This document shows, piece by piece, positions 1 to 64,000 of a stretch of 64,000 nt of DNA (the stretch's first letter is position 1; the number at the start of each line of letters is the position of its first letter). This DNA is from Tubulanus polymorphus (Eukaryota; Nemertea; Palaeonemertea; Tubulaniformes; Tubulanidae). Both the position numbers and the translations under genes were made by a program. The notes under the pieces were generated by a model. The model worked only from the letters and a program-made list of their open reading frames with translations. It ran no database searches and was not told the origin of the DNA. The stretch lies in NCBI RefSeq assembly GCF_964204645.1, contig NC_134033.1, positions 4,436,231-4,500,230 on the forward strand, given 5' to 3'.

Positions 1-639
1 AGTTGTCGTCAACGCGGCGGACGAAATGTGAACGATTCGTCCATGAACCGGTGACAAACACCAGATAGCGCGACTAACAGTCGGTTTTGCGGCATTCCAA
101 ATTCAAACACATTTATAAATTTTGATACATTTAAACCCCGAATTTCCAATTGGCAAAATCACTTAAAAACGGGGTTATATATACTGTATAGATCGGTGCT
201 GTTGTATTTAGTAAATCGTTCATTTGTATAATCTTGTAAATAACCGTGTTATGTTAAAAAGTCTTTATTTTTCTCCTTTATACGATTGTAAACAAAATTA
301 TTGGCCAAAAAACCACCAACCGACATCCGTATGACCCGTATTTTCCTGTTCCAAATCATACAGTCGGGCTATGTGTTGTTTATATACCGATAAAACGTAA
401 GACTCTCCGTAACTCTTGGAAATAAACACTTCGAACACAATAATTCGAATCATTACATCCAATGATGCCAGTCAAATATCTATGGTTTAATTGGAATTCA
501 AACACTGGCCACATTTGATTCGAGTTCAGATTGAGTCTACTGTCTACTTTGCTATAACGATGGTCCATATGTTCAAAACTAAGATTAAACCTATCCTAAC
601 GGCAGAGTCCTAATGAGAAACTGTTTAAAATCTCTACTC
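1..639. other. Non-coding stretch, nothing recognised
   Basis: No open frame here resembles a known domain and no strong splice pair is evident. It is AT-rich intergenic sequence or part of an intron of a gene lying outside the window. Confidence 0.5.
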
Positions 640-1322
640 TACCGGATTATGTGAGCAGTTTTATCTTTTCCTTGAAGAGATTTCAGCTCACACATGAGTC
701 CTCTATCAGACCAGGTTGTTTTAGTCAGCACACACTTGATGCAATCAGGTCCTGATGAAGTGAGGAAGGTCTGGAATCTGGAAACTGTATTTGTCGGTTT
801 AGTCAACGCGCATTGGCAGCAATCAGATCCTGCACAGAAAGGTCGTCTCTGAAAATGCAACCAAAGTTTAATTAGACTTGAATCAGCTTGAATACGACCT
901 CACCTAAGTTTGACATTTAGAATTGAAGTTAAATTGTCCGCTCACCAACTCATGTGTGGATCTGCATGGATTATTTCGATCAGTTATCGTTTCCTTGGGA
1001 AATGTGACACCCGAGCTACAGCACTAATATCTGTCCGGCCTTGTTGGTTTAGTCAGCAAACATTGACAGCATTCAGATCCTGAGAGAAGTAGAGCTTATC
1101 TGAAAAAAACAGTATTGATCTCAATGATAATTCTTAATTTGCCTCGAAACATGCACATTGTAATCTGTTATAGCCAGTATTAAAAAACCCACAAATCCAC
1201 TCACCACCAATTTCTGTGTGAAGCATCATGGATTATCTCAAAAATGTCTGGAGTTCACAGCGTCGGTTTACTCAGCTTCGGAGTATTGGCATTAATAAGG
1301 TCCTGAGTGAGGAATGGCTGAT
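640..1322 (-). repeat. Array of four exon-like units
   Basis: Read on the minus strand, four related units occur in about 700 bp. Each has a pyrimidine tract ending in CAG, then roughly 15-20 bases, then a version of AGGATCTGATTGCTGCCAA, then a CTGACTAAACC-like stretch. Units begin near 1322, 1099, 848 and about 785. The first two end at donor-like GTGAGTGG and GTGAGCGG (near 1205 and 945). The two proximal units stay open as one frame (639-860) encoding a motif such as SGPDCIKCVLTKT and its variant GSDCCQCALTKPT. The two distal units carry in-frame stops. This looks like a tandemly duplicated short cysteine-containing exon, partly decayed. It could instead be a non-coding repeat with fortuitous splice-like sites. 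No known domain is recognised. Confidence 0.4.
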
Positions 1323-2169
1323 CTGAAAAACCGACAATTTCATATTTCAGTACTGACTGGAAGAATCAATGTTTAAGTTTAGGTTGGATGCCCGAGTGAG
1401 AACCCAGAGACAGGGAGTCAATTAGATTAATTTATAAACGAGATGACGTGAACCGTCGAAAGCATCCCTCGGCAACTTCCCAAATTAGTGTTTAAATTAG
1501 TGGAAAAAAACTTATAGATCTCCCTTTTTACTTACCTAATCTCACGCAAGCACTGTACATATATGCGCGTCTATATTGAATTCAACGCGTGTTAAGAATT
1601 AATCCTATGCCGGTTAAATTTCAAATCGAAAGGTATTCATTGAATTCAGAGATCGAGGACAATAACCAGACACAATATGAACTGAGTTTGTCATGATGCG
1701 GTGCAAGGGACGCGAGAACCACTGGCTAGGTAATACCATACAGACCCTGTTAATATTTTAACTTCAGAAACCTAACTAATATATGAAGTAGATATAATAT
1801 CAGATATTCTACACGTCCTCGTTAAAATGATATTTCTATACAGTAAATTAAATCCTTTCAAAATTGAATTAACAGAAAAATCACTTTGCAATACAATCTG
1901 TTATTTACATTTCCATTGTCTATAACTCGAATTGTCACTGAAATCAAACACACATCATAGAACTATTTGGAATTGATCAAATAAAATGAATTAAGATGAT
2001 ATCATCATAGGAAATATGCAATACATTCAACAAATCAAATGTCCATTGTCTGTAACTTGTTAGAACTGTCTTAGCACCAGCAACAGCAGTAGTAGTAATA
2101 GTAGCCGAGCAGGAAATACTGTTATTTGTATTTATGAATTCAAGTCATCAAGATGATAAATAGAGGCTA
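1323..2169. other. Non-coding stretch, nothing recognised
   Basis: AT-rich sequence without long frames or recognised repeats, apart from a short AGCAGTAGTAGTAATAGTAG run near 2085-2105. Confidence 0.5.
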
Positions 2170-2345
2170 CTTTAACTTTTCTCATGATTCTAACTCGTCA
2201 GAGATATTCAAATATCGTCAACCCGTTTTCTAGAAGTCCAATTATAACTCCAAAATGCGTTATCGGTATTTGCTGCATTTGTTGGCTCGTTATAAGCACA
2301 GTTTCTATTCTACCGCTGTCATCGTCGTCTTACTTGGATTGAGTT
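2170..2345 (+). pseudogene. Fragment of LDLa/LRR-type GPCR (TM3 end to TM4)
   Basis: This stretch is nearly identical to 31065-31235 inside the last exon of the intact receptor at 24575-31684. It covers the end of TM3 with the TRQRY motif, the second intracellular loop and TM4. The homologous frame is open across the fragment but is cut off on both sides, with no remaining receptor sequence. The longest ATG frame here (from 2255) is in a different frame and is a shadow. About 40 bases downstream, similarity to the promoter region of the same receptor begins (2385). The order, 3' part of one copy followed by the 5' part of the next, suggests the remains of a head-to-tail tandem array. Confidence 0.85.
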
Positions 2346-4396
2346 GTTTCCTCAGAAAGTCTGCAGAGAAAAAGTCCTTACCCGCCACAATCAGATATCC
2401 ATGCGCTTCGCTTTGCTTCAACTCAGTTATCATATTGACTGTAGAGTGTGAATTGTCAAAACAGATGTTGACGAAGTGTTATAGAGACGCAGAATATATA
2501 AGTTAATAAAGAAAATATTATCGAATATTGTCAAATCTGGTTCGGATATCAAAACGCAGTTCGGAAGCGACAGTAAATATTTTTAGCGAAATAATTGCGC
2601 ATGATTATAAACACGATATATTGAAACACGTCTAAATTTAGAAACCGCGGTAATTACAGCGAAACCGAAAACAGATGGAAGTTTCACAAAATACGATACT
2701 GGTGCCAGTTTGATTTGGTCTTTACAAAATAATTGGACACTGGATCAATTCGTCAACATCTGCCATTGGCAAATTCGTTGTAACTTCGTTATAACTGCAG
2801 CTATTCTTTTGAGAAATGTCGTGCGAACTTGGAAATAGTTAGAAATGTGTTTGTTTCGAAGCGTGAATTCTGCTCAATATGCAGCGAATGAAAGCGTTGT
2901 TCGTAGTTTTACTGATCGCTCGCGGAGACTGTATATTTACGCGGGCTGATCGCGCAAACTCTGTCGAGGAAGCCGCGTCTGTTACAGTCAGTTCATCTTG
3001 TAAGAAGACTCAATACTCCGTCGATTCTACGTCCGGTTACATCGTTTCACCGAACTATCCCTCGTTAGTGCACGGTGTTGAATGTCGTTGGTTCGTCGAC
3101 AGCTCTTTACCGGGAAGTTTTCTCGTTCAAGTTTACTACGACATCGAGCCGTCGATATTCTGTAACGAGAACTGCCCTCTCATCGGTAAATCCGACAACA
3201 AACTCTGCGCTACCAGTAGAAAACCACTTGAAATCGGCAGTAATGATTTGATTTCGTTGTTGTTTAGGAGTAACGTCGATGGAGCGCGAGGTAGTCGGGT
3301 TCATATCATATATCGTTTTCTAGAACAGAGTCGCTTGAAAATCGAATATAAATGCATTATTTATTAACGGTGGAGTAAAAGAATTACCAACTCAAACAGG
3401 TTATAAATTCACGATTTCTACCTCTCGGTGTATATTGTTGTTAGAATGGATCGGGAAGCCAGACGGGTTTGCAATGAATTTAACGTTTATACAGTTAGAT
3501 TTCAGATTAAAACCAGGAGAGTATCCAATGAAAACTCGTCCTCAAATTTACGACGGATGGAACAGCACCAGTGAACCTATAGCTCTTATACTAGAACAAA
3601 CCGGACATCCACCTTCGTCGTGTTATACTAAAACTTATAAAGCACGTATTGAATTCATTTCAACTAGATCTTGGTTTCAGTCGCAGTTACTCATGCGAGT
3701 TTACAAAATATAATTTTGGAACATCTCTAACCCGTTAATTCAAATCTATAATAAATCAGGACTGCTCACTACAATTGATGGAATACCACATATAGTAACT
3801 AAGTCTAAACACTTATACTGCTGGTCTATCACAGTCGATGTTCTGCAGTACGTCATCTTCAACTGGACACGTGATCTCGTCTCGTCACCAGGTGTCGTTG
3901 GTGTATATAAACAGGAAGGGTTACGTATTGTGAGAACTGATATTTTACTCAGTTTTAACCATCTTATATCTCTGAGTGTAAAATCAGACGGATTTCTCGT
4001 GATTCTGTGCGTTTTAACGACATCGCATTTTTTTAAATCAAATTTGAAAATAGAATTCGAAGTGAAATCAATGAAAATATCAGACGACCACGTCAACAAG
4101 CCAAGGATATCGGTAAATTAAAAACAATGATTTGTAAATTAGGTTCGTGTAATAGAATCATTGTAATAATCTATGATTTTGATGGCGATTTTGACGAGTG
4201 AAACTTTGCCGAGAAACTTGGAATGACAACGTTATGTGTGACCCAAAGCACATGTTGTTTACGCGGAGTAATTATGATGATTAGTGGAAGAATTTAAATT
4301 ATTTTGGATTACAACTAGAACTATTATCGATATTTTGCTGTTTGTTAGTGGTTTGAAATTGTCGTATTGTAAACATTCAATACTGTAATCAATTCT

Positions 4397-4449
4397 CTTA
4401 TATTTCAGCATTCAATCACAAAGTTTGTGATTGAATGCTGAAATATAAG
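4397..4449. repeat. Perfect 53-bp palindrome at former splice acceptor
   Basis: Two 26-base arms, beginning CTTATATTTCAGCATTC and ending with its exact complement, flank a single G. The left arm contains the TATTTCAG acceptor of the second exon of the decayed receptor copy. The right arm replaces the first bases of that exon present in the intact gene at 27040. It can form an uninterrupted hairpin. It probably arose by template switching during repair. Confidence 0.9.
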
Positions 4450-5024
4450 AACTCAATATCAGCTAATCGATTGTTCCCAAGATCAAAGACTACATTTTAT
4501 CGTGTAACTACATTACAACTAAACTGGAAAGTGAACATCTATGAAGAACAGTTGAAACTAACAGCGCTATCAGAAAACTGTGATCGAGCTGGTTTTTATA
4601 ATTTTGATGGTATAATTTCACAGCTAGACGCTATGGTCCGTATTGTCCTGGTTCATACTACGGTCGATCTGTCGTCAGCCTGATTACATCAGGTGGACCG
4701 GTTACTGTAGTAGCATACGCTTATTACTATAACAATCGGTTAACTGTTGGTTGTCCTAGCAGGTCATCTCTTGAATTTGCTCCTACTGATTGTGATGGTT
4801 ATGTTCTACAAGAAGAAGAACGTCAGATCAATATGACGTCACACTGTCTCGTGATTACACCTGAAAATCGACGCCATCGCTTGAAAAATATTCACATATT
4901 ATCAGAACACGAATATCAAATTGACCGATGTTTTCTCAAGATGACATTATTATGTGATCAGTTTCTGAGTTTGAGTAATCAGTTTCTTAATAACAGTCTT
5001 GTATTAAACTTCACAGTTAATGAG

Positions 5025-7397
5025 CGGTTCCTGAACTTCGCTGAAAAGCTGAAACACTGAAAAGCTGAAACGCTGAAATAAAAACGCTGAAATTTCAGGG
5101 AATTTCCGAAAAACGCCGAAATTTCAGGGAATTCCCGAAAAACGCTGAAATCGTGCTAGGTACCGACAATACACGTTTTGAAATGTTTTCCGGGCCGGTG
5201 TCCGCTGACGAGTCCTGAACCGTGTTTTATGCTCTACCTTCGGTTACAGAGACATGCCTTATGGTCGTCGTCATGACCGACTTGATCGATTGCGGATTGC
5301 GTGGATTGTTAGATGTGTTTTTTGCCATAGTTTTATGTGCATATACCGGTACGATCTAACAATGAAGTTATCACTTCATTTGAATAAATTCTTAATCACA
5401 GTAATATTAATTCACAATATTTTTTCTTATGTTTGGTGATTTCTTGCAACGTATCATTGCCAAGTCTCATACAAGTAGTAGCTGAATGAAAGTACAGTTA
5501 GGCTGAACCTGATAACCCAAATTAAGTGCTAGCATAGAACTAATGATTATTTTGATTCTATTTTCGGTGTCATTGAAATTCGTTAATAAAGGTTTTAACC
5601 GTCATAGTATACTGTACTTGGCATTGCTACAATTGGGTGCCATATTTCTACAATTTCTACAAGGAGGAAGGAATCTTTAAGTGTCTTTGTTCCCGGGTAG
5701 GGTACGGGGTAAAACCTGGTTTACTTTCTCTTTCGACTTGCCGGAGACTACTATCTGCAATGTATTGCATGCTTTGATGTGTCTGGCCTATAGGAGTCGA
5801 ACGATATTTTTTTCCCATACACAGGCATGGCTTTAGTGTAGATGAAGGCTAGGCACTGCACATTGTGGATTGACTGGAACTCTTAACTCACAAAATTAAA
5901 CGAGTCAACAAGAAAGATCCAATAATTGGACATTTGTCTAACTATATTATTTAACAGCTTGAAATAACACATTCTGCAAGAGTATACAAAGGAAATCAGT
6001 TCTTACATTATATCAGAATCAATAGTTCGCTTAACTCTGGCTAGAATTCTGGTTCCATTGCTTCATATTCTAATGAAATCCACTAGTATACCTTAGAATA
6101 TCGCTTCTTAGCTTAAGACTAAAAATTTGGTACCAGGAAACAGGAGAGAAAAGTGGGTGTACTGTACATCCGCAATTGACTTATTTCTCTCTGGTTGAAT
6201 CAAGTTATTATTGAAATAGCATTCGAATAGCCATTTTATTTTTAAAAATTGTGTCGTTCAGCTATCCTGCTGCAAATTTCGCAGTTGAAGTTTACTGGTG
6301 CCATCTGATTTCTCAGTATCTCAAAAAATTTGCACATTCTAAGCCTGAATCTAAAAATAGAAAAAGGTGCATTTTAGTCGGATATAAAAGAATAGTGGCT
6401 AATACACCCTGGACTATATAGCCTATGGGGTGGGCCTAGTTTGAAAGCACTGAGGTCTGACAGAACAGCACTTAGTAAATAAATACTGAAATTAAACTTA
6501 CAAAACACCCAATACTTGAGATGATGTACTTGACAAGAAGTGTCACCAGCTAAGCATATCAACTTTGTCTATGACTCCTCCTTTTATAGATTCAGTAGTA
6601 GTCTAAAAATAAGAATCGGTACATTTTTCTAACAGTCGGTATGTCATTTCTTCAAAAAAACTAATTATTATCACGCCACAGCAAATAAATTATTCACAGT
6701 TGTTGAATGGTTAGCCCGATTTAGATTAATTGGTTGACGCTAATCAGTATGACCCATACGTAGGGGCCTACTGCATGCCATTGGCGTCAATCCATTCCAT
6801 TCCATTCCACAGTGAATTAAAAAGAAATTTAGTTAGATCCCTTTTGTCCAAAAGCTGCATCATTTATATAACTAGCTGTCAAATTTAATTTACCTCCTTC
6901 AGAGAATACCATAGTGACATAGTCCGTCGCCCATCAACGTGTTGACAAAAGAAAAGTTGCTCCATGTTTTATACATGAACGTTCAAATAAGATATTTTGC
7001 GTCTTGCAGGGAATATTGAGCTTAGTGTTTTAGTTGGCTTGCACGGTTTGTGAATGGGTTTTCCTCATTATGCTGCCTGTATGCATTAAAAATCCGGATT
7101 TCAAGCGAATTAATTTGTCCAACAAGTGGCCCTCTAGAAGTATACTCCACACATACTGTCCATGCGTGTCTCTGTAACCGAAGGTAGAGACTAAAACACG
7201 GTTCAGGACTCGGCAGCGGACACCGGCCCGGAAAATATTTCAAAACGTGTATTGTTGGTACCTAGCACGATTTCAGCGTTTTTCGGGAATTCCCTGAAAT
7301 TTCGGCGTTTTTCGGAAATTCCCTGAAATTTCAGCGTTTTTATTTCTGCGTTTCAGCGTTTCAGTGATTCAGCTTTTTCAGCGAAGTTCAGGAACCG
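5025..7397. mobile_element. Non-autonomous Mutator-like DNA element with long TIRs
   Basis: About 230 bp at the left end (5025-5254) reappear inverted at the right end (about 7166-7397), with only scattered mismatches. Both ends begin CGGTTCCTGAACTTCGCTGA. Each inverted repeat contains two tandem copies of a GAAATTTCAGGGAATT-type unit and a conserved inner end TACCTTCGGTTACAGAGACA. The flanks are GTTAATGAG (5016-5024) and GTTAATTAG (7398-7406), which match at 8 of 9 positions and fit a 9-bp target duplication. Long inverted repeats plus a 9-bp duplication are typical of the Mutator/MULE superfamily. No transposase frame is visible in the 1.9 kb interior, so the copy is non-autonomous. It sits in the second exon of the decayed receptor copy. 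Confidence 0.8.
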
Positions 7398-7837
7398 GTT
7401 AATTAGTTTGTATTCTGGCAGGAACCACTGATAGTTAAACTACGTTGTCAATGTCGGGGAGTGAAAAAAGCGCATAAGTTTTGGATTTGCCGGTTCCCGT
7501 CTCCCAGTTGCTACTAAAGATAAATGTGGACTCGTGCAGTCACCGAACTACCCGGGTTCGGCAGGAAGTACATCTAAATCTTTTTTCTACGAATTTGAAA
7601 AACCCGATACAACATAATATATTTCAATATTTCAGATTTATCGTCAAATCTATTGGATCAGTTTCATGTGAAACAAACAACGTGGATGCGAATGATCCGA
7701 TCATTTTGATACACAGCTGATAAAGTAATACCTCTTTCAAAATGGAAAACTGTTCAAATTTATAAGGACCCAACACAAAACTTTAATATGTGAAAATAAC
7801 GCGGTTCGTGGACTTAGTATAACTAGATTTATTCACG

Positions 7838-7868
7838 ACTTTAAAAGTTCGTAACCACCATAATCTAT
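7838..7868 (+). repeat. Short dispersed repeat fragment
   Basis: The sequence AAAGTTCGTAACCACCATAA, with its flanks, recurs almost unchanged near 44010 and 60775, at the start of the 1.85 kb duplicated block. Here only about 31 bp are shared. It lies directly after the point where receptor-copy similarity ends. Confidence 0.6.
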
Positions 7869-8000
7869 GGGATAATATATACCCAGGGGAATAATATAGA
7901 ATCCAGGAATATCGGACTCGGGGAATAAATAGAACCCCTTTATCTAGGTTTCCCCTGGGGGAACATAGAACCCGTGGGAAATATAGAACCCGGGGAACAT
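7860..8000. repeat. Degenerate short tandem repeats
   Basis: Irregular repeats of ATAGAACCCGGGGAA-like units, about 15-25 bp apart, lie in the 3' flank of the minus-strand GPCR at 8104-9201. No function is evident. Confidence 0.6.
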
Positions 8001-8103
8001 GGGTATGGATCGTATTATTTTCAAGTGTCGTCATCTTGCAAGTAAATCCAGTCACAATCTGTCCCTGGATTAATCCGTAAAGAATAAACAATATCTCAAT
8101 CAA

Positions 8104-9201
8104 TTATTTTGAATAACACAGATAACTGATGAGTAATACTTGTTTTGCTTTTTTCCTGAAGCTGTCGTTCGTTGCGCAATAAACGAAGAAATTTACTGAT
8201 GAATCAAAAGCACTGAGCAGAATTCCAACTTTCCTCAGGACCATTAGTTCATCTCCGGATAAACTGTGGCGTATTCCTAACTTGATTCTGAAGAAATGTA
8301 ACAATCGCTGTACAGATGCCGGAATTTCGAACACAAAGTACAATAACACAATCAAGAGAACCATTTTTAATATTTTCAATTCAGCGGATGTGTTTTTACT
8401 TTTCTCACTGATCGCCGCTGAGTTAAATTGTTTCTTCCCATCTATTTTTCTAAATATCATGACTCCGAACAAAGTTAGATTTAACATTATTAGAATAATG
8501 AAAGGTAAGAGAACCGTCATGAAGATGTAGGTAATGAATGTGAAGTAATACCCATAATCATACCGATAATGAAAAGGTGTTCGAGTTGTTTGGCCACCAA
8601 AGGCTCCCAATGTAAATACACCTGGAACACAAGGATCGGTCGTCCTTCCGGGTAAACGAAGTGGAAAATAATGCGGCCAATGACAAACTGCTGAGAAAAA
8701 CGCGTTGAACAATGATAAGAATATTATTTGTTTTTTGTTCCAGAATCTTCTAAAATACAGCGGACTCGCGACGACCAAAAGTCTCTCAAAACTTACTATC
8801 ACAACCGCCCAGTTTCTAGCAGTTTGAAATGTAAAGAACAGCGGCATCGCCCATGTAATGATTTCGTGTCCAAAATACCAATCATCATAGTGCATAAGCA
8901 GTTTAGTTTTAGTGGTTTTGCTGAAATCGATGATAATAAGACGAAATGGGTAAAGTACGAATACTGACAACAGAAATAGTATTTCAAACCAGGCAAGAAT
9001 TATAATAGTTTGATAAGTGGTACGACCGATCTTTCTGAATACTACAATAGAAACAGAGTTCAGTATCACTCCCAGAACTGAAACCAACGAATATCCGAAA
9101 CGGTACAGATTGACACTGAACACATGGTTCCATCGTGTAGGTGGATGTACACAGTGAGGAGACTCAGCCATCGTCGATGTGAATTGTGATGTAAAATTCA
9201 T
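8104..9201 (-). CDS. Class A GPCR, FMRFamide-receptor-like
   Basis: A single-exon frame of 365 residues starts at ATG 9201. The N-terminus has the sequon NFT and no signal peptide. Seven hydrophobic segments are visible. TM1 contains LGVILNSVSIVV with the conserved Asn. The usual Asp of TM2 is replaced (LAWFEILFLL). TM3 ends SFERLLVVASP, an ERL in place of DRY. TM6 carries FEIPAS and TM7 carries SVNFFVY in place of NPxxY, followed by a basic helix 8. These departures are typical of the large FMRFamide-receptor-like expansions of lophotrochozoans. It is a plasma-membrane receptor, probably for a neuropeptide; the ligand is unknown. Relatives lie at 37791 and 59071. An AATAAA signal on this strand lies at 7833-7828. 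Confidence 0.9.
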   Translation of the reverse strand: MNFTSQFTSTMAESPHCVHPPTRWNHVFSVNLYRFGYSLVSVLGVILNSVSIVVFRKIGRTTYQTIIILAWFEILFLLSVFVLYPFRLIIIDFSKTTKTKLLMHYDDWYFGHEIITWAMPLFFTFQTARNWAVVIVSFERLLVVASPLYFRRFWNKKQIIFLSLFNAFFSAVCHWPHYFPLRLPGRTTDPCVPGVFTLGAFGGQTTRTPFHYRYDYGYYFTFITYIFMTVLLPFIILIMLNLTLFGVMIFRKIDGKKQFNSAAISEKSKNTSAELKILKMVLLIVLLYFVFEIPASVQRLLHFFRIKLGIRHSLSGDELMVLRKVGILLSAFDSSVNFFVYCATNDSFRKKAKQVLLISYLCYSK

Positions 9202-9560
9202 ATTTCAATAGCAGTAATCAGCTGGCAGTTTAATAGCGAGAGACACGTAGCCTCCCGTTATCTATACTCGTGTCATACATAACCTGCAATCATCTGCACG
9301 ACTGTATCGTATCGCTCATCTCCATCATGCAGTGCCAAAAATTACTTGCTGAAATACGTTTTATTCGATATCTCCGATGGAATATGTTTTTTGCGAAAAT
9401 AGCGGAACTCTATTAAACTACCAGAACAAGTCGTGGCTTTCCTCGACTGTTTGATAGGACAGTAATATTACTAGAGTTTGGAAAAGAAGGCGTAACTAGG
9501 TCATAACTAGGTGTCTAATGAAGACGGGACATGCATTTAGAAAAAGGGGACAATATATTC
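9202..9560. other. Intergenic, presumed 5' flank of minus-strand GPCR
   Basis: No gene is recognised. It presumably contains the promoter and 5' UTR of the receptor at 8104-9201, but no decisive core-promoter motif was found. Confidence 0.4.
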
Positions 9561-9577
9561 TGTTTTTATTTCATTTT

Positions 9578-10078
9578 TCAAATCGAGAAGGCATGTGGTG
9601 ACCCGACGTCCGGCGTCATTTGGCACACTGTGAACAATATACTTCGGTCAAAATATGTGCAAGAGTTGAACGCGGATATTTCCGACATATCTTCCGACGT
9701 ATATTTTTCCGAGATAATTCGGTCTTCAACGAAAGTGACACAGGTTAATGGGATCGGCAGATCCCGACACAAGTAGGATATTTCCTGCGCTCGATTGCTG
9801 TTGTAAAGCGATTTACATCGGATATAATCGAATATGAGCGGTTGTGTCCGACCAGTAACGATCGGGATTATTCCAATCCGAATTTTGCCATTCCATGGCG
9901 TAGGCGTTTTCCGATTATCGCAGGGAAATTCCGATAAAAACCATTGGATATCTCGGAATGTTTGTCTCAAATAACCTGTTAAGTCAACATTTTCCAAAAC
10001 AATGTCAATGTTGACCTGTAACAGGCTATCTGATTGCAACAGACATCCCGAGACTAAAAAGGAAAATATCTGCAACAT
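9578..10078 (-). CDS. Small secreted protein, unrecognised
   Basis: A 166-residue single-exon frame starts at ATG 10078 with a plausible signal peptide (MLQIFSFLVSGCLLQ). The mature part holds six cysteines and no membrane segment. Eight bases after the stop codon, on the same strand, comes AATAAA (9570-9565), which supports a genuine 3' end. No known domain is recognised. A dispersed repeat begins just upstream at about 10105. It may be a real intronless gene, a retrogene or a last exon; chance cannot be excluded. Confidence 0.4.
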   Translation of the reverse strand: MLQIFSFLVSGCLLQSDSLLQVNIDIVLENVDLTGYLRQTFRDIQWFLSEFPCDNRKTPTPWNGKIRIGIIPIVTGRTQPLIFDYIRCKSLYNSNRAQEISYLCRDLPIPLTCVTFVEDRIISEKYTSEDMSEISAFNSCTYFDRSILFTVCQMTPDVGSPHAFSI

Positions 10079-10104
10079 ATGTTATCAATGGGAAATCCGC
10101 GTGC

Positions 10105-10382
10105 AATAGATAAGCAAACGGATGAAGAGAAAGGTGAAAATGGTTAGATCAAAAATATCATCGGACCTTCCTGACCTGACCTTATCAGCCCTATGGGCGA
10201 CAATTCCTTTCAAGGAGTCAAGAACGATATTGCCGCTAGATTTCCGGGCCTGTAGTCAGCCATGTCTTCGGAGGGTGGATTGTCACTGAATTGATCGACC
10301 TTTTATTTCTATGAAAGTTGAACCATTTGTAAGGTTAATTCCCACGTAAATTCCGGGTCCTGTGAGAACTTACGTAAACAAT
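10105..10382 (+). repeat. Dispersed repeat, short form
   Basis: This is collinear with the reverse complement of 62755-63690. The first part (through GTCAAGAACGATATTGCCGC) matches 63545-63680. The second part (GTCAGCCATGTCTTCGGAGG onward to ACTTACGTAAA) matches 62755-62866. The roughly 680 bp between them in the other copy are missing here. It is probably an internally deleted copy of an uncharacterised transposable element. Confidence 0.75.
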
Positions 10383-11276
10383 TTTCTTTTCCAAATTGAT
10401 AGAAGCAAATTGATAGGTAGTTTCACAACTTCTAGAATATTTGGGCTGAAGTTTTTCTTCTTTAACCAACAATTTTGCCACCGATCAATTAAGTTTGTAA
10501 GCGTGCGCATATTATATAAACGAAAAAAAAACAACGAAAGAAAAGTTTTAGTAAATGAGTAAATTCAGTTGATGCCCGATACTCCGTTACTTGTCTGAAG
10601 CAATTCATGTAAATCAAAACTTATCAAACTGTCTCGTCGTCGCTCTCTTGAACTGACCCGTTCCAACAACTGTTGTTAGCCAAGGCGAAGATAGAACCGT
10701 TTGTCCAGTTTCTCGACTAATTTGTGTCACTAATTTTCTGTCGCAGTCTCCTGCCTGACTAACTTGTGACTGACCTTGAACTCGTGGATATAGGTGCTGC
10801 AGGTGACCTGATCAGAAAGCTGAGTTTTAGAGTGACCTGAAATATGTGTTTAAAGACGTAAGTTTTAGTATAGTATGTTCATAAGTACAACATAAAACAT
10901 TATAAGATTCGTAGAAGAAATAATAAGGCCGCGCAAAAAGATGACGACGGTCGAAGGATTTTATTTTTAACTCCCTTTTAACCCTTTCAGTTCTGACTAA
11001 TTAATACCCTATAGTGCTGGAGATAATTTGAAATTTTTTAGAAATTCCACCCTATTCTGTAGAATAACGGGAATACCACTATTGTGCGTCTACACCGCGG
11101 TGCGGTGTATCGTTAGTTACTAGTATTTTACTATGTTTGACAGGTGTTGTCATTTTTCAAGATAGATAATTATTAATTATATCAATACACCGCAGTGTGG
11201 TGTACTAGCAAAATCTATCACTGATTTATACACCATAGGGTTATCCCTTCTCTATGATAAGATAATTCGAATTTTC
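10383..11276. other. Intergenic with small inverted motifs
   Basis: No gene is recognised. Two near-palindromic motifs (ACACCGCGGTGCGGTGT near 11093 and ACACCGCAGTGTGGTGT near 11186) lie about 90 bp apart, with a weaker third near 11230. Confidence 0.4.
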
Positions 11277-11591
11277 TTGCAAAGTTTATGGATTCAATGT
11301 TGCAACTTTGTTGGCGAATTCTTTGTAGATTTTGTAATTGATACCGTGTCAAAGAATCTGCCTTCGTCCGATATCAACCCACTCGAACCAGTTACAACCA
11401 CAGCGTCTGAAACTCACTGCGGTTTGAAATGTGTTTTGAATCGTGAATGTGATTTGTTCGTCATCAAACGACAAAATAACATCGTCAAATGTCGTTTATA
11501 TAATACAGATCTGATTGCCGTTGGTCAATGGCAACAAGCCACTGATGAAGTTATCTATAAAGATGAGTCTAGATTCAGACACATCACATAA
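11277..11591 (+). CDS. PAN/apple-like domain fragment (probable last exon)
   Basis: The frame encodes about 100 residues ending at a stop. Its core reads CGLKCVLNRECDLFVIK, then VKCRLYN, the cysteine spacing of a PAN/apple-like domain. The PAN part of the gene at 42287-43713 has a comparable pattern (CALRCLSEG, then ECYLFDN). The frame has no convincing start or signal peptide. An acceptor-like TTCTTTGTAG lies at about 11320-11329, so it is best read as a terminal exon whose upstream exons were not found, or as a relic. Confidence 0.4.
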   Translation: MQSLWIQCCNFVGEFFVDFVIDTVSKNLPSSDINPLEPVTTTASETHCGLKCVLNRECDLFVIKRQNNIVKCRLYNTDLIAVGQWQQATDEVIYKDESRFRHIT

Positions 11592-14117
11592 GTCTAATAA
11601 CGCATTTTGCTGATTGATTAACCGTGAAAGCTTCGATGTTAGCAAATCACGATAATTCAATATATGTCAATAATATAATGGAAATTATAGCGTTATCAAA
11701 CGTAACATTTATTCAAATAGACAAAGCCAGGTTGCGACCAACTCGAGAGAGAAATACGTAACGCAATGTATTTTGATATTCTTATTCGATTCTTAATGAA
11801 GGATTCATTTTGTTGTCAATCTTTTTAATCTAGTGGCTTTTAATCTTTACTCTTTAAAACGATACTTTAATTCTTCAATAAACTCCATAACATGTTTGAA
11901 TCGAGTCTGTCGCGTGGGACGAAGCTATATCGGATATATACGCCTGTGAATTCGTGAAAAATCCAAAGCCAGAATGCGTAATGTCTATTAATCTACGTCT
12001 GGGATCGTTTTTGGATATCGTTCGAACACATACCTCAGTTCGGTCTTTAATACGACCAGTGAAACAGTGCAGGGTAAATAAACCATGGTTTTTTATATCC
12101 ATTCTACAATACAGCATTGTTTAGATTAATTAAAGGCTTATCAGATGTAACATACAGAGAACACGTAGATGCGGTCTCACCTGACGCGGCACTGGCATGA
12201 GTACAGGCCCGATATACAAGTCACTGCGGAGGGTTCATCAGACAATGATGATCGTAGATTAATTGCCTACGTTTTATGATTTTCTGCAGAAGTAAATGAA
12301 CAGGACCAAACAAAAAAACAAATTACTGATTTTGTACTTAAATATTCAAAAAGAGTAAATTATACTTCTATATAATTGAAAGATATTGTCTTGCTATATT
12401 CAAATTAAAGGAGAGAGTAGTTCACTATACACATAGAGAACCATTTGACAATGTTATTTACCATTTTCCGAGATATGGGTTCATGAAATAAATCTTGCGG
12501 GGCAGTATGATATACAGCTTCCGTGGTACATTGAACTTACCTATGTCTCAACATGCGTCGCACGTGTATTATATAAAAAGTCACAAAATTCTTTCTCCAG
12601 GCTACAGTGCGTAATTGGAGTCTGATCGTTGTAAAGCAGATGGTGGACTCGTGAAAAAAGTCATATTATTATAATATAACTTATAACTAATATTATTTAG
12701 TTTGTTTACGCAGCGATTGTATTCATTCTCAATTCTCGCATTAAGTTTCAAATGTACTGATTTAAAAAACCGTTTCAATAAATGGTTATTAAAATCTGAT
12801 GATTTCTGTGATATTTTGGCCATGCATCATTTTCCCTCGTTGGGTTGTCTCAAGTTACCCCGGTTACTTTGCCACAATTCTACAAATTTCACCATACTGC
12901 TTCTGGACGGTATTTAAAGGTAAATGGTGTTGTTTCTCATAGACATATTAAATTGTAATTTTACTATCCTGCTTTAGTTTATGCAAATTATCTAATATGG
13001 CGTATGGCGTATGTCTTAACCCTACTACCTTTCCGACTTCTGTAATTTCTATTTATGATTCATAGATTTATGCTCGATCGTTATCGTTGTACCGCAAGAC
13101 ATAGCACAAGGGGATTTTTTAGCATATTGAAAATATCTATTTCATTCAATTCATTTCATTTCAATTTAAGACATCGACAAAATGGGGTTCCGGTATAAAC
13201 ACATTATTCGAAAATGGAATCTTAATGTTAACACTGATCGATACCCTGTTCATTTCTTGCGCTTCTGCCATTCTGTCCCCCTTCATGGTCGTTGTGTGGC
13301 ACGTAGGGGTTGAGGTCCGGAGGGAAAAAACCTGTCCCAGGCATATCAGCAAGAAGACTTGTAGAATAAGCACGGATTAACAGTTTACATGCAGTAAATT
13401 TATATGAAACGCCGGAACTATCGAAAATGTGACTGGCAACTAGCAACTAGTAATAACTATAGTTGAAGAAAGGGAACCCACATTTATCAAACAGTGATTC
13501 ACGATCAAGATTGACATAGGAGGAGGAGAAAATATCCTTTCATCACGATACAGAATTATAGCTCATTTGCTGTTTATTATCATGCATTACAACTTCGTGT
13601 TATTTTGAAGTAAATAGTCAAGCCATTCGTATCTAGTTTATCAATCCCACAATAACCGCTTTTCTGTTTGCAAAAAAAGCGTCATGGCGCATTCGGGCGG
13701 CTTGAGGAGTAATAGGTAAGGCGGATACGGGCGGCGTGCGAGCTTAAGTTGTAAGATTGGCTGTAGAACTAAGTTGGTCTTAGACTGGTCTTAAGTATAT
13801 GCCATGACTGTGCAACCGGCCCCTGATATACCTCCAAAATCGCTCTGCACCGATGTGGGCGGTATATCGGGATTAACTATTAGATATCTATATCTATTTG
13901 AATATATTCTATATATCAATAGGAATATATACTTGATTATAACACTACAAACCGGGAAAGACTACGTCTATTATGATATATCTATATTTAACAACAACGT
14001 CTAAACGACTACACTGTATCAATTTGTTTCGAAGCTCTGTATCGGAACGACATTACTGACGTCACGTCGCAGTCGACCTGAACCCACCTACTGTATCTGA
14101 TTCTCGATTATTTTCGC
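11592..14117. other. Intergenic; one doubtful minus-strand exon
   Basis: No recognised gene. A minus-strand frame at 11875-12105, preceded by an acceptor-like GCTGTATTGTAG, encodes about 75 residues with three cysteines and resembles nothing known. Other frames are short and mutually overlapping. Confidence 0.35.
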
Positions 14118-17100
14118 TTATTCGCTCGCTGTTTTGGAGGCTTTAGAGGTTTGACCCAGTTTGAATTCCGCTCGACACATATCGAACACTCGTTTGTTGA
14201 CGATAAAAGCCAAGAAAACCAGACAACCTTGAGACGAGTTCAACAAATTGAAGAAATACCAGAGATAATCGTTATTTACGAACGACGCTACGAACCCGAC
14301 CACCCACGTGACCCCAGTCACTACAGCCATTCGGTAGAAAATGAATGTGGTCGTTCTCATCTGTTTGGCGTTAGATGAAGAAGTGGACATCGCGGAAAAT
14401 GACCGGTGAATGCGGTAAACTGTAGCTACGAATAGAATCATACTGACCAGATCGATAATACCGATCGGTAGAACGAACGCCATCAATAGGGAGAAACTGG
14501 AACTAAACCAACAAGTAACGGGGCTTCCGTAAACCGCACCGGAGTACTGAGTGGTATCGGTGTTGTGTAGGACGATACAGGGTCCGACAATGAGGAATGG
14601 AGAAAACCAAACTGATAGTAGATAGTACAGTAACGTCTTAGGAGAATCGATCAGTTTACGAATAGTGGAAAATGTAATGAACATGTGAACAGAAACAGCG
14701 GCCATAGACGCGAAAACAACCATCCAAATATAGTGTTTAACAGCGGCCATCGACACGCATAGTAATCGATTATCAACGCCGATCAGGCTGGAAATATGAA
14801 GAGTTTGAGCCACGGCGAGAGTTATACAGAGATTGACGATGAGTTTACCGGGTAGAGTTCGCAGATCGGGAATATTCAAATAGATTACGACCGTTATCAC
14901 GAGACTGACGACGGACAGACAGCTACAGGTGAAGGTAATCAGGAAATCGTGATCGGAAAATAACGAACTGACCGTTATTTTAAATTTTGAATTGTTTCGT
15001 CGTCTGCAAACCATGGCTCCTGTACTAGAATACACTCGCACGCAGTCATTGATTTTAGTGGAACATTTACTCGATTTTAATATCTGCATTTTTCCGTCGT
15101 CTCTGGTAATTTGAAAAATTCTGTAATATTTAAAAGACGGGTTGGATTGGGCTAGAAATGAGTTACTTCCGGTTTGGGTCATATTGTTTTCTACGTCTGC
15201 CTCTGTATCGATGACGTCACAGCGAGTATTCTTAGTCAAACTCGTAGCCGACAACTCGTAACCGGAAATGGTCACCAGACTGCCATCATTGCCGAATTGA
15301 CACGTGATCATCGCCTCATATTCGCTCAAGATTGATTCCATAGTGACGTCACCGAGAAACTCTTCGTGATTGGTAAGCGTGAAGTCGCGTCTGTACAATG
15401 ACGATTCATTGCTTAAAGATGATAAACTTCCTATTTCTGAAATCTTTGATTTATGGACATCGCCGCAGACTTTCACTTTGAAATACATCAATTCAAACCC
15501 GAAGTTTTTCATAACAAATCGCTGAGTTTCGTTAAAAGTAATAAAGAAAGATAAATACACGCGTACGGATATTATAGGCCATTCGTTCTCAACAAGCCGA
15601 CAGACAGCGTTGTCTTCGTCGGTACCCAGGAGTCGGTATCCCCGTAAACAGCCGTATCCGCGACATCTACGCGTCTCCTGGTCAAATATTTCGTTTGTTT
15701 CCGAGCAAAGAAAGTCTTTCGGCGCCCACGAGATGACGGGCATTCCCGCAGTTCGAAATTCTACGCCGTTCGCGACACTGAAATCGAGTAAGATGTTCAA
15801 ACCGAATGTTTTTTGGCCGGTTAGATCATAGTTACAAACTAAGGTCGATTCGTTTAAAACGCTGTCACTCAGTTCACATTTCATACAGTAATAATTACGG
15901 TATGTTTTCACCCGTCCACCGACTACAGCTGATATCGGGTTAAAAACCCGTCTGCATTTAGACCTTAAGTCTTGATCTGCTGACTCGTTGCAGTGTGACG
16001 TCACGGGTAGGTTACTGCGCATGCACGGCTGTAAAACCATGCGAACTTTCCTGTGATGCGCGTAAGATAAACGACAATCTTCGGGCAGCCGAACCTTCGC
16101 GGTATCGTCGCTTAAAGACGCGTTTTGCACGCTCGTGATGACGTCATCGATTCGTGTGGTTTTAGTGCACTGCAGGACGAGACTAGCCGGTTCGTATTGA
16201 GTGTCGTTGAACCCGTGACACATCGCGCAATACATATTCTTAAAGGGAAGCCAGTCGTCGATGTAGACGGGAATCGTCGTAGCTAGATTACTGGACGGCG
16301 ATTCGCAATAGCGACGCATGTCTGAATTCAAGTCGAAATCACTCGGGCACCGACTGATCGCTATAAAACCTTTTGACTGATACGTCTCGATTCCGATTCC
16401 GTATATACAGTCGGTCCATTGAATTTGTTGTATCGTTTTGTTTCGCCTCAATTCGTCCACGTCGCTTCTCATGACGCACTTTCCAACCAGGTCACAACAG
16501 TTGTTAAACAGTCCGCAAGTACATAAATTCGCCAAACAACCCGTGACTGGACAAACTCGAACTAAATCTCCATCTTCATCTATTTGCTCCGATGCCACCT
16601 TGTAATCTCCGATCAATTGGTTTTTTATGTCGCCTCTTCCGGGAATTTTTCGACCAGGAATCCTACCTGCGTTACCCGTTATCCCAGTTCCGGGAATCTG
16701 TCTACTCGGCATTCCAGATTCGGGGAATCGTTGGGTCGCGATGAAATAATCTGAAATTATTACAGCAATTAGTTTTTTTTTCGATAAACCCTTCTTCCAT
16801 TTTTAGAACTTCCATTTTGCATTAGAAAATCTTAACCCCAGTAATCAAAAAGGCCTTAACGTACGTATAACCGTACGGTATAGCTTAGAATTCGATTAAC
16901 ATCGTTTACGTTTTTTTTACGTTTCGTTTACGTACATTTAGAACGGAAATCGATCGGCGTTTTGGAAAGAGTTTAAACGCGTACCGTACATCGTTGTATC
17001 GGTTTCAAACGCGTTCAAATCGCGTACTGTACAACGCGTTTCAATTGGAACGATAAACGACAACGCGACCCGTTAATTTTAATCTGTACCGTACGTTTTT

Positions 17101-17768
17101 TTTTCTTTCACGACGGTTTAAAAGTGTCTGTATTTGTATTAACATGCGAAAAATACAATATAAACATGCATTATAAATGATTAAAATTTCCCCTTGAGAT
17201 ACAAATGGATTACTCAACCCTTAAATAATTTCTATTTACACAATGACAAATGGCCAACTGAATAATTTAGAACGGAATAAACATCTCCAAACGTTCTGGA
17301 TCCAGTTCCATCGTTCTAAGATGAATTTTACTCTAGAGTTAAAACATTGAAAATGAAGTGATTTTAACTCTGACTTACGTAATTCTGACTGACAACAGTG
17401 GAACTGGATCTGAATAATATAGTGTGAAATGCAGCTAATATCTAGGCTCCTATAAAATGTACAATAGCAAGAGACTAAGAGAGAGCAAGAGATTGACGTT
17501 TGTATTTCTTCTTTTGTTTTTCCCTCTCTCTCCATCTTTTTTTCTTTGAATATACATATATAGTGCTTGCTGTTGCGTCCTTTTGGCCTTTGCCTGGCCC
17601 TCACGAGAAAGCCTTCTCAATTGAATTTTTGTTCTGTTTGTGAATATTTTCATGGCATGCTTTCTTATAAAATGAATATAAATCGAACTAAAGAATAGTT
17701 AATTTCGACTTACCGGTGCAGACGACCAGCAGAAGAAGAAATCGATTCAGGACGGATCGATGATACAT
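14118..17768 (-). CDS. Methuselah/adhesion-like family B GPCR
   Basis: Two exons. Exon 1 (17768-17714) encodes signal peptide MYHRSVLNRFLLLLVVCT and ends at donor GTAAGT. Exon 2 (16750-14118) follows acceptor AATTTCAG. The phases close to a frame of 895 residues. After a short IPG-rich stretch (about residues 35-55), a cysteine-rich ectodomain runs to about residue 610, with clusters such as CTCGLFNNCC and FKNMYCAMCHG. Seven membrane segments follow (about 615-870), including IWMVVFASMAAVSVHMF (TM3) and GVTWVVGFVASF (TM6). This pattern fits the secretin/adhesion-type 7TM family and the Methuselah-like receptors of molluscs. A GPS cleavage site (HL/T with flanking Cys-Trp) is not obvious. It is a plasma-membrane receptor of unknown ligand. 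The 963-bp intron holds several GTACG-rich palindromic stretches near 16860-17100. Confidence 0.88.
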
Positions 17769-18084
17769 CTCAAACCGGTATAGAAACCACACGACTGCGA
17801 CTCGTAAATGAGATCGAGTTAGATCGATTCTTATCTTATAAAAGTTAGATGTATCGTGTTCAGATGAAACAAGAAGCTGATTGCACGAATTAATTACGGA
17901 TGATAGTTAATGGACGCGTGAGATTTTAATGACGAGGCTTCGAAACAAACATTGACATGCGCTTAATTCTCTTCTATATACAAATAATGGCTTTACGCCG
18001 TTAAGGTGTTTGTTGCGCTTACCGGGATCAAGAAATCAAATCTATATCATGGACTGATTCTTTGGTGTTGAAATGCGTAAAAAC
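17769..18084. other. Presumed promoter region of the Methuselah-like gene
   Basis: A short spacer upstream of the minus-strand start at 17768. It contains a TTATAAAAG stretch (17834-17842 region), but a core promoter cannot be assigned with confidence. Confidence 0.3.
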
Positions 18085-18252
18085 GACATCTGGTTGGCAC
18101 TATTCATACACTATTTTCAATTGTCTTTTAATGCGGCCACATAAGATGTATAGATGCGCTCAGATTCAGATGTATAGACTCGTATCTGGGAGTATGTCGG
18201 GCTCGGGTAGAGCCGATCCTACCGAACTGGTTTTAGCTCGAAGGAGTTTCTT
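18085..18252 (+). pseudogene. Fragment of LDLa/LRR-type GPCR (TM5 and third loop)
   Basis: This matches 31290-31455 of the intact receptor, from GWHYSFTIF-like TM5 to the loop motif SGSGRADPTELVLARRS, with an internal stretch degraded. It stops within a few bases of a foldback element. No flanking receptor sequence remains. Confidence 0.85.
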
Positions 18253-18263
18253 TTAAAAAGTAA

Positions 18264-19543
18264 GACATATCTATGGCGGCTGATTCGGGCCATGTAAACA
18301 TTCTTTCCGTCCTCCACGAAAACAAATATTACCGCGCAAAAACAAACTTTTAACGCGCAAAAACAAAATAATCCGTTTTTGCGCGGACGTCAAGTAGCGC
18401 AAAAAAACATATATTCAAATAATTTACGCGCGCTACGTGGTGTCACGCTGTCGCCATCTATTAGATTAAGCAGTAACTAAAGAAATAATTAATCTATGCA
18501 GTTGTATTGATTGATTTAAAAGGAAAAAGGAAAACTAACTTTACTTAAATTAACGACCCCTTGATGAATACAAATATACATATATCGCTTGTTATGGTCT
18601 TCGATTGATCACAATACAATGAAGTTATATTGAGCTTGAAAATACCGATAGTTGAATTTGATTGACCGGCAACCAGTCTACCACTTATATATTGATAACG
18701 TATGCACATCAGCCCACACAAAACCATATTAATAACGCGTGGTTGTTATTAATGTATAGTAACATATCATAACGGTTTTTACGGTGTCACAAAACCTTTT
18801 AAAATATGAAGAAAAATATCGGCGTAATTTTCTGCTGGTTTTTTACCGTACATATATAGATTTATCTTCATTTCTGAGAGATTCATTTTCTGAGAGACAT
18901 CTAGCAGAAAATTGCATTTGAATCTGGAGCACTTGGTACGAACGTGTTAGATAGAAATACCGTACACGTTATACTTTCACATAGAAAAAACAATTACTAT
19001 ATTAGACCATGCATCCAGATTTGTAGATACAGATTTATTAAAAATAAATGCTATTGATGTTGTTTGTTTGTTTGCTTTACGTCATTTAGGTCTCTATTTG
19101 TCCCATGACTAACCGTATTGAATATTTTGTAATGTTTCAGCAGATGGGTATAATAGTCGGGTTAGATTGAACAAGCTATTTTCAGCATGTTCTACCAGTT
19201 CCATTTTATATTCAAATCTTATGTTAATGAGGGGTGGGACTAGGCAGATCTATCAAGTTATCACATACTTACTGTTTCATCTAATAGCAGCAGGCGTAAT
19301 ATCATAGCAGCAAGCGTAATATTTTTTAATTTCACGACCGCAAAAAACAAACTTTCGTTTTTGCGCCCGCGCAAAAACAAACTTTTAGCGCGCAAAAACC
19401 GATTATTTCGTTTTTGCGCGTTAAAAGTTTGTTTTTGCGCGGTAATATTTGTTTTTGTGCGGTCATATTTGATATTTGCGCGTTTTCGTGGAGGACGGAA
19501 AAAAATGTTTACATGGCCCGAATCAGCCGCCATACATATCTAC
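18264..19543. mobile_element. Foldback/TIR element with GCGCAAAAAC repeats
   Basis: The left end (ATGGCGGCTGATTCGGGCCA, then TCCGTCCTCCACGAAAAC, from about 18264) is repeated inverted at the right end (to about 19543) over at least 110 bp. Both arms are packed with GCGCAAAAACAAAC-type units in both orientations. No transposase frame is visible. Target duplications could not be defined. Short frames seen here are by-products of the repeat. Confidence 0.75.
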
Positions 19544-19968
19544 CACTCCCTTTAAGTAATTTATATCACGTTCTCAAAATACTTTGCCCCTCAACAAACA
19601 ATTGGTGGTGGCACCCCATCCGCAATCACATTCGCAATCAACTTCGGCATCCAGTTTTATAGTATAATACATGGATTCACCCCGTAATACATAGGAATAT
19701 AGCATCCACGCATGTTATGTTGCATTATATATTATATGCATCATTTGACATTATCATAATACATTTAAATAGGTTACAAATGTAACATGATTCGAGATTA
19801 GCACTGACTGTGGAATTAAGTCATATATTTCACAGGGATCACGTTTCATATGTGTTTGCTCATTTATATTACATACGACTAATTTACGCGAAGATTAAGC
19901 TATCAGAGACACGTGTAGCATCGAACACACCCCTTCTCATCCACGCCGACTGTGAATCGTTCGCGATC
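19544..19968. promoter_or_regulatory. 5' flank of the SLC18-like gene
   Basis: A spacer upstream of the proposed first coding exon. No clear TATA box or initiator was recognised. The 5' UTR presumably lies in its last part. Confidence 0.3.
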
Positions 19969-22281
19969 ATGACTGAAGTTCTAAACAAATTTGCTGGAGT
20001 GTGGGTGAGTACTTTTTGAACGTTTGCCGATAAATTGTGATAACGTGTGATGATGGAACGGGTTGCTCTGAACAGACGATGGGGTTTATTATAATTGAAT
20101 TCAAATCGCCTATGAATCAAGCCGGGTGTAATAGATTACCACAATCAATCGTGAATTTTATGAGTTGGTTTATGAAGCCGATACACTGCGTTTGTATATG
20201 GACAATCATTGTATAACTGTTTGTGTTAGCTGCGCAGATCAGGGGATCTAGGTATGTTAAATTAATTTAGAGCACAATTTGGCGTATATAATTTAGCGTC
20301 TCTTATCGTCCAACATCCAGCAGCAGTCCGAACGATCCATCCACAGTTTTGTGGGATTGATTTGACTCTCAATCCGGTTCTACAAGTACAATGTGTGGGT
20401 TTGATGTGACTCTGGATCCATAGTTGTGCGGCTTTACATTGATTCTGAACCCAGTGCTGTGGGTGGAATTTGACTCTCGATCTAAATCGACATTTGCGGA
20501 TTGGTCTTATATGACTCTAAACTCAGTTCCCCAATTGTGTGGCTGTGTTGACTCGGAACCCAGTTGCACGGTTGAGTGTGTTTACTTTGACTGTGGACCA
20601 TAACATAAAATTCCTGGTATGCAAATTAGGGCACCAGAACGCCAGAATGCAAAAACGAAAAATGTCCGTTTTTTTCATAAAAGAAAATTCGACGTTTTTC
20701 ATTGTTATGGCGGGCTCGCCAAAACGGACTTTCATAGAAAAATTGACGTTTTTTTCGTTTTGGGGTACAGGCGCCCTCGTTTGTAACCAGGAATGTTACG
20801 TTTTGGCCCGAATCAGCCACATAGTAAACGTTTAAAACGTATATGCTTTTCTATTTCAGATGATGCAAAATGGACGTAATTCGGCTGAGGACCTAAAACT
20901 GCCGCTTGTGACGCCATCTGGTGATGAAACCGCGAACGGAAGCCGCGTAACGCGTTTCCTATCTTCGACGGCTCTAGTCAAAGTCATCGCTTTCAACTCC
21001 GTATTTCTAGGCGCGTTAGTGACTTCGGTAGTCATCCCGATTCTACCGGCGCTACTCGTCGACTTCGAAAAACAAGCGGCTCTGGCAAGCGGTGTCAACT
21101 CGACGACCGGAAGAGTGGCCGAATTTGAATACAACGGCCAATACCATCCGTGCGCGCATCGAAACGGAAAAACCGTCGAAAAAATAAGCTTTATATTTCT
21201 AGCGAAACCTTTCAGCGAAATGCTGACTAATCTAATCACCGGAAGAGTCGTCGATTCGTTCGGGTTTCGAATCCCATTATTACTCGGTTCGGCGTTGAGC
21301 ATCGCGTCCGTAATCGGGTTCACGTATGTCGACACGATCTTGCTGATGACCTTGATGCGGATAATAGAGGGCGTCGGCACCAGTTTGAGCGTCGTATCGT
21401 CGCTGGCTTTGGTCACGAGCGTTTTTAAAATGGACGACGAACGAACGAAAGCGATCAGTATCGGTTACATGGGTTGGTCAGCAGGTGTCGCTCTAGGTTA
21501 CCCGTTCGGTGCAGTGACGTACTATTTCTTCGGGCGCGACGTGCCGTTTTTGATGCTAGGGGCGCTGTCGATTATAGACGGTATTTTACGATTGGTCGTT
21601 CGCCCGCCTGTCAAGAAACCGGTGGCAGCCTCGACCAAATCTGCGATGGAATCGAAACAGAATCTGACGGAATTAATACGAAATTCGCACGTGATTCTGA
21701 TAGTGATTCTATGCTTCGCGATGTACACGATATGTGGCGCGTATTTGACCCTTGCGCCCGATTGGATGCTGCATGATTTGTGCGCAACCATGTGGCAGGT
21801 TGGCGTAATACTATTGATCGGCGCAGTTTTTCAAACGGCCATGAAATATTTCGTCGGTTGGTACGGAATTCGGGTCGGCCGTTGGGTGTGCGCCGTCGCG
21901 GGGTACCTCATACTCGTCGTAGGTCTATCAACCTATACGCTCCCGCCATATATATGGGCCCTGCTGGGTCCTGATCTCGCGATACGGATCGGCTACGCGG
22001 CCAATGCGTGTTCGCTGACGTCACTACTGGCTCTGGTTTGCGAACGTAATTTCCCAAGCCAACAAGGCTCGGCGTTCGGTATTTATAACGCTTTTACGAA
22101 TCTAGGTTTCGTCGTAGGGCCACTGATTAATATAGGCCTTTTACAGGTGGTAACTACGACTTGGTGTCTGAGGATGTTCGCCGGTATGTCACTGCTGTCG
22201 GCTTGTTTGGCCGTATTTCTCAAATTCGCGGAGGACGGCAACAATGATTCGGACGTCGAAGAATTAGTGGAGCCTGAATGA
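19969..22281 (+). CDS. SLC18-like vesicular amine-type MFS transporter
   Basis: Exon 1 (19969-20004, 12 codons) ends at donor GTGAGT. Exon 2 (20860-22281) follows acceptor CTATTTCAG in the same phase, giving 485 residues. Exon 2 also begins with ATG, so an internal start giving 473 residues is possible. There are about twelve membrane segments. TM1 has VVIPILPALL. The TM1-TM2 luminal loop carries one NST sequon. TM2 keeps FLAKPFSE with the conserved Lys, followed by the MFS signature GRVVDSFGFRIP, RIIEGVG in TM4, and GSAFGIYNAFTNLGFVVGP in TM11. This fits the vesicular monoamine/acetylcholine transporter family. By eye, acidic residues known to matter in vertebrate VMAT2 (Asp33, Asp400, Asp427) align with Gly, Ala and Asn, so substrate or coupling may differ. 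It is probably a vesicle-membrane transporter. Confidence 0.85.
20630..20835. mobile_element. Short TE-like repeat in SLC18 intron
   Basis: About 200 bp rich in AACGGAC and GACGTTTTT motifs in both orientations. It ends GGCCCGAATCAGCCACATAG, closely matching the end of the foldback element at 18264-19543 (GGCCCGAATCAGCCGCCATA). Probably a related short element lying just before exon 2. Confidence 0.55.
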
Positions 22282-24090
22282 GGACCCGGTCTGTTTACTC
22301 TCTAAGTCAGAACACCAGTGCCTTAAACGTAGGTAGGGACTACACTCGGTTATGTAGTTTTGGGTCCCGGCTTAGCATTCTTCTATTTTCACTCAGGACC
22401 TAGTTGCGCAGTCTTGAAAAGTCCAAAAGTAGTTTTGAATATTAAGACTGGACATATGATTTACCTATAGAATTTCAATTATAGTTAAAGGCAGTTGTTA
22501 GATTGGCTATTGAAGTGAGATCGTCATAAAGCATTTTTAAATCTAAGTCAGAACTGTGCAACAGACCCCAGGAATCGAATTGTCAAATCGAAAAAAGTGG
22601 GAAACTGGGGCCCAGGATTTAACTCACGAATTTGTTCTCACAATTGTGGAACTGGGCACACAACTGTAGCGCCGGGTCGATCTTGTTCAGGAAACAATCT
22701 CACGACATTCACGCATTTCCTTTCGGTGCTAAATACCTCGACTCACTTTCAAAACTTCAAGCAGGCTAATTTCTAAAACTATAAAATTTCATTCTGTTTC
22801 TTACTAAATATGCGGCTGAAATAGAATAATACGAACTGCGAATTGTAATGAACAATGATGTTCTTTATATAACAAATAATCTCCAAGTTTTTGCTACGTA
22901 TGTTTTTCAAATAAGAACAAAATGATTTCTGAAGCAAAAAATACATTAAATTAGGGCAAGGTCAGATGTTACCGTAGATATGTACTTCCAATGTCCAAAA
23001 GGACTGGTCCAACTAAATTGTCAGCGACCCTTTTTCTGTTACGACTAGAGACGATCGACGAATGTGGCGAAAGGATTAATACATCGTTTCTCCTAATCGG
23101 CCGGGTCATTTTGTAAACTGCAACCAAATTTGTCATCATTTCTAACTGTCGGGTCCGTTATTTTTTAGCTGAAAAATTATTCAAAAGGTAATGTAGGCCT
23201 ACCGGGTAATTAGGCAGCCGACCGGGTCATGCTTAGCAGAAATCTGCAATCATCCGCCACTCCTGATATTCCCCTCGCGACGGAGACTTCCATCGGAGAC
23301 TTCCGGGTTCACACGTGTCTAGACAAATATACTTGAAAATAATTTTCGAAATCCGAGTCTCAAAATCATTGAAGAATCATACGATATATGAGTAAGATAT
23401 TTCTATAAGACACGAAGAAAAAAGTTTCCGCCGGTTGTTAGACTCTAAACAAACAGTTTCATAAATAAAACGATTGCTTTTCATTGGAATAAATACAAGT
23501 AAAAAGTCCCTTTTGCAATGAAATAAATGGTTGAGTTATACGTCGGGAACGCCCCCTAGCGGGATTGCTGGTGACAAGGAATCGTTACGCGCTCAACATT
23601 TTATAACACGAGAAATGTAAAATATTTGATGACGTCACTTGTTATAGAAATCTTTAAAACCGATAGAATATAAAAGGAACTGGTTTATTTATTGTAGACC
23701 TGATTTTTTTTTTTTAATTTTCAACTCTACCCCCAGTCTCCACTAGTTACATGTATCATTCCACGCACGTGCGGGTAATTACTGTCAAACATCACGTGAT
23801 CTAACAGATAACACCTGTTCACTGACCGCAACTACATTATTGACGATAAATATGAAAATATGCATTTTCAAATTTTGGACTGTTTTCGGAAAATGATACG
23901 GCGCAATTTTCAAATCTCGATCTTGTACGAGCTTAAAACCATAGATAGAGAAACAACAAGATTTGAATATGTGGTTTAAAGTTATCGGCATCTGTGACAG
24001 TCCGTTAGAACATTTTTTTTCGATGATCCACTTTGATTCTGTTTTGATAAAAGCGTTATCTTGATTTTCGTGTTTATTCAAAAAGATCCC
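22282..24090. other. Intergenic, nothing recognised
   Basis: Downstream of the SLC18-like gene. No coding frame is convincing. The stretch presumably contains that gene's 3' UTR. Confidence 0.45.
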
Positions 24091-24574
24091 ACCGCACAAT
24101 CAGATATCCATGCGCTTCACTTAGCTTCAACTCAGTTATTATATTGACTGAAGAGTGAATTGTCGAAACAGATATTGACGAAGTGTTTTACAGAGACGCA
24201 GAATATTTTGCAGTAACAGCAGAAAATATTACTGGATATTATTAAAACCTGAACGCTGTTCGGGAGCGACAGTAAATATATTTTTAGCAAAATAATTGCA
24301 CATGATTATAAACAAGATATATTGAAACACGTCTAAATTTAGAAACTGCGGTAATTACAGCGAAACCGAGAACATGAGAAAGTTTCACAAATACGAGACT
24401 GGCGCCAGTTTGATGGGAGATCTTAAAAAAAAAATAATTAGACTCTGATCCATTCGTCAACATTTCATATTAGCAAATTCGTCATTACATTGCAGCTACT
24501 CTTTAAAGAAATGTCGTGAAAACTTTGGAAATAGTTAGAAATGTGTTTGTTTTGAAGCGTGAATTGTGTTCAAT
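24091..24574 (+). promoter_or_regulatory. Conserved 5' flank of the large receptor gene
   Basis: These 480 bp are highly similar to 2385-2878, upstream of the decayed copy. The duplication therefore included the promoter and 5' UTR. No TATA box stands out in the conserved block. Confidence 0.6.
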
Positions 24575-27500
24575 ATGCAGCGAATGAAAGCGTTGTTCGT
24601 AGTTTTACTGATCGCTTGCGGAGACTGTATATTTACGCGGGCTGATCGCACAAACTCTGTCGAGGAAGCCGCGTCTGTTACAGTCAGTTCATCTTGTAAC
24701 AACACTCAATACTCCGTCGATTCTACGTCTGGTTACATCATTTCACCGAACTATCCGTCGTTAGTGCGCGGTGTTGAATGTCGTTGGTTCGTCAACAGCT
24801 CTTTACCGGGAAGTTTTCTCGTTCAAGTTTACTACGACATCGAGCCGTCGATATTCTGTAACGAAAACTATCTTCTCGTCGGTGAGTCCGACAACAAACT
24901 CTGCGCTACCGGAAGAAAACAACTAGATATCCGCAGTAACGGGTTGATTTCGTTGTTGTTTAGGAGTAACGTCGATGGAGCGCGAGGTAGTCGGGTTTAT
25001 ATCATATATCGTTTTGAAGAACAGAGTCGCTTGAAAATTGTACACACATGCTACAAACATGCAGTAAAAGAATTACCAACTCAAACAGGGTATGAATTCA
25101 TGATTTCTATCCGTCGATGTAAATTGTTGTTAGAATGGATCGGGATGCCAGACGGGTTTGCAATGAATTTAACGTTTATACATATTGATTTCAAATTAAG
25201 ACCAGGTGAGGATCCAATGAAAACTCGTCCTCAAATTTACGACAGATGGAACAGCACCAGTGATCCTATAGCTCTTATACGAGAACAAACCGGACATCCA
25301 CCTTCATCGTTTTATACTAAAACTAATAAAGCACGTATTGAGATCATTTCAAGTAGATCTCGGTTTAATTCGCAGTTACTCGTGCAAGTTTACAAAGTAT
25401 CAGATTGGAACATCTCTAACCCGTTAATTCAAGTCTATGATAAATCAGCACTGCTCACTACAATTGATGGAATACCACATATAGTAACTCAGTCTAAACA
25501 CTTATACTGCTGGTCTATCACAGTTGATGTTCTGCAGTACGTCGTCTTCAACTGGACACGTGATCTCGTCTCGTCACCAGGTGTCGTTGGTGTATATAAA
25601 CAGGAAGGGTTACGTATTGTGAGAACTGATATTTTACTCAGTTTGAACCATCTTAAAACTCTGAGTGTAAAATCAGACGGATTTCTCGCGATTCTGTGCG
25701 TTTTAATGACATCGGATTTTTTAAGATCGAACTTGAAAATAGAATTTGAAGAGAAATCTTTGACAATATCAGATATTATCGTCAACAAGCCAAGGATATG
25801 GGTACGTTCATTACAACCAGTTGTACTAATGCTTTGTATGATATAATTCTATGATTTTGAATATCATAATGTTGAATTTGACCAGTGAAATCTGAGATAA
25901 CTACGTTATGTGCTCCAACTTTTTCACATAATCCATGAGATAACCGGCAGATGAATACCATAGTAACAATTAACTCTTAATTGTCACTCTGTCAACTATC
26001 CACTTTCAGGGGCCGGTTTCACAAAGCGTAATAAACCCTTAATTATGATTGAATTACTAATCATGATTAAATTATCATGATTTAATCAAGTTAGGTGTTT
26101 CACAAAACGTAATTAACTTTAATTATAATTAAGTTAACTACAAAATTTAATCATCATTAGTTTATTATCAAAAACAAAAAGCTGCAGATATTATTCATGG
26201 AATTTGGTGTTTATTAATTGACGACGGCAATCCCTACACTTATTCAGTTTTTCAGATTGTTTGGCTCAAATAATTAGGATTTTTTGCCTTTTGTAAAAAA
26301 GGCATGTCAATACTCTAAATTCTATTGATTGTTTTCAAACGTCCTATGTCTTTTTGTCAGCACGACCACCACATACTTAGAAGTATTGAATTAATTGATT
26401 TTTTCCATACATATGATAGATTTCTGTCAGTAGAGTACATATCTATGGAGTTAGTGTTAAAAAGTGCTAATCACTGCTCGGAAATAAAAACCCCATTTAC
26501 GTACGAGGATTTTATTTTGCTGACTGGAGGTGAGTTTCTATTTAAAAACTTTTGAGACATCTTGCTAAGTTTTTCCACTGGTTCCTGAGACCTTTCAGAG
26601 CAATCTTTAACTCCCAAAGGAGTGAATTTCTCTTTTCCTCTAAACAAGGAAGGTTGTTGATGCTTGGAGAGCAAATGGCTGTCTAAAGTTCCGCCATTTT
26701 GATACAGTTAAATTGTAATTAAGTTGCCTAATTGTGTAATTAGTTAATTTTGTAATTAAACCCTTTCGTGAAACCGAATTTTAATCGTTATTAACTAATC
26801 ATGATTAAGGAAATTTAATCATGATTTAGGTCCTAATTATAATTGAAGTTAATTATGCTTTGTGAAACCGGCCCCTGGCATTTAGCCTTAGAAATACATG
26901 TTACTGCAGACTAATTATAATAATTAATCGGAGAATTGCAACACCTCAACTATTATCGATATTTTTTTCCATTTTAGGTAAGTTTAAAATTCTCGTTTTG
27001 TAAAAATGCAATGTTGTAATCGATTTTCTAATATTTCAGAATTATGTGAGGATAAAATCAATACCAGCTAATCTATTGTTCCCGAGATCAAAGAATACAT
27101 TTTATCGTGTAACTACATTACAACTAAACTGGAAAGTGAACATCTATGAAGACGGGTTGAAACTAACAGCGCTATCAGAAAACTGTGATCGAGCTGGTTT
27201 TTATATATTTGATGGTAGTAATTTCACAGCTAGACGCTATGGTCCGTATTGTCCTGGTACATTCTACGGTCGATCTGTCGTCAGCCTGATTACATCAGGT
27301 GGACCGGTTACTGTAGTAGCATACGCTTATTACTATAACAATCAGTTAACAGTTGGTAGCTCATCTCTTGAATTTGCTCCTATTGATTGTGACGGTTATG
27401 TTCTAGAGGAAGAACAACGTCAGATCAATATGACGTCACACTGTCTCGTGATTACACCTGAAAATCGACGCCTTCGCTTGAAAAATATTCACATATTATC

Positions 27501-30500
27501 AGAACACGAATATCAAATTGAGCGATGTTTTCTCAAGATGCCATTGTCATGTGATCAGTTTCTGAGTTTGAGGAATCAGTTTCTTAATAACAGTCTCGTA
27601 TTAAACACTGTCGATTTCGCAAGTGATGGGTTTGGATTCATGAGGTATGCACAATCGATTCAACTGCGTCGTAAATGTCTGGGAGTCAAAAAAGCTGCAA
27701 GTTTAAACGCTATCCCTAACCTTGAGATAGCTAAAGATAAATGTGGACTGGTGCAATCACCGCACTACCCGGGTACGGCAGGACGTATCGTAGCATCTAT
27801 ATCATATAAATTTGAAAACTCGATACAACTAAATACATTTCATTATTACTATTTTATTATCAAATTTATTGGATCAGTTTCATGCGGAACGAACAATGGA
27901 AGAGCAAATGATCCAATAATATCGAGGCAGTTTATACATGACGATTCATTCCGAGATGGAAAACTTTCTATTCCAACCCAACATGAAACTAAAATATGTG
28001 AAAATAACGCGGTTCGTGGACTTATATTTTATAGTTTAACAGATAATACTCTGCATTTTGAAGTAAATAATAAAATCCCAACCTTTCAAATACAATACAC
28101 TTTACACGAGTCGTTACCGATTAAACATTTCGATGATTTCTACTGTAAACAAGGATTTCTGGACTCCGGAATTTCTTGCATCAAATTCATCAGAGATGAA
28201 CGTCTGAATTGGGAGAACGCTGAAATATACTGTAGACAGAAGTACGCGGGACATTTACTCAGTATCAACTCAGAACAGGAAATGATTTCAATCAAAAGAT
28301 TATTCGCTACAGAACTTCTCCGAATGGCGTACTCATTAAAAGCGCTCATAATGATGATTGGATTAAAATGGCAGGTAAGACTAATGTTTACAAATATGAA
28401 TTAAAATAGTACGATTTTTAAAGAAGAAATAGTTATTTTCTTTTTTCACAAAACAGAATGATGGTTATTACGCGTGGACTGATGGTAAACCATTGAGCTA
28501 CACAGAGTGGTATAAACCTGTTATTAATGAAACGATCCCGGAAGTTATTCGAGGATTGATATCTCCGCTAAGAAAACAACCGATAGATGACGTCAATATG
28601 CCGTGTACAGCGATGATACTGAATAATCCTCGAGGATCAGCGAACTGGGTTCGATTCCCGTGTCAAATCGAGGAGACGCACACGACATTCATTTGTGAAA
28701 CAGAAAGAATCGATCTTAATGCATCTTCACAAAACGATACAACTGAAATAAAGTGGAAAAACATTGAACGATTTAACTCCACGTGTCTAAGAGGATGGAT
28801 TCGTATAGAAGCGCATTGCTATCAAATACTTACAGCCTGGCAAACGCTCCAATCTGAAAGTTTAACAATCGAAACAGCCAGAGAAATGTGTCTTACAATC
28901 GGCGGAGACATAGGTATAATAACATCTAATATTGAAATACAGTATTTGATAAATGTTTTCCACTTTCAGCATCAATATGGCGCTATACTGACTAATCATA
29001 CAAGCGGCAGAATTGTGGCAATACAACCAGTTGTAATTAGAGATTGGATAACATATTTTCAAACAGTGAAATGGTCAGTGACTGCCTTTGATAATGTGAC
29101 AGATGAAGCGCATTCCGTTCTATGTTCCTATGATGTAACTGGTGAGTTGGTTTCTGTAAGCGGTTGTCAATCGTGGCAGTTTGAATGTAACGATCAAAGA
29201 TGTATCAGCGACCATCGCGTATGTGATACCACACACGACTGTCAACACGGTGAAGATGAACTCGATTGTACGGATATCAATTTACACAGTCAGTTCCTCT
29301 GTAACGATGGACAGGTTATATCGATTAGCGGTTTCTGTGACTTTATGAGAGATTGCGTCGATGGCTCGGATGAGAACTCGTGCCATCATCCACCGTGCAT
29401 ATCTACGCAATATCGCTGTTCCAATCACCAATGTATCGATAGTTATAAACGATGTGACGGACTAGCAAACTGTAAAGACGGTTCCGATGAGATCGGATGC
29501 ACTGCCGAACTTTGTCAGGGGTTCTCGTGCGCGGACGGTGAATGTATTAGTTCTCAGTTGTATCGGGATGGTATCGTGGATTGTAGCGGAAGTCTCGAAG
29601 AAGACGAATTGGTCACTAATATGACAGTGAATCCCGAGGTTTACTGTAATAATGACAATCACTGTACGAGTCGTTTCACAGATCTGTGTAAGGAATCGGA
29701 TGAACAAAGATGTTCGTTCAATTCTCCGCGCTGTTATTCCCGACAAGAAAGGTGTATTTTAGAAAGGATGCCGATTGGTTTCCCGGTATGTAGAAATCTT
29801 GAACATATACTCGCGTGTAATGACTTCAAATGCGCGGCTGGTACTGTAAAATGTCCGGCATCTTACTGTATACCGATCAGACACGTTTGTGACGGTCGAT
29901 CCGATTGTCCTAATTCAGAAGATGAACGAAACTGCGAGACTTGGTCGTGTCCGGGAATGTTTAAATGTGGCCAGGAAAATCGATGTATTCCGCAATTTGA
30001 AGTTTGCGACGGTGTCGTAAATTGTAAACATAACTCGGATGACGAGTCATACTGTAAGGTCACGTGTCCTGAACGTTGTAATTGCCGGGGTCATTTCATC
30101 GATTGTGAAAACGCTCTTTTATCAGATATTACTGGATATATCATTGAATCAACCCGGGTTTTTATTTTGTCGAATAACCGAATCGTATTTAACGAGTCGA
30201 CGTTCAACTCTTTCATTTATCTTCGTTTTCTCGATATTTCGGGCAATAATTTGTCTTACATCGTTCCCAACGCGTTTTCTAATCTAAACAATCTATACAC
30301 ATTAGACCTTGCTCACAACCGCATAACTTCATTATCTGCTAATACATTCGCAGGTTTGATCGGTTTAAAAGAACTATTTCTTTTCGGCAATCCGCTGCAA
30401 CACTTAAAAGTCGGTAGTTTCCGAGGTCTGACATCACTTCCTGCCCTCGATCTTCACGGACTTTCTATATCGGTTCTCGGTGAAAACGTATTTAAAGGTT

Positions 30501-31684
30501 TATCCGCATTACAGTCGTTAAATATCAGCAGTAACAAAATTCATCACATTTCGAGCTTTGCTTTTTCTGGATTAGTTGGACTTGAAATTCTTGACCTCGT
30601 CAACAATTTTGGAGTAATATTCGTAGAAAGAAACGTTCTTGGCGATCTTACATCATTGAAATACCTCGCTTCGGATGCTTCCAAATTTTGCTGCATGGCA
30701 CCGAATGTTGACCGATGTCTTCCCGAAGCTGATCAATTTTCAACCTGCTCTGACCTGATGGGTAACACTGTACTGAGGGCAATCATCTGGATGATCGCAT
30801 CTTTCAGTTTTCTCGCCAACAGTATCGTTATTTTATTTCGATTTCAAGCTTTGCGGATGGAATTCTATGGAACACGTAACAAGTCTTCAGATATCCTCAT
30901 CATAAATATTGCCGGTTGTGATTTTCTGATGTCGGTCTATTTGTATTTGATCGCAGGAGCTGACCACGCGTTTCAAGGCGTTTATTATCTGAATTCTGAA
31001 ACCTGGACGGATAGCTCACTATGCCGTCTCGCCGGGGTTATTGTCACCGTTTCGTGCGAAGGTTCCTTGACTTTTCTCTTAATTCTAACACGTCAGAGAT
31101 ATTCAAATATCGTCAACCCGTTTTCTAGAAGTCCGATTATAACTCCGAAATACGTTATCGGTATTTGCTGCATTTGTTGGCTCGTTATAAGCACAGTTTC
31201 TATTCTACCACTGTCATCGTCGTCTTACTTCGGAGACAATTTTTACGGTACAACCGGAGTTTGTTTGCCTATGAATTTACTGACGATCGACGTCAATGGC
31301 TGGCACTATTCTTTCACTATTTTTGCCTTGTTTAATACGGCCATATTGGCTACGATAATGATGACGTACGCTCAGATGTATAGACTAGTATCTGGAAGTA
31401 GGTCGGGCTCGGGAAGAGCCGATCCTACCGAACTGGTTTTAGCTCGAAGGAGTTTAGTAATCAATCTTTGTAATCTATTCTGCTGGCTACCGATAATAAT
31501 CGTTCAGTTTTGCGCCGTATTTTCGGTCGAGATACCGAACCAGGTGGCTGCTTGGCTGACCGTTCTATTTTTACCGATCAACTCGTCTCTGAATCCGCTT
31601 CTTTATACAATACTAACTATCGATATGAAATCTATTCGTGAACGCAATAAACGACGACTAGGATTGACGACATCCGGTAAATAA
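24575..31684 (+). CDS. CUB-lectin-LDLa-LRR receptor GPCR (GRL101/LGR type C-like)
   Basis: Three coding exons: 24575-25801 (donor GTACGT), 27040-28374 (acceptor ATATTTCAG, donor GTAAGA) and 28457-31684 (acceptor ACAAAACAG). All junctions are phase 0, giving about 1,929 residues. Domains in order: signal peptide (1-23); CUB domain (about 38-150); further CUB-like sequence to about 405; a region of unknown type; another CUB (about 640-750); C-type lectin domain split by intron 2 (about 776-933, with DGKPLSYTEW); a second lectin-like domain (about 965-1080); six LDLa repeats (about 1091-1388, several with CDG...C.DGSDE); cysteine-capped leucine-rich repeats (about 1391-1590); the CC hinge; and a 7TM core (about 1629-1920). 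Core motifs are AGCDFLMSVYL, TRQRY and NSSLNPLLYT. The LDLa-LRR-7TM part resembles the snail receptor GRL101. It is a cell-surface receptor with unknown ligand. ATG 24575 is chosen because it is conserved in the decayed copy at 2879. Confidence 0.9.
26007..26877. mobile_element. TIR element in first intron of the large receptor
   Basis: The left end CAGGGGCCGGTTTCACAAAG is matched by its inverted form at 26858-26877. Imperfect AT-rich inverted sequence (TAATCATGATTAA-like) extends inward for over 100 bp on each side. No transposase is seen, only short frames. The corresponding intron of the decayed copy (4122-4400) lacks it. A clear target duplication was not found. It is a non-autonomous cut-and-paste type element of uncertain superfamily. 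Confidence 0.8.
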
Positions 31685-31815
31685 ACAATATAAAGCTGCG
31701 TCTATGTTCAATGTTAAATTTCTCACGTACGAATTCGATTCGTTGAAACCGTTTCCTTATTCCGAAAACTTTCGAAAGCGATTCAAATTTCTCGAATCAA
31801 TTAATGTTCTTTTGG

Positions 31816-31821
31816 AATAAA
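31816..31821 (+). terminator. Poly(A) signal of the large receptor gene
   Basis: AATAAA lies 132 bp after the stop codon. Another AATAAA-like run overlaps the stop itself. Confidence 0.4.
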
Positions 31822-31899
31822 AGAGATTTCATGCAGTGCGTATTTAAAGTAACTCAAGTCGATTTGATTTTTAAAAATCCGGTGTAGTTACTGTTTATT

Positions 31900-33344
31900 C
31901 AACTAAAAAAATATCCCCTACAGATGGCCTGATATCTCTACCTTTAGTGGTTTTCACATAACATGAGAATAATTTGACATCAAAAATAGTAGTTTCAATT
32001 GAAAATGAACCAGATATTATTTCTACTTTTTTATAATTGTTTCACATCCTTCGGAGTAGTTGAGAATGGAAACCTCAAATAGGATTTGTAGTCAAGTCGG
32101 AAAATAGAGGGAAAAGATATTTTGCGACTTCGAAAAAAGTAGTTTAATTGAAGATGAGCTAAACCAGATATCGAAATTTTTTAATTATTTTTCGAGAAGC
32201 TCTTAAAAGTAGCAGAAACTACTTTCAAATAGTAGTCGTAGTCAGGCCTGATCTACAAACCAAATCAAATCAGTTCGATCGTACCAGTCTGAGCAAGTGT
32301 ATTTTTTCAGTGAACCTAATCGTTTGTGCTAAATGAAAACGTCTTAGAAAACACTCATATCGAAATTTATACATTGACTGGTAATGATTTACGACGCGAT
32401 TACGATTGGATATCTTTTTTTTTCATTTCCAAAGAAAACAACAACAACATATTAACAAACCAGAAATCTTCAATTCTGTATTTCTAGGTTTAGATCAAAG
32501 GAGTGCGGTTCATTGTTTTAAACGAAATTTACTGGATTCATATTTCGTGGCCTATCTATCTCCGTCCCGTCATAGTTTCGTCACGGGTTCGAACCCGGGA
32601 CCCGTTGATCGTGGACGGCTCGTAATGTCCTGTTTCTCTGAGTGGCAGGAATACTGTTTTTGAGGTGACCGGGTTGTCGATCAGGTGACTCGTCTCGTCG
32701 GCCTCCGAGTTGAACTGGTGATCGTGTTTAAGACGCGTCAGCAGTGAATGATTTAAAGAAGTTAAAGAGAAAGGCCGATATCTGCATTTCATGTAGAATT
32801 TTTGATTTAAAAAGATTTTAAGATTTGAAAGAAGCCAATGATAAATGAAATAAGAGTTGAACGTTGGAAAATACCGTGAAGTAAGCAAACGTTTTCAAAC
32901 TAGTTTTTTGACCCAAGCCCGGGAGTTTCATTTTTGACAACGAAACAACTGTTACAATAATGTTTAACGTACATTGATATAGTATAAGGGGTTCTGTGTG
33001 ATTCGATGTGCACTACGTCATCGAAGTAAGCGTTTGAGCATGTTCATTTGTAGTTAGATATTAAGATGCCGGCTTAATCTGGAGCCCTACACTATGATTA
33101 TATAAACTAGAATCAGGGTTGTCAAGGAGCCTTATGTTAACCTCACAATTAGTAAAACGTAAAACACAGTCACTTTATAGGTTACTCACACAGGGACTTG
33201 TTTACCCGATGAAGCTACTATACTAGTAGCAAAACTCGTATCTAAATAAGACAAAAATACACTACGCTGTCTTTATACATTTCACTGAATAAACAAAAAT
33301 GTTGTATGAAACTTGAAATCAGTGGTTATCTGACTGAATCTCTA
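31900..33344 (+). repeat. Segmental duplication, copy 1
   Basis: Collinear direct similarity with 46400-47300. Shared landmarks include ACTTCGAAAAAAGTAGTTTA (near 32130), CACTACGTCATCGAAGTAAG (near 33009) and TTTGTAGTTAGATATTAAGA (near 33048). Indels and substitutions are frequent. The duplication continues into the GPCR relic at 33345. The stretch between 32260 and 32960 has less matching sequence. Confidence 0.75.
32560..32660. repeat. tRNA B-box-like sequence, possible SINE
   Basis: GGTTCGAACCC within a GC-rich patch matches the RNA polymerase III B box. A cloverleaf could not be drawn, so this is a possible SINE remnant rather than a tRNA gene. Confidence 0.25.
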
Positions 33345-33936
33345 CAGCGGATTTTCATACAGAAATATTCGCGAATTTCTCGTCGTAGTAAAAGATATAT
33401 GTAGACATTTACCACAAAATTACACATTTGAAACTTTGCATTTTTTGAATAAGTCATACAGAAATTATCTGTGTTTCTGTGAGGCTTGTAAAAATGTAGT
33501 AATAGTGGAAGGAAGTGTAAATATTGTGAATGCGAGTGAAACTGTTACAAGCATTATTGTCGTGCGTTTTGATTTTGTAGATTTCTGATCGGACGAAACC
33601 AATTTTCGAACCTCTAAATATAATTGAAATATTTCAACGGAATTTGATGTTAGTATACGAATTAAATGTAAAATGTAAATATGAATGACAATTATGAGGA
33701 AAAAATTTATTTTGGTCAAATAATTCGCGGTAACATCCGAAAAACTGACCGGTGAAATGTATCGACAAAGTAGGAAGAGGATATAGAACCAGCGAATTCA
33801 CTGCAGTGATTATCAACATAGTAAATCTAGCGAATCTCGGACGTTCTAGAGATATCACTATTATAAACCACGAACTATTGCTTGCTGCGAGTATCATTAC
33901 AAATTCATAGATTTGACAGCTGATCAGTGTATCCAT
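33345..33936 (-). pseudogene. Class A GPCR relic (TM3 to helix 8)
   Basis: Read on the minus strand, pieces in different frames line up as a receptor. SNSSWFIIVISLER marks the end of TM3. A TM4-like stretch follows, then a frame change near 33720. A basic third loop (SSDQKSTKSKRTT) leads to TM6 (IFTLPSTI) and a stop near 33465. TM7 and helix 8 remain in another frame (NFVVNVYIYLLLRREIRE, about 33433-33355). TM1, TM2 and much of the second intracellular loop are missing. The TM7 pattern (NFxxNxxIYLLL..REIRE) is closest to the intact receptor at 49770-50714. Related relics lie at 39640 and 47300. Confidence 0.75.
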
Positions 33937-34539
33937 GATGAATTTTGTTCATCTTTAACGCGCAAGAGAACAAACTGTAAAATGGGCATCAGCGTAAAAC
34001 TGATACAGTACATACAATCACTGATTGACAATACGATCAGATAGTTAGTTTAAGATAAACTGTGGAATCTGCGACTTATCATTATCATTAGGAAAGTAGC
34101 TGAATTTCAAAATGCTCCAAACAAGAACAGTGCACTAGGCAGAATGGCCTATGATACAGTACGGTAGACTCCGGACCTGTTCGCTACAGATATGATAATG
34201 ATGTAACTGATATAAGTTCGACCAATTTGCATTAGAGTAGATTTCATTAATTCATGAGGCTCGAATTTAGAATCGAATGGAAGTGTACTAACTGTCCTGT
34301 AAGATTTATTCTTAACAGCGAATAGAAAATCTATTCTCCGAAATCTAGCACAATCTACTGGTATGTTGTGAAACTTACTGCGTGAAATAAAAATTCAACT
34401 TAGTCAAATAAAAATAAACAACGTGCGAGAATTCATCGTAAAATCATTACATGTCAATAGCATCAGTTTATGATTCAACTAGTTCAACCAGCCACGCAAT
34501 ACAGTAACTAGGAGTTCTCAAGGGCTCAACTGCTCTAAT

Positions 34540-34660
34540 TCTGCGTTCCTTTAATGCAATTTTTCTATCTTTTGTTCATAAGACAAAGACGTGGAATCAG
34601 AACTCGGGATTTGAACCTGTGCACCTCTTACCCGCTGCCAAGTTCTGGTGACTGACACGG
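34540..34660 (-). repeat. tRNA-derived SINE-like fragment
   Basis: On the minus strand, TGGCAGCGGGTAAGAGG is followed about 25 bases later by GGTTCAAATCC, a good A-box/B-box pair of RNA polymerase III. The sequence continues into a non-tRNA tail. A functional tRNA is unlikely because no full cloverleaf is apparent. Confidence 0.4.
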
Positions 34661-34671
34661 TATGTAATCAG

Positions 34672-35038
34672 TCAAGTGTGATCACTAGTGATTATTGGTG
34701 ATTTCAAGTGTGGTGAGTGGTGATTTCAGGTGTGGTGACTAGTGATTTCAGGTGTGGTGACTGGTGATTTCAGGTGTGGTGACTGGTGATTTCACGTGTG
34801 GTGACTGGTGATTTCAGGTGTGGTGACTGGTGATTTCAGGTGTGGTGACTGGTGATTTCACGTGTGGTGACTGGTGATTTCAGGTGTGGTGACTGGTGAT
34901 TTTATGTGTGATGACTGGTGATTTCAGGTGTGGTGACTAGTGATTTCAGGTGTGGTGACTGGCGATTTCAGGTGTGGTGACTGGTGATTTTAGGTGTGGT
35001 GACTGGTGATTTCAGGTGTGGTGATTGGTGATTTCAGG
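34672..35038. repeat. 22-bp minisatellite, about 16 copies
   Basis: Tandem copies of GTGATTTCAGGTGTGGTGAC plus a two-base spacer (TG or TA), with few substitutions. It lies between GPCR relics and has no coding potential. Confidence 0.9.
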
Positions 35039-35777
35039 TTCCGTGTTGCGACAGGTAGATAGTTCTAAGATAGTTCTAAGAAACTTCTTCGAATTCAGTG
35101 ATGTTTCGAGTTACAGACAATGAAGATTTGATTAAGGAGTTAAGCGATGCTTCAGGAATCCTACGACTCAGTTTGTGCTCGGGCGAATCTAACTATTTAT
35201 CAATCCGAAGCCTGTAGATCCTGCAGCTCTCAGACCATCAAGTGAAGTCACAAGTATTCGGAACTTCACCTGAGACATTTTGAATTGAAGATTAACTATA
35301 CTGTACATGCTTTATTTTAAACAAACTTTCAAAAACTGATCCTTCACATTGATCTTTGGAACGGTCTAACTAGCGGTAGAGTGTGAACGCACCCGGTTGA
35401 ATATTTTGAAGGTGGTTCTCCCAGACTGCAGATGAACTGAATTAGAATTAAACGTTTGAGTTTGATCGAATGTCTTATTATCAAGCGATAGACTAAAATC
35501 GGGTCATATTCGATACTGGGATGTCGAATACGTACCAGAATGGCTAGTTGTATCAGTCTGAGAGCGGCTTTAGCGTATCCAGAATTCAACGATCATTAGT
35601 CCGATCTCTGGACAGTATCAACCTACGTACAAACGGATACCCAGAAAAATCATTCAACACTAGATTATAACAGACGGGATCATCAGAAGTCCCTCTCCAG
35701 TGATTAACTAATGACAGGCCCGTAGAGTTCCAAAGTTAACGATCCGCGCAAAAAATTGGGCCTAAGCCGAGAGTTAA
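35039..35777. other. Intergenic, nothing recognised
   Basis: No gene or clear repeat is recognised between the minisatellite and the duplicated upstream block. Confidence 0.45.
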
Positions 35778-36165
35778 AACTTACAACTATATCAACATGA
35801 TACATATCGTTATGAAACCACTGTTGCTACACTAACAGATGGGTTTTTTGTAAAACTAGGTTTATAAAATCAAAGGCTTTTGTACCGTATCAATGATATA
35901 CATCATTTTCACGTTTATACATTTCGCCTCTAAAACGCTTGAATTCATCCATCGTGTAAAACTAAACTTGAGTCGTCTACCCGTGTTACAGTTGTTCGAT
36001 GATTTTTACGCGAGTTGCGATGAAGAAAATACTCGGTGCCACCGAATCGACAACGAATAGCGAATAGCGTATGACGATTAACGAATAGCGAATAACGTTT
36101 AGCGATTGACGAACAGCGTGGCGGTCCAGGAATTCCGTACGGTTGAGGTTTACAAAGAGAGAGAA
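35778..36165 (+). repeat. Duplicated upstream block, copy 1
   Basis: About 390 bp closely matching 58578-58985, which ends about 85 bp before the start of the related GPCR at 59071. It contains tandem CGAATAGCGAATA-type motifs (36050-36118), CGAACAGCGTGGCGGTCCAG, and the GAATTCCGTACGGTT sequence. Here it lies 1.6 kb upstream of the GPCR at 37791. It may be an ancestral promoter or 5' UTR region shared by the two genes; this is inferred from position only. Confidence 0.8.
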
Positions 36166-36325
36166 ATCGTGAAAATATTTAGAATTGAATTGGAATTAAA
36201 AACAAATAATTAACCTTTACTAATTTACATTGTACTTTTTAATATGTGCGATGAACCAATATGGATCTTTATATATAGATACCTAAGGTTCCAAAGTGTA
36301 GTTTGACTGTAGACCTACTGTAAAT

Positions 36326-36529
36326 TACGGAAGCCCCTAGGTGAGATACGAGATATTTTTTTCACAATTTCGACTTATTCATGTCGAAATTCGAGTTGTT
36401 TTATGTCGAATTCCGAGATAATAAGTCTACATGAAAATAACACAAAATTCGTCATAGTAAGTCGAACTTCGACTTTATAAGTCGAAATTGTGAAAAAATT
36501 ATCTTGTATGTCAAGTAGGGGCTTCCGTA
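36326..36529. mobile_element. 204-bp MITE with 6-bp target duplication
   Basis: The ends are TACGGAAGCCCCTA and TAGGGGCTTCCGTA. The arms continue through TTTTTTCACAATTTCGACTTA and its complement, with several TCGAAATTCGA-type inverted motifs inside. GTAAAT flanks both sides exactly (36320-36325 and 36530-36535). It has no coding capacity. Confidence 0.88.
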
Positions 36530-36535
36530 GTAAAT

Positions 36536-37790
36536 AGCCCGGGTATTTACTCAGAATACTGAGGTATGATAAATAGCCCTTGTATATATGTTATCTGCGC
36601 CCAGTTTCAGAGTTGTGAGTTAGAGTTAACTCTTGAGTTAAAATCAGTTCTTTTCAATGTTTTAACTGTAGAGTGAAATTGAACTCAGAACTGTAGAACT
36701 AGACGCTGAATACTGAGGTAGATTGAAAAGTGTTATATCAGCTCTGTGTTAGCTTATAGCTTCTTTCTTATCGTGTTCAACTTGAAAATAAAATTGTTAA
36801 TTGATACCCTGATTTATAAGATAGAAGTCACGACGACGGCTTGGGATTCGAGAGAAATATTACTCGCACTAAAATAAATCTCATGATTTATTGCGAAAAG
36901 CTAATCCTTCATTTAGAAGAATTCGCATTAGAATAAAACCGCTGAAGGAGAGTGGTTTCGACTCGGTGAAATGGTATATCGTTTGCGTTTTAATCCCGAG
37001 TTGACTTTCACTCTAAGTGCCTCGGAATCGAAATCTTTAAATACCGAAATAGATGCCGCAAATCGACGCTAGAAATCGTAACGGTATCTGGTTGTATTTC
37101 TATACATATTTTATCGCTGTGTTGAACTCATATTGATTGAACCCAGGGAAAAGTTGCTTAGCAGAGATCTTACGCATACGGTTCAAGAGGTTGCATTGCT
37201 ATGCGGCTACGTCACAGCACGTGACGACATGACCAATGCATTTCCGGTCGAATGACCAAAACTTACCCAATAGGTGATTGTTGCACCAAAATGATACATA
37301 CGATACTCAGCAACCTTCTAAATGGCCTTCCAAACGGGTATGTTTCGCCCGAAACTTACTTGCTTTTCATCCGACAAAATGGATATATTATTCTCTGGAG
37401 AAATGTTTTCTCTGGAGCCATGTGTTCGACCTTTAGGAAAGAAAAAACGCCGAACTTCTTCCCGAATTGTCGACCAGTTTTCACGTCGGTAATTGGAAAT
37501 AACAGCATCTTGACCCCCCCCCCCCTAACATATCGAGTCACGTAGTCCTTTAGTATTGAATCCTTCAAAATACTCACTATACATATGACTGAAGGCATTA
37601 TATATTTTTCATGAATTGTCGCCGCCTTTGTTATATTTCTATGTAAATTGATATTTTGTGCAAATGTTGAAATCCAAATCTGACCTAACACGAACAAAAC
37701 TATACCTTGAATAGTAATGGAAAGTTGGATAGAAAACCATTTACATTCTTCTAGCAGTAAATAGGTATATAATCATATTAGGCATTGCAG
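36536..37790. other. Spacer between upstream block and GPCR
   Basis: No gene is recognised. A C-homopolymer run lies near 37515. An acceptor-like GCATTGCAG sits directly before the GPCR start at 37791, so part of this stretch could be an intron in the 5' UTR. Confidence 0.4.
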
Positions 37791-38948
37791 ATGTATAGTC
37801 GCCACATTAAGACTAAATTCAATTTGTCAAATGAATTTGATTCGATCTTCCTGGGACACATTGCGATGGATTCATTTTATGTTGAAACGCTGAATCGAAA
37901 TGCAGTATTTGATGCCAAACCAGAAGAGACCAGAATGGCGAACAATAGATCGGTGACGGTATGGTTGTGTCCTGAACCGAAGTTTATACCGATAGAATAC
38001 GTTCGTTACCATGTGAAGGTTTACGGTATGGGTCCACTATGCGTTATCGGTATCATTCTGAACGTGATAACGGTTGTTGTATTAGGTCGTCTGCGTAAAG
38101 CGCGCCGTTCCGTTAATGCGTTATGGATCCTGGCTATCATCGAGACCGCGTTCTTAATAAACAAGCTGCCCAGGGCATCACTAAGATTTTTAGCGTTTCG
38201 CCTCATATACGGAAGACATGTTTTCGGTATACCTGGTAAACTGATTTTTCCACGCATGGATCGTGCATTATTGATACCGAACGGTACGCTGCACGCCACT
38301 CGTAACTGGGTAACCGTTTTAATTCAAATCGAACGCCTGTTTATCATAGCTTTTCCGTTAAAAGCCAGAATCGTTATCACACCGCGCCGTTTAATTATAT
38401 GTAGCGCATTAATAAGTTTTGTATTTTTACTGCTGACTATTTTTGCCTGGTTAGTCAACATACCGATACATATCACCACAGGGTGCATCAGTCTGAACTA
38501 CATGATACCGCATGAAAATAAATTTCCAGCGATCGTTAAACGTTATTCCTTCACTCTAGTACCGATTCTCGTGACTTTGCTATCGGATTTAATCATGTTA
38601 ATTTTTCTCGCCGTTAATACGAGGCGCCGGCGGTCACTACTGAACCAACCGTCGGCAGTTCCGCCCGGTGGTGAGGCGAAATCCAACTCCCAAACGAAAG
38701 CGACTCTCATTGTCATTTATGTTTGTTCGGCGTATGTGATATTAGAATTTCCCCAAATATTCATTGGAACAGCCAGAAACGTCGTCGGTGCAAATATCTG
38801 GCCGATGTTCTTTATTGTAGGGAGTTTTACTACTTCGTTAAATTCCTGTATAAACTTCCTAATATACGTCATACTTGATAGAAACTTCAGAAAAACGCTT
38901 TCCACAATGGCATCGGCTTGTTTAACGGAAAAGCCCATAACGCCATGA
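37791..38948 (+). CDS. Class A GPCR, FMRFamide-receptor-like
   Basis: A 385-residue frame from ATG 37791; later in-frame ATGs (37866, 37935) are possible starts because the first 48 residues look unlike a receptor N-terminus. WLCPEP precedes TM1, which has IGIILNVITVVVLG with the conserved Asn. TM3 ends IQIERLFIIAFPLKAR (ERL for DRY). The third loop is basic (NTRRRRS). TM6 has AYVILEFPQ and TM7 has SCINFLIYVI. It belongs with the receptors at 8104 and 59071 and is likely a neuropeptide receptor in the plasma membrane. AATAAA lies at 39059-39064. An upstream block shared with the 59 kb gene supports origin by segmental duplication. Confidence 0.88.
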   Translation: MYSRHIKTKFNLSNEFDSIFLGHIAMDSFYVETLNRNAVFDAKPEETRMANNRSVTVWLCPEPKFIPIEYVRYHVKVYGMGPLCVIGIILNVITVVVLGRLRKARRSVNALWILAIIETAFLINKLPRASLRFLAFRLIYGRHVFGIPGKLIFPRMDRALLIPNGTLHATRNWVTVLIQIERLFIIAFPLKARIVITPRRLIICSALISFVFLLLTIFAWLVNIPIHITTGCISLNYMIPHENKFPAIVKRYSFTLVPILVTLLSDLIMLIFLAVNTRRRRSLLNQPSAVPPGGEAKSNSQTKATLIVIYVCSAYVILEFPQIFIGTARNVVGANIWPMFFIVGSFTTSLNSCINFLIYVILDRNFRKTLSTMASACLTEKPITP

Positions 38949-39639
38949 AATTAACCTTAAAAATGAAAAAAACCTTAATTTGCCGTAAAACATTTATTTA
39001 GATATCTTATGTAATAGATGAATATATTTATTGAATGAATTCAAACTGAATCAATTCAAATAAACGATCGCTACCGTTTACCGTGCAATGAACGTTCGAT
39101 AACTTAAAATGATTGTAGTGTCGAAGCCTTTTTCCAATCGGAGGTCCACTGTCGTCATTTTGCGGACCATCCGTCACAAATTTTCCCTAATATATTCACC
39201 TAACGCTAATTTAAACATATTTGATTTTTTTCCCAATTACGAGGCCCATGACTTAATATACTGACGTACATGTTTTCTGCAATATTCACCGAGGCGCCAT
39301 CTACGTATCCCCCTAGTCACCGTGGCTAGGCACAGTGGTCAACAGCTCGAGATTGAAGTGAGATTGGGAAATCTGTCCATAGAAAAGATTGAAAATGTAC
39401 TCTACAACACTCTCTATAACTCTCTACACAGACAGGTGACATGATCTCCAGCTCCAACAATGACGTCATTTGTAATTTACAGATTGCCATCTTTGCCGAT
39501 AAGCTCGTCAAATTAAAATGCAATTGTTTATTATATAAAGTAATTGTACAAATGTTAGTTGAAAATTTTTTCTTGGTTTGCTGAATATCTGGCAAAGATT
39601 GATGGGTTAATGGGTTATTTGTTTTACTGCTTATTTGAA
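38949..39639. other. 3' flank and spacer
   Basis: Contains the poly(A) signal of the preceding GPCR (39059-39064). Otherwise nothing is recognised. Confidence 0.45.
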
Positions 39640-39880
39640 TATCTGCAGCGGATTTTCATACAGAAAAATTCACGAATTTATCGACCCAGTAAAAGATATA
39701 TGTAGAATTTTACCACAAAGTTACAAACATGGAACTGAGTGCAAATGTCAAATAGAAGATATCTATGTTCCGGTGAGATTGTGTTACCACGACAACAAGA
39801 GGAGATGCAATTCACTTTACTAACCTTGCAATTCAACTCTAGATTTGTATCGGTTAAACAGCAACACAATTTCAATACTG
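39640..39880 (-). pseudogene. GPCR relic (TM6 end, TM7, helix 8)
   Basis: On the minus strand, CNFVVKFYIYLLLGR followed by a stop and then IREFFCMKIRC corresponds to TM7 and helix 8 of the relic at 33345-33936. A degenerate TM6 end precedes it. The rest of the receptor is not found. The plus-strand frame over the same bases is an antisense shadow. Confidence 0.65.
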
Positions 39881-40782
39881 GTACGTGCTCTTTTAATGGA
39901 TCTCATATCAAACCACGTTCGTGATAAATCACATATAATTCTATTTCGGTTGGAATACATTTTGATGACGTCAATTTCCTGTTTTACAAATTAAAACGGG
40001 AAAATACTAAAAGGTTCGATGAAATTTCCGATTGAAAAAACTTAGGTTTGATAGAAAATCTAATTACACAAAATTAGGTTTGAACATATTTCTATATTTC
40101 AAAAAATCATATAAAGTTGCTTTAAAACGTACTTCTGCGCGGGTAATGTTTTAGACAGTTTTATACAAAATATCGCGGCTACAATTCTACGATATAAATT
40201 ACTCGACATATCGAGTTCCTGTAAAATCATTTTGAAGCTTTTGTTCGACGAAAGTTTTCACCATACGATTGATATCGTCTAGATAATTTCTAGGTATTAA
40301 TATCACGTATACGTGAGTCATATCGAATAATCCGTATGATATAAATCTCACAATTTTTTTCCGTCATCATTATCACCACGCGTTTATAAAGTTCGAGGGC
40401 ACCGTTTTTATGAGTTAGTCGCGTCTGAGAAGGGCATTTAAAAGAATGTTAGTCAGTACACATCTTGTATCGCTCGTTCATTTCTAGCCCCCGTCAAGAT
40501 GATCGTTCCACCGTTATGCACGATGCATTTTATTCGATTATCCGCTGTATACACGAGTCCCGGAAATATTTCCGGTTCGTAACTCTAACTGCTACCAAAG
40601 AAATTGTCTAAAGTTTCCAAAGAAATCCGTTTTCCAGTCTTTTTCACGGCCGAAATTTGAACGCCGTATTTTGAAATCAGAAAATTTTACTTTACATCCC
40701 TATTTTTGCACTTTTCGACCGAATTGTCTCGCCGCATGTTTGTTCTGAAATATACTTTTCGAACCCGTGATCACCATTTTTC
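39881..40782. other. Intergenic, nothing recognised
   Basis: No frame or repeat with recognisable identity. Confidence 0.4.
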
Positions 40783-41290
40783 TGATGATCGACGTCAATG
40801 GCTGGCACTATTCATTCGCTTTTTTTGCCTTGTTTGATACGGCCATATTGGCTACGATAATAACGACGTACGCTCAGATGTATAGACTAGTATCTGGAAG
40901 TAGGTCGGGCTCGGGTAGAGCCGTTCCTACCGAACAGGTTTTAGCTCGAAGGAGTTTAGTAATCAATCTTTGTAATTTATTTTGCTGGCTACCGAAAATA
41001 ATCGTTCAGTTTTGCGCCGTATTTTCGGTCGAGATACCGAACCAGGTGGCCGCTTGTTATATAGAATATAAATTAGAATATTTCGCCATGAATGTTATCT
41101 ACGCTTACATTCTACCGTTATCTTTCATAATTCTATTGAATTCTGTTATAATAGTTCAGTTATTCAAGAAATCAAAAATTATTTCTTCTGAAAAGAAAAC
41201 TACAAAATCACAGAGTACAAAAAAAGCTGTTTAAGTCGCGTTTGCAGTATTTGCGCTACCATCCACGTCACTGTATTCCTACCAATCTCG
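40783..41290 (+). pseudogene. Chimeric GPCR pseudogene
   Basis: 40783-41057 is almost identical to TM5, third loop and TM6 of the large receptor (31283-31557), including SGSRSGSGRA and LCNLFCWLP. At 41058 the similarity ends. The frame then continues, without interruption, into a different receptor: a TM5-like YAYILPLSFIILLNSVIIV, a lysine-rich third loop (SSEKKTTKSQSTKK), a stop at 41232-41234, and beyond it VAFAVFALPST, the TM6 of the family seen at 33345-33936. No start or 5' receptor half is present. It is a fusion of two receptor fragments at a duplication breakpoint. Confidence 0.8.
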
Positions 41291-42286
41291 ACAGAACTAA
41301 AAGACGAACGGTGCAACGAACATAATTAAGTAATTTCTAGAATCAGCCATAGTAAGAACAGGATTAATAGTATATTAAATTAAATATTTTCACTAGCGGT
41401 TGAACCGGCACTTGGACTTTTGTCCTGGCGCAACCTTGATTGAAAATATCCGAAATTTCTTTGTCATCTTTCTCGCATTTTAGTTTTTCGTACTTTCGTT
41501 TTCAAAGTGTAGTTAATTTGATAATCATTAACTACAGAAGGTAATAACGATCAGTTACCGGTATTAAGGATACGGATTGATTGGACAGTTCATTTTAGGA
41601 AAATACCATGTGTGGTATTTTTGTGGTTTGCTAAGTAATTAGTTATACGTCCTCGCTGTTACTGTTGATGGCCTGTCGTCTGCTCAAGTTGTTCGCTCAT
41701 TGTTCGTCGCCCTTGATTCCCATGCCGTGGGAATTATAAAGGCTTTACATAGTCTTAAGACGGACACATGGAAATAGAATTTGCAACACCGAAATACATT
41801 TATAGTTAGTAGTTTGTACTAAGGACGTGTAGTACGATGTTATACCGTTGTAAAAACCTCTTTTTCGGATAAACTTGTTACAACCAGCCGGGACCGAAAG
41901 GCATCACGAATTGGAGGTTAGTGAATTTTGGCTGAGTTTTCTCTGATGACAGTTTTAGATTTTTGGCAGTTGCTGAACCTAGTGTATCAACAGTAAACGA
42001 TGAAAGAAATTTGATGTTCCGAAGTAATATCGAAATCCATTTTAATGAATGTATATATTACCTACTGTTACTATCTGGCGGTTTTATTATTCTTGTACAA
42101 ATAGGACAAATTAGTGAAGCGTCATAAACCGCCATAAACATATTAATAATTCACTCCTGATCTATATAGTAATTGTCACGACACGATATTTAACGCATCA
42201 CCGGTTTTAATGTCGTTTTCGCACAATGATTTCAACTGTAAATTTAATGATGAAATCGGAAGTGTTACAGTTATGAAATGTGTTTC
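41291..42286. other. Intergenic, nothing recognised
   Basis: 3' flank of the minus-strand PAN-lectin gene; no further feature was identified. Confidence 0.45.
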
Positions 42287-43713
42287 TCACGGGTTGTACT
42301 GACATAAAAAGTCGTTGTGATTGTTGCAAGGAATATCATTATATCTATCTGTATCGATGTACCACTGAATACAGCGTTCGTGCCGATAGTTCGGTTCCCC
42401 GTTGTGCCAGGGTAGGATTGCGATAATGGTATTATCTGATCTCCAAACCCACGGGCCGCGCATTGACCCGGAATTCGTCTGCAAATCATATCCACCTAAC
42501 ATAGGTTTATAAACGACTTCTGAAAAAGAAATATTAATTTTAGAAATAATTGTGCACTCCATTTTAAGGGTGGCGCCTTTTGAGCCGGTAACTCAAAAGG
42601 ATAACTGATTTATGGTGTGAAAACTGAAGATACGGCATGGCAGTAACTAACCAGAGCAAATGGCCTAAGAGCTTCAGATAATATGTGTTGATTTAGACTC
42701 CGCGATGTTTCGCAATCCCACATCTAAATCGACAACCTGGCATTATTACCGAAAAGTTAATTCAAACTCGTTTAATGATAGGAATTTGGCTACAAAAATG
42801 TTTATACTTTGTTTCTTATTTCTGTAGAGTTTAAAAGTTGACCCGGCCGGTCACCCAATCTACCGTGCATCACTTTTTTAATCATGATCAAACTAACAAT
42901 AACAGACCCGACAGTAATAGTAATAGTAATAGAAACTCATTACAAATTTTATGGCAGTTTACAAAACTTACTCGGTCGATTAGGAGAAACAAGGTATGAT
43001 TTTATTCTAGCTTTAGAATCAATCAATATGAAGTTAGACATACCATTTTTGTCGATGAGATATTTCCTCAAGGCAGCCCTCGATTGTGAAGTGCGGGGTT
43101 CGGCAAGTATCCAACCGTGATAGGTACAGAAACTTGCCGCGTCTGTGACGGTCGCACTTTTATAAGCGTTACTGTTCCATCGGAAAACGTGATAGCAAAT
43201 TCCATTCGCGACGAAAAATCCAAATCTACAAGATCCGTGTTCTACAAACAGAGGAATATATAATATATATATATATATATATACATATCCGATATTCTCA
43301 AAAAGACGATTTCAAATAGCCCGATTAACATGATTTATGCCAATATTCTAGAGCTTCTCTTTACAGCTGGAATCATTTATTCACTTATGAATTGAAAAAA
43401 AGTAGTAAGTTCTCGAAAAAATACCTTTATCGTGTTTGTACATGACAATTTTCGTTTTTCCCGATGCTCTGTATTTCACCAGCTCGTTGTCGAACAGGTA
43501 ACATTCGTCGACGCCGTGAGATTTCGTCGAATCGACGTCGAAACCCCGACAATTCGACCCTTCGCTCAAACAGCGCAGCGCGCATTCACCGCGCGACCCG
43601 ACTGTCGACTTGTAAGATTTTGCAGACGCGTCGACCGTCATCGTATAGAACTCTCGAAACTCGGACGCGACGCGGACTGTCAGACAAATAAACGGGATGA
43701 ATTTAGCGAACAT
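42287..43713 (-). CDS. Secreted PAN plus C-type lectin protein
   Basis: Three exons assembled by hand: 43713-43425 (donor GTATTT), 43241-42972 (acceptor TTTGTAG, donor GTAAGT) and 42519-42287 (acceptor TTTTTCAG). The phases close exactly, giving 263 residues. ATG 43713 begins signal peptide MFAKFIPFICLTVRVA; an upstream in-frame ATG at 43773 is less suitable. A PAN/apple-like domain follows (CALRCLSEGSNCRGFD, then ECYLFDN), then a complete C-type lectin domain (about residues 98-262): GFFVANGICYHVF, ATVTDAASFC, LPWHNGEPNY, CIQWYIDTD and FLCQYN. The usual EPN/QPD sugar motif appears as GEPN in the last exon; the WND calcium site is not intact (the corresponding region reads YNDIPC). It is probably a secreted lectin, possibly in defence or mucus. 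Confidence 0.85.
43257..43284. repeat. (TA)n microsatellite in lectin intron 1
   Basis: About 13 TA dinucleotides with one interruption, in the polypyrimidine/branch-point region upstream of the exon 2 acceptor on the minus strand. Confidence 0.9.
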
Positions 43714-43954
43714 GTCGTGGAGAAAATGTGCTACACGTAACATAAGAACTGTTCTATGCATGGAACTAATCACCAGTTACAGATTCCAGCTAACCGCGTG
43801 CGGCATCCTGTGTGTGTCCAGATAATACGTAGTCAACCTCGCATAAATCGCTTTGATACAAGTAGCGAAATCGTTCGGTCGCACGAATTAAGTCCCATTA
43901 GTTTCAAAACCTCTTTCAAATAGTGCTTTATGTATAAACCGCTATTTTATCTAG

Positions 43955-45790
43955 AGTCGCCATGTCAAAAATAAGACAGCACGAAATGGCTTCGAAATGA
44001 TGACTTAAAAAGTTCGTAGCCACTATAATCTACATGTAGCATAATTGTAATAAATCGTTGAATCTAATTCTGTTTCATGTAATGAATTTCTATGTTTGTA
44101 ATAAAACACTGATGTTCACTGGTACGAAAAACAACCGCTTCTATTACGAGATTATATAAAATTGAGAGGAGACCTCAAAATAACATGAAACGAATGATTT
44201 GAATCATCAATTAAAAAACCGCGTCTTCTAAAAATATACCCAAGAAATATCGAAATCAAAACAAACAGCGCACTCCCGAAATCAGCTCAAATATCAATAA
44301 AATAATTCAACCATATAAAACCAGAAATCTAGGTTCCACAGGAATAGGACCCGACCGAAACCGGCTGTCTGAACCTGAAACCAGTTGTACGTAAGTAAAT
44401 GTCATTTGTATTTTATAAGAAGTAGAGTTTAACTCTCCAACTCTTCATCTTACTCAAATCACACTTAACTCACGAACAGTCAAACATTTCCAATCAAGTT
44501 CAATTGTAAATAAATGCAACTTTTCCTGTTAAAAAGTTCCACTTGAAATTACAACTGTGTTTTATATCAACAGCTGAAATTATGTTCTAATTAAAGATCT
44601 ATCAACTAACTATTCTAACCTAGCCTATATATTCGGCCTACCCATTCAGGCTAGGGTTTGGGGGTAGGGAGGAGGATACTGAAATAGAGAGACATGTTAT
44701 ACAGGTCACACCGGAATTCTTCAGTCACTCTGTCATCATCATTCAACTTCATGTTCAATCTTCTGTGACTAGGGGGTCTTGTTCTTCTCACTGAAGAAGA
44801 ACATACAGGCCGTACCTGAATCGGGCCATTCTGTTGTGTGCTGGGGGTGAAGACACGTACTCTGTGGCATAGTCTTCTGGGGTCTTGTCTCAGCGATGAC
44901 CCTGAAATTGTCACGTTTATTTCAAGTAAAATATTTACATAAAAGGTGTTGTCTTATAAAACAATAAATTTGAAAAATCGGAAATTCTGAAAAAATAAAG
45001 TTAAAAACCTGAAAATAAAGAGAGACCCTGGAAAAAAAGAAGCATGAAATACAGGATCCTGAAATAGAGATATAAGTAATAAACAAACTGCTATTTTTAT
45101 CTGTAGACCCCGAGACCCACAGGACCCTGACGTTAATAGGACCCTCTTTATTGATTAACGCATTTGATTTAAGATTGTATTAATATTCATGCACTCCTAT
45201 AACTTAATCCCTCACCGAGTAAGTTCCTAAACTAACTTAACCTATAAATTATAATTTCAGCTGTTAATGTTTTTCGAACTTACAGTTTATCCAATCCTGT
45301 GTGTTTAATGTATATCCAATATAATGATAATCCTTGAGTCAATTTGAATCCTTGTGTTTTGGATAACAGTTATAAATCCGGTAATCAGTTTGAGCGCGAT
45401 TCCATTCCAACTAAATCCTGCGCAAGAAGACAATTCAAATTCCATTTAATTTCCAGTAACAGCTAAGTTTTTGAGAACAGTTTATCTTAAATTCGTTTCA
45501 GCGCGATTCCATACATGTTCACAAGAGGTGTCTACTTTTTTTACGGGAGACTGTTTGAGCCCCTCTGTCCAGAATGGTAAACCATATACCATCGCGACAA
45601 CCTCTAGGTGTGAACAAATACAAGACACCCAGGTGTAATAATCTGTGCGAACGACAAGAATTTTCGAACACAATGAAGTTTCATATTTCATATTATCTAA
45701 CTATCGGGGTCACTAGTCATAATCCATCTTCGCTCTATAAACTGCGCGGCTCTACAGATATCAATCAATTCTGAACTGCATGAAATATGT
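43955..45790 (+). repeat. 1.85-kb direct repeat, copy 1
   Basis: Collinear with 60715-62600 at high similarity, from AGTTCGTAGCCACTATAATC to CTATAAACTGCGCGGC. Two minus-strand frames are preserved in both copies: 44651-44914 (87 residues, preceded by acceptor-like ACAATTTCAG) and 45482-45691 (start MKYETSLCS). Neither resembles a known protein. Amino-acid differences between copies are numerous, so coding constraint is doubtful. It could be a duplicated transcription unit or a transposable element; a short fragment also occurs at 7838. Confidence 0.8.
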
Positions 45791-46399
45791 ATCAATATAG
45801 TATGAATCAGATACTAGAAATATCTACTAGCAGTTGATTTGATTTGAAAATTTAACAATCACATTTGATGATGCCGCTAACACCAGGTCGTGCTGACAAA
45901 ACATTTTCATCTGTGATCGGACGCATAATTAGTTATACTCGTCGATGATTTGCTAATTGGTACGAAATATGCCTAATCTAAACTGAATGAAACCGGTTTC
46001 GATGCGACCCGCGCGTCACGTGGGCATTTGGCACATTTGACTTCTGTATCGGAAGACATAAACTTTGTTCTGTTGCGTTGAGTGTGAACACAAAATCCCG
46101 AGTTCCACTATGTTTGTCAAAGAAAATTATTGGATGTTGTTATGTATTTAATTTGAAGGAGTTTCCCTCGTTCTGCGGTACGGACGTCGCTTACCTCGGA
46201 GCGAAGTACTGATAAAAGAAGAATTGAGAACACGCGCCATCGAAATATTATCATTGTTGTTCGTGGTTTCGTGAAATTATTATAGTTTTTTTTTTCATAT
46301 TCGTGATTTTATCGATTTCGTTGCTTGACACGTTCATTGAGAGTCGTGTTTATATGGACGGGTTAGAACTGGACGCGCTCCGGATTCTTGTTTTTTAGA

Positions 46400-47299
46400 A
46401 TCGTTTCATATGCTTCGGAATAGTTAAGAACAGAAACCCACTACTCTCAAATATGAGTTTGAAGTCAAATCTGAAAATATGGAAAAAGGGGGTCTTTTCA
46501 ACTTCGAAAAAAATAGTTTAATTGAAGACGAACCGAACCAGATTTTGAGAGTTATTATAGATATTTAAAAGTTATTTGAAATAGTAGAAAATACTCTCAA
46601 ATAGTAGTCGTTGTCCGTTCAGCAAACCAATACAGTCGTGGATCAGAGGCGCGGGCAGTGGATGATTTTAAAGAAATTGAGAAATGGTCGAAATCTATAT
46701 GTAGAATTTCTGATTAAGAAATAAGAAATAAGCAAGTGCAGGAGTATTTCGACGCCGTAAAAAAAAGTTACGATAATTTTTATATACATTGATACCTAGT
46801 TTGAAGGGTTCTGTGCGAGTCTATGTGCACCACGTCATCGAAGTAAGTGTTTGAGCATGTGCATTTGTAGTTAGATATTAAGAGTTCTGCTTTCTCTTGA
46901 GCCACGCACTAACATAATTATAATAAATAATTATATAAACTATAATGAGGGTTGTAGAGGAGCCTATGTTAACCTTCTGTCCAATCAACAAAACCTATAA
47001 CACGAGACCCAGTTCAACAGTTCTGGTTAGGATTTGACTCAGAGTTAACTCATTGAAAATTGATTATTTTTACTCTTAACAGTTAACAGTAAACAGAGTT
47101 AACAGTAACTCACATGTGTAAAACTGGATCTAGAAGTCGCATTATGGGTTATTCATACAGGGACTTCTTTATCTGATGAAGCTGCTTGAAGCTGCTATTG
47201 TTGCAAAAGCTCGTATCTAGATAAGACTAAAATACTGTCTGTCTTTTACATGTTACTAAACGAACAAAAATGTTGTATGAAACTTGAAATCAATAGTTA
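46400..47299 (+). repeat. Segmental duplication, copy 2
   Basis: Partner of 31900-33344 in the same orientation, with shared landmarks such as CATCGAAGTAAGTGTTTGAG and ATTTGTAGTTAGATATTAAG. Confidence 0.75.
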
Positions 47300-47540
47300 T
47301 CTGACCAAATTTCTGCAGCGGATTTTCATACAGAAATATTCCACGAATTTCTCGTCCCGGTAAAAGATATATGTAGAAATTTACCACGAAGTTACACATT
47401 TGTAACTTTGCAAATTAGCCATAAAGAAATTCACTCATGTTCTTGTGAGATTTGGAAAAAAAGTGACAGTAGTGGATGGAACTGTAAATATTGCAAAGTA
47501 AGCCGTACGGTTATTTCTAATTTAAACAGTTATTGCTAAA
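47300..47540 (-). pseudogene. GPCR relic (TM6 end, TM7, helix 8)
   Basis: Minus-strand sequence reads AIFTVPSTTVTFF (TM6) and, in another frame, NFVVNFYIYLLPGREIRG (TM7 and helix 8). It is the third copy of the relic seen at 33345 and 39640. A one-base insertion disrupts helix 8. Confidence 0.65.
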
Positions 47541-47710
47541 GACACTCAGCGTTTTGAGGCGTGACGCATCTGCTGATCATGCAGTATATCAATGACATTA
47601 TTTGATGTTATTGCTCTGCTGGGTTTTACATGTTACATAATCAAAACGATACAAATCAGTACAAATGATATTTGTGAACGCGGCCGAGCTTACAGATATA
47701 TCCTGTTAAA

Positions 47711-48241
47711 ATGCTGGTTTCGTGCATGATTTTGATTTTAAACTTCAGTTTATTCACTGGAACCAAACTACCGATAGGTAAGAGACGTATTGATTATTTG
47801 TGATCACGTTTACAGTATATTTCAATTCTTATATACAGTACAGTTTATGTATCCAATCTCATCACATTTGAAATACAAATAAAACTGTTCTGATGAGAAA
47901 CACGATTCTACAACTTACTAAAGAGACCTTATTTACAACTTTTATTCCGCCGTCTACAGTAGACTGCCATCTGAATCTTACCAGATGGCAATAGTGAAGA
48001 TGTCGAAACAAGAGTATGGAAATAACATAAGTCATATTGTGAGATTCAGGGTTCAATGGCAGTATTTCAATGAAAAAGCATTCCTACAGAAATTTCGTTA
48101 TTTGGGTCTCATTTATTCTCATGTATTGATGTGACTTTTTTCGAATTCGAAAAATATTTTCAAATAACTTTTCTAGACACGTGTGGACCTCGCCAGGCTC
48201 CGATGGAACATTATCGTGGAAAAGAGACAAGTTCCAGCTAG
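47711..48241 (+). CDS. Possible small secreted peptide gene
   Basis: A short exon (47711-47777) encodes a convincing signal peptide, MLVSCMILILNFSLFTG, and ends at donor GTAAGA. A good acceptor (ACTTTTCTAG, 48176) in matching phase opens a second exon reading DTCGPRQAPMEHYRG before TAG at 48239-48241. That would make a 44-residue peptide precursor. Beyond the TAG the same frame continues into the 51-bp repeat. The gene may therefore be truncated, may use another downstream exon, or may be broken. No family is recognised. Confidence 0.35.
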
Positions 48242-48301
48242 CACACAACGTCCATACAACATTCGGAAACGTTCGTGAAACTTTATAATGTAACGTTCAG
48301 G

Positions 48302-48665
48302 CATCAGTCATCACCTAACTGTTGTATTGGGTGTCTACCAGTTAACCGTTCTGTGCAGTCATTACCTAGCTGTTGTATTGGGTGTCTACCAGTTAACCGT
48401 TCTGTGCAGTCATCACCTAACTGTTATGTAGGGTGTCTACCTGTCAACCGTCCTATGCAGTCATCACCTAACTGTTGTATTGGGTGTCTGCCGGTTAACC
48501 GTTCTGTGCAGTAATTACCTAACTGTCGTATAGGGTGTCTACCTGTCGTCCGTCCTGTGCAGTCATCACCTAACTGTTATGTAGGGTGTCAGCTGTCAAC
48601 CGTCCTGTGGAGTCGTCACCTAACTTGCGTGTAGGGTGTCATCTGTCAACCGTCATTTAGAGTCA
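48302..48665 (+). repeat. 51-bp tandem repeat, about 7 copies
   Basis: Unit CATCACCTAACTGTTGTATT followed by GGGTGTCTACCAGTTAACCG and 11 more bases. The first copies are closest; the last two have lost bases. Because 51 is a multiple of three, a frame (about 48242-48514) encodes 17-residue repeats of the type SSPNCCIGCLPVNRSVQ. No dibasic processing sites separate the units. Confidence 0.85.
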
Positions 48666-49769
48666 TCACCCTAGTACGTAAGGCGTATTACTACGCTTTT
48701 ACATTTCAGCTTGCGCATTAATTCCCCGATTTACTCCAAAAGTATATCTACACGTTGCACTACAATGTCGTATATCGGACTTGGGCCTGTACCCCTCACC
48801 CTGTTTAATCGAATATTCGGTTTAATCGCAGGGACTGTATGTAGTGAGTCTGACGAATTCTGAAAAGTGGCCACTTTCGGAAAAATTTATATCAGGCTCT
48901 GATTAGTGCTTAATTTTCAGGTAATACCTGGTAATGTTTGAAAAATTCCCATCGGATTAAAGAATAAAACGCATTTAAAAGTTAGAAATTCCGTTGTTTT
49001 AATTTTTGCCGCAAAAACCTACTACGATTTTTCTAGCAAGGTCTATGGTTTGTATGTTCATACTTCAATTATTACGTCAAATATGAGAAGATAAATTTAT
49101 AATACAAATATTTAAATCTTAGTGGACCCATTATTTGTTATAAATTTTCAATAATTGTTCGTATGAAATTATGATTAAATGTATTACCAAGTTTGTTCCC
49201 GGCGTTATTATGAAATTAACTTACATTACCGAGTTAGTAATGATAGACTGGGATATTTTGAGGGGACATATTTTCCAGGACATTTTTTCTGGGGACATTT
49301 TTCCCATTGACATATTTTCCAGGACATTTCTTTTCGGAAGATTTTACCGTATACCAAATCCAACATTTGGCTTCCGTCGGATTTCTCGGTAAATGAACCA
49401 ATCAGCGAACACAACAACAAATGCCTACTCGTCTGGAAGAAAATTGTCAGAATCATCATCATCGATATCGATTTGTTTAAACTTATAAAACAGATTATTA
49501 TCATATAAATGTATCAACTTCGAAATATCGATGATGCTTTGTTAAACGTACAAATGTTTCGAGCGTTGAGGAACAGGTAACTATTTCTCCATTGAATCCA
49601 TACGATGATTTACACACTTATAACGTAAAAGTATATAGAATTCAAGGTCATTCGAATTGACGCACGAAAGAAGTCTGCGAGGACGTTTGGGAAATCTATA
49701 TAACTTTCGAGATAGTTTCATAGTAATCAGCGAGCCGTAATTGAGAGTGAAGTCTGATTGGTCGACGCG
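48666..49769. other. Spacer upstream of a GPCR
   Basis: Contains a short GGACATATTTTCC/GGGACATTTTT-type repeat near 49262-49330. Otherwise nothing is recognised. Confidence 0.45.
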
Positions 49770-50714
49770 ATGGCTGCAACTTCAGTTCATCGGAACCGCA
49801 CGAATCCCACTAATATCTACACAAGCGTCGTACTCGCAGCGAGTACGATAAACGGAACCTATCTGTGGTGTTACCTCGTATTCGCCAGTCTTTGTTTCGT
49901 GCTCGGATTTGGCGGCAATCTCCTCATCTTAATAGTTATGCTGCGACGTAATCTATGGCGACGTTCATTCAGTCGCATGTTCGTTCAGCTGGCCGTCTGC
50001 GACACATTGGTTCTCATCGGTTACTTCGCCAAATATATCAACGTTATATCATATGCATTTTATGGAAAATTACTGGTCAAACCGTCGACGCGAATTCAAT
50101 GTATACTTTTTGAGTATTTTATATCGGTTGGACTTTCGAGCAGTCCGTGGACGCTGGTCCTCGTATCCGCCGAGCGAATGTGCGTCGTTTGTTTTCCGTT
50201 TAGAGGTCCTCGTTTCTGGAGCCCGAATACAGCGTCGAAACTCTGTTTCTCCGTAATCTGCTTCATAGCGCTGATCTACAGTTTTCTATTTGTAACTATT
50301 GACGTTAGTGATAACGGTTGTACCTTTAAAGATGTGCTCACATTTACCAAGCCTTTGCTGTCGTCGATTCTCATCTCTATCGGCCCGTGTATTTCGTTAG
50401 CGATCACGTCCGCCATAACTTCCATCACGTTATTCAACAAAAGGGGAGACTCAGGAACAACCCGAGCATCTAAATACTCAAACCAGGTAACCGTGTTGGT
50501 TCTGGTACTGTGCGTTTTCTTCATGGTTACGACATTCCCCGCCACTTTAGTGAGCCCTCACGTCGGGACTAATGCGGGATTAAAAAAAATTTTCACCGCC
50601 CTCACCGATATTCTAATGATAAACTTTTCGTTCAATCTCTACTTGTATCTGATGACGGGAAAAGAGATCAGAAACGAATTGCGGAGTTTGTGCTTCGCAA
50701 AGAAACCGTCGTGA
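49770..50714 (+). CDS. Class A peptide-type GPCR
   Basis: A single-exon 314-residue frame from ATG 49770 with two N-terminal sequons (NRT, NGT). TM1 has GFGGNLLILIVM (GN motif). TM2 has LAVCDTLVLIGY with the conserved Asp. TM3 ends LVSAERMCVVCFPF (ERM for DRY). TM6 has TFPATL and TM7 has INFSFNLYLYLMTGKEIRNEL. The short third loop and the AER motif suit neuropeptide receptors, and it belongs to the same broad group as the gene at 53967. The relics at 33345, 39640 and 47300 appear to be former members of this type. Ligand unknown; plasma membrane. Confidence 0.88.
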   Translation: MAATSVHRNRTNPTNIYTSVVLAASTINGTYLWCYLVFASLCFVLGFGGNLLILIVMLRRNLWRRSFSRMFVQLAVCDTLVLIGYFAKYINVISYAFYGKLLVKPSTRIQCILFEYFISVGLSSSPWTLVLVSAERMCVVCFPFRGPRFWSPNTASKLCFSVICFIALIYSFLFVTIDVSDNGCTFKDVLTFTKPLLSSILISIGPCISLAITSAITSITLFNKRGDSGTTRASKYSNQVTVLVLVLCVFFMVTTFPATLVSPHVGTNAGLKKIFTALTDILMINFSFNLYLYLMTGKEIRNELRSLCFAKKPS

Positions 50715-53700
50715 ACGCGGCCACGAAATATAGCTGTAGACATATCCAAAATCGTATAATACTCTTCACCCGGTGGCAAGACGGTCGTTATAAAAAATCG
50801 ATTACCTCGCTGCAGTCTATATCAGCACCCACCCTGTCTTCCATTTAACTAATCTAATCATTTAGAAAATCTGCATCCGCTAAATTAGACTATTTTAACT
50901 CTCGGTCTTTCTTTCCTCGTTTCAAATTTATCTAATTAGTAAAAATGAATCCGTTCCAACTTTTTAATCATATGGAGATTTCAGAATTCGCCGACGACTA
51001 CGAAAAAATTCCACTAGTTCATCGCCGTTGAACTCACCATTAAACTTAGTATCTATCAATGAATTAGGAATGATATCTTGAATATTAGTTTAATCAGTAT
51101 ACCCCGAGGCACGTCTTATGTATAAGGATCACGTCTATATACATCGTTGCTGCTGCTGTTGCTGCTGCCGCTGCTGTTGCTGCTGCTGGCTGCTGCTGCT
51201 GCTGTTGTTGTTGTTGTTGTTATTATCATTATAACATGAACAGCTGCATCTTTCCTCTATTTCGTCAAGAAAATCACATCACAGAAGACATTGTTCCGTT
51301 CAAATTTCCGGGTAGTTGCGGTAGTTACCGGGTATTTAGGTAACACAAAACGTCTAACAGAAAAACGATTTTCACGAAACAAGCACTGCGTGATTTGTGA
51401 AAACATTAGAATAGAATCACCGGATATTATTTTTTTTAAATACCACAGGTTAAAGGTTTAGAAGCCGAACTTTCACCTCCTTCGATTACTGTTTAAGTAC
51501 GGTTTATAATATAGGAACTCACAAGAGCTGTGAGTGTGTTTCCAAAACCATACACAGATTTAAATCGATGTAGATGAATGTCGTCGAGAACAGTCGTAGT
51601 CATCAACGTTAATCCGTGTCGAAAACCGATCAACCGAATCGTATTTTCAGTGCTTACTATAAATATCTCGTAATGTATACTATTTTGGGGAATTAAAGTC
51701 AAATCTATCGTACTCTACGTTGTCTGTTCTGTGGTGGTCGGTCGTCACCGTCGCCGCACAATTTGGAGTCGTTCCTATAGACAAATGTTATGATCAATCG
51801 TATCGTTAAGCGCACTGAAAGGGTTCATATATTACTTTGAAGATGATCAAGTAAAAAAGAGAGAAAGAGGGCTAATGGGGGCCAAGCAAAAAACATGTTG
51901 AGGTTTATTGCGAGTCAGTAACTCATAAACTAGTTTCCTTAGTTAAAAGCGATTTTTCGGAGATTAATTCCGATTTTGTAACCCGGAATAGACAAAATCA
52001 CATTTATTTGAGAAAACTAGTTTATTCGTTATTCCCAGTTACTTACTCTGAATTAAACCTCTAAAATTGCATTTAGAAACAAGACAAGAGTAGAAAAGAC
52101 AATGAAGATGATCAGGAGGTTAAGAATATAAGTGATTTAGGAACAGTTGTAAAAGTTAAAGGTTATCGCAGAGGATGGGAATTTGATTAGCTGAATTGCA
52201 AGGGTGTTGTGTTTTTCCACATAACTGAGGATGAACGTAATTACATCTCACACAATTTCACAACGACAAATTACGACAATTCAAAGTTATCACATGAGGT
52301 GTGGCCTATTGCACAGTGATATACACCTATGTGTTAGATAATTGATGAAATAATAATGCATGAATTTGAAAGGTTCAATTAAAACCAAGACCCTTTGGAA
52401 CGCCCTGATCTCCGTGAGAAAATGCACAGATTCCCTGGTCATTCTTTTCTCCAATTAGTATTTAGAAACGCCTTTGATACAAAATCCTTTATTTTTCACT
52501 TTTTCCCTATATTCCTTCAGTAGAATAAACACACTCAAACGCGTTGAACGAATATTAAGAACCCACTATCTACACGTTAAAATTTTTTTTAAATCGGGAA
52601 TTTATCTAATCAAATATTAAAACAACACGACCTAGAACTCAACCTAGAGATCATCGCCAGGCGTTCAAACTCCTGGATGATGATCTCAAAGGCGAGATCG
52701 AAATGTGGTGTACTTTTGATTATTTTTCTAGAGGATTTTGTATTTTAAAGGACAGTGTACTTTTGCCTGTGAACGATTTTGATGCCAAACCGCATTGCAA
52801 GTATATATAATATTATCTCTAGAGCAATGGAGCATGAGCAAAAAAAATAACGAATTAACAACGGTTAATTTAAAAAATCGAAAAGCGAACAGAGTGAGTG
52901 CAGTGCACTTTTCCGGGAGAAGAAGAGTACCTTCAGTGTGGATGATTGGATTGAATGGTTAGGTCTATGTGACTTATTTGTTTTACAATACAGTTAACCC
53001 CCAATATATCACCCTCAAATATCCTGTATTTCAAGTAATCATCTAATACATATTCCTATGCCTCACGTTGCACATCCAGGAAAAGTCGAATGGAAGTAGA
53101 ATGCCTAATCTTTCTTTTTTACCTAACCGTGAAACCTTACAAATTTGTGAATGACCGTCAAATGTCTGATTTATGAAATATATTAAAATGTAGAATACCT
53201 GGACATGGGCTGCCGAGATATTTTGTGCCCACATGAAGTGGGGGCAGTCGTTTGTTGTTTGGGTAATCGGAGATCCACTAGATGACACTATTCAGAACTC
53301 GGGCTTATAGAGAGCAATTTGTGCTAAATTCCAATCTTCAAGTCGTCTAAAACACTTGTTCAATGCATCGAAATAAAATGCTGCCTTGCAAACAATACTG
53401 CCAGACCATAGGTCACTGACGTACTGGTCGGAGTGGTGACTAGGCAATTACTCTGTTCTATCGTTATTTTAATACAAAGAAATATTTCTTTGTGTTTCAA
53501 GTGGATATGCTTTTAAAGCGGCACTTTCGGTGGAGAGAGGCGTGGCCACGGAAGAGGCGTGACACTACGGACTATCAATTAGATTGATGTGTGACACCCA
53601 GCTGGCGTATCTCCCATCGTAAATAAAATCACCAGACGATTCTTACCGCCGCAATTTGGTCCATGACAAACACTTTCACTGACGATATCGGATTATTCAT

Positions 53701-53966
53701 AACGGATCGAGAACCAAAAACTTGCATTTTCGAAAGCTGACTATTTCTATAAGAACGGGAATTTACATTGTGTGCTCTTTGCAGCGCCGTCATCGTAGAA
53801 TTTCTTATTGATTTCAAAACGGTGTATAAAAACTTTTTACCCAAGATCCGTCGTGAAGGAGCCGTGTCTGGATCGTGAATCACGCGAACAAGAAGAAAAC
53901 ACCAATCAATTAGTTGAACTTTGATGAGATATATTCACGAGTTAAAACAAATACGTCGATAAAGAA
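50715..53966. other. Intergenic, no convincing gene
   Basis: A minus-strand frame at 51493-51702 and another at 53629-53883 (followed by donor-like GTAAGAATC near 53645) could be isolated exons but resemble nothing known. The rest is AT-rich without recognisable content, apart from the trinucleotide run near 51150. Confidence 0.4.
51145..51225. repeat. CTG/TTG trinucleotide microsatellite
   Basis: Interrupted (TGC)n passing into (TGT)n over about 75 bp. Not in a convincing coding frame. Confidence 0.9.
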
Positions 53967-55061
53967 ATGAACTCGACTTCAAATTACGCGAATGAAACTT
54001 ATCCCCAAGAACGACACCTCTATGGCGCGTCCTGCTACTTCTATTTTGTCTATCCAGTGGATTTGGTGAACACTATGAACCGGTCGATAAAGTGGGTACA
54101 CATTGTTTGCACCTCGTTCTTTATTGTCTTCGGTCTGATGACGAATGTCGTATCATTAATCGTTATGATGATGCCGAAAATGCGCAAGAGCTCGTTCGCG
54201 GTCTACCTGGCAGCTCTAGCTATAAGCGACGGCGGTAATTTGATACTGCACAGTATTTTCTGGATTAATTACATCAGCGCCCTTTCGGGTAGACCGTTGG
54301 TCATCGTGGTCTTTGGAGGGTTCGCAAAGAGCTTTATGAAATACATAAGTATGTATTTTGCCGCTTTGAGCAGTTGGTTAGTAACATTGATAAGTATTGA
54401 ACGTTTTATCGTTGTCTGTTTTCCGATGTCAGCGTCGCGTTTGTGTCGCCGTGGATCGGCCCGTGGCGCCACCTGTTGCACGGTTCTTAGCGTCCTTTGC
54501 GTAGTGTTAATCGACGGTTCCCTGCGTCCATGGATGAACTACGACACCAGTTGTAGGATACCCAATCGACTCCACGACTCACGCGCTTTAGGGACTCTAA
54601 TGATGGGCTACCTGCCTTTTATCATTATAACGTTTTGTTGCGTGAGTATAGTCGCAGTTTTGAGACTCCGCAGTGCTAGAATGCCGATCGCCGCCTTCAA
54701 ATTAACCAATAACAGAGTTACTCGTCTTATGCTTCTCGTAATGCTGGTTTTTCTCGTTCTGTTATTTCCTACTATAGTTTCTCTTACTCTAGTAACCGTG
54801 CTCCCACACTTACGAGAAGTTCTGCAATTGGTATCGAGTTCAATGTCCGTCATTCTTTCAGAAATAAGCTATTCAGTCAATTTCCTTATTTACGCATTGG
54901 CCAGTCGAAAGGTGCGGGAAGCGTTTGCTGAAAAGTTTCTTATTTGGTCGACAGATGGCACTCGTAGCAACATCCGATTAAGGGATCGAATGAATAACAA
55001 AATTAAGTCCAAAGAGACAACGGACTCTCCTACACCCGCTATTAATGCTAGTGAACCTTAA
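53967..55061 (+). CDS. Class A peptide-type GPCR
   Basis: A single-exon 364-residue frame from ATG 53967, with N-terminal sequons NST and NET and a further NRS before TM1. TM1 has GLMTNVVSLIVM. TM2 keeps LAISDGGNL with the conserved Asp. TM3 ends LISIERFIVVCFPM (ERF for DRY). TM6 has VLLFPTIVSL and TM7 has SYSVNFLIYALASRKVREAF. The C-terminal tail is basic then Ser/Thr-rich. This is a plasma-membrane neuropeptide-type receptor, related to that at 49770; the ligand cannot be named. AATAAA at 55187-55192, 126 bp past the stop, is a good poly(A) signal. Confidence 0.9.
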   Translation: MNSTSNYANETYPQERHLYGASCYFYFVYPVDLVNTMNRSIKWVHIVCTSFFIVFGLMTNVVSLIVMMMPKMRKSSFAVYLAALAISDGGNLILHSIFWINYISALSGRPLVIVVFGGFAKSFMKYISMYFAALSSWLVTLISIERFIVVCFPMSASRLCRRGSARGATCCTVLSVLCVVLIDGSLRPWMNYDTSCRIPNRLHDSRALGTLMMGYLPFIIITFCCVSIVAVLRLRSARMPIAAFKLTNNRVTRLMLLVMLVFLVLLFPTIVSLTLVTVLPHLREVLQLVSSSMSVILSEISYSVNFLIYALASRKVREAFAEKFLIWSTDGTRSNIRLRDRMNNKIKSKETTDSPTPAINASEP

Positions 55062-55186
55062 AGGCCATCGATATTGTGTTTGACATGGAAGCAGATGAAT
55101 GTACAACGTTTTAGCACGTCTCAATGAATATACACGAAATGTAAATTTACTCGATGTAGAAGAAAATCAGAATCGTTGGAAATATA

Positions 55187-55192
55187 AATAAA
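55187..55192 (+). terminator. Poly(A) signal of GPCR at 53967
   Basis: AATAAA followed by a T-rich tract, 126 bp after the stop codon. Confidence 0.55.
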
Positions 55193-56774
55193 TGTTTGCA
55201 ACGTTAATGTCACGAAATGATCTCTTATTGTCATATTTTAACATTTGGCATTCAGAAGTTTTCGTCTGAAATAGGCAGAAATACAGGTATCCATCTCCAG
55301 CACCCCTGGAAACATTCACCATTGTAACGTCAGGTCATATCGACCAGGTTTTGAAAATGTGTTGATTTAAGATCTAATCTGGTACGTAATTGATTTTAGT
55401 TATGTATTACTCGTTACCGTAAAACGGGGTGAATAGGAACAGGCAGTGGGAAAAGTTTTTTTCTCTCCTCATATAAACTTTAACGTTTGACAAATTAATT
55501 CTAAATTCTTTTCAAACTTTAGCCACAACGCTAGCTAAGAAATAACACAGTAAATTATGGAAGTCAATAGGAACAGGCACTTCTCTATGAAAAAATATAT
55601 GTTCCATTTCAAATTTTGATAAGTTGAATTTACTACCTTGTACCACTTGGTCATATGGACATGATATTTTCTGTAATCCAGCCAATATTGGGTTCTACGT
55701 TAGGTTCACGTACAACATGTAAATGACTGCACCAGTGAATGTAATGTTCTAAAGTTAATGTTGATTGCTGATCATGAAACAATTAAACCGGTAGTGCCAG
55801 CAGGTACACAACCAATTTTCGACGTCGATCCTGCGTTGAAGACTGTGATGTCGAAATACTAACGTGGATTTACGTCGATGGTTTTGTTTGTTGTAAGCTG
55901 GCGTCGCTTTACTAGTTAATTTCAACGTTTTATCGACGTGGGTTAAAAACAAAGTTCTTTTAAAAACTAAATGAATCATTGTTGACAATATCTGTTTCTT
56001 CATTTGAAAACCCATGTGCTCAAATGGTCCTTAATAATCAATCACCGTCATACTCCACGGCAAATGTGGAAGACTTTCCGTTCAGACATCAGTGTGACCT
56101 TTCCTCTTTATCAACGATTTAATCATCTGAGATTATTAGAAAACGACGATGGTAATGCTATAAAATTGCATTGTGTTATGAACTGAGCTTAATCGGACTT
56201 CGAATTGCGGGACTCGAACACCATCGACTAAAATTAATCGATCGACGTAATAACGTCGCGGCCATTGCATACCGTAACAAAACATGGAAAATGGTCACGA
56301 TCATGCATAAAGAGAAATTAATCATAAATATTGGTTCTAGATTTGGTTGCCCTCACAACGCGTTGTTGGGGCATGCTGTATTTACTTCGTCGTCCGTCCA
56401 TCTGTCCGCAGTGTTTTCCGTGCCCTAGCACCTAAACCCTTTGACAGACTTTCTTTAAATTCAAAGAGTTGTGTTGTCCTTGGTTAGTATCTGATTAGAT
56501 TTTGGGTCCTGTAGGTCCAAGGTCAAGGTCGCAGAAATCCATTTTGTGAAATTCATTTCCGGGCTCTAACTCACAGATAGTTTAAAATAACTAAATGAAA
56601 TTCCATACGGATAGGTTATTCTATTCTTAGTGGGTAAGGCCACAGCAAAAGAAAACCCTGTTTCTCGGGCACGAACGACCCGACTCGATATTTCGCCATT
56701 TCAAATAATCATTTCCAGAAAAAAATATAATTGCCTATGAACGTCGCCACCGGGTATACCCAACCAAGGACCGG
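55193..56774. other. Intergenic, nothing recognised
   Basis: No convincing frame. It may include unrecognised parts of the retroelement next to it. Confidence 0.4.
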
Positions 56775-57089
56775 TTAGTCTAACTTGTTGTTTACAGCAA
56801 CCGGGCCAGATTCAGACCGTATAACATTAGATTTATCTACTAACTGGTAGTAAAAATCTGAACCGACTAATAACGCTACATTGAAAGAATTTGAACCACT
56901 GTTCACGCTATGTGCGAATGTTATACCCTTGAACTCAGGAATCCTAGAAAACGATGAAACTTGAACTGACATAGGTTTAGTAATAACAGGGACAACTAAC
57001 GCATCAAGCTCAAAAGGTTCCTCTTCGACAAAAATAACATTCAAAGTAATAATTATCAACTTCTTTGAATCCTGATGATCTAGCATCAA
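56775..57089 (-). mobile_element. BEL/Pao-type LTR retrotransposon fragment
   Basis: The minus-strand frame ends with LLVGSDFYYQLV and SESGPVAVNNKL, the conserved stretch following the retroviral-type protease region (DUF1758) of BEL/Pao polyproteins. A stop follows, after which LGW remains readable in the same frame. No reverse transcriptase, integrase or LTRs were found nearby. A dead fragment. Confidence 0.65.
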
Positions 57090-57479
57090 AACCAGAAAAG
57101 TTAAAAAATTCTCGTCTCTTCGTCTTGAAATTGATCAAATTATAATGATTGGGTTATGAATGACCTCTGAGATCCGTCATCAAATAACATTCCTGTATTT
57201 TCAATAATTATCTGACAGGAGGCAGTTGTCACGGCAGCAACAGCAGTTTTTAATAAAACCGAACCGTACGATTGCCCTTGAATAGTAGTACAGTAAACTG
57301 TGGCCAGGTCGGATCTGGCCGAGTCGTATATAACCGCTCAACTCGGTGCAATATAAAAAAAATTCAGTTTCCTATATGAAATAATGCTTTCGTATTCTCG
57401 TAGCAATGTCTCAATCGTTTTCGTTACTTACTGCGGCTAAGTCGTATATTCTGAACGACCATTGGTCTAACCAGTATTA

Positions 57480-57735
57480 TTTAACCCCCAGTAAATTCAA
57501 TGACAATTTGTGACCGGACCAATAATGCTCGTAGGGGCGGTGCTGACCGTTCGAAACAGTAAATGAATTCTGCGGGTGGGTTCGAATCCCGGATAAATGA
57601 CGCTGACAGCAGAACGATTGCTGGCATGCGAGGTGGCACCCGACACGTGAATGCTGACCAGGGGATTTCCCGGCTACAGAATTAGATAGGGTTAATCGAT
57701 CGCACATCAGACAGATGATACAAGCGACGAGCAAC
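57480..57735 (+). repeat. SINE-like sequence with tRNA B box
   Basis: GGTTCGAATCC at about 57577 matches the RNA polymerase III B box. Upstream GTAGGGGCGGTGCTGACC could be a degraded A-box region. Non-tRNA sequence follows. The minus-strand frame here is a by-product. Confidence 0.35.
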
Positions 57736-58577
57736 CAAAAACTGATGTTACTTATTTAAATAGTACACATTTGATTATTCATTTACGTTTATTTCTGCAT
57801 ATAACAGTTTTTACAGTGAGTAAACCCTATATTAGCAACCATATTCCTTAATGAATGAGTTCCAAAATATTTAAAAAAAAATGGTCCTTCAGAGTCGGAT
57901 TCCAACCATGTCGGACGAAACTTAGGCGAAGACTGTAGTACTGGTTATAGCCTGATCTGAAAAATCGACGCTTAAAGATGCAAGATTCTGGTTTCTTTAA
58001 TTCCGACCCAACTGTTGACTGTTGTAACTTAATAGACTCATTCGAATCGATTTTAACATGTAAGCCAACCGGGATTTTCGACAGGTTTGCTCCACGTAAA
58101 CTAGTATGTTGGGAAACTGAACATGATTTATATTTTATTTTGGAAACAAAATCTTATACAAATATATACAAACGTAATACACGTAAATATAATACACGTG
58201 TAAATGTGACAATATAAGGTTATATTTGGGTTCATTATTTAATTGTTCACCTACGAATAAGATTCAATGAAACGTTTCGATATTCCGAAAAATTTGATAA
58301 TGTTATTTAAGGACAAAACGATTCGCGTGAGCAATGAAATCATCAAAATCATCATCTCAAATAATCTCAATCGATTTTTCAAAAACTACAAATTACTATG
58401 ATTTTGAGAGTATTTTGATATTGTTCTGTGAGCTCTCTAGAAAGTAGAAACTAATTTGGATAAACATTCTGTCTCATGAAAATATGTTGAACCAAAAGAA
58501 TCCAGGAGTAATTCAAGAATTCGTCAGTAGGCCGATCTCGAAGAGTTCGTTAACCTAAAGAATCGAGAATTCCAAAC
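57736..58577. other. Intergenic, nothing recognised
   Basis: AT-rich spacer before the duplicated upstream block. A 79-codon frame at 57978-58217 resembles nothing known. Confidence 0.4.
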
Positions 58578-58985
58578 ACTTACAACTATATCAACATGAT
58601 ACATATCGTTATGAAACCACCACTGCTGCTACACTAACAGATGGTTTTTTTTTGTAAAACTAGGTTTATAAAATCAAAGGCTTTTATACCGTTGAAGATA
58701 TCAATGTAATAAATCATTTCACGTTTATACATTTCGTCTCTAAAACGCTTAAAATTCATCCATTGTGTAAAACTAAACTTGAGTCGTCTACACGTGTTAC
58801 AGTTGTTCGATGACTTTTACGCGCGTTGCGATGAAGAAACTACTCGGTACCACCGAATCAATAACGAATAGCGAATAACGTATGACGATTAACCAATAGC
58901 GAATAACGTTTAGCGATTGACGAACAGCGTGGCGGTCCAGGAATTCCGTACGGTTCAGGTTTTCAAAAAGAGAGAGATCGTGAAA
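58578..58985 (+). repeat. Duplicated upstream block, copy 2
   Basis: Partner of 35778-36165, including the CGAATAGCGAATAACG tandem motifs (58865-58928). It ends about 85 bp before the GPCR start at 59071, in a position suited to promoter or 5' UTR. Confidence 0.8.
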
Positions 58986-59070
58986 ATATATACATACAAG
59001 CATTCATAGAATGTGCATATTACGCATTGGTAGGTGTTCCATTTCATAGATTACAGGTTTCTCTCTCACG

Positions 59071-60135
59071 ATGAATTTCAGTTCGCAGACGACTTCACTA
59101 CTCTCTACAACTACTAGAAATCCCTGCTCACCTTACTTATTCCAAAACGCATTGTCAATCAGCGTAAAACTAGCTGGAGGTTTTCCTATCAGTATCGTCG
59201 GAATAATTTTGAATAATTTCAGCATTGTGATTTTACGTCGCCAAACTTCAAATCACATATCGCTCTACATTCTGCGATGTCTGGCAGTGGCTGACATAAT
59301 CTTTCTTACATTTCACATAATTCAAGAACCTTTTCGTTTCATTGTCTCCGGTTTGACCCAGGGTAGTCATATGTTCGTGATTCCTACGAGTATGAGTTGG
59401 GGTGTTCGGCCATGGATCTATCGGGTAGCTTGGTTACCGAGAACCTCAGCGCAAGTGACAAGGAACTGGATAACTGTACTACTAGTTTTAGAAAGGTCCT
59501 TTTCTATCGCTAGGCCATTCTTCGCTAGAACTCATTTCACAATACCAAGGGTAAGAATTGTAGTTTGTTGTTTCTATATTATTTTTGGTATCTTAGGCTC
59601 TCCATTGATTATCGGTACTACAGTAGGTATCTGGTTTTATGACGAATGTAATTAAGTCGTTATAAAATCCATCCGCGGAGCAAGCGATCCCATACGAAAA
59701 TACTTCCTCACTGTATTTATGTGGATTGATGACTTTCCTAGTCCTTTGTACAAAGAAATCCTGCCTGCCTTAATGCTAATAATTTTCAACAGCCATCTGA
59801 TATGGACTCTGAGAAAGATAAGTTCTAGGAGAAAAGAAATGACACACGAAGGCGAACAAAGGCTAGACGTGAAAGCTATCAGGATAGCTGTAGCTATTGT
59901 TATTCTGTTTATCGTCTGTGAAATCCCTGCTTCGTTCCGATCTTATAACGAATTCATCGGTCGCTTCGTCAAAATGCCACCTATTAAATACTCTCACACC
60001 ATCTATACCCTTCAAGAACTGTTTACCGATCTTTTACCGACCTTAAACTCGTCTGTAAATTTCTTTATCTATTACTTAGCAAACGATAATTTTAGAGGAA
60101 CTGCAATAAAACTGTTGAGAAGGCGGCCGATTTAA
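59071..60135 (+). pseudogene. FMRFamide-receptor-like GPCR with one in-frame stop
   Basis: One frame of 355 codons from ATG 59071 to TAA 60133-60135 is interrupted only by TAA at 59653-59655, in the second extracellular loop after WFYDECN. All seven membrane segments are otherwise present. TM1 has VGIILNNFSIVIL and TM2 keeps LAVADIIFL. TM3 ends LVLERSFSIARPF (ERS for DRY), TM6 has IVCEIPASF, and TM7 has NSSVNFFIYYLANDNFR. It is the closest relative in the window of the receptors at 37791 and 8104 and shares an upstream block with the former. Because only a single lesion is seen, it may be a very young pseudogene, a segregating null allele, a sequencing error, or a stop read through. As written it would give a 194-residue four-TM product. 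Confidence 0.85.
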
Positions 60136-60714
60136 ACTCCGTCGAGCGAAACAGATATATTTTGGATCCGTCCAGGCTTTTTTAGATTTCAGAGCCCCAT
60201 CCCCAACGCCATATTTGACGAGAATTTAACATGTGTGATTGCCGTTTAATCACTAAACCAGTTGAATTAAAAAGATGGAATAGAATTTGCAAAAATCACT
60301 CTGGATACTTAAAGTTGATGAGAACATAAAAATAATGATTAATGCAACGTGAGCCAGGTACTTTGAAATGGATGTTGTCATTGCGAATTTATTAAAAGAA
60401 CTGTTGAAGGTCTCTTTAAAACTGCGTACATTAATTACTTTTTTTAATTAATTAATTTTTTTAGAACATCAAATCTCTATATAGATTCAATTAACCCGAT
60501 TGCCTTCGTTCTTGCACAGTATCACTATCTCCGACGATCTTAGTTATTACGTAATAAGCAAATTGCGATACTTTGTGATATTTGCTCACAGTATGAATTC
60601 AAGCGTATATGCGGCTTTCTGTGATATGTAATACGTATCATAGCGAATTGACAACGTGAGGGTTGTGAAATTGGAGGAACTGATGTGGAATAACAATAGA
60701 CCGAGATCTACCTA
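60136..60714. other. 3' flank of the broken GPCR
   Basis: AT-rich; nothing recognised. Confidence 0.4.
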
Positions 60715-62600
60715 TCTACAGTCGCCGTGACAGAAATGAAACAGCGCGAAATGGCTTCATAATGATGACTTAAAAAGTTCGTAGCCACTATAATCTACAT
60801 ATAGAATAATTGTAATAAATCGTTGAATCTAATTCTGTCTTCTGTAATGAATTTCTATGTTCGCAATAAAACACTGACGTTCACTGGTACGAAAAAACAA
60901 CCGCTTCTATTACGAGATTATATGAAATTGAGAGGAGACCTCAAAATAACAAATAACGAGTGAATTTGAATCATCAATTAAAAAACCGCATCTTCTAAAA
61001 ATACACCCGAGAAATATCGACATCAAAACAAAATCGCGTGCCCAAAATCAGCTCAAATACCAATGAAATAATTCACCCATATAAAACCAGAAATCTAGGT
61101 TCCACAGGAATAGGGCTCGACCGAAACCGGCTGTCTGAACCTGAAACCAGTTGTACGAAAGTAAATGTCATTTGTATTTCATAAGAAGTAGAGTTCAACT
61201 CTTCAACTCTTTATCTTACTCAAATCACACTTAACTCACAAACTGTCAAACATTGCCAATCAAGTTCAATTGTAAATAAATGCAACTTTATTGTGAAAAA
61301 GTTCCACTTAAACTTACATATTCTGTATTTTATATCAACAGCTGAAATTATGTTTTAATTTAAAGATCTATCAACTAAGTATTCTAACCTAACCTATATA
61401 TTCGGCCTATCCATTCAGGCTAGGGTTTGGGGGTAGGGAGGAGGATACTGAAATTGAGAGACATGATATACAGGTCACACCGGAATTCTTCAGTCACTCT
61501 GTCATCATCATTCAACTTAAGGTTCAATCTACTGTGACTAGGGGATCGTGATCTTCTCACTGAAGTAGAACATACAGGCCGCACCTGAATCGGGCCACTC
61601 TGTTGTGTGCTGGGGGTGAAGACACGTACTCTGTGGCCCAGTCTTCTGGGGTCTTGTCTCAGCGATGACCCTGAAATTGTCATGTTTATTTCAAGTAAAA
61701 TATTTACATAAAAGGCGTTGTCTTATAAAACAATACATTTGAAAAATCTGAAATTCTGTAAAAATTAAAAAAAACCTGAAAATAGAGAGAAACCCTGGAA
61801 TAAAAGAAGCATGAATTACAGTAACATGAAATAAAGATATGAGGCATAAGTAATAAACAAACTGCTATTTCTATCCGTAGACCCAGAGACCCACAGGACC
61901 CTGACGTAAATAGCACCCTATTTACTAATTAAAGCATTTTATATAAAATTGTATTAATATTCATGCATTTCTATAACTTACTAACTCACCAAGTAAGTTC
62001 CTAAACTAATTAAACCTATAAAACATAATTTCGACTGTTAATGTTTTTCTAACTTACAATTTATCCAATCCTGTGTGTGTAATGTATGAATCCAATGATA
62101 ATCCTTGAGTCAATTTGAATCCTTGTGTTTTTGATAACAGTTATTTTTTAGCACAGTTTATATCAATCCAGAACTAGTTTGAGCGCGATTTCATTCCAAA
62201 TAAATCCTGAACAATAATACAATTCAAATTCCATTTAATTTCCAGTAACGGCTCAGTTTTTGAGAACGGTTTATCTTTCGTCCATCCAGAATACATCCTG
62301 ATATGTTTACAAGAGGGGTCTGCTTGTTTTACGGGAGACAGTTTGAGCACCTCTGTCCAGACTGGTAAACCATACACCATCGCGATAACCTCTAGGTGTA
62401 AACATATACAAGACACCCACTTGTAATAATCTGTGCGAACGACAAGAATTGTCGAACACAATGAAGTTTCATATTTCATATTATCTAACTATTGGGGTCA
62501 CTGGTCATAATCCATCTTCGCTCTATAAACTGCGCGGCGACTCTAGTGAAGAAATCAATCTATTCTGAAATGCATGAAGTTTATATCGGTATAAATCATA
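60715..62600 (+). repeat. 1.85-kb direct repeat, copy 2
   Basis: Partner of 43955-45790. The minus-strand frames at 61420-61683 (87 residues) and 62174-62479 (begins MKYETSLCSTI) correspond to those of copy 1. It lies about 580 bp downstream of the broken GPCR. Confidence 0.8.
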
Positions 62601-62754
62601 AATCTCTGATAGCAAAATGATTTAATTTGAAAATTGAATTATTAAAATTGCCGTTAAAACCAGCTTCCAAAACTTCCTCATTAATGATTGGACGCATAAT
62701 TAGTCATACTCGTCGATGATTGGCTAATTTGTACGAAATATGCATAAACTGGAT

Positions 62755-63690
62755 GATTTACGTAAGTACTCAGCGGACCCGATGTTTACGCGGGAACCTT
62801 ACAAATGGTTCCACCTTCTTAGGAATAAAAGTTCCATCACTTCTGTGAAAATCCACCCTCCGAAGACATGGCTGACTTCAGCCCCGGAAATCCAGGAAGA
62901 AAGACACTGAATATTTGGATGGATGAAAGCTGTGGGTACTGGAGTGTGTAATGGGTAGTGTAGTGCGATCTGTGTGCATTTGTGGCCAGCACACCGATCA
63001 CATTTTTCATTGGGGTTTGGTCCAGAACTCACGAGATTTTCAACAACACGAAAGTAACGTGTAATAAATGATGACTTGAATTGCATGACTACCTACCACC
63101 CCTCATTATTGTTGGAAAACTAAACGTTCTGCACTGACTAAAAATTAGTAATAATAATTAATAAAATTTTAGAAATGGCCAGAATTTTAACTTAGGTTCC
63201 ATCTCATTTTTATTTTACAATTGCGATTGGTATAATTTTTTTTTTAAAGGCCGTTATGGCTTCGTACATTGTCTGCAATTCACTGCAAATAGTTACGCAA
63301 CTACGCACGTGTTTTTGGCAGCTGTACACTCAATCGGCACCGTTCGTGACTAGCTTCACTGTGGAATTATCATTAATCAACATCGCCATATCACATCATC
63401 AACTTCTATTGTGTCTTAAAACCCTAACAGCCGACCTTAATTGAAATGCACACACGATTTCTATCATTGAAAATTGAGAGAGTGGCCATGTTTGTGTTCT
63501 GCTGCTTCGCGTAAATCCCGCGCGGTGGCGCAACCGCGCGGAGTGGGGCCGATACGTCTAGCGGCAATATCGTTCTTGACTCCTTGAAAGGAATTGTCGC
63601 CCATAGGGCTGATCAGGTCAGGAAGGTCCGCTGATTTTTTCATCTAATAAATTTCACATTTTTATCTTCCTCCATTTGCTTATCTATAAC
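62755..63690 (-). repeat. Dispersed repeat, long form
   Basis: Its two ends match, in inverse orientation, the short copy at 10105-10382. The interior holds a minus-strand frame (62799-63086, 95 residues with CDRCAGHKC) and a plus-strand frame (63256-63444), neither recognised. A CCGCGCGGT hairpin lies near 63515-63540. Probably a transposable element of unknown class. Confidence 0.65.
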
Positions 63691-63811
63691 ACGAGGATAT
63701 ATTTACTCTTTTATCGATCCATCTAAATCTGTTAAACTTCCTCAACCAAAGCGATTGTTTTGGCTATGTATATACGGGTATAGGTGAATCAATACTTTCT
63801 ATATCACGACG

Positions 63812-63896
63812 ATGAAGACGCGTCTGTTCTTTATAATCTGCACAGTTTTGTTGCAACTGGGAAATTTATACATTACACAAACATCTGGAGCTGAAA
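63812..63896 (+). CDS. First exon of a secreted protein (runs off window)
   Basis: ATG 63812 opens a classic signal peptide, MKTRLFFIICTVLLQLGNLY, and the exon ends after 28 codons plus one base at donor GTAAGT (63897). The next exon lies beyond the window, so the product cannot be named. The start is chosen from the signal peptide and the strong donor. Confidence 0.6.
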
Positions 63897-64000
63897 GTAA
63901 GTTACTGCAGCAGCCATTACTAGACTTTGTGATTATATTTCAGTCAGATTTGCGAATTCGATGACGTCACCTGTTAAATAATAGATTTTCTACAGGCCCT

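Follow-up and report, generated by a model that had tools for sequence, protein, structure and literature searches.

A large, mostly clustered family of LGR type-C receptors with CUB and C-type-lectin-like ectodomain modules in Tubulanus polymorphus, a likely recognition repertoire

Relaxin receptor 1 (RXFP1), whose LDLa/LRR ectodomain relays binding to the 7TM core, carries a single LDLa and, unlike the receptor described here, is not known to have a CUB or lectin domain, while CUB domains ahead of a 7TM core are found in the adhesion GPCRs GPR126/ADGRG6 and BAI3. The Lymnaea stagnalis receptor GRL101, a type-C2 LGR, shares with the receptor described here multiple LDLa repeats (12 in Lymnaea), LRRs, and a rhodopsin-type 7TM core, but differs in that the available portions of its descriptions mention no CUB or lectin part, and report one GRL101 per ambulacrarian species studied (PMC8286064, PMC4079206). 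In the available text of one of these sources, "c-type lectin" has no occurrences and "cub" has one, which was not seen as a domain (PMC8286064). In the disease-vector snail Biomphalaria sudanica, the available text on the schistosome-resistance region SudRes2 describes GRL101-like receptors combining a C-type lectin with LDL, LRR, and 7TM domains, with 10 paralogues holding all domains and two lacking one within 440 kb, and another six elsewhere in that genome. The region's validated and top variants, by contrast, map to an adjacent non-GRL101 gene (PMC12297450).

The gene analyzed here lies in a 64,000-nt stretch of the Tubulanus polymorphus genome (the window), and its exons, introns, and domains are all on the + strand. 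As the earlier note proposed, three exons (nt. 24575–25801, 27040–28374, and 28457–31684) join through candidate splice sites into one open phase-0 frame of 1,929 a.a., running from an ATG at nt. 24575 to a stop codon at nt. 31682–31684, in what looks like one intact gene. Exon 1, marked by its open frame and GT donor, encodes residues 1–409, comprising the start, a probable signal peptide (judged by inspection), CUB1, CUB2, and a third region with no assigned fold. Exon 2 (residues 410–854) encodes a variable region, a CUB domain, and the first half of a C-type lectin-like domain (CTLD1), and exon 3 encodes the second half of CTLD1, a further lectin-like module, the LDLa array, the LRRs, a hinge, the 7TM core, and the stop. 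Both introns are GT-AG and phase 0. Intron 1 (nt. 25802–27039, GTACGT..CAG) is 1,238 bp long, compared to 79–853 bp in other modelled loci, a length probably accounted for by a MITE-like insert with 21-bp perfect inverted ends (nt. 26007–26877, unstranded). Intron 2 (nt. 28375–28456, GTAAGA..CAG) is 82 bp long, and its GTAAGA donor is present in 20/20 members of the C9 clade of close copies. Intronless GPCR genes surround the receptor gene in the window.

The earlier note's reading of these exons as a single receptor is favored over one of separate mRNAs. Exons 2 and 3 are unlikely to be separate because CTLD1 spans intron 2, and exons 1 and 2 are unlikely to be separate because intron 1 contains an in-frame stop in 39/39 gene models and measures 79–93 bp in nine loci, and because a signal-like start occurs only in exon 1. 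Intron 2 is stop-free in 5/39 models, so that the frame there is open even unspliced. Of the 40 fetched loci, 39 carry all three exons in this order, which argues that the arrangement is more than chance.

In the predicted protein, CUB1 (residues 41–150, nt. 24695–25024) falls below the Pfam cut-off in the exon 1 of the window (E 0.014; 16.2 vs. 21.4 bits), but CUB was matched in 26 of 27 family members at E ≤ 1, with a best E of 3.5e-7; other Pfam families in the same search were weakly matched in at most six of the 27 members (best E 0.036) and treated as chance. CUB2 (residues 151–279, nt. 25025–25411), which varies among paralogues, and the exon 2 CUB (residues 627–767, nt. 27691–28113), the most variable of the CUB domains, were assigned from low-confidence AF2 models (mean pLDDT of 52 and 56 for exons 1 and 2, respectively), fold matches, and diversity. 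The best matches of the former were solved CUB domains from Neto2, neuropilin, and PCPE-1, and those of the latter solved CUB domains from Kremen, MASP, and GPR126 (Z 8–9 in both cases). TM-scores in the fold searches were uniformly low, not exceeding 0.3 among matches with E ≤ 0.001, and unrelated proteins appeared further down the ranking. The CUB domain of GPR126 and a BAI3 CUB complex were among the fold matches. The several CUB-type regions of the earlier note are supported by the paralogues and the modelled folds, though not by a Pfam CUB score over the cut-off in the window protein, and we are unsure of the number of CUB domains.

The two halves of CTLD1 are divided by intron 2 (residues 775–854, nt. 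28135–28374, and residues 855–936, nt. 28457–28702), with the second half being highly conserved in the alignment and diversity data. Exon 2 alone scored 14.5 bits, below the Pfam Lectin_C cut-off of 22.6, while the joined domain scored 27.8 bits, and 3/3 joined paralogue segments tested were also over the cut-off. Neither Lectin_C nor CUB was listed when the full 1,929-a.a. protein was used as a query, which we attribute to HMMER's filters. Of the two C-type lectin domains originally proposed, the first was borne out by the joined match, whereas the second (residues 962–1082) gave no Lectin_C match in 3/3 segments tested and is lectin-like by inspection only; with its linker, it occupies about residues 937–1083 (nt. 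28703–29143). C-type lectins with calcium-dependent sugar binding carry EPN/QPD and WND motifs. By inspection of 19 aligned rows, these are not recognizable in CTLD1, which instead reads QPI/QPL/QPV/QPM and NW(V/I)R(F/Y)PC, and we have set aside a sugar-binding reading of this domain. The specific glycan or lipoprotein capture suggested earlier is not supported.

In the remainder of exon 3, the proposed domains were all over the Pfam cut-off, in both exon 3 and the joined protein: an array of six LDLa repeats with additional cysteine-rich stretches (residues 1084–1391, nt. 29144–30067), LRR_8 in three stretches (residues 1392–1600, nt. 30068–30694), and a rhodopsin-type 7TM core (7tm_1; residues 1623–1910, nt. 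30761–31624). Among PDB chains, the 7TM core scored 147.5 bits against RXFP1, with LHCGR next at 66.8 bits, and the LRR and 7TM parts align with RXFP1 (PDB 7tmw), the best solved GPCR match. With an RXFP1-nearest 7TM core, adjacent LRRs, and multiple LDLa repeats, the receptor appears to belong to the LGR type-C (relaxin-receptor/GRL101-like) GPCRs, and the single protein of this kind with CUB and C-type lectin domains described in the earlier note is supported at the sequence level. An adhesion GPCR was considered and rejected, as the core matches 7tm_1, with 7tm_2 not listed for either exon 3 or the joined protein.

The window gene is, as judged by sequence matches, one of a large and mostly clustered family with modular variation. 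At least 175 exon 1 places were found in the genome, five of them on the small contigs C22 and C32 (possibly alternative haplotypes), and all genome counts are lower bounds. Exon 1 frames reach at least 405 a.a. at 158 of these places and are shorter than 400 a.a. at 17, although exon 1 frame length does not show whole-gene intactness. The joined frame is open in 37 of the 40 fetched loci. In 13 of these it continues up to the limit of the fetched sequence, and in L019, L020, and L021 it starts within exon 1, so that the respective ends went unseen. The search for paralogue splice sites took phase-0 sites only, so their phase is not independent evidence; L028 was left out of all three-exon analyses and L017 and L022 out of full-model analyses. 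Among the matches listed, 117 of 150 7TM places have a same-strand exon 1 place 3–12 kb upstream (114 of them at 4–7 kb), while 33/150 7TM places and 57/175 exon 1 places have no such partner. The wrong-strand control gave 0 and the wrong-direction control 86/150, the latter because the genes stand in tandem; the pairing is therefore supported solely by the strand control and the tight 4–7 kb spacing.

Diversity, recombination, and distance borders were analyzed in 20 members of the C9 clade (the window gene, L001–L007, and L029–L040). Diversity was highest in the CUB and second lectin-like modules and low in CTLD1, LDLa, and 7TM, with nonsynonymous values per analysis window of 0.05–0.11 in CUB2, 0.08–0.17 in the exon 2 CUB, and 0.10–0.12 in the second lectin-like module, compared to 0.005–0.047 in LDLa and 7TM. 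As piN/piS exceeded 1 in just 3/49 analysis windows, and dN/dS did so solely for the N-terminal stretch and the linker, we do not claim positive or diversifying selection. The recombination signal was strong (PHI z of −21.5, vs. −2.2 to 1.4 in 10 recombination-free simulations with substitution parameters set by hand). In the second lectin-like module, the window gene differs from L004 at 0.05 of bases and from the other 18 copies at 0.328 or more; sharp distance changes at about residues 932 and 1083 bound this module, which branches with the C6 genes L012/L013 on another chromosome (support 100/97), as expected of an exchangeable cassette. Pairwise distances of e2_B, the exon 2 CUB, LRR, and 7TM correlate at 0.34–0.71, so the modules are not freely shuffled, and with copies this closely related some of the changes of nearest neighbor between modules are noise. 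Overall, the capture modules vary and appear to be swapped among gene copies, while the signaling core is nearly the same.

The SudRes2 receptors resemble this family in their clustered paralogues and in a C-type lectin that precedes the LDL, LRR, and 7TM domains. As far as the available text describes them, they differ in having one lectin domain and far fewer genes, whereas Tubulanus has no fewer than 175 places, with several CUB regions and an exchangeable second module; "cub" has zero occurrences in the main text of that paper (PMC12297450). The novelty suggested earlier for CUB and lectin domains ahead of LDLa-LRR-7TM accordingly applies to the CUB part, which we did not find described, but not to the lectin part, a version of which is published in the text seen (PMC12297450). 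We likewise found no description of a family of this size or of module swapping.

The sequence itself shows the domain architecture, the existence of the family, its conserved scaffold, a recombination signal, and a second lectin module that behaves like a cassette. On this evidence, we favor (with a probability of roughly 0.6) a large clustered LGR type-C family whose ectodomain, extended by CUB and C-type-lectin-like modules, serves as a recognition repertoire. This would most likely be immune or chemosensory, with immune recognition our first choice and chemosensation the second. The variable CUB and lectin-like modules may bind diverse external ligands, such as microbial, prey, or conspecific molecules, and the more constant CTLD1-LDLa-LRR part would pass binding to the 7TM core in the manner of the LDLa/LRR ectodomain of RXFP1. 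Since the intracellular loops are nearly identical, all copies would feed one kind of G-protein output, and new specificities would arise by tandem duplication and module transfer between copies.

A chemosensory repertoire, in which sensory cells would each express one or few receptors for environmental or conspecific chemicals, is a less likely reading. It is in keeping with the size and clustering of the family, and two of the neighboring intronless GPCR frames are over the cut-off for the nematode chemoreceptor models Srsx/Srx or Srx/Srw (best match 7tm_1). A starfish GRL101-like receptor is reported, in the text available, to be over-expressed in sensory tentacles compared to tube feet, though not exclusively (PMC6267866). 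The very large CUB/lectin ectodomains would, however, suit protein or glycan ligands over small odorants. We consider it improbable that the variable modules mediate self/non-self or gamete recognition (allorecognition or the binding of sperm to egg) and signal through the 7TM core; module exchange does resemble recognition loci, and CUB and lectin modules serve cell recognition, but the GPCR output and the unusually large family would fit such a role poorly. Still less probable are ordinary relaxin/insulin-like peptide receptors duplicated without a new recognition function, given that one hormone is hard to square with a family of at least 175 places whose outer domains exchange modules, although RXFP1 is the closest GPCR chain to the LRR and 7TM parts and an insulin-like ligand is proposed for GRL101 in the text available (PMC8286064). 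Two genes, with exon 1 (alone or together with exon 2) encoding a secreted CUB protein and exon 3 a GPCR, would accord with an exon 1 frame that runs 14 codons past its donor before a stop, but are very improbable in view of CTLD1, which requires both exons 2 and 3, the lack of a Met ahead of the lectin half in the exon 3 frame, the exon collinearity, and the shortest introns 1.

Returning to the recognition repertoire, we tentatively suggest, at somewhat less than even odds, that a hormone-receptor-type GPCR was turned into a germline-diversified repertoire of well over 100 loci, in which CUB2, exon 2 CUB, and second-lectin cassettes moved between copies, even across chromosomes and without exon boundaries, while the core and relay domains stayed near-constant, making it a GPCR analogue of multigene immune receptors. 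If right, this would be among the largest multidomain GPCR families known and would couple recognition of the CUB/lectin type directly with signaling through G proteins. Because a parasite-resistance region of a snail holds a smaller cluster of related genes, according to the available text (PMC12297450), the family may offer a way to test lectin-LGRs as immune receptors and how their specificity arises.

The receptor gene comprises three exons on the forward strand (24575–25801, beginning with a signal-like sequence, 27040–28374 and 28457–31684), separated by two GT-AG, phase 0 introns (25802–27039 and 28375–28456), and our re-reading of the joined frame upheld the coordinates and 1,929-residue length proposed in the earlier note. 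Splicing of exon 2 to exon 3 is best supported by the first C-type lectin domain (CTLD1, residues 775–936), which is split by intron 2 and passes the Pfam cut-off (22.6 bits) only once joined (27.8 bits vs. 14.5 bits from exon 2 alone); the joined CTLD1 segments of three of three paralogues tested also exceeded this cut-off. Comparative evidence suggests that exon 1 is likewise joined to the rest of the receptor, as it holds the only signal-like start, its frame reaches a stop 14 codons beyond the donor, and all 39 gene models have an in-frame stop in intron 1 (for intron 2, 5 of the 39 have none). Intron 1 spans 1,238 bp here vs. 79–853 bp in the other modelled loci (79–93 bp at nine loci). 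We noted within it a MITE-like insert with 21-bp perfect inverted ends (26007–26877) and a zero-length-exon-like site (26965–26985; polypyrimidine, then TTTTAG abutting GTAAGT), a possible recursive splice site.

In the predicted protein, six LDLa stretches, LRRs and 7tm_1 scored above the Pfam cut-offs. The Pfam CUB match on exon 1 was under its cut-off (16.2 vs. 21.4 bits), and at E ≤ 1 a CUB match was obtained in 26 of the 27 family members, the best at E 3.5e-7. AlphaFold models built from 27-row alignments were poor overall (pLDDT of 52 for exon 1 and 56 for exon 2); the top structural matches of their better-modelled parts were solved CUB proteins. Judging by reading the rows, entries with CUB domains, presumed so in some cases, made up all 17 of the exon-1 structure matches at E ≤ 0.001 and nine of the ten for exon 2. 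VIA-align placed CUB matches at residues 151–279 (CUB2) and exon-2 residues 218–358 (the exon-2 CUB), with Z of 8–9 against unrelated rows of up to Z 7. Counting CUB1 (residues 41–150) from Pfam and these two by structure match, the protein likely contains at least three CUB regions; the remainder of the two exons (residues 280–409 and 410–626) is not assigned to any domain. A second lectin-like module (residues 962–1082) had no Pfam support.

Compared with PDB chains, the 7TM core alone best matched relaxin receptor 1 (RXFP1; 147.5 bits; next, LHCGR at 66.8 bits), and RXFP1 was the top GPCR chain for the exon-3 profile, with LRP2 chains higher via the LDLa repeats. By inspection, the CWLP and NPLLY motifs are present, and the DRY position reads RQRY in the window gene, retaining the Arg. 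Given these motifs and the nearest GPCR match, we assign the receptor by sequence to the LGR type-C kind, which includes GRL101. Published accounts describe multiple LDLa repeats in GRL101 (PMC8286064, PMC4079206).

Searching the same genome (267.8 Mb, 77 contigs) returned at least 43 matches for exon 3, 102 for exon 1, 95 for exon 2, and 150 each for shorter queries from exon 1 (121 aa) and the 7TM (120 aa); exon-1 queries taken from two further clades brought in at least 20 and at least 5 new places. In all, there are at least 175 distinct exon-1 places, with at least 67 on contig C9, 54 on C6, 31 on C12, 5 on C5, 4 each on C10 and C22, 3 each on C4 and C8, 2 on C11, and 1 each on C3 and C32. 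Among the matches listed, 158 of the 175 lie in stop-to-stop frames at least 405 aa long, and 117 of 150 7TM places have a same-strand exon-1 place 3–12 kb upstream (4–7 kb in 114 of the 117 pairs, median 4,966 bp; no wrong-strand pairs), with 33 of 150 7TM places and 57 of 175 exon-1 places unpaired. Three exons in order were found at 39 of 40 fetched loci (L028 showed exon 1 only), and 37 of 40 carry an uninterrupted joined frame, 13 of these running off the end of the retrieved sequence; exon 3 is broken in L017, and an in-phase donor was not found in L022. On C6, a block with at least four family genes is repeated (19.82–19.85 Mb and 20.05–20.08 Mb; offset 232,299–232,300 bp, equal scores); either the segment was duplicated recently or the assembly contains it twice.

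The window itself holds broken, frame-shifted exon-1 and exon-2 copies from the family (2879–4109, 4453–5009 and 7407–7815, the last only about 41–45% identical) and lone 7TM-exon fragments (2163–2336, 18089–18250 and 40779–41054; 63–91% identical). Its long single-exon frames include matches at or above cut-off to 7tm_1 (8104–9204 on the reverse strand, 49758–50714 and 53946–55061) and 7tm_2 (14118–16802, reverse strand), two of GPCR-like look with no match above cut-off (37782–38948 and 59050–59655), and a forward-strand major facilitator transporter (20836–22281; MFS_1, E 7.2e-40).

Clades in the exon-3 tree (39 rows) relate to chromosome, with the window gene and locus L004 inside a 20-row clade from C9 and C22 (support 100/100). 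Across the 20 members of this clade, nonsynonymous diversity per 40-column window was high in CUB2 (0.05–0.11), the exon-2 CUB (0.08–0.17), the second lectin-like module (0.10–0.12) and the exon 1/2 junction (residues 398–437; 0.16), and low in CUB1 (0.005–0.05), CTLD1 (0.007–0.04), LDLa (0.005–0.03), the LRRs (0.02–0.05) and the 7TM (0.008–0.05). Positive selection is unsupported, given that piN/piS exceeded 1 in only 3 of 49 windows. Synonymous diversity is also uneven along the gene (0.01 to 0.34), which points to parts of the copies having been exchanged or homogenised. A PHI-type test on 496 two-state sites gave z of −21.5 vs. −2.2 to 1.4 in 10 no-recombination simulations, which followed the inferred tree and whose substitution parameters were set by hand. 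The nearest member shifts between modules (4 to 10 different ones per gene across 11 modules), partly through noise. Module shuffling is not free, since pairwise distances still correlate at 0.34–0.71 among the e2_B module, exon-2 CUB, LRR and 7TM.

The second lectin-like module appears as a cassette: the window gene and L004 differ here at 0.05 of bases, but all 18 remaining members differ from the window gene at 0.328 or more. Scanned in steps of 20-residue segments, the median distance to the 18 was 0.02–0.07 before residue 932, 0.25–0.61 at 932–1083, 0.13 in the segment across the border and 0.02–0.03 past 1088; the distance to L004 stayed at 0 to 0.12 throughout. No intron lies at the module borders. 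The two genes sit with the C9/C22 genes in the exon-3 tree, but in the second-module tree they group with L012 and L013 from C6 (100/97), apart from the other 18; L010 and L011, also on C6, carry a different type of module. The module may have moved from a cluster on one chromosome to a cluster on another, or both clusters may have kept old module types; the sharp borders make interchromosomal transfer the simpler reading.

The nearest published parallel is the SudRes2 region of Biomphalaria sudanica, a schistosome-resistance-associated region reported to hold ten GRL101-like paralogues that combine LRR, LDL and C-type lectin; according to the authors, the N-terminal lectin domain is peculiar to these GRL101 genes, and the term "cub" is absent from the study's main text (PMC12297450). 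Within SudRes2, however, a neighbouring Zn-RING-IAP gene is reported to carry the validated and top variants, which argues against a direct reading of this parallel (PMC12297450). A sensory role for the T. polymorphus family is a possible alternative, compatible with the window's intronless GPCR frames and with a report of a GRL101-like receptor over-expressed in the sensory tentacles of crown-of-thorns starfish relative to tube feet (PMC6267866). In the open-access literature searched, we found no description of CUB, lectin, LDLa, LRR and 7TM in one receptor, nor of a GRL101 family of such size. The receptor kind is already known; what appears new is the longer ectodomain, the size of the family and the exchange of modules. 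From the sequences, we infer that the family may act as a recognition repertoire, in which variable outer modules would be coupled through a more constant relay to a constant signalling core.
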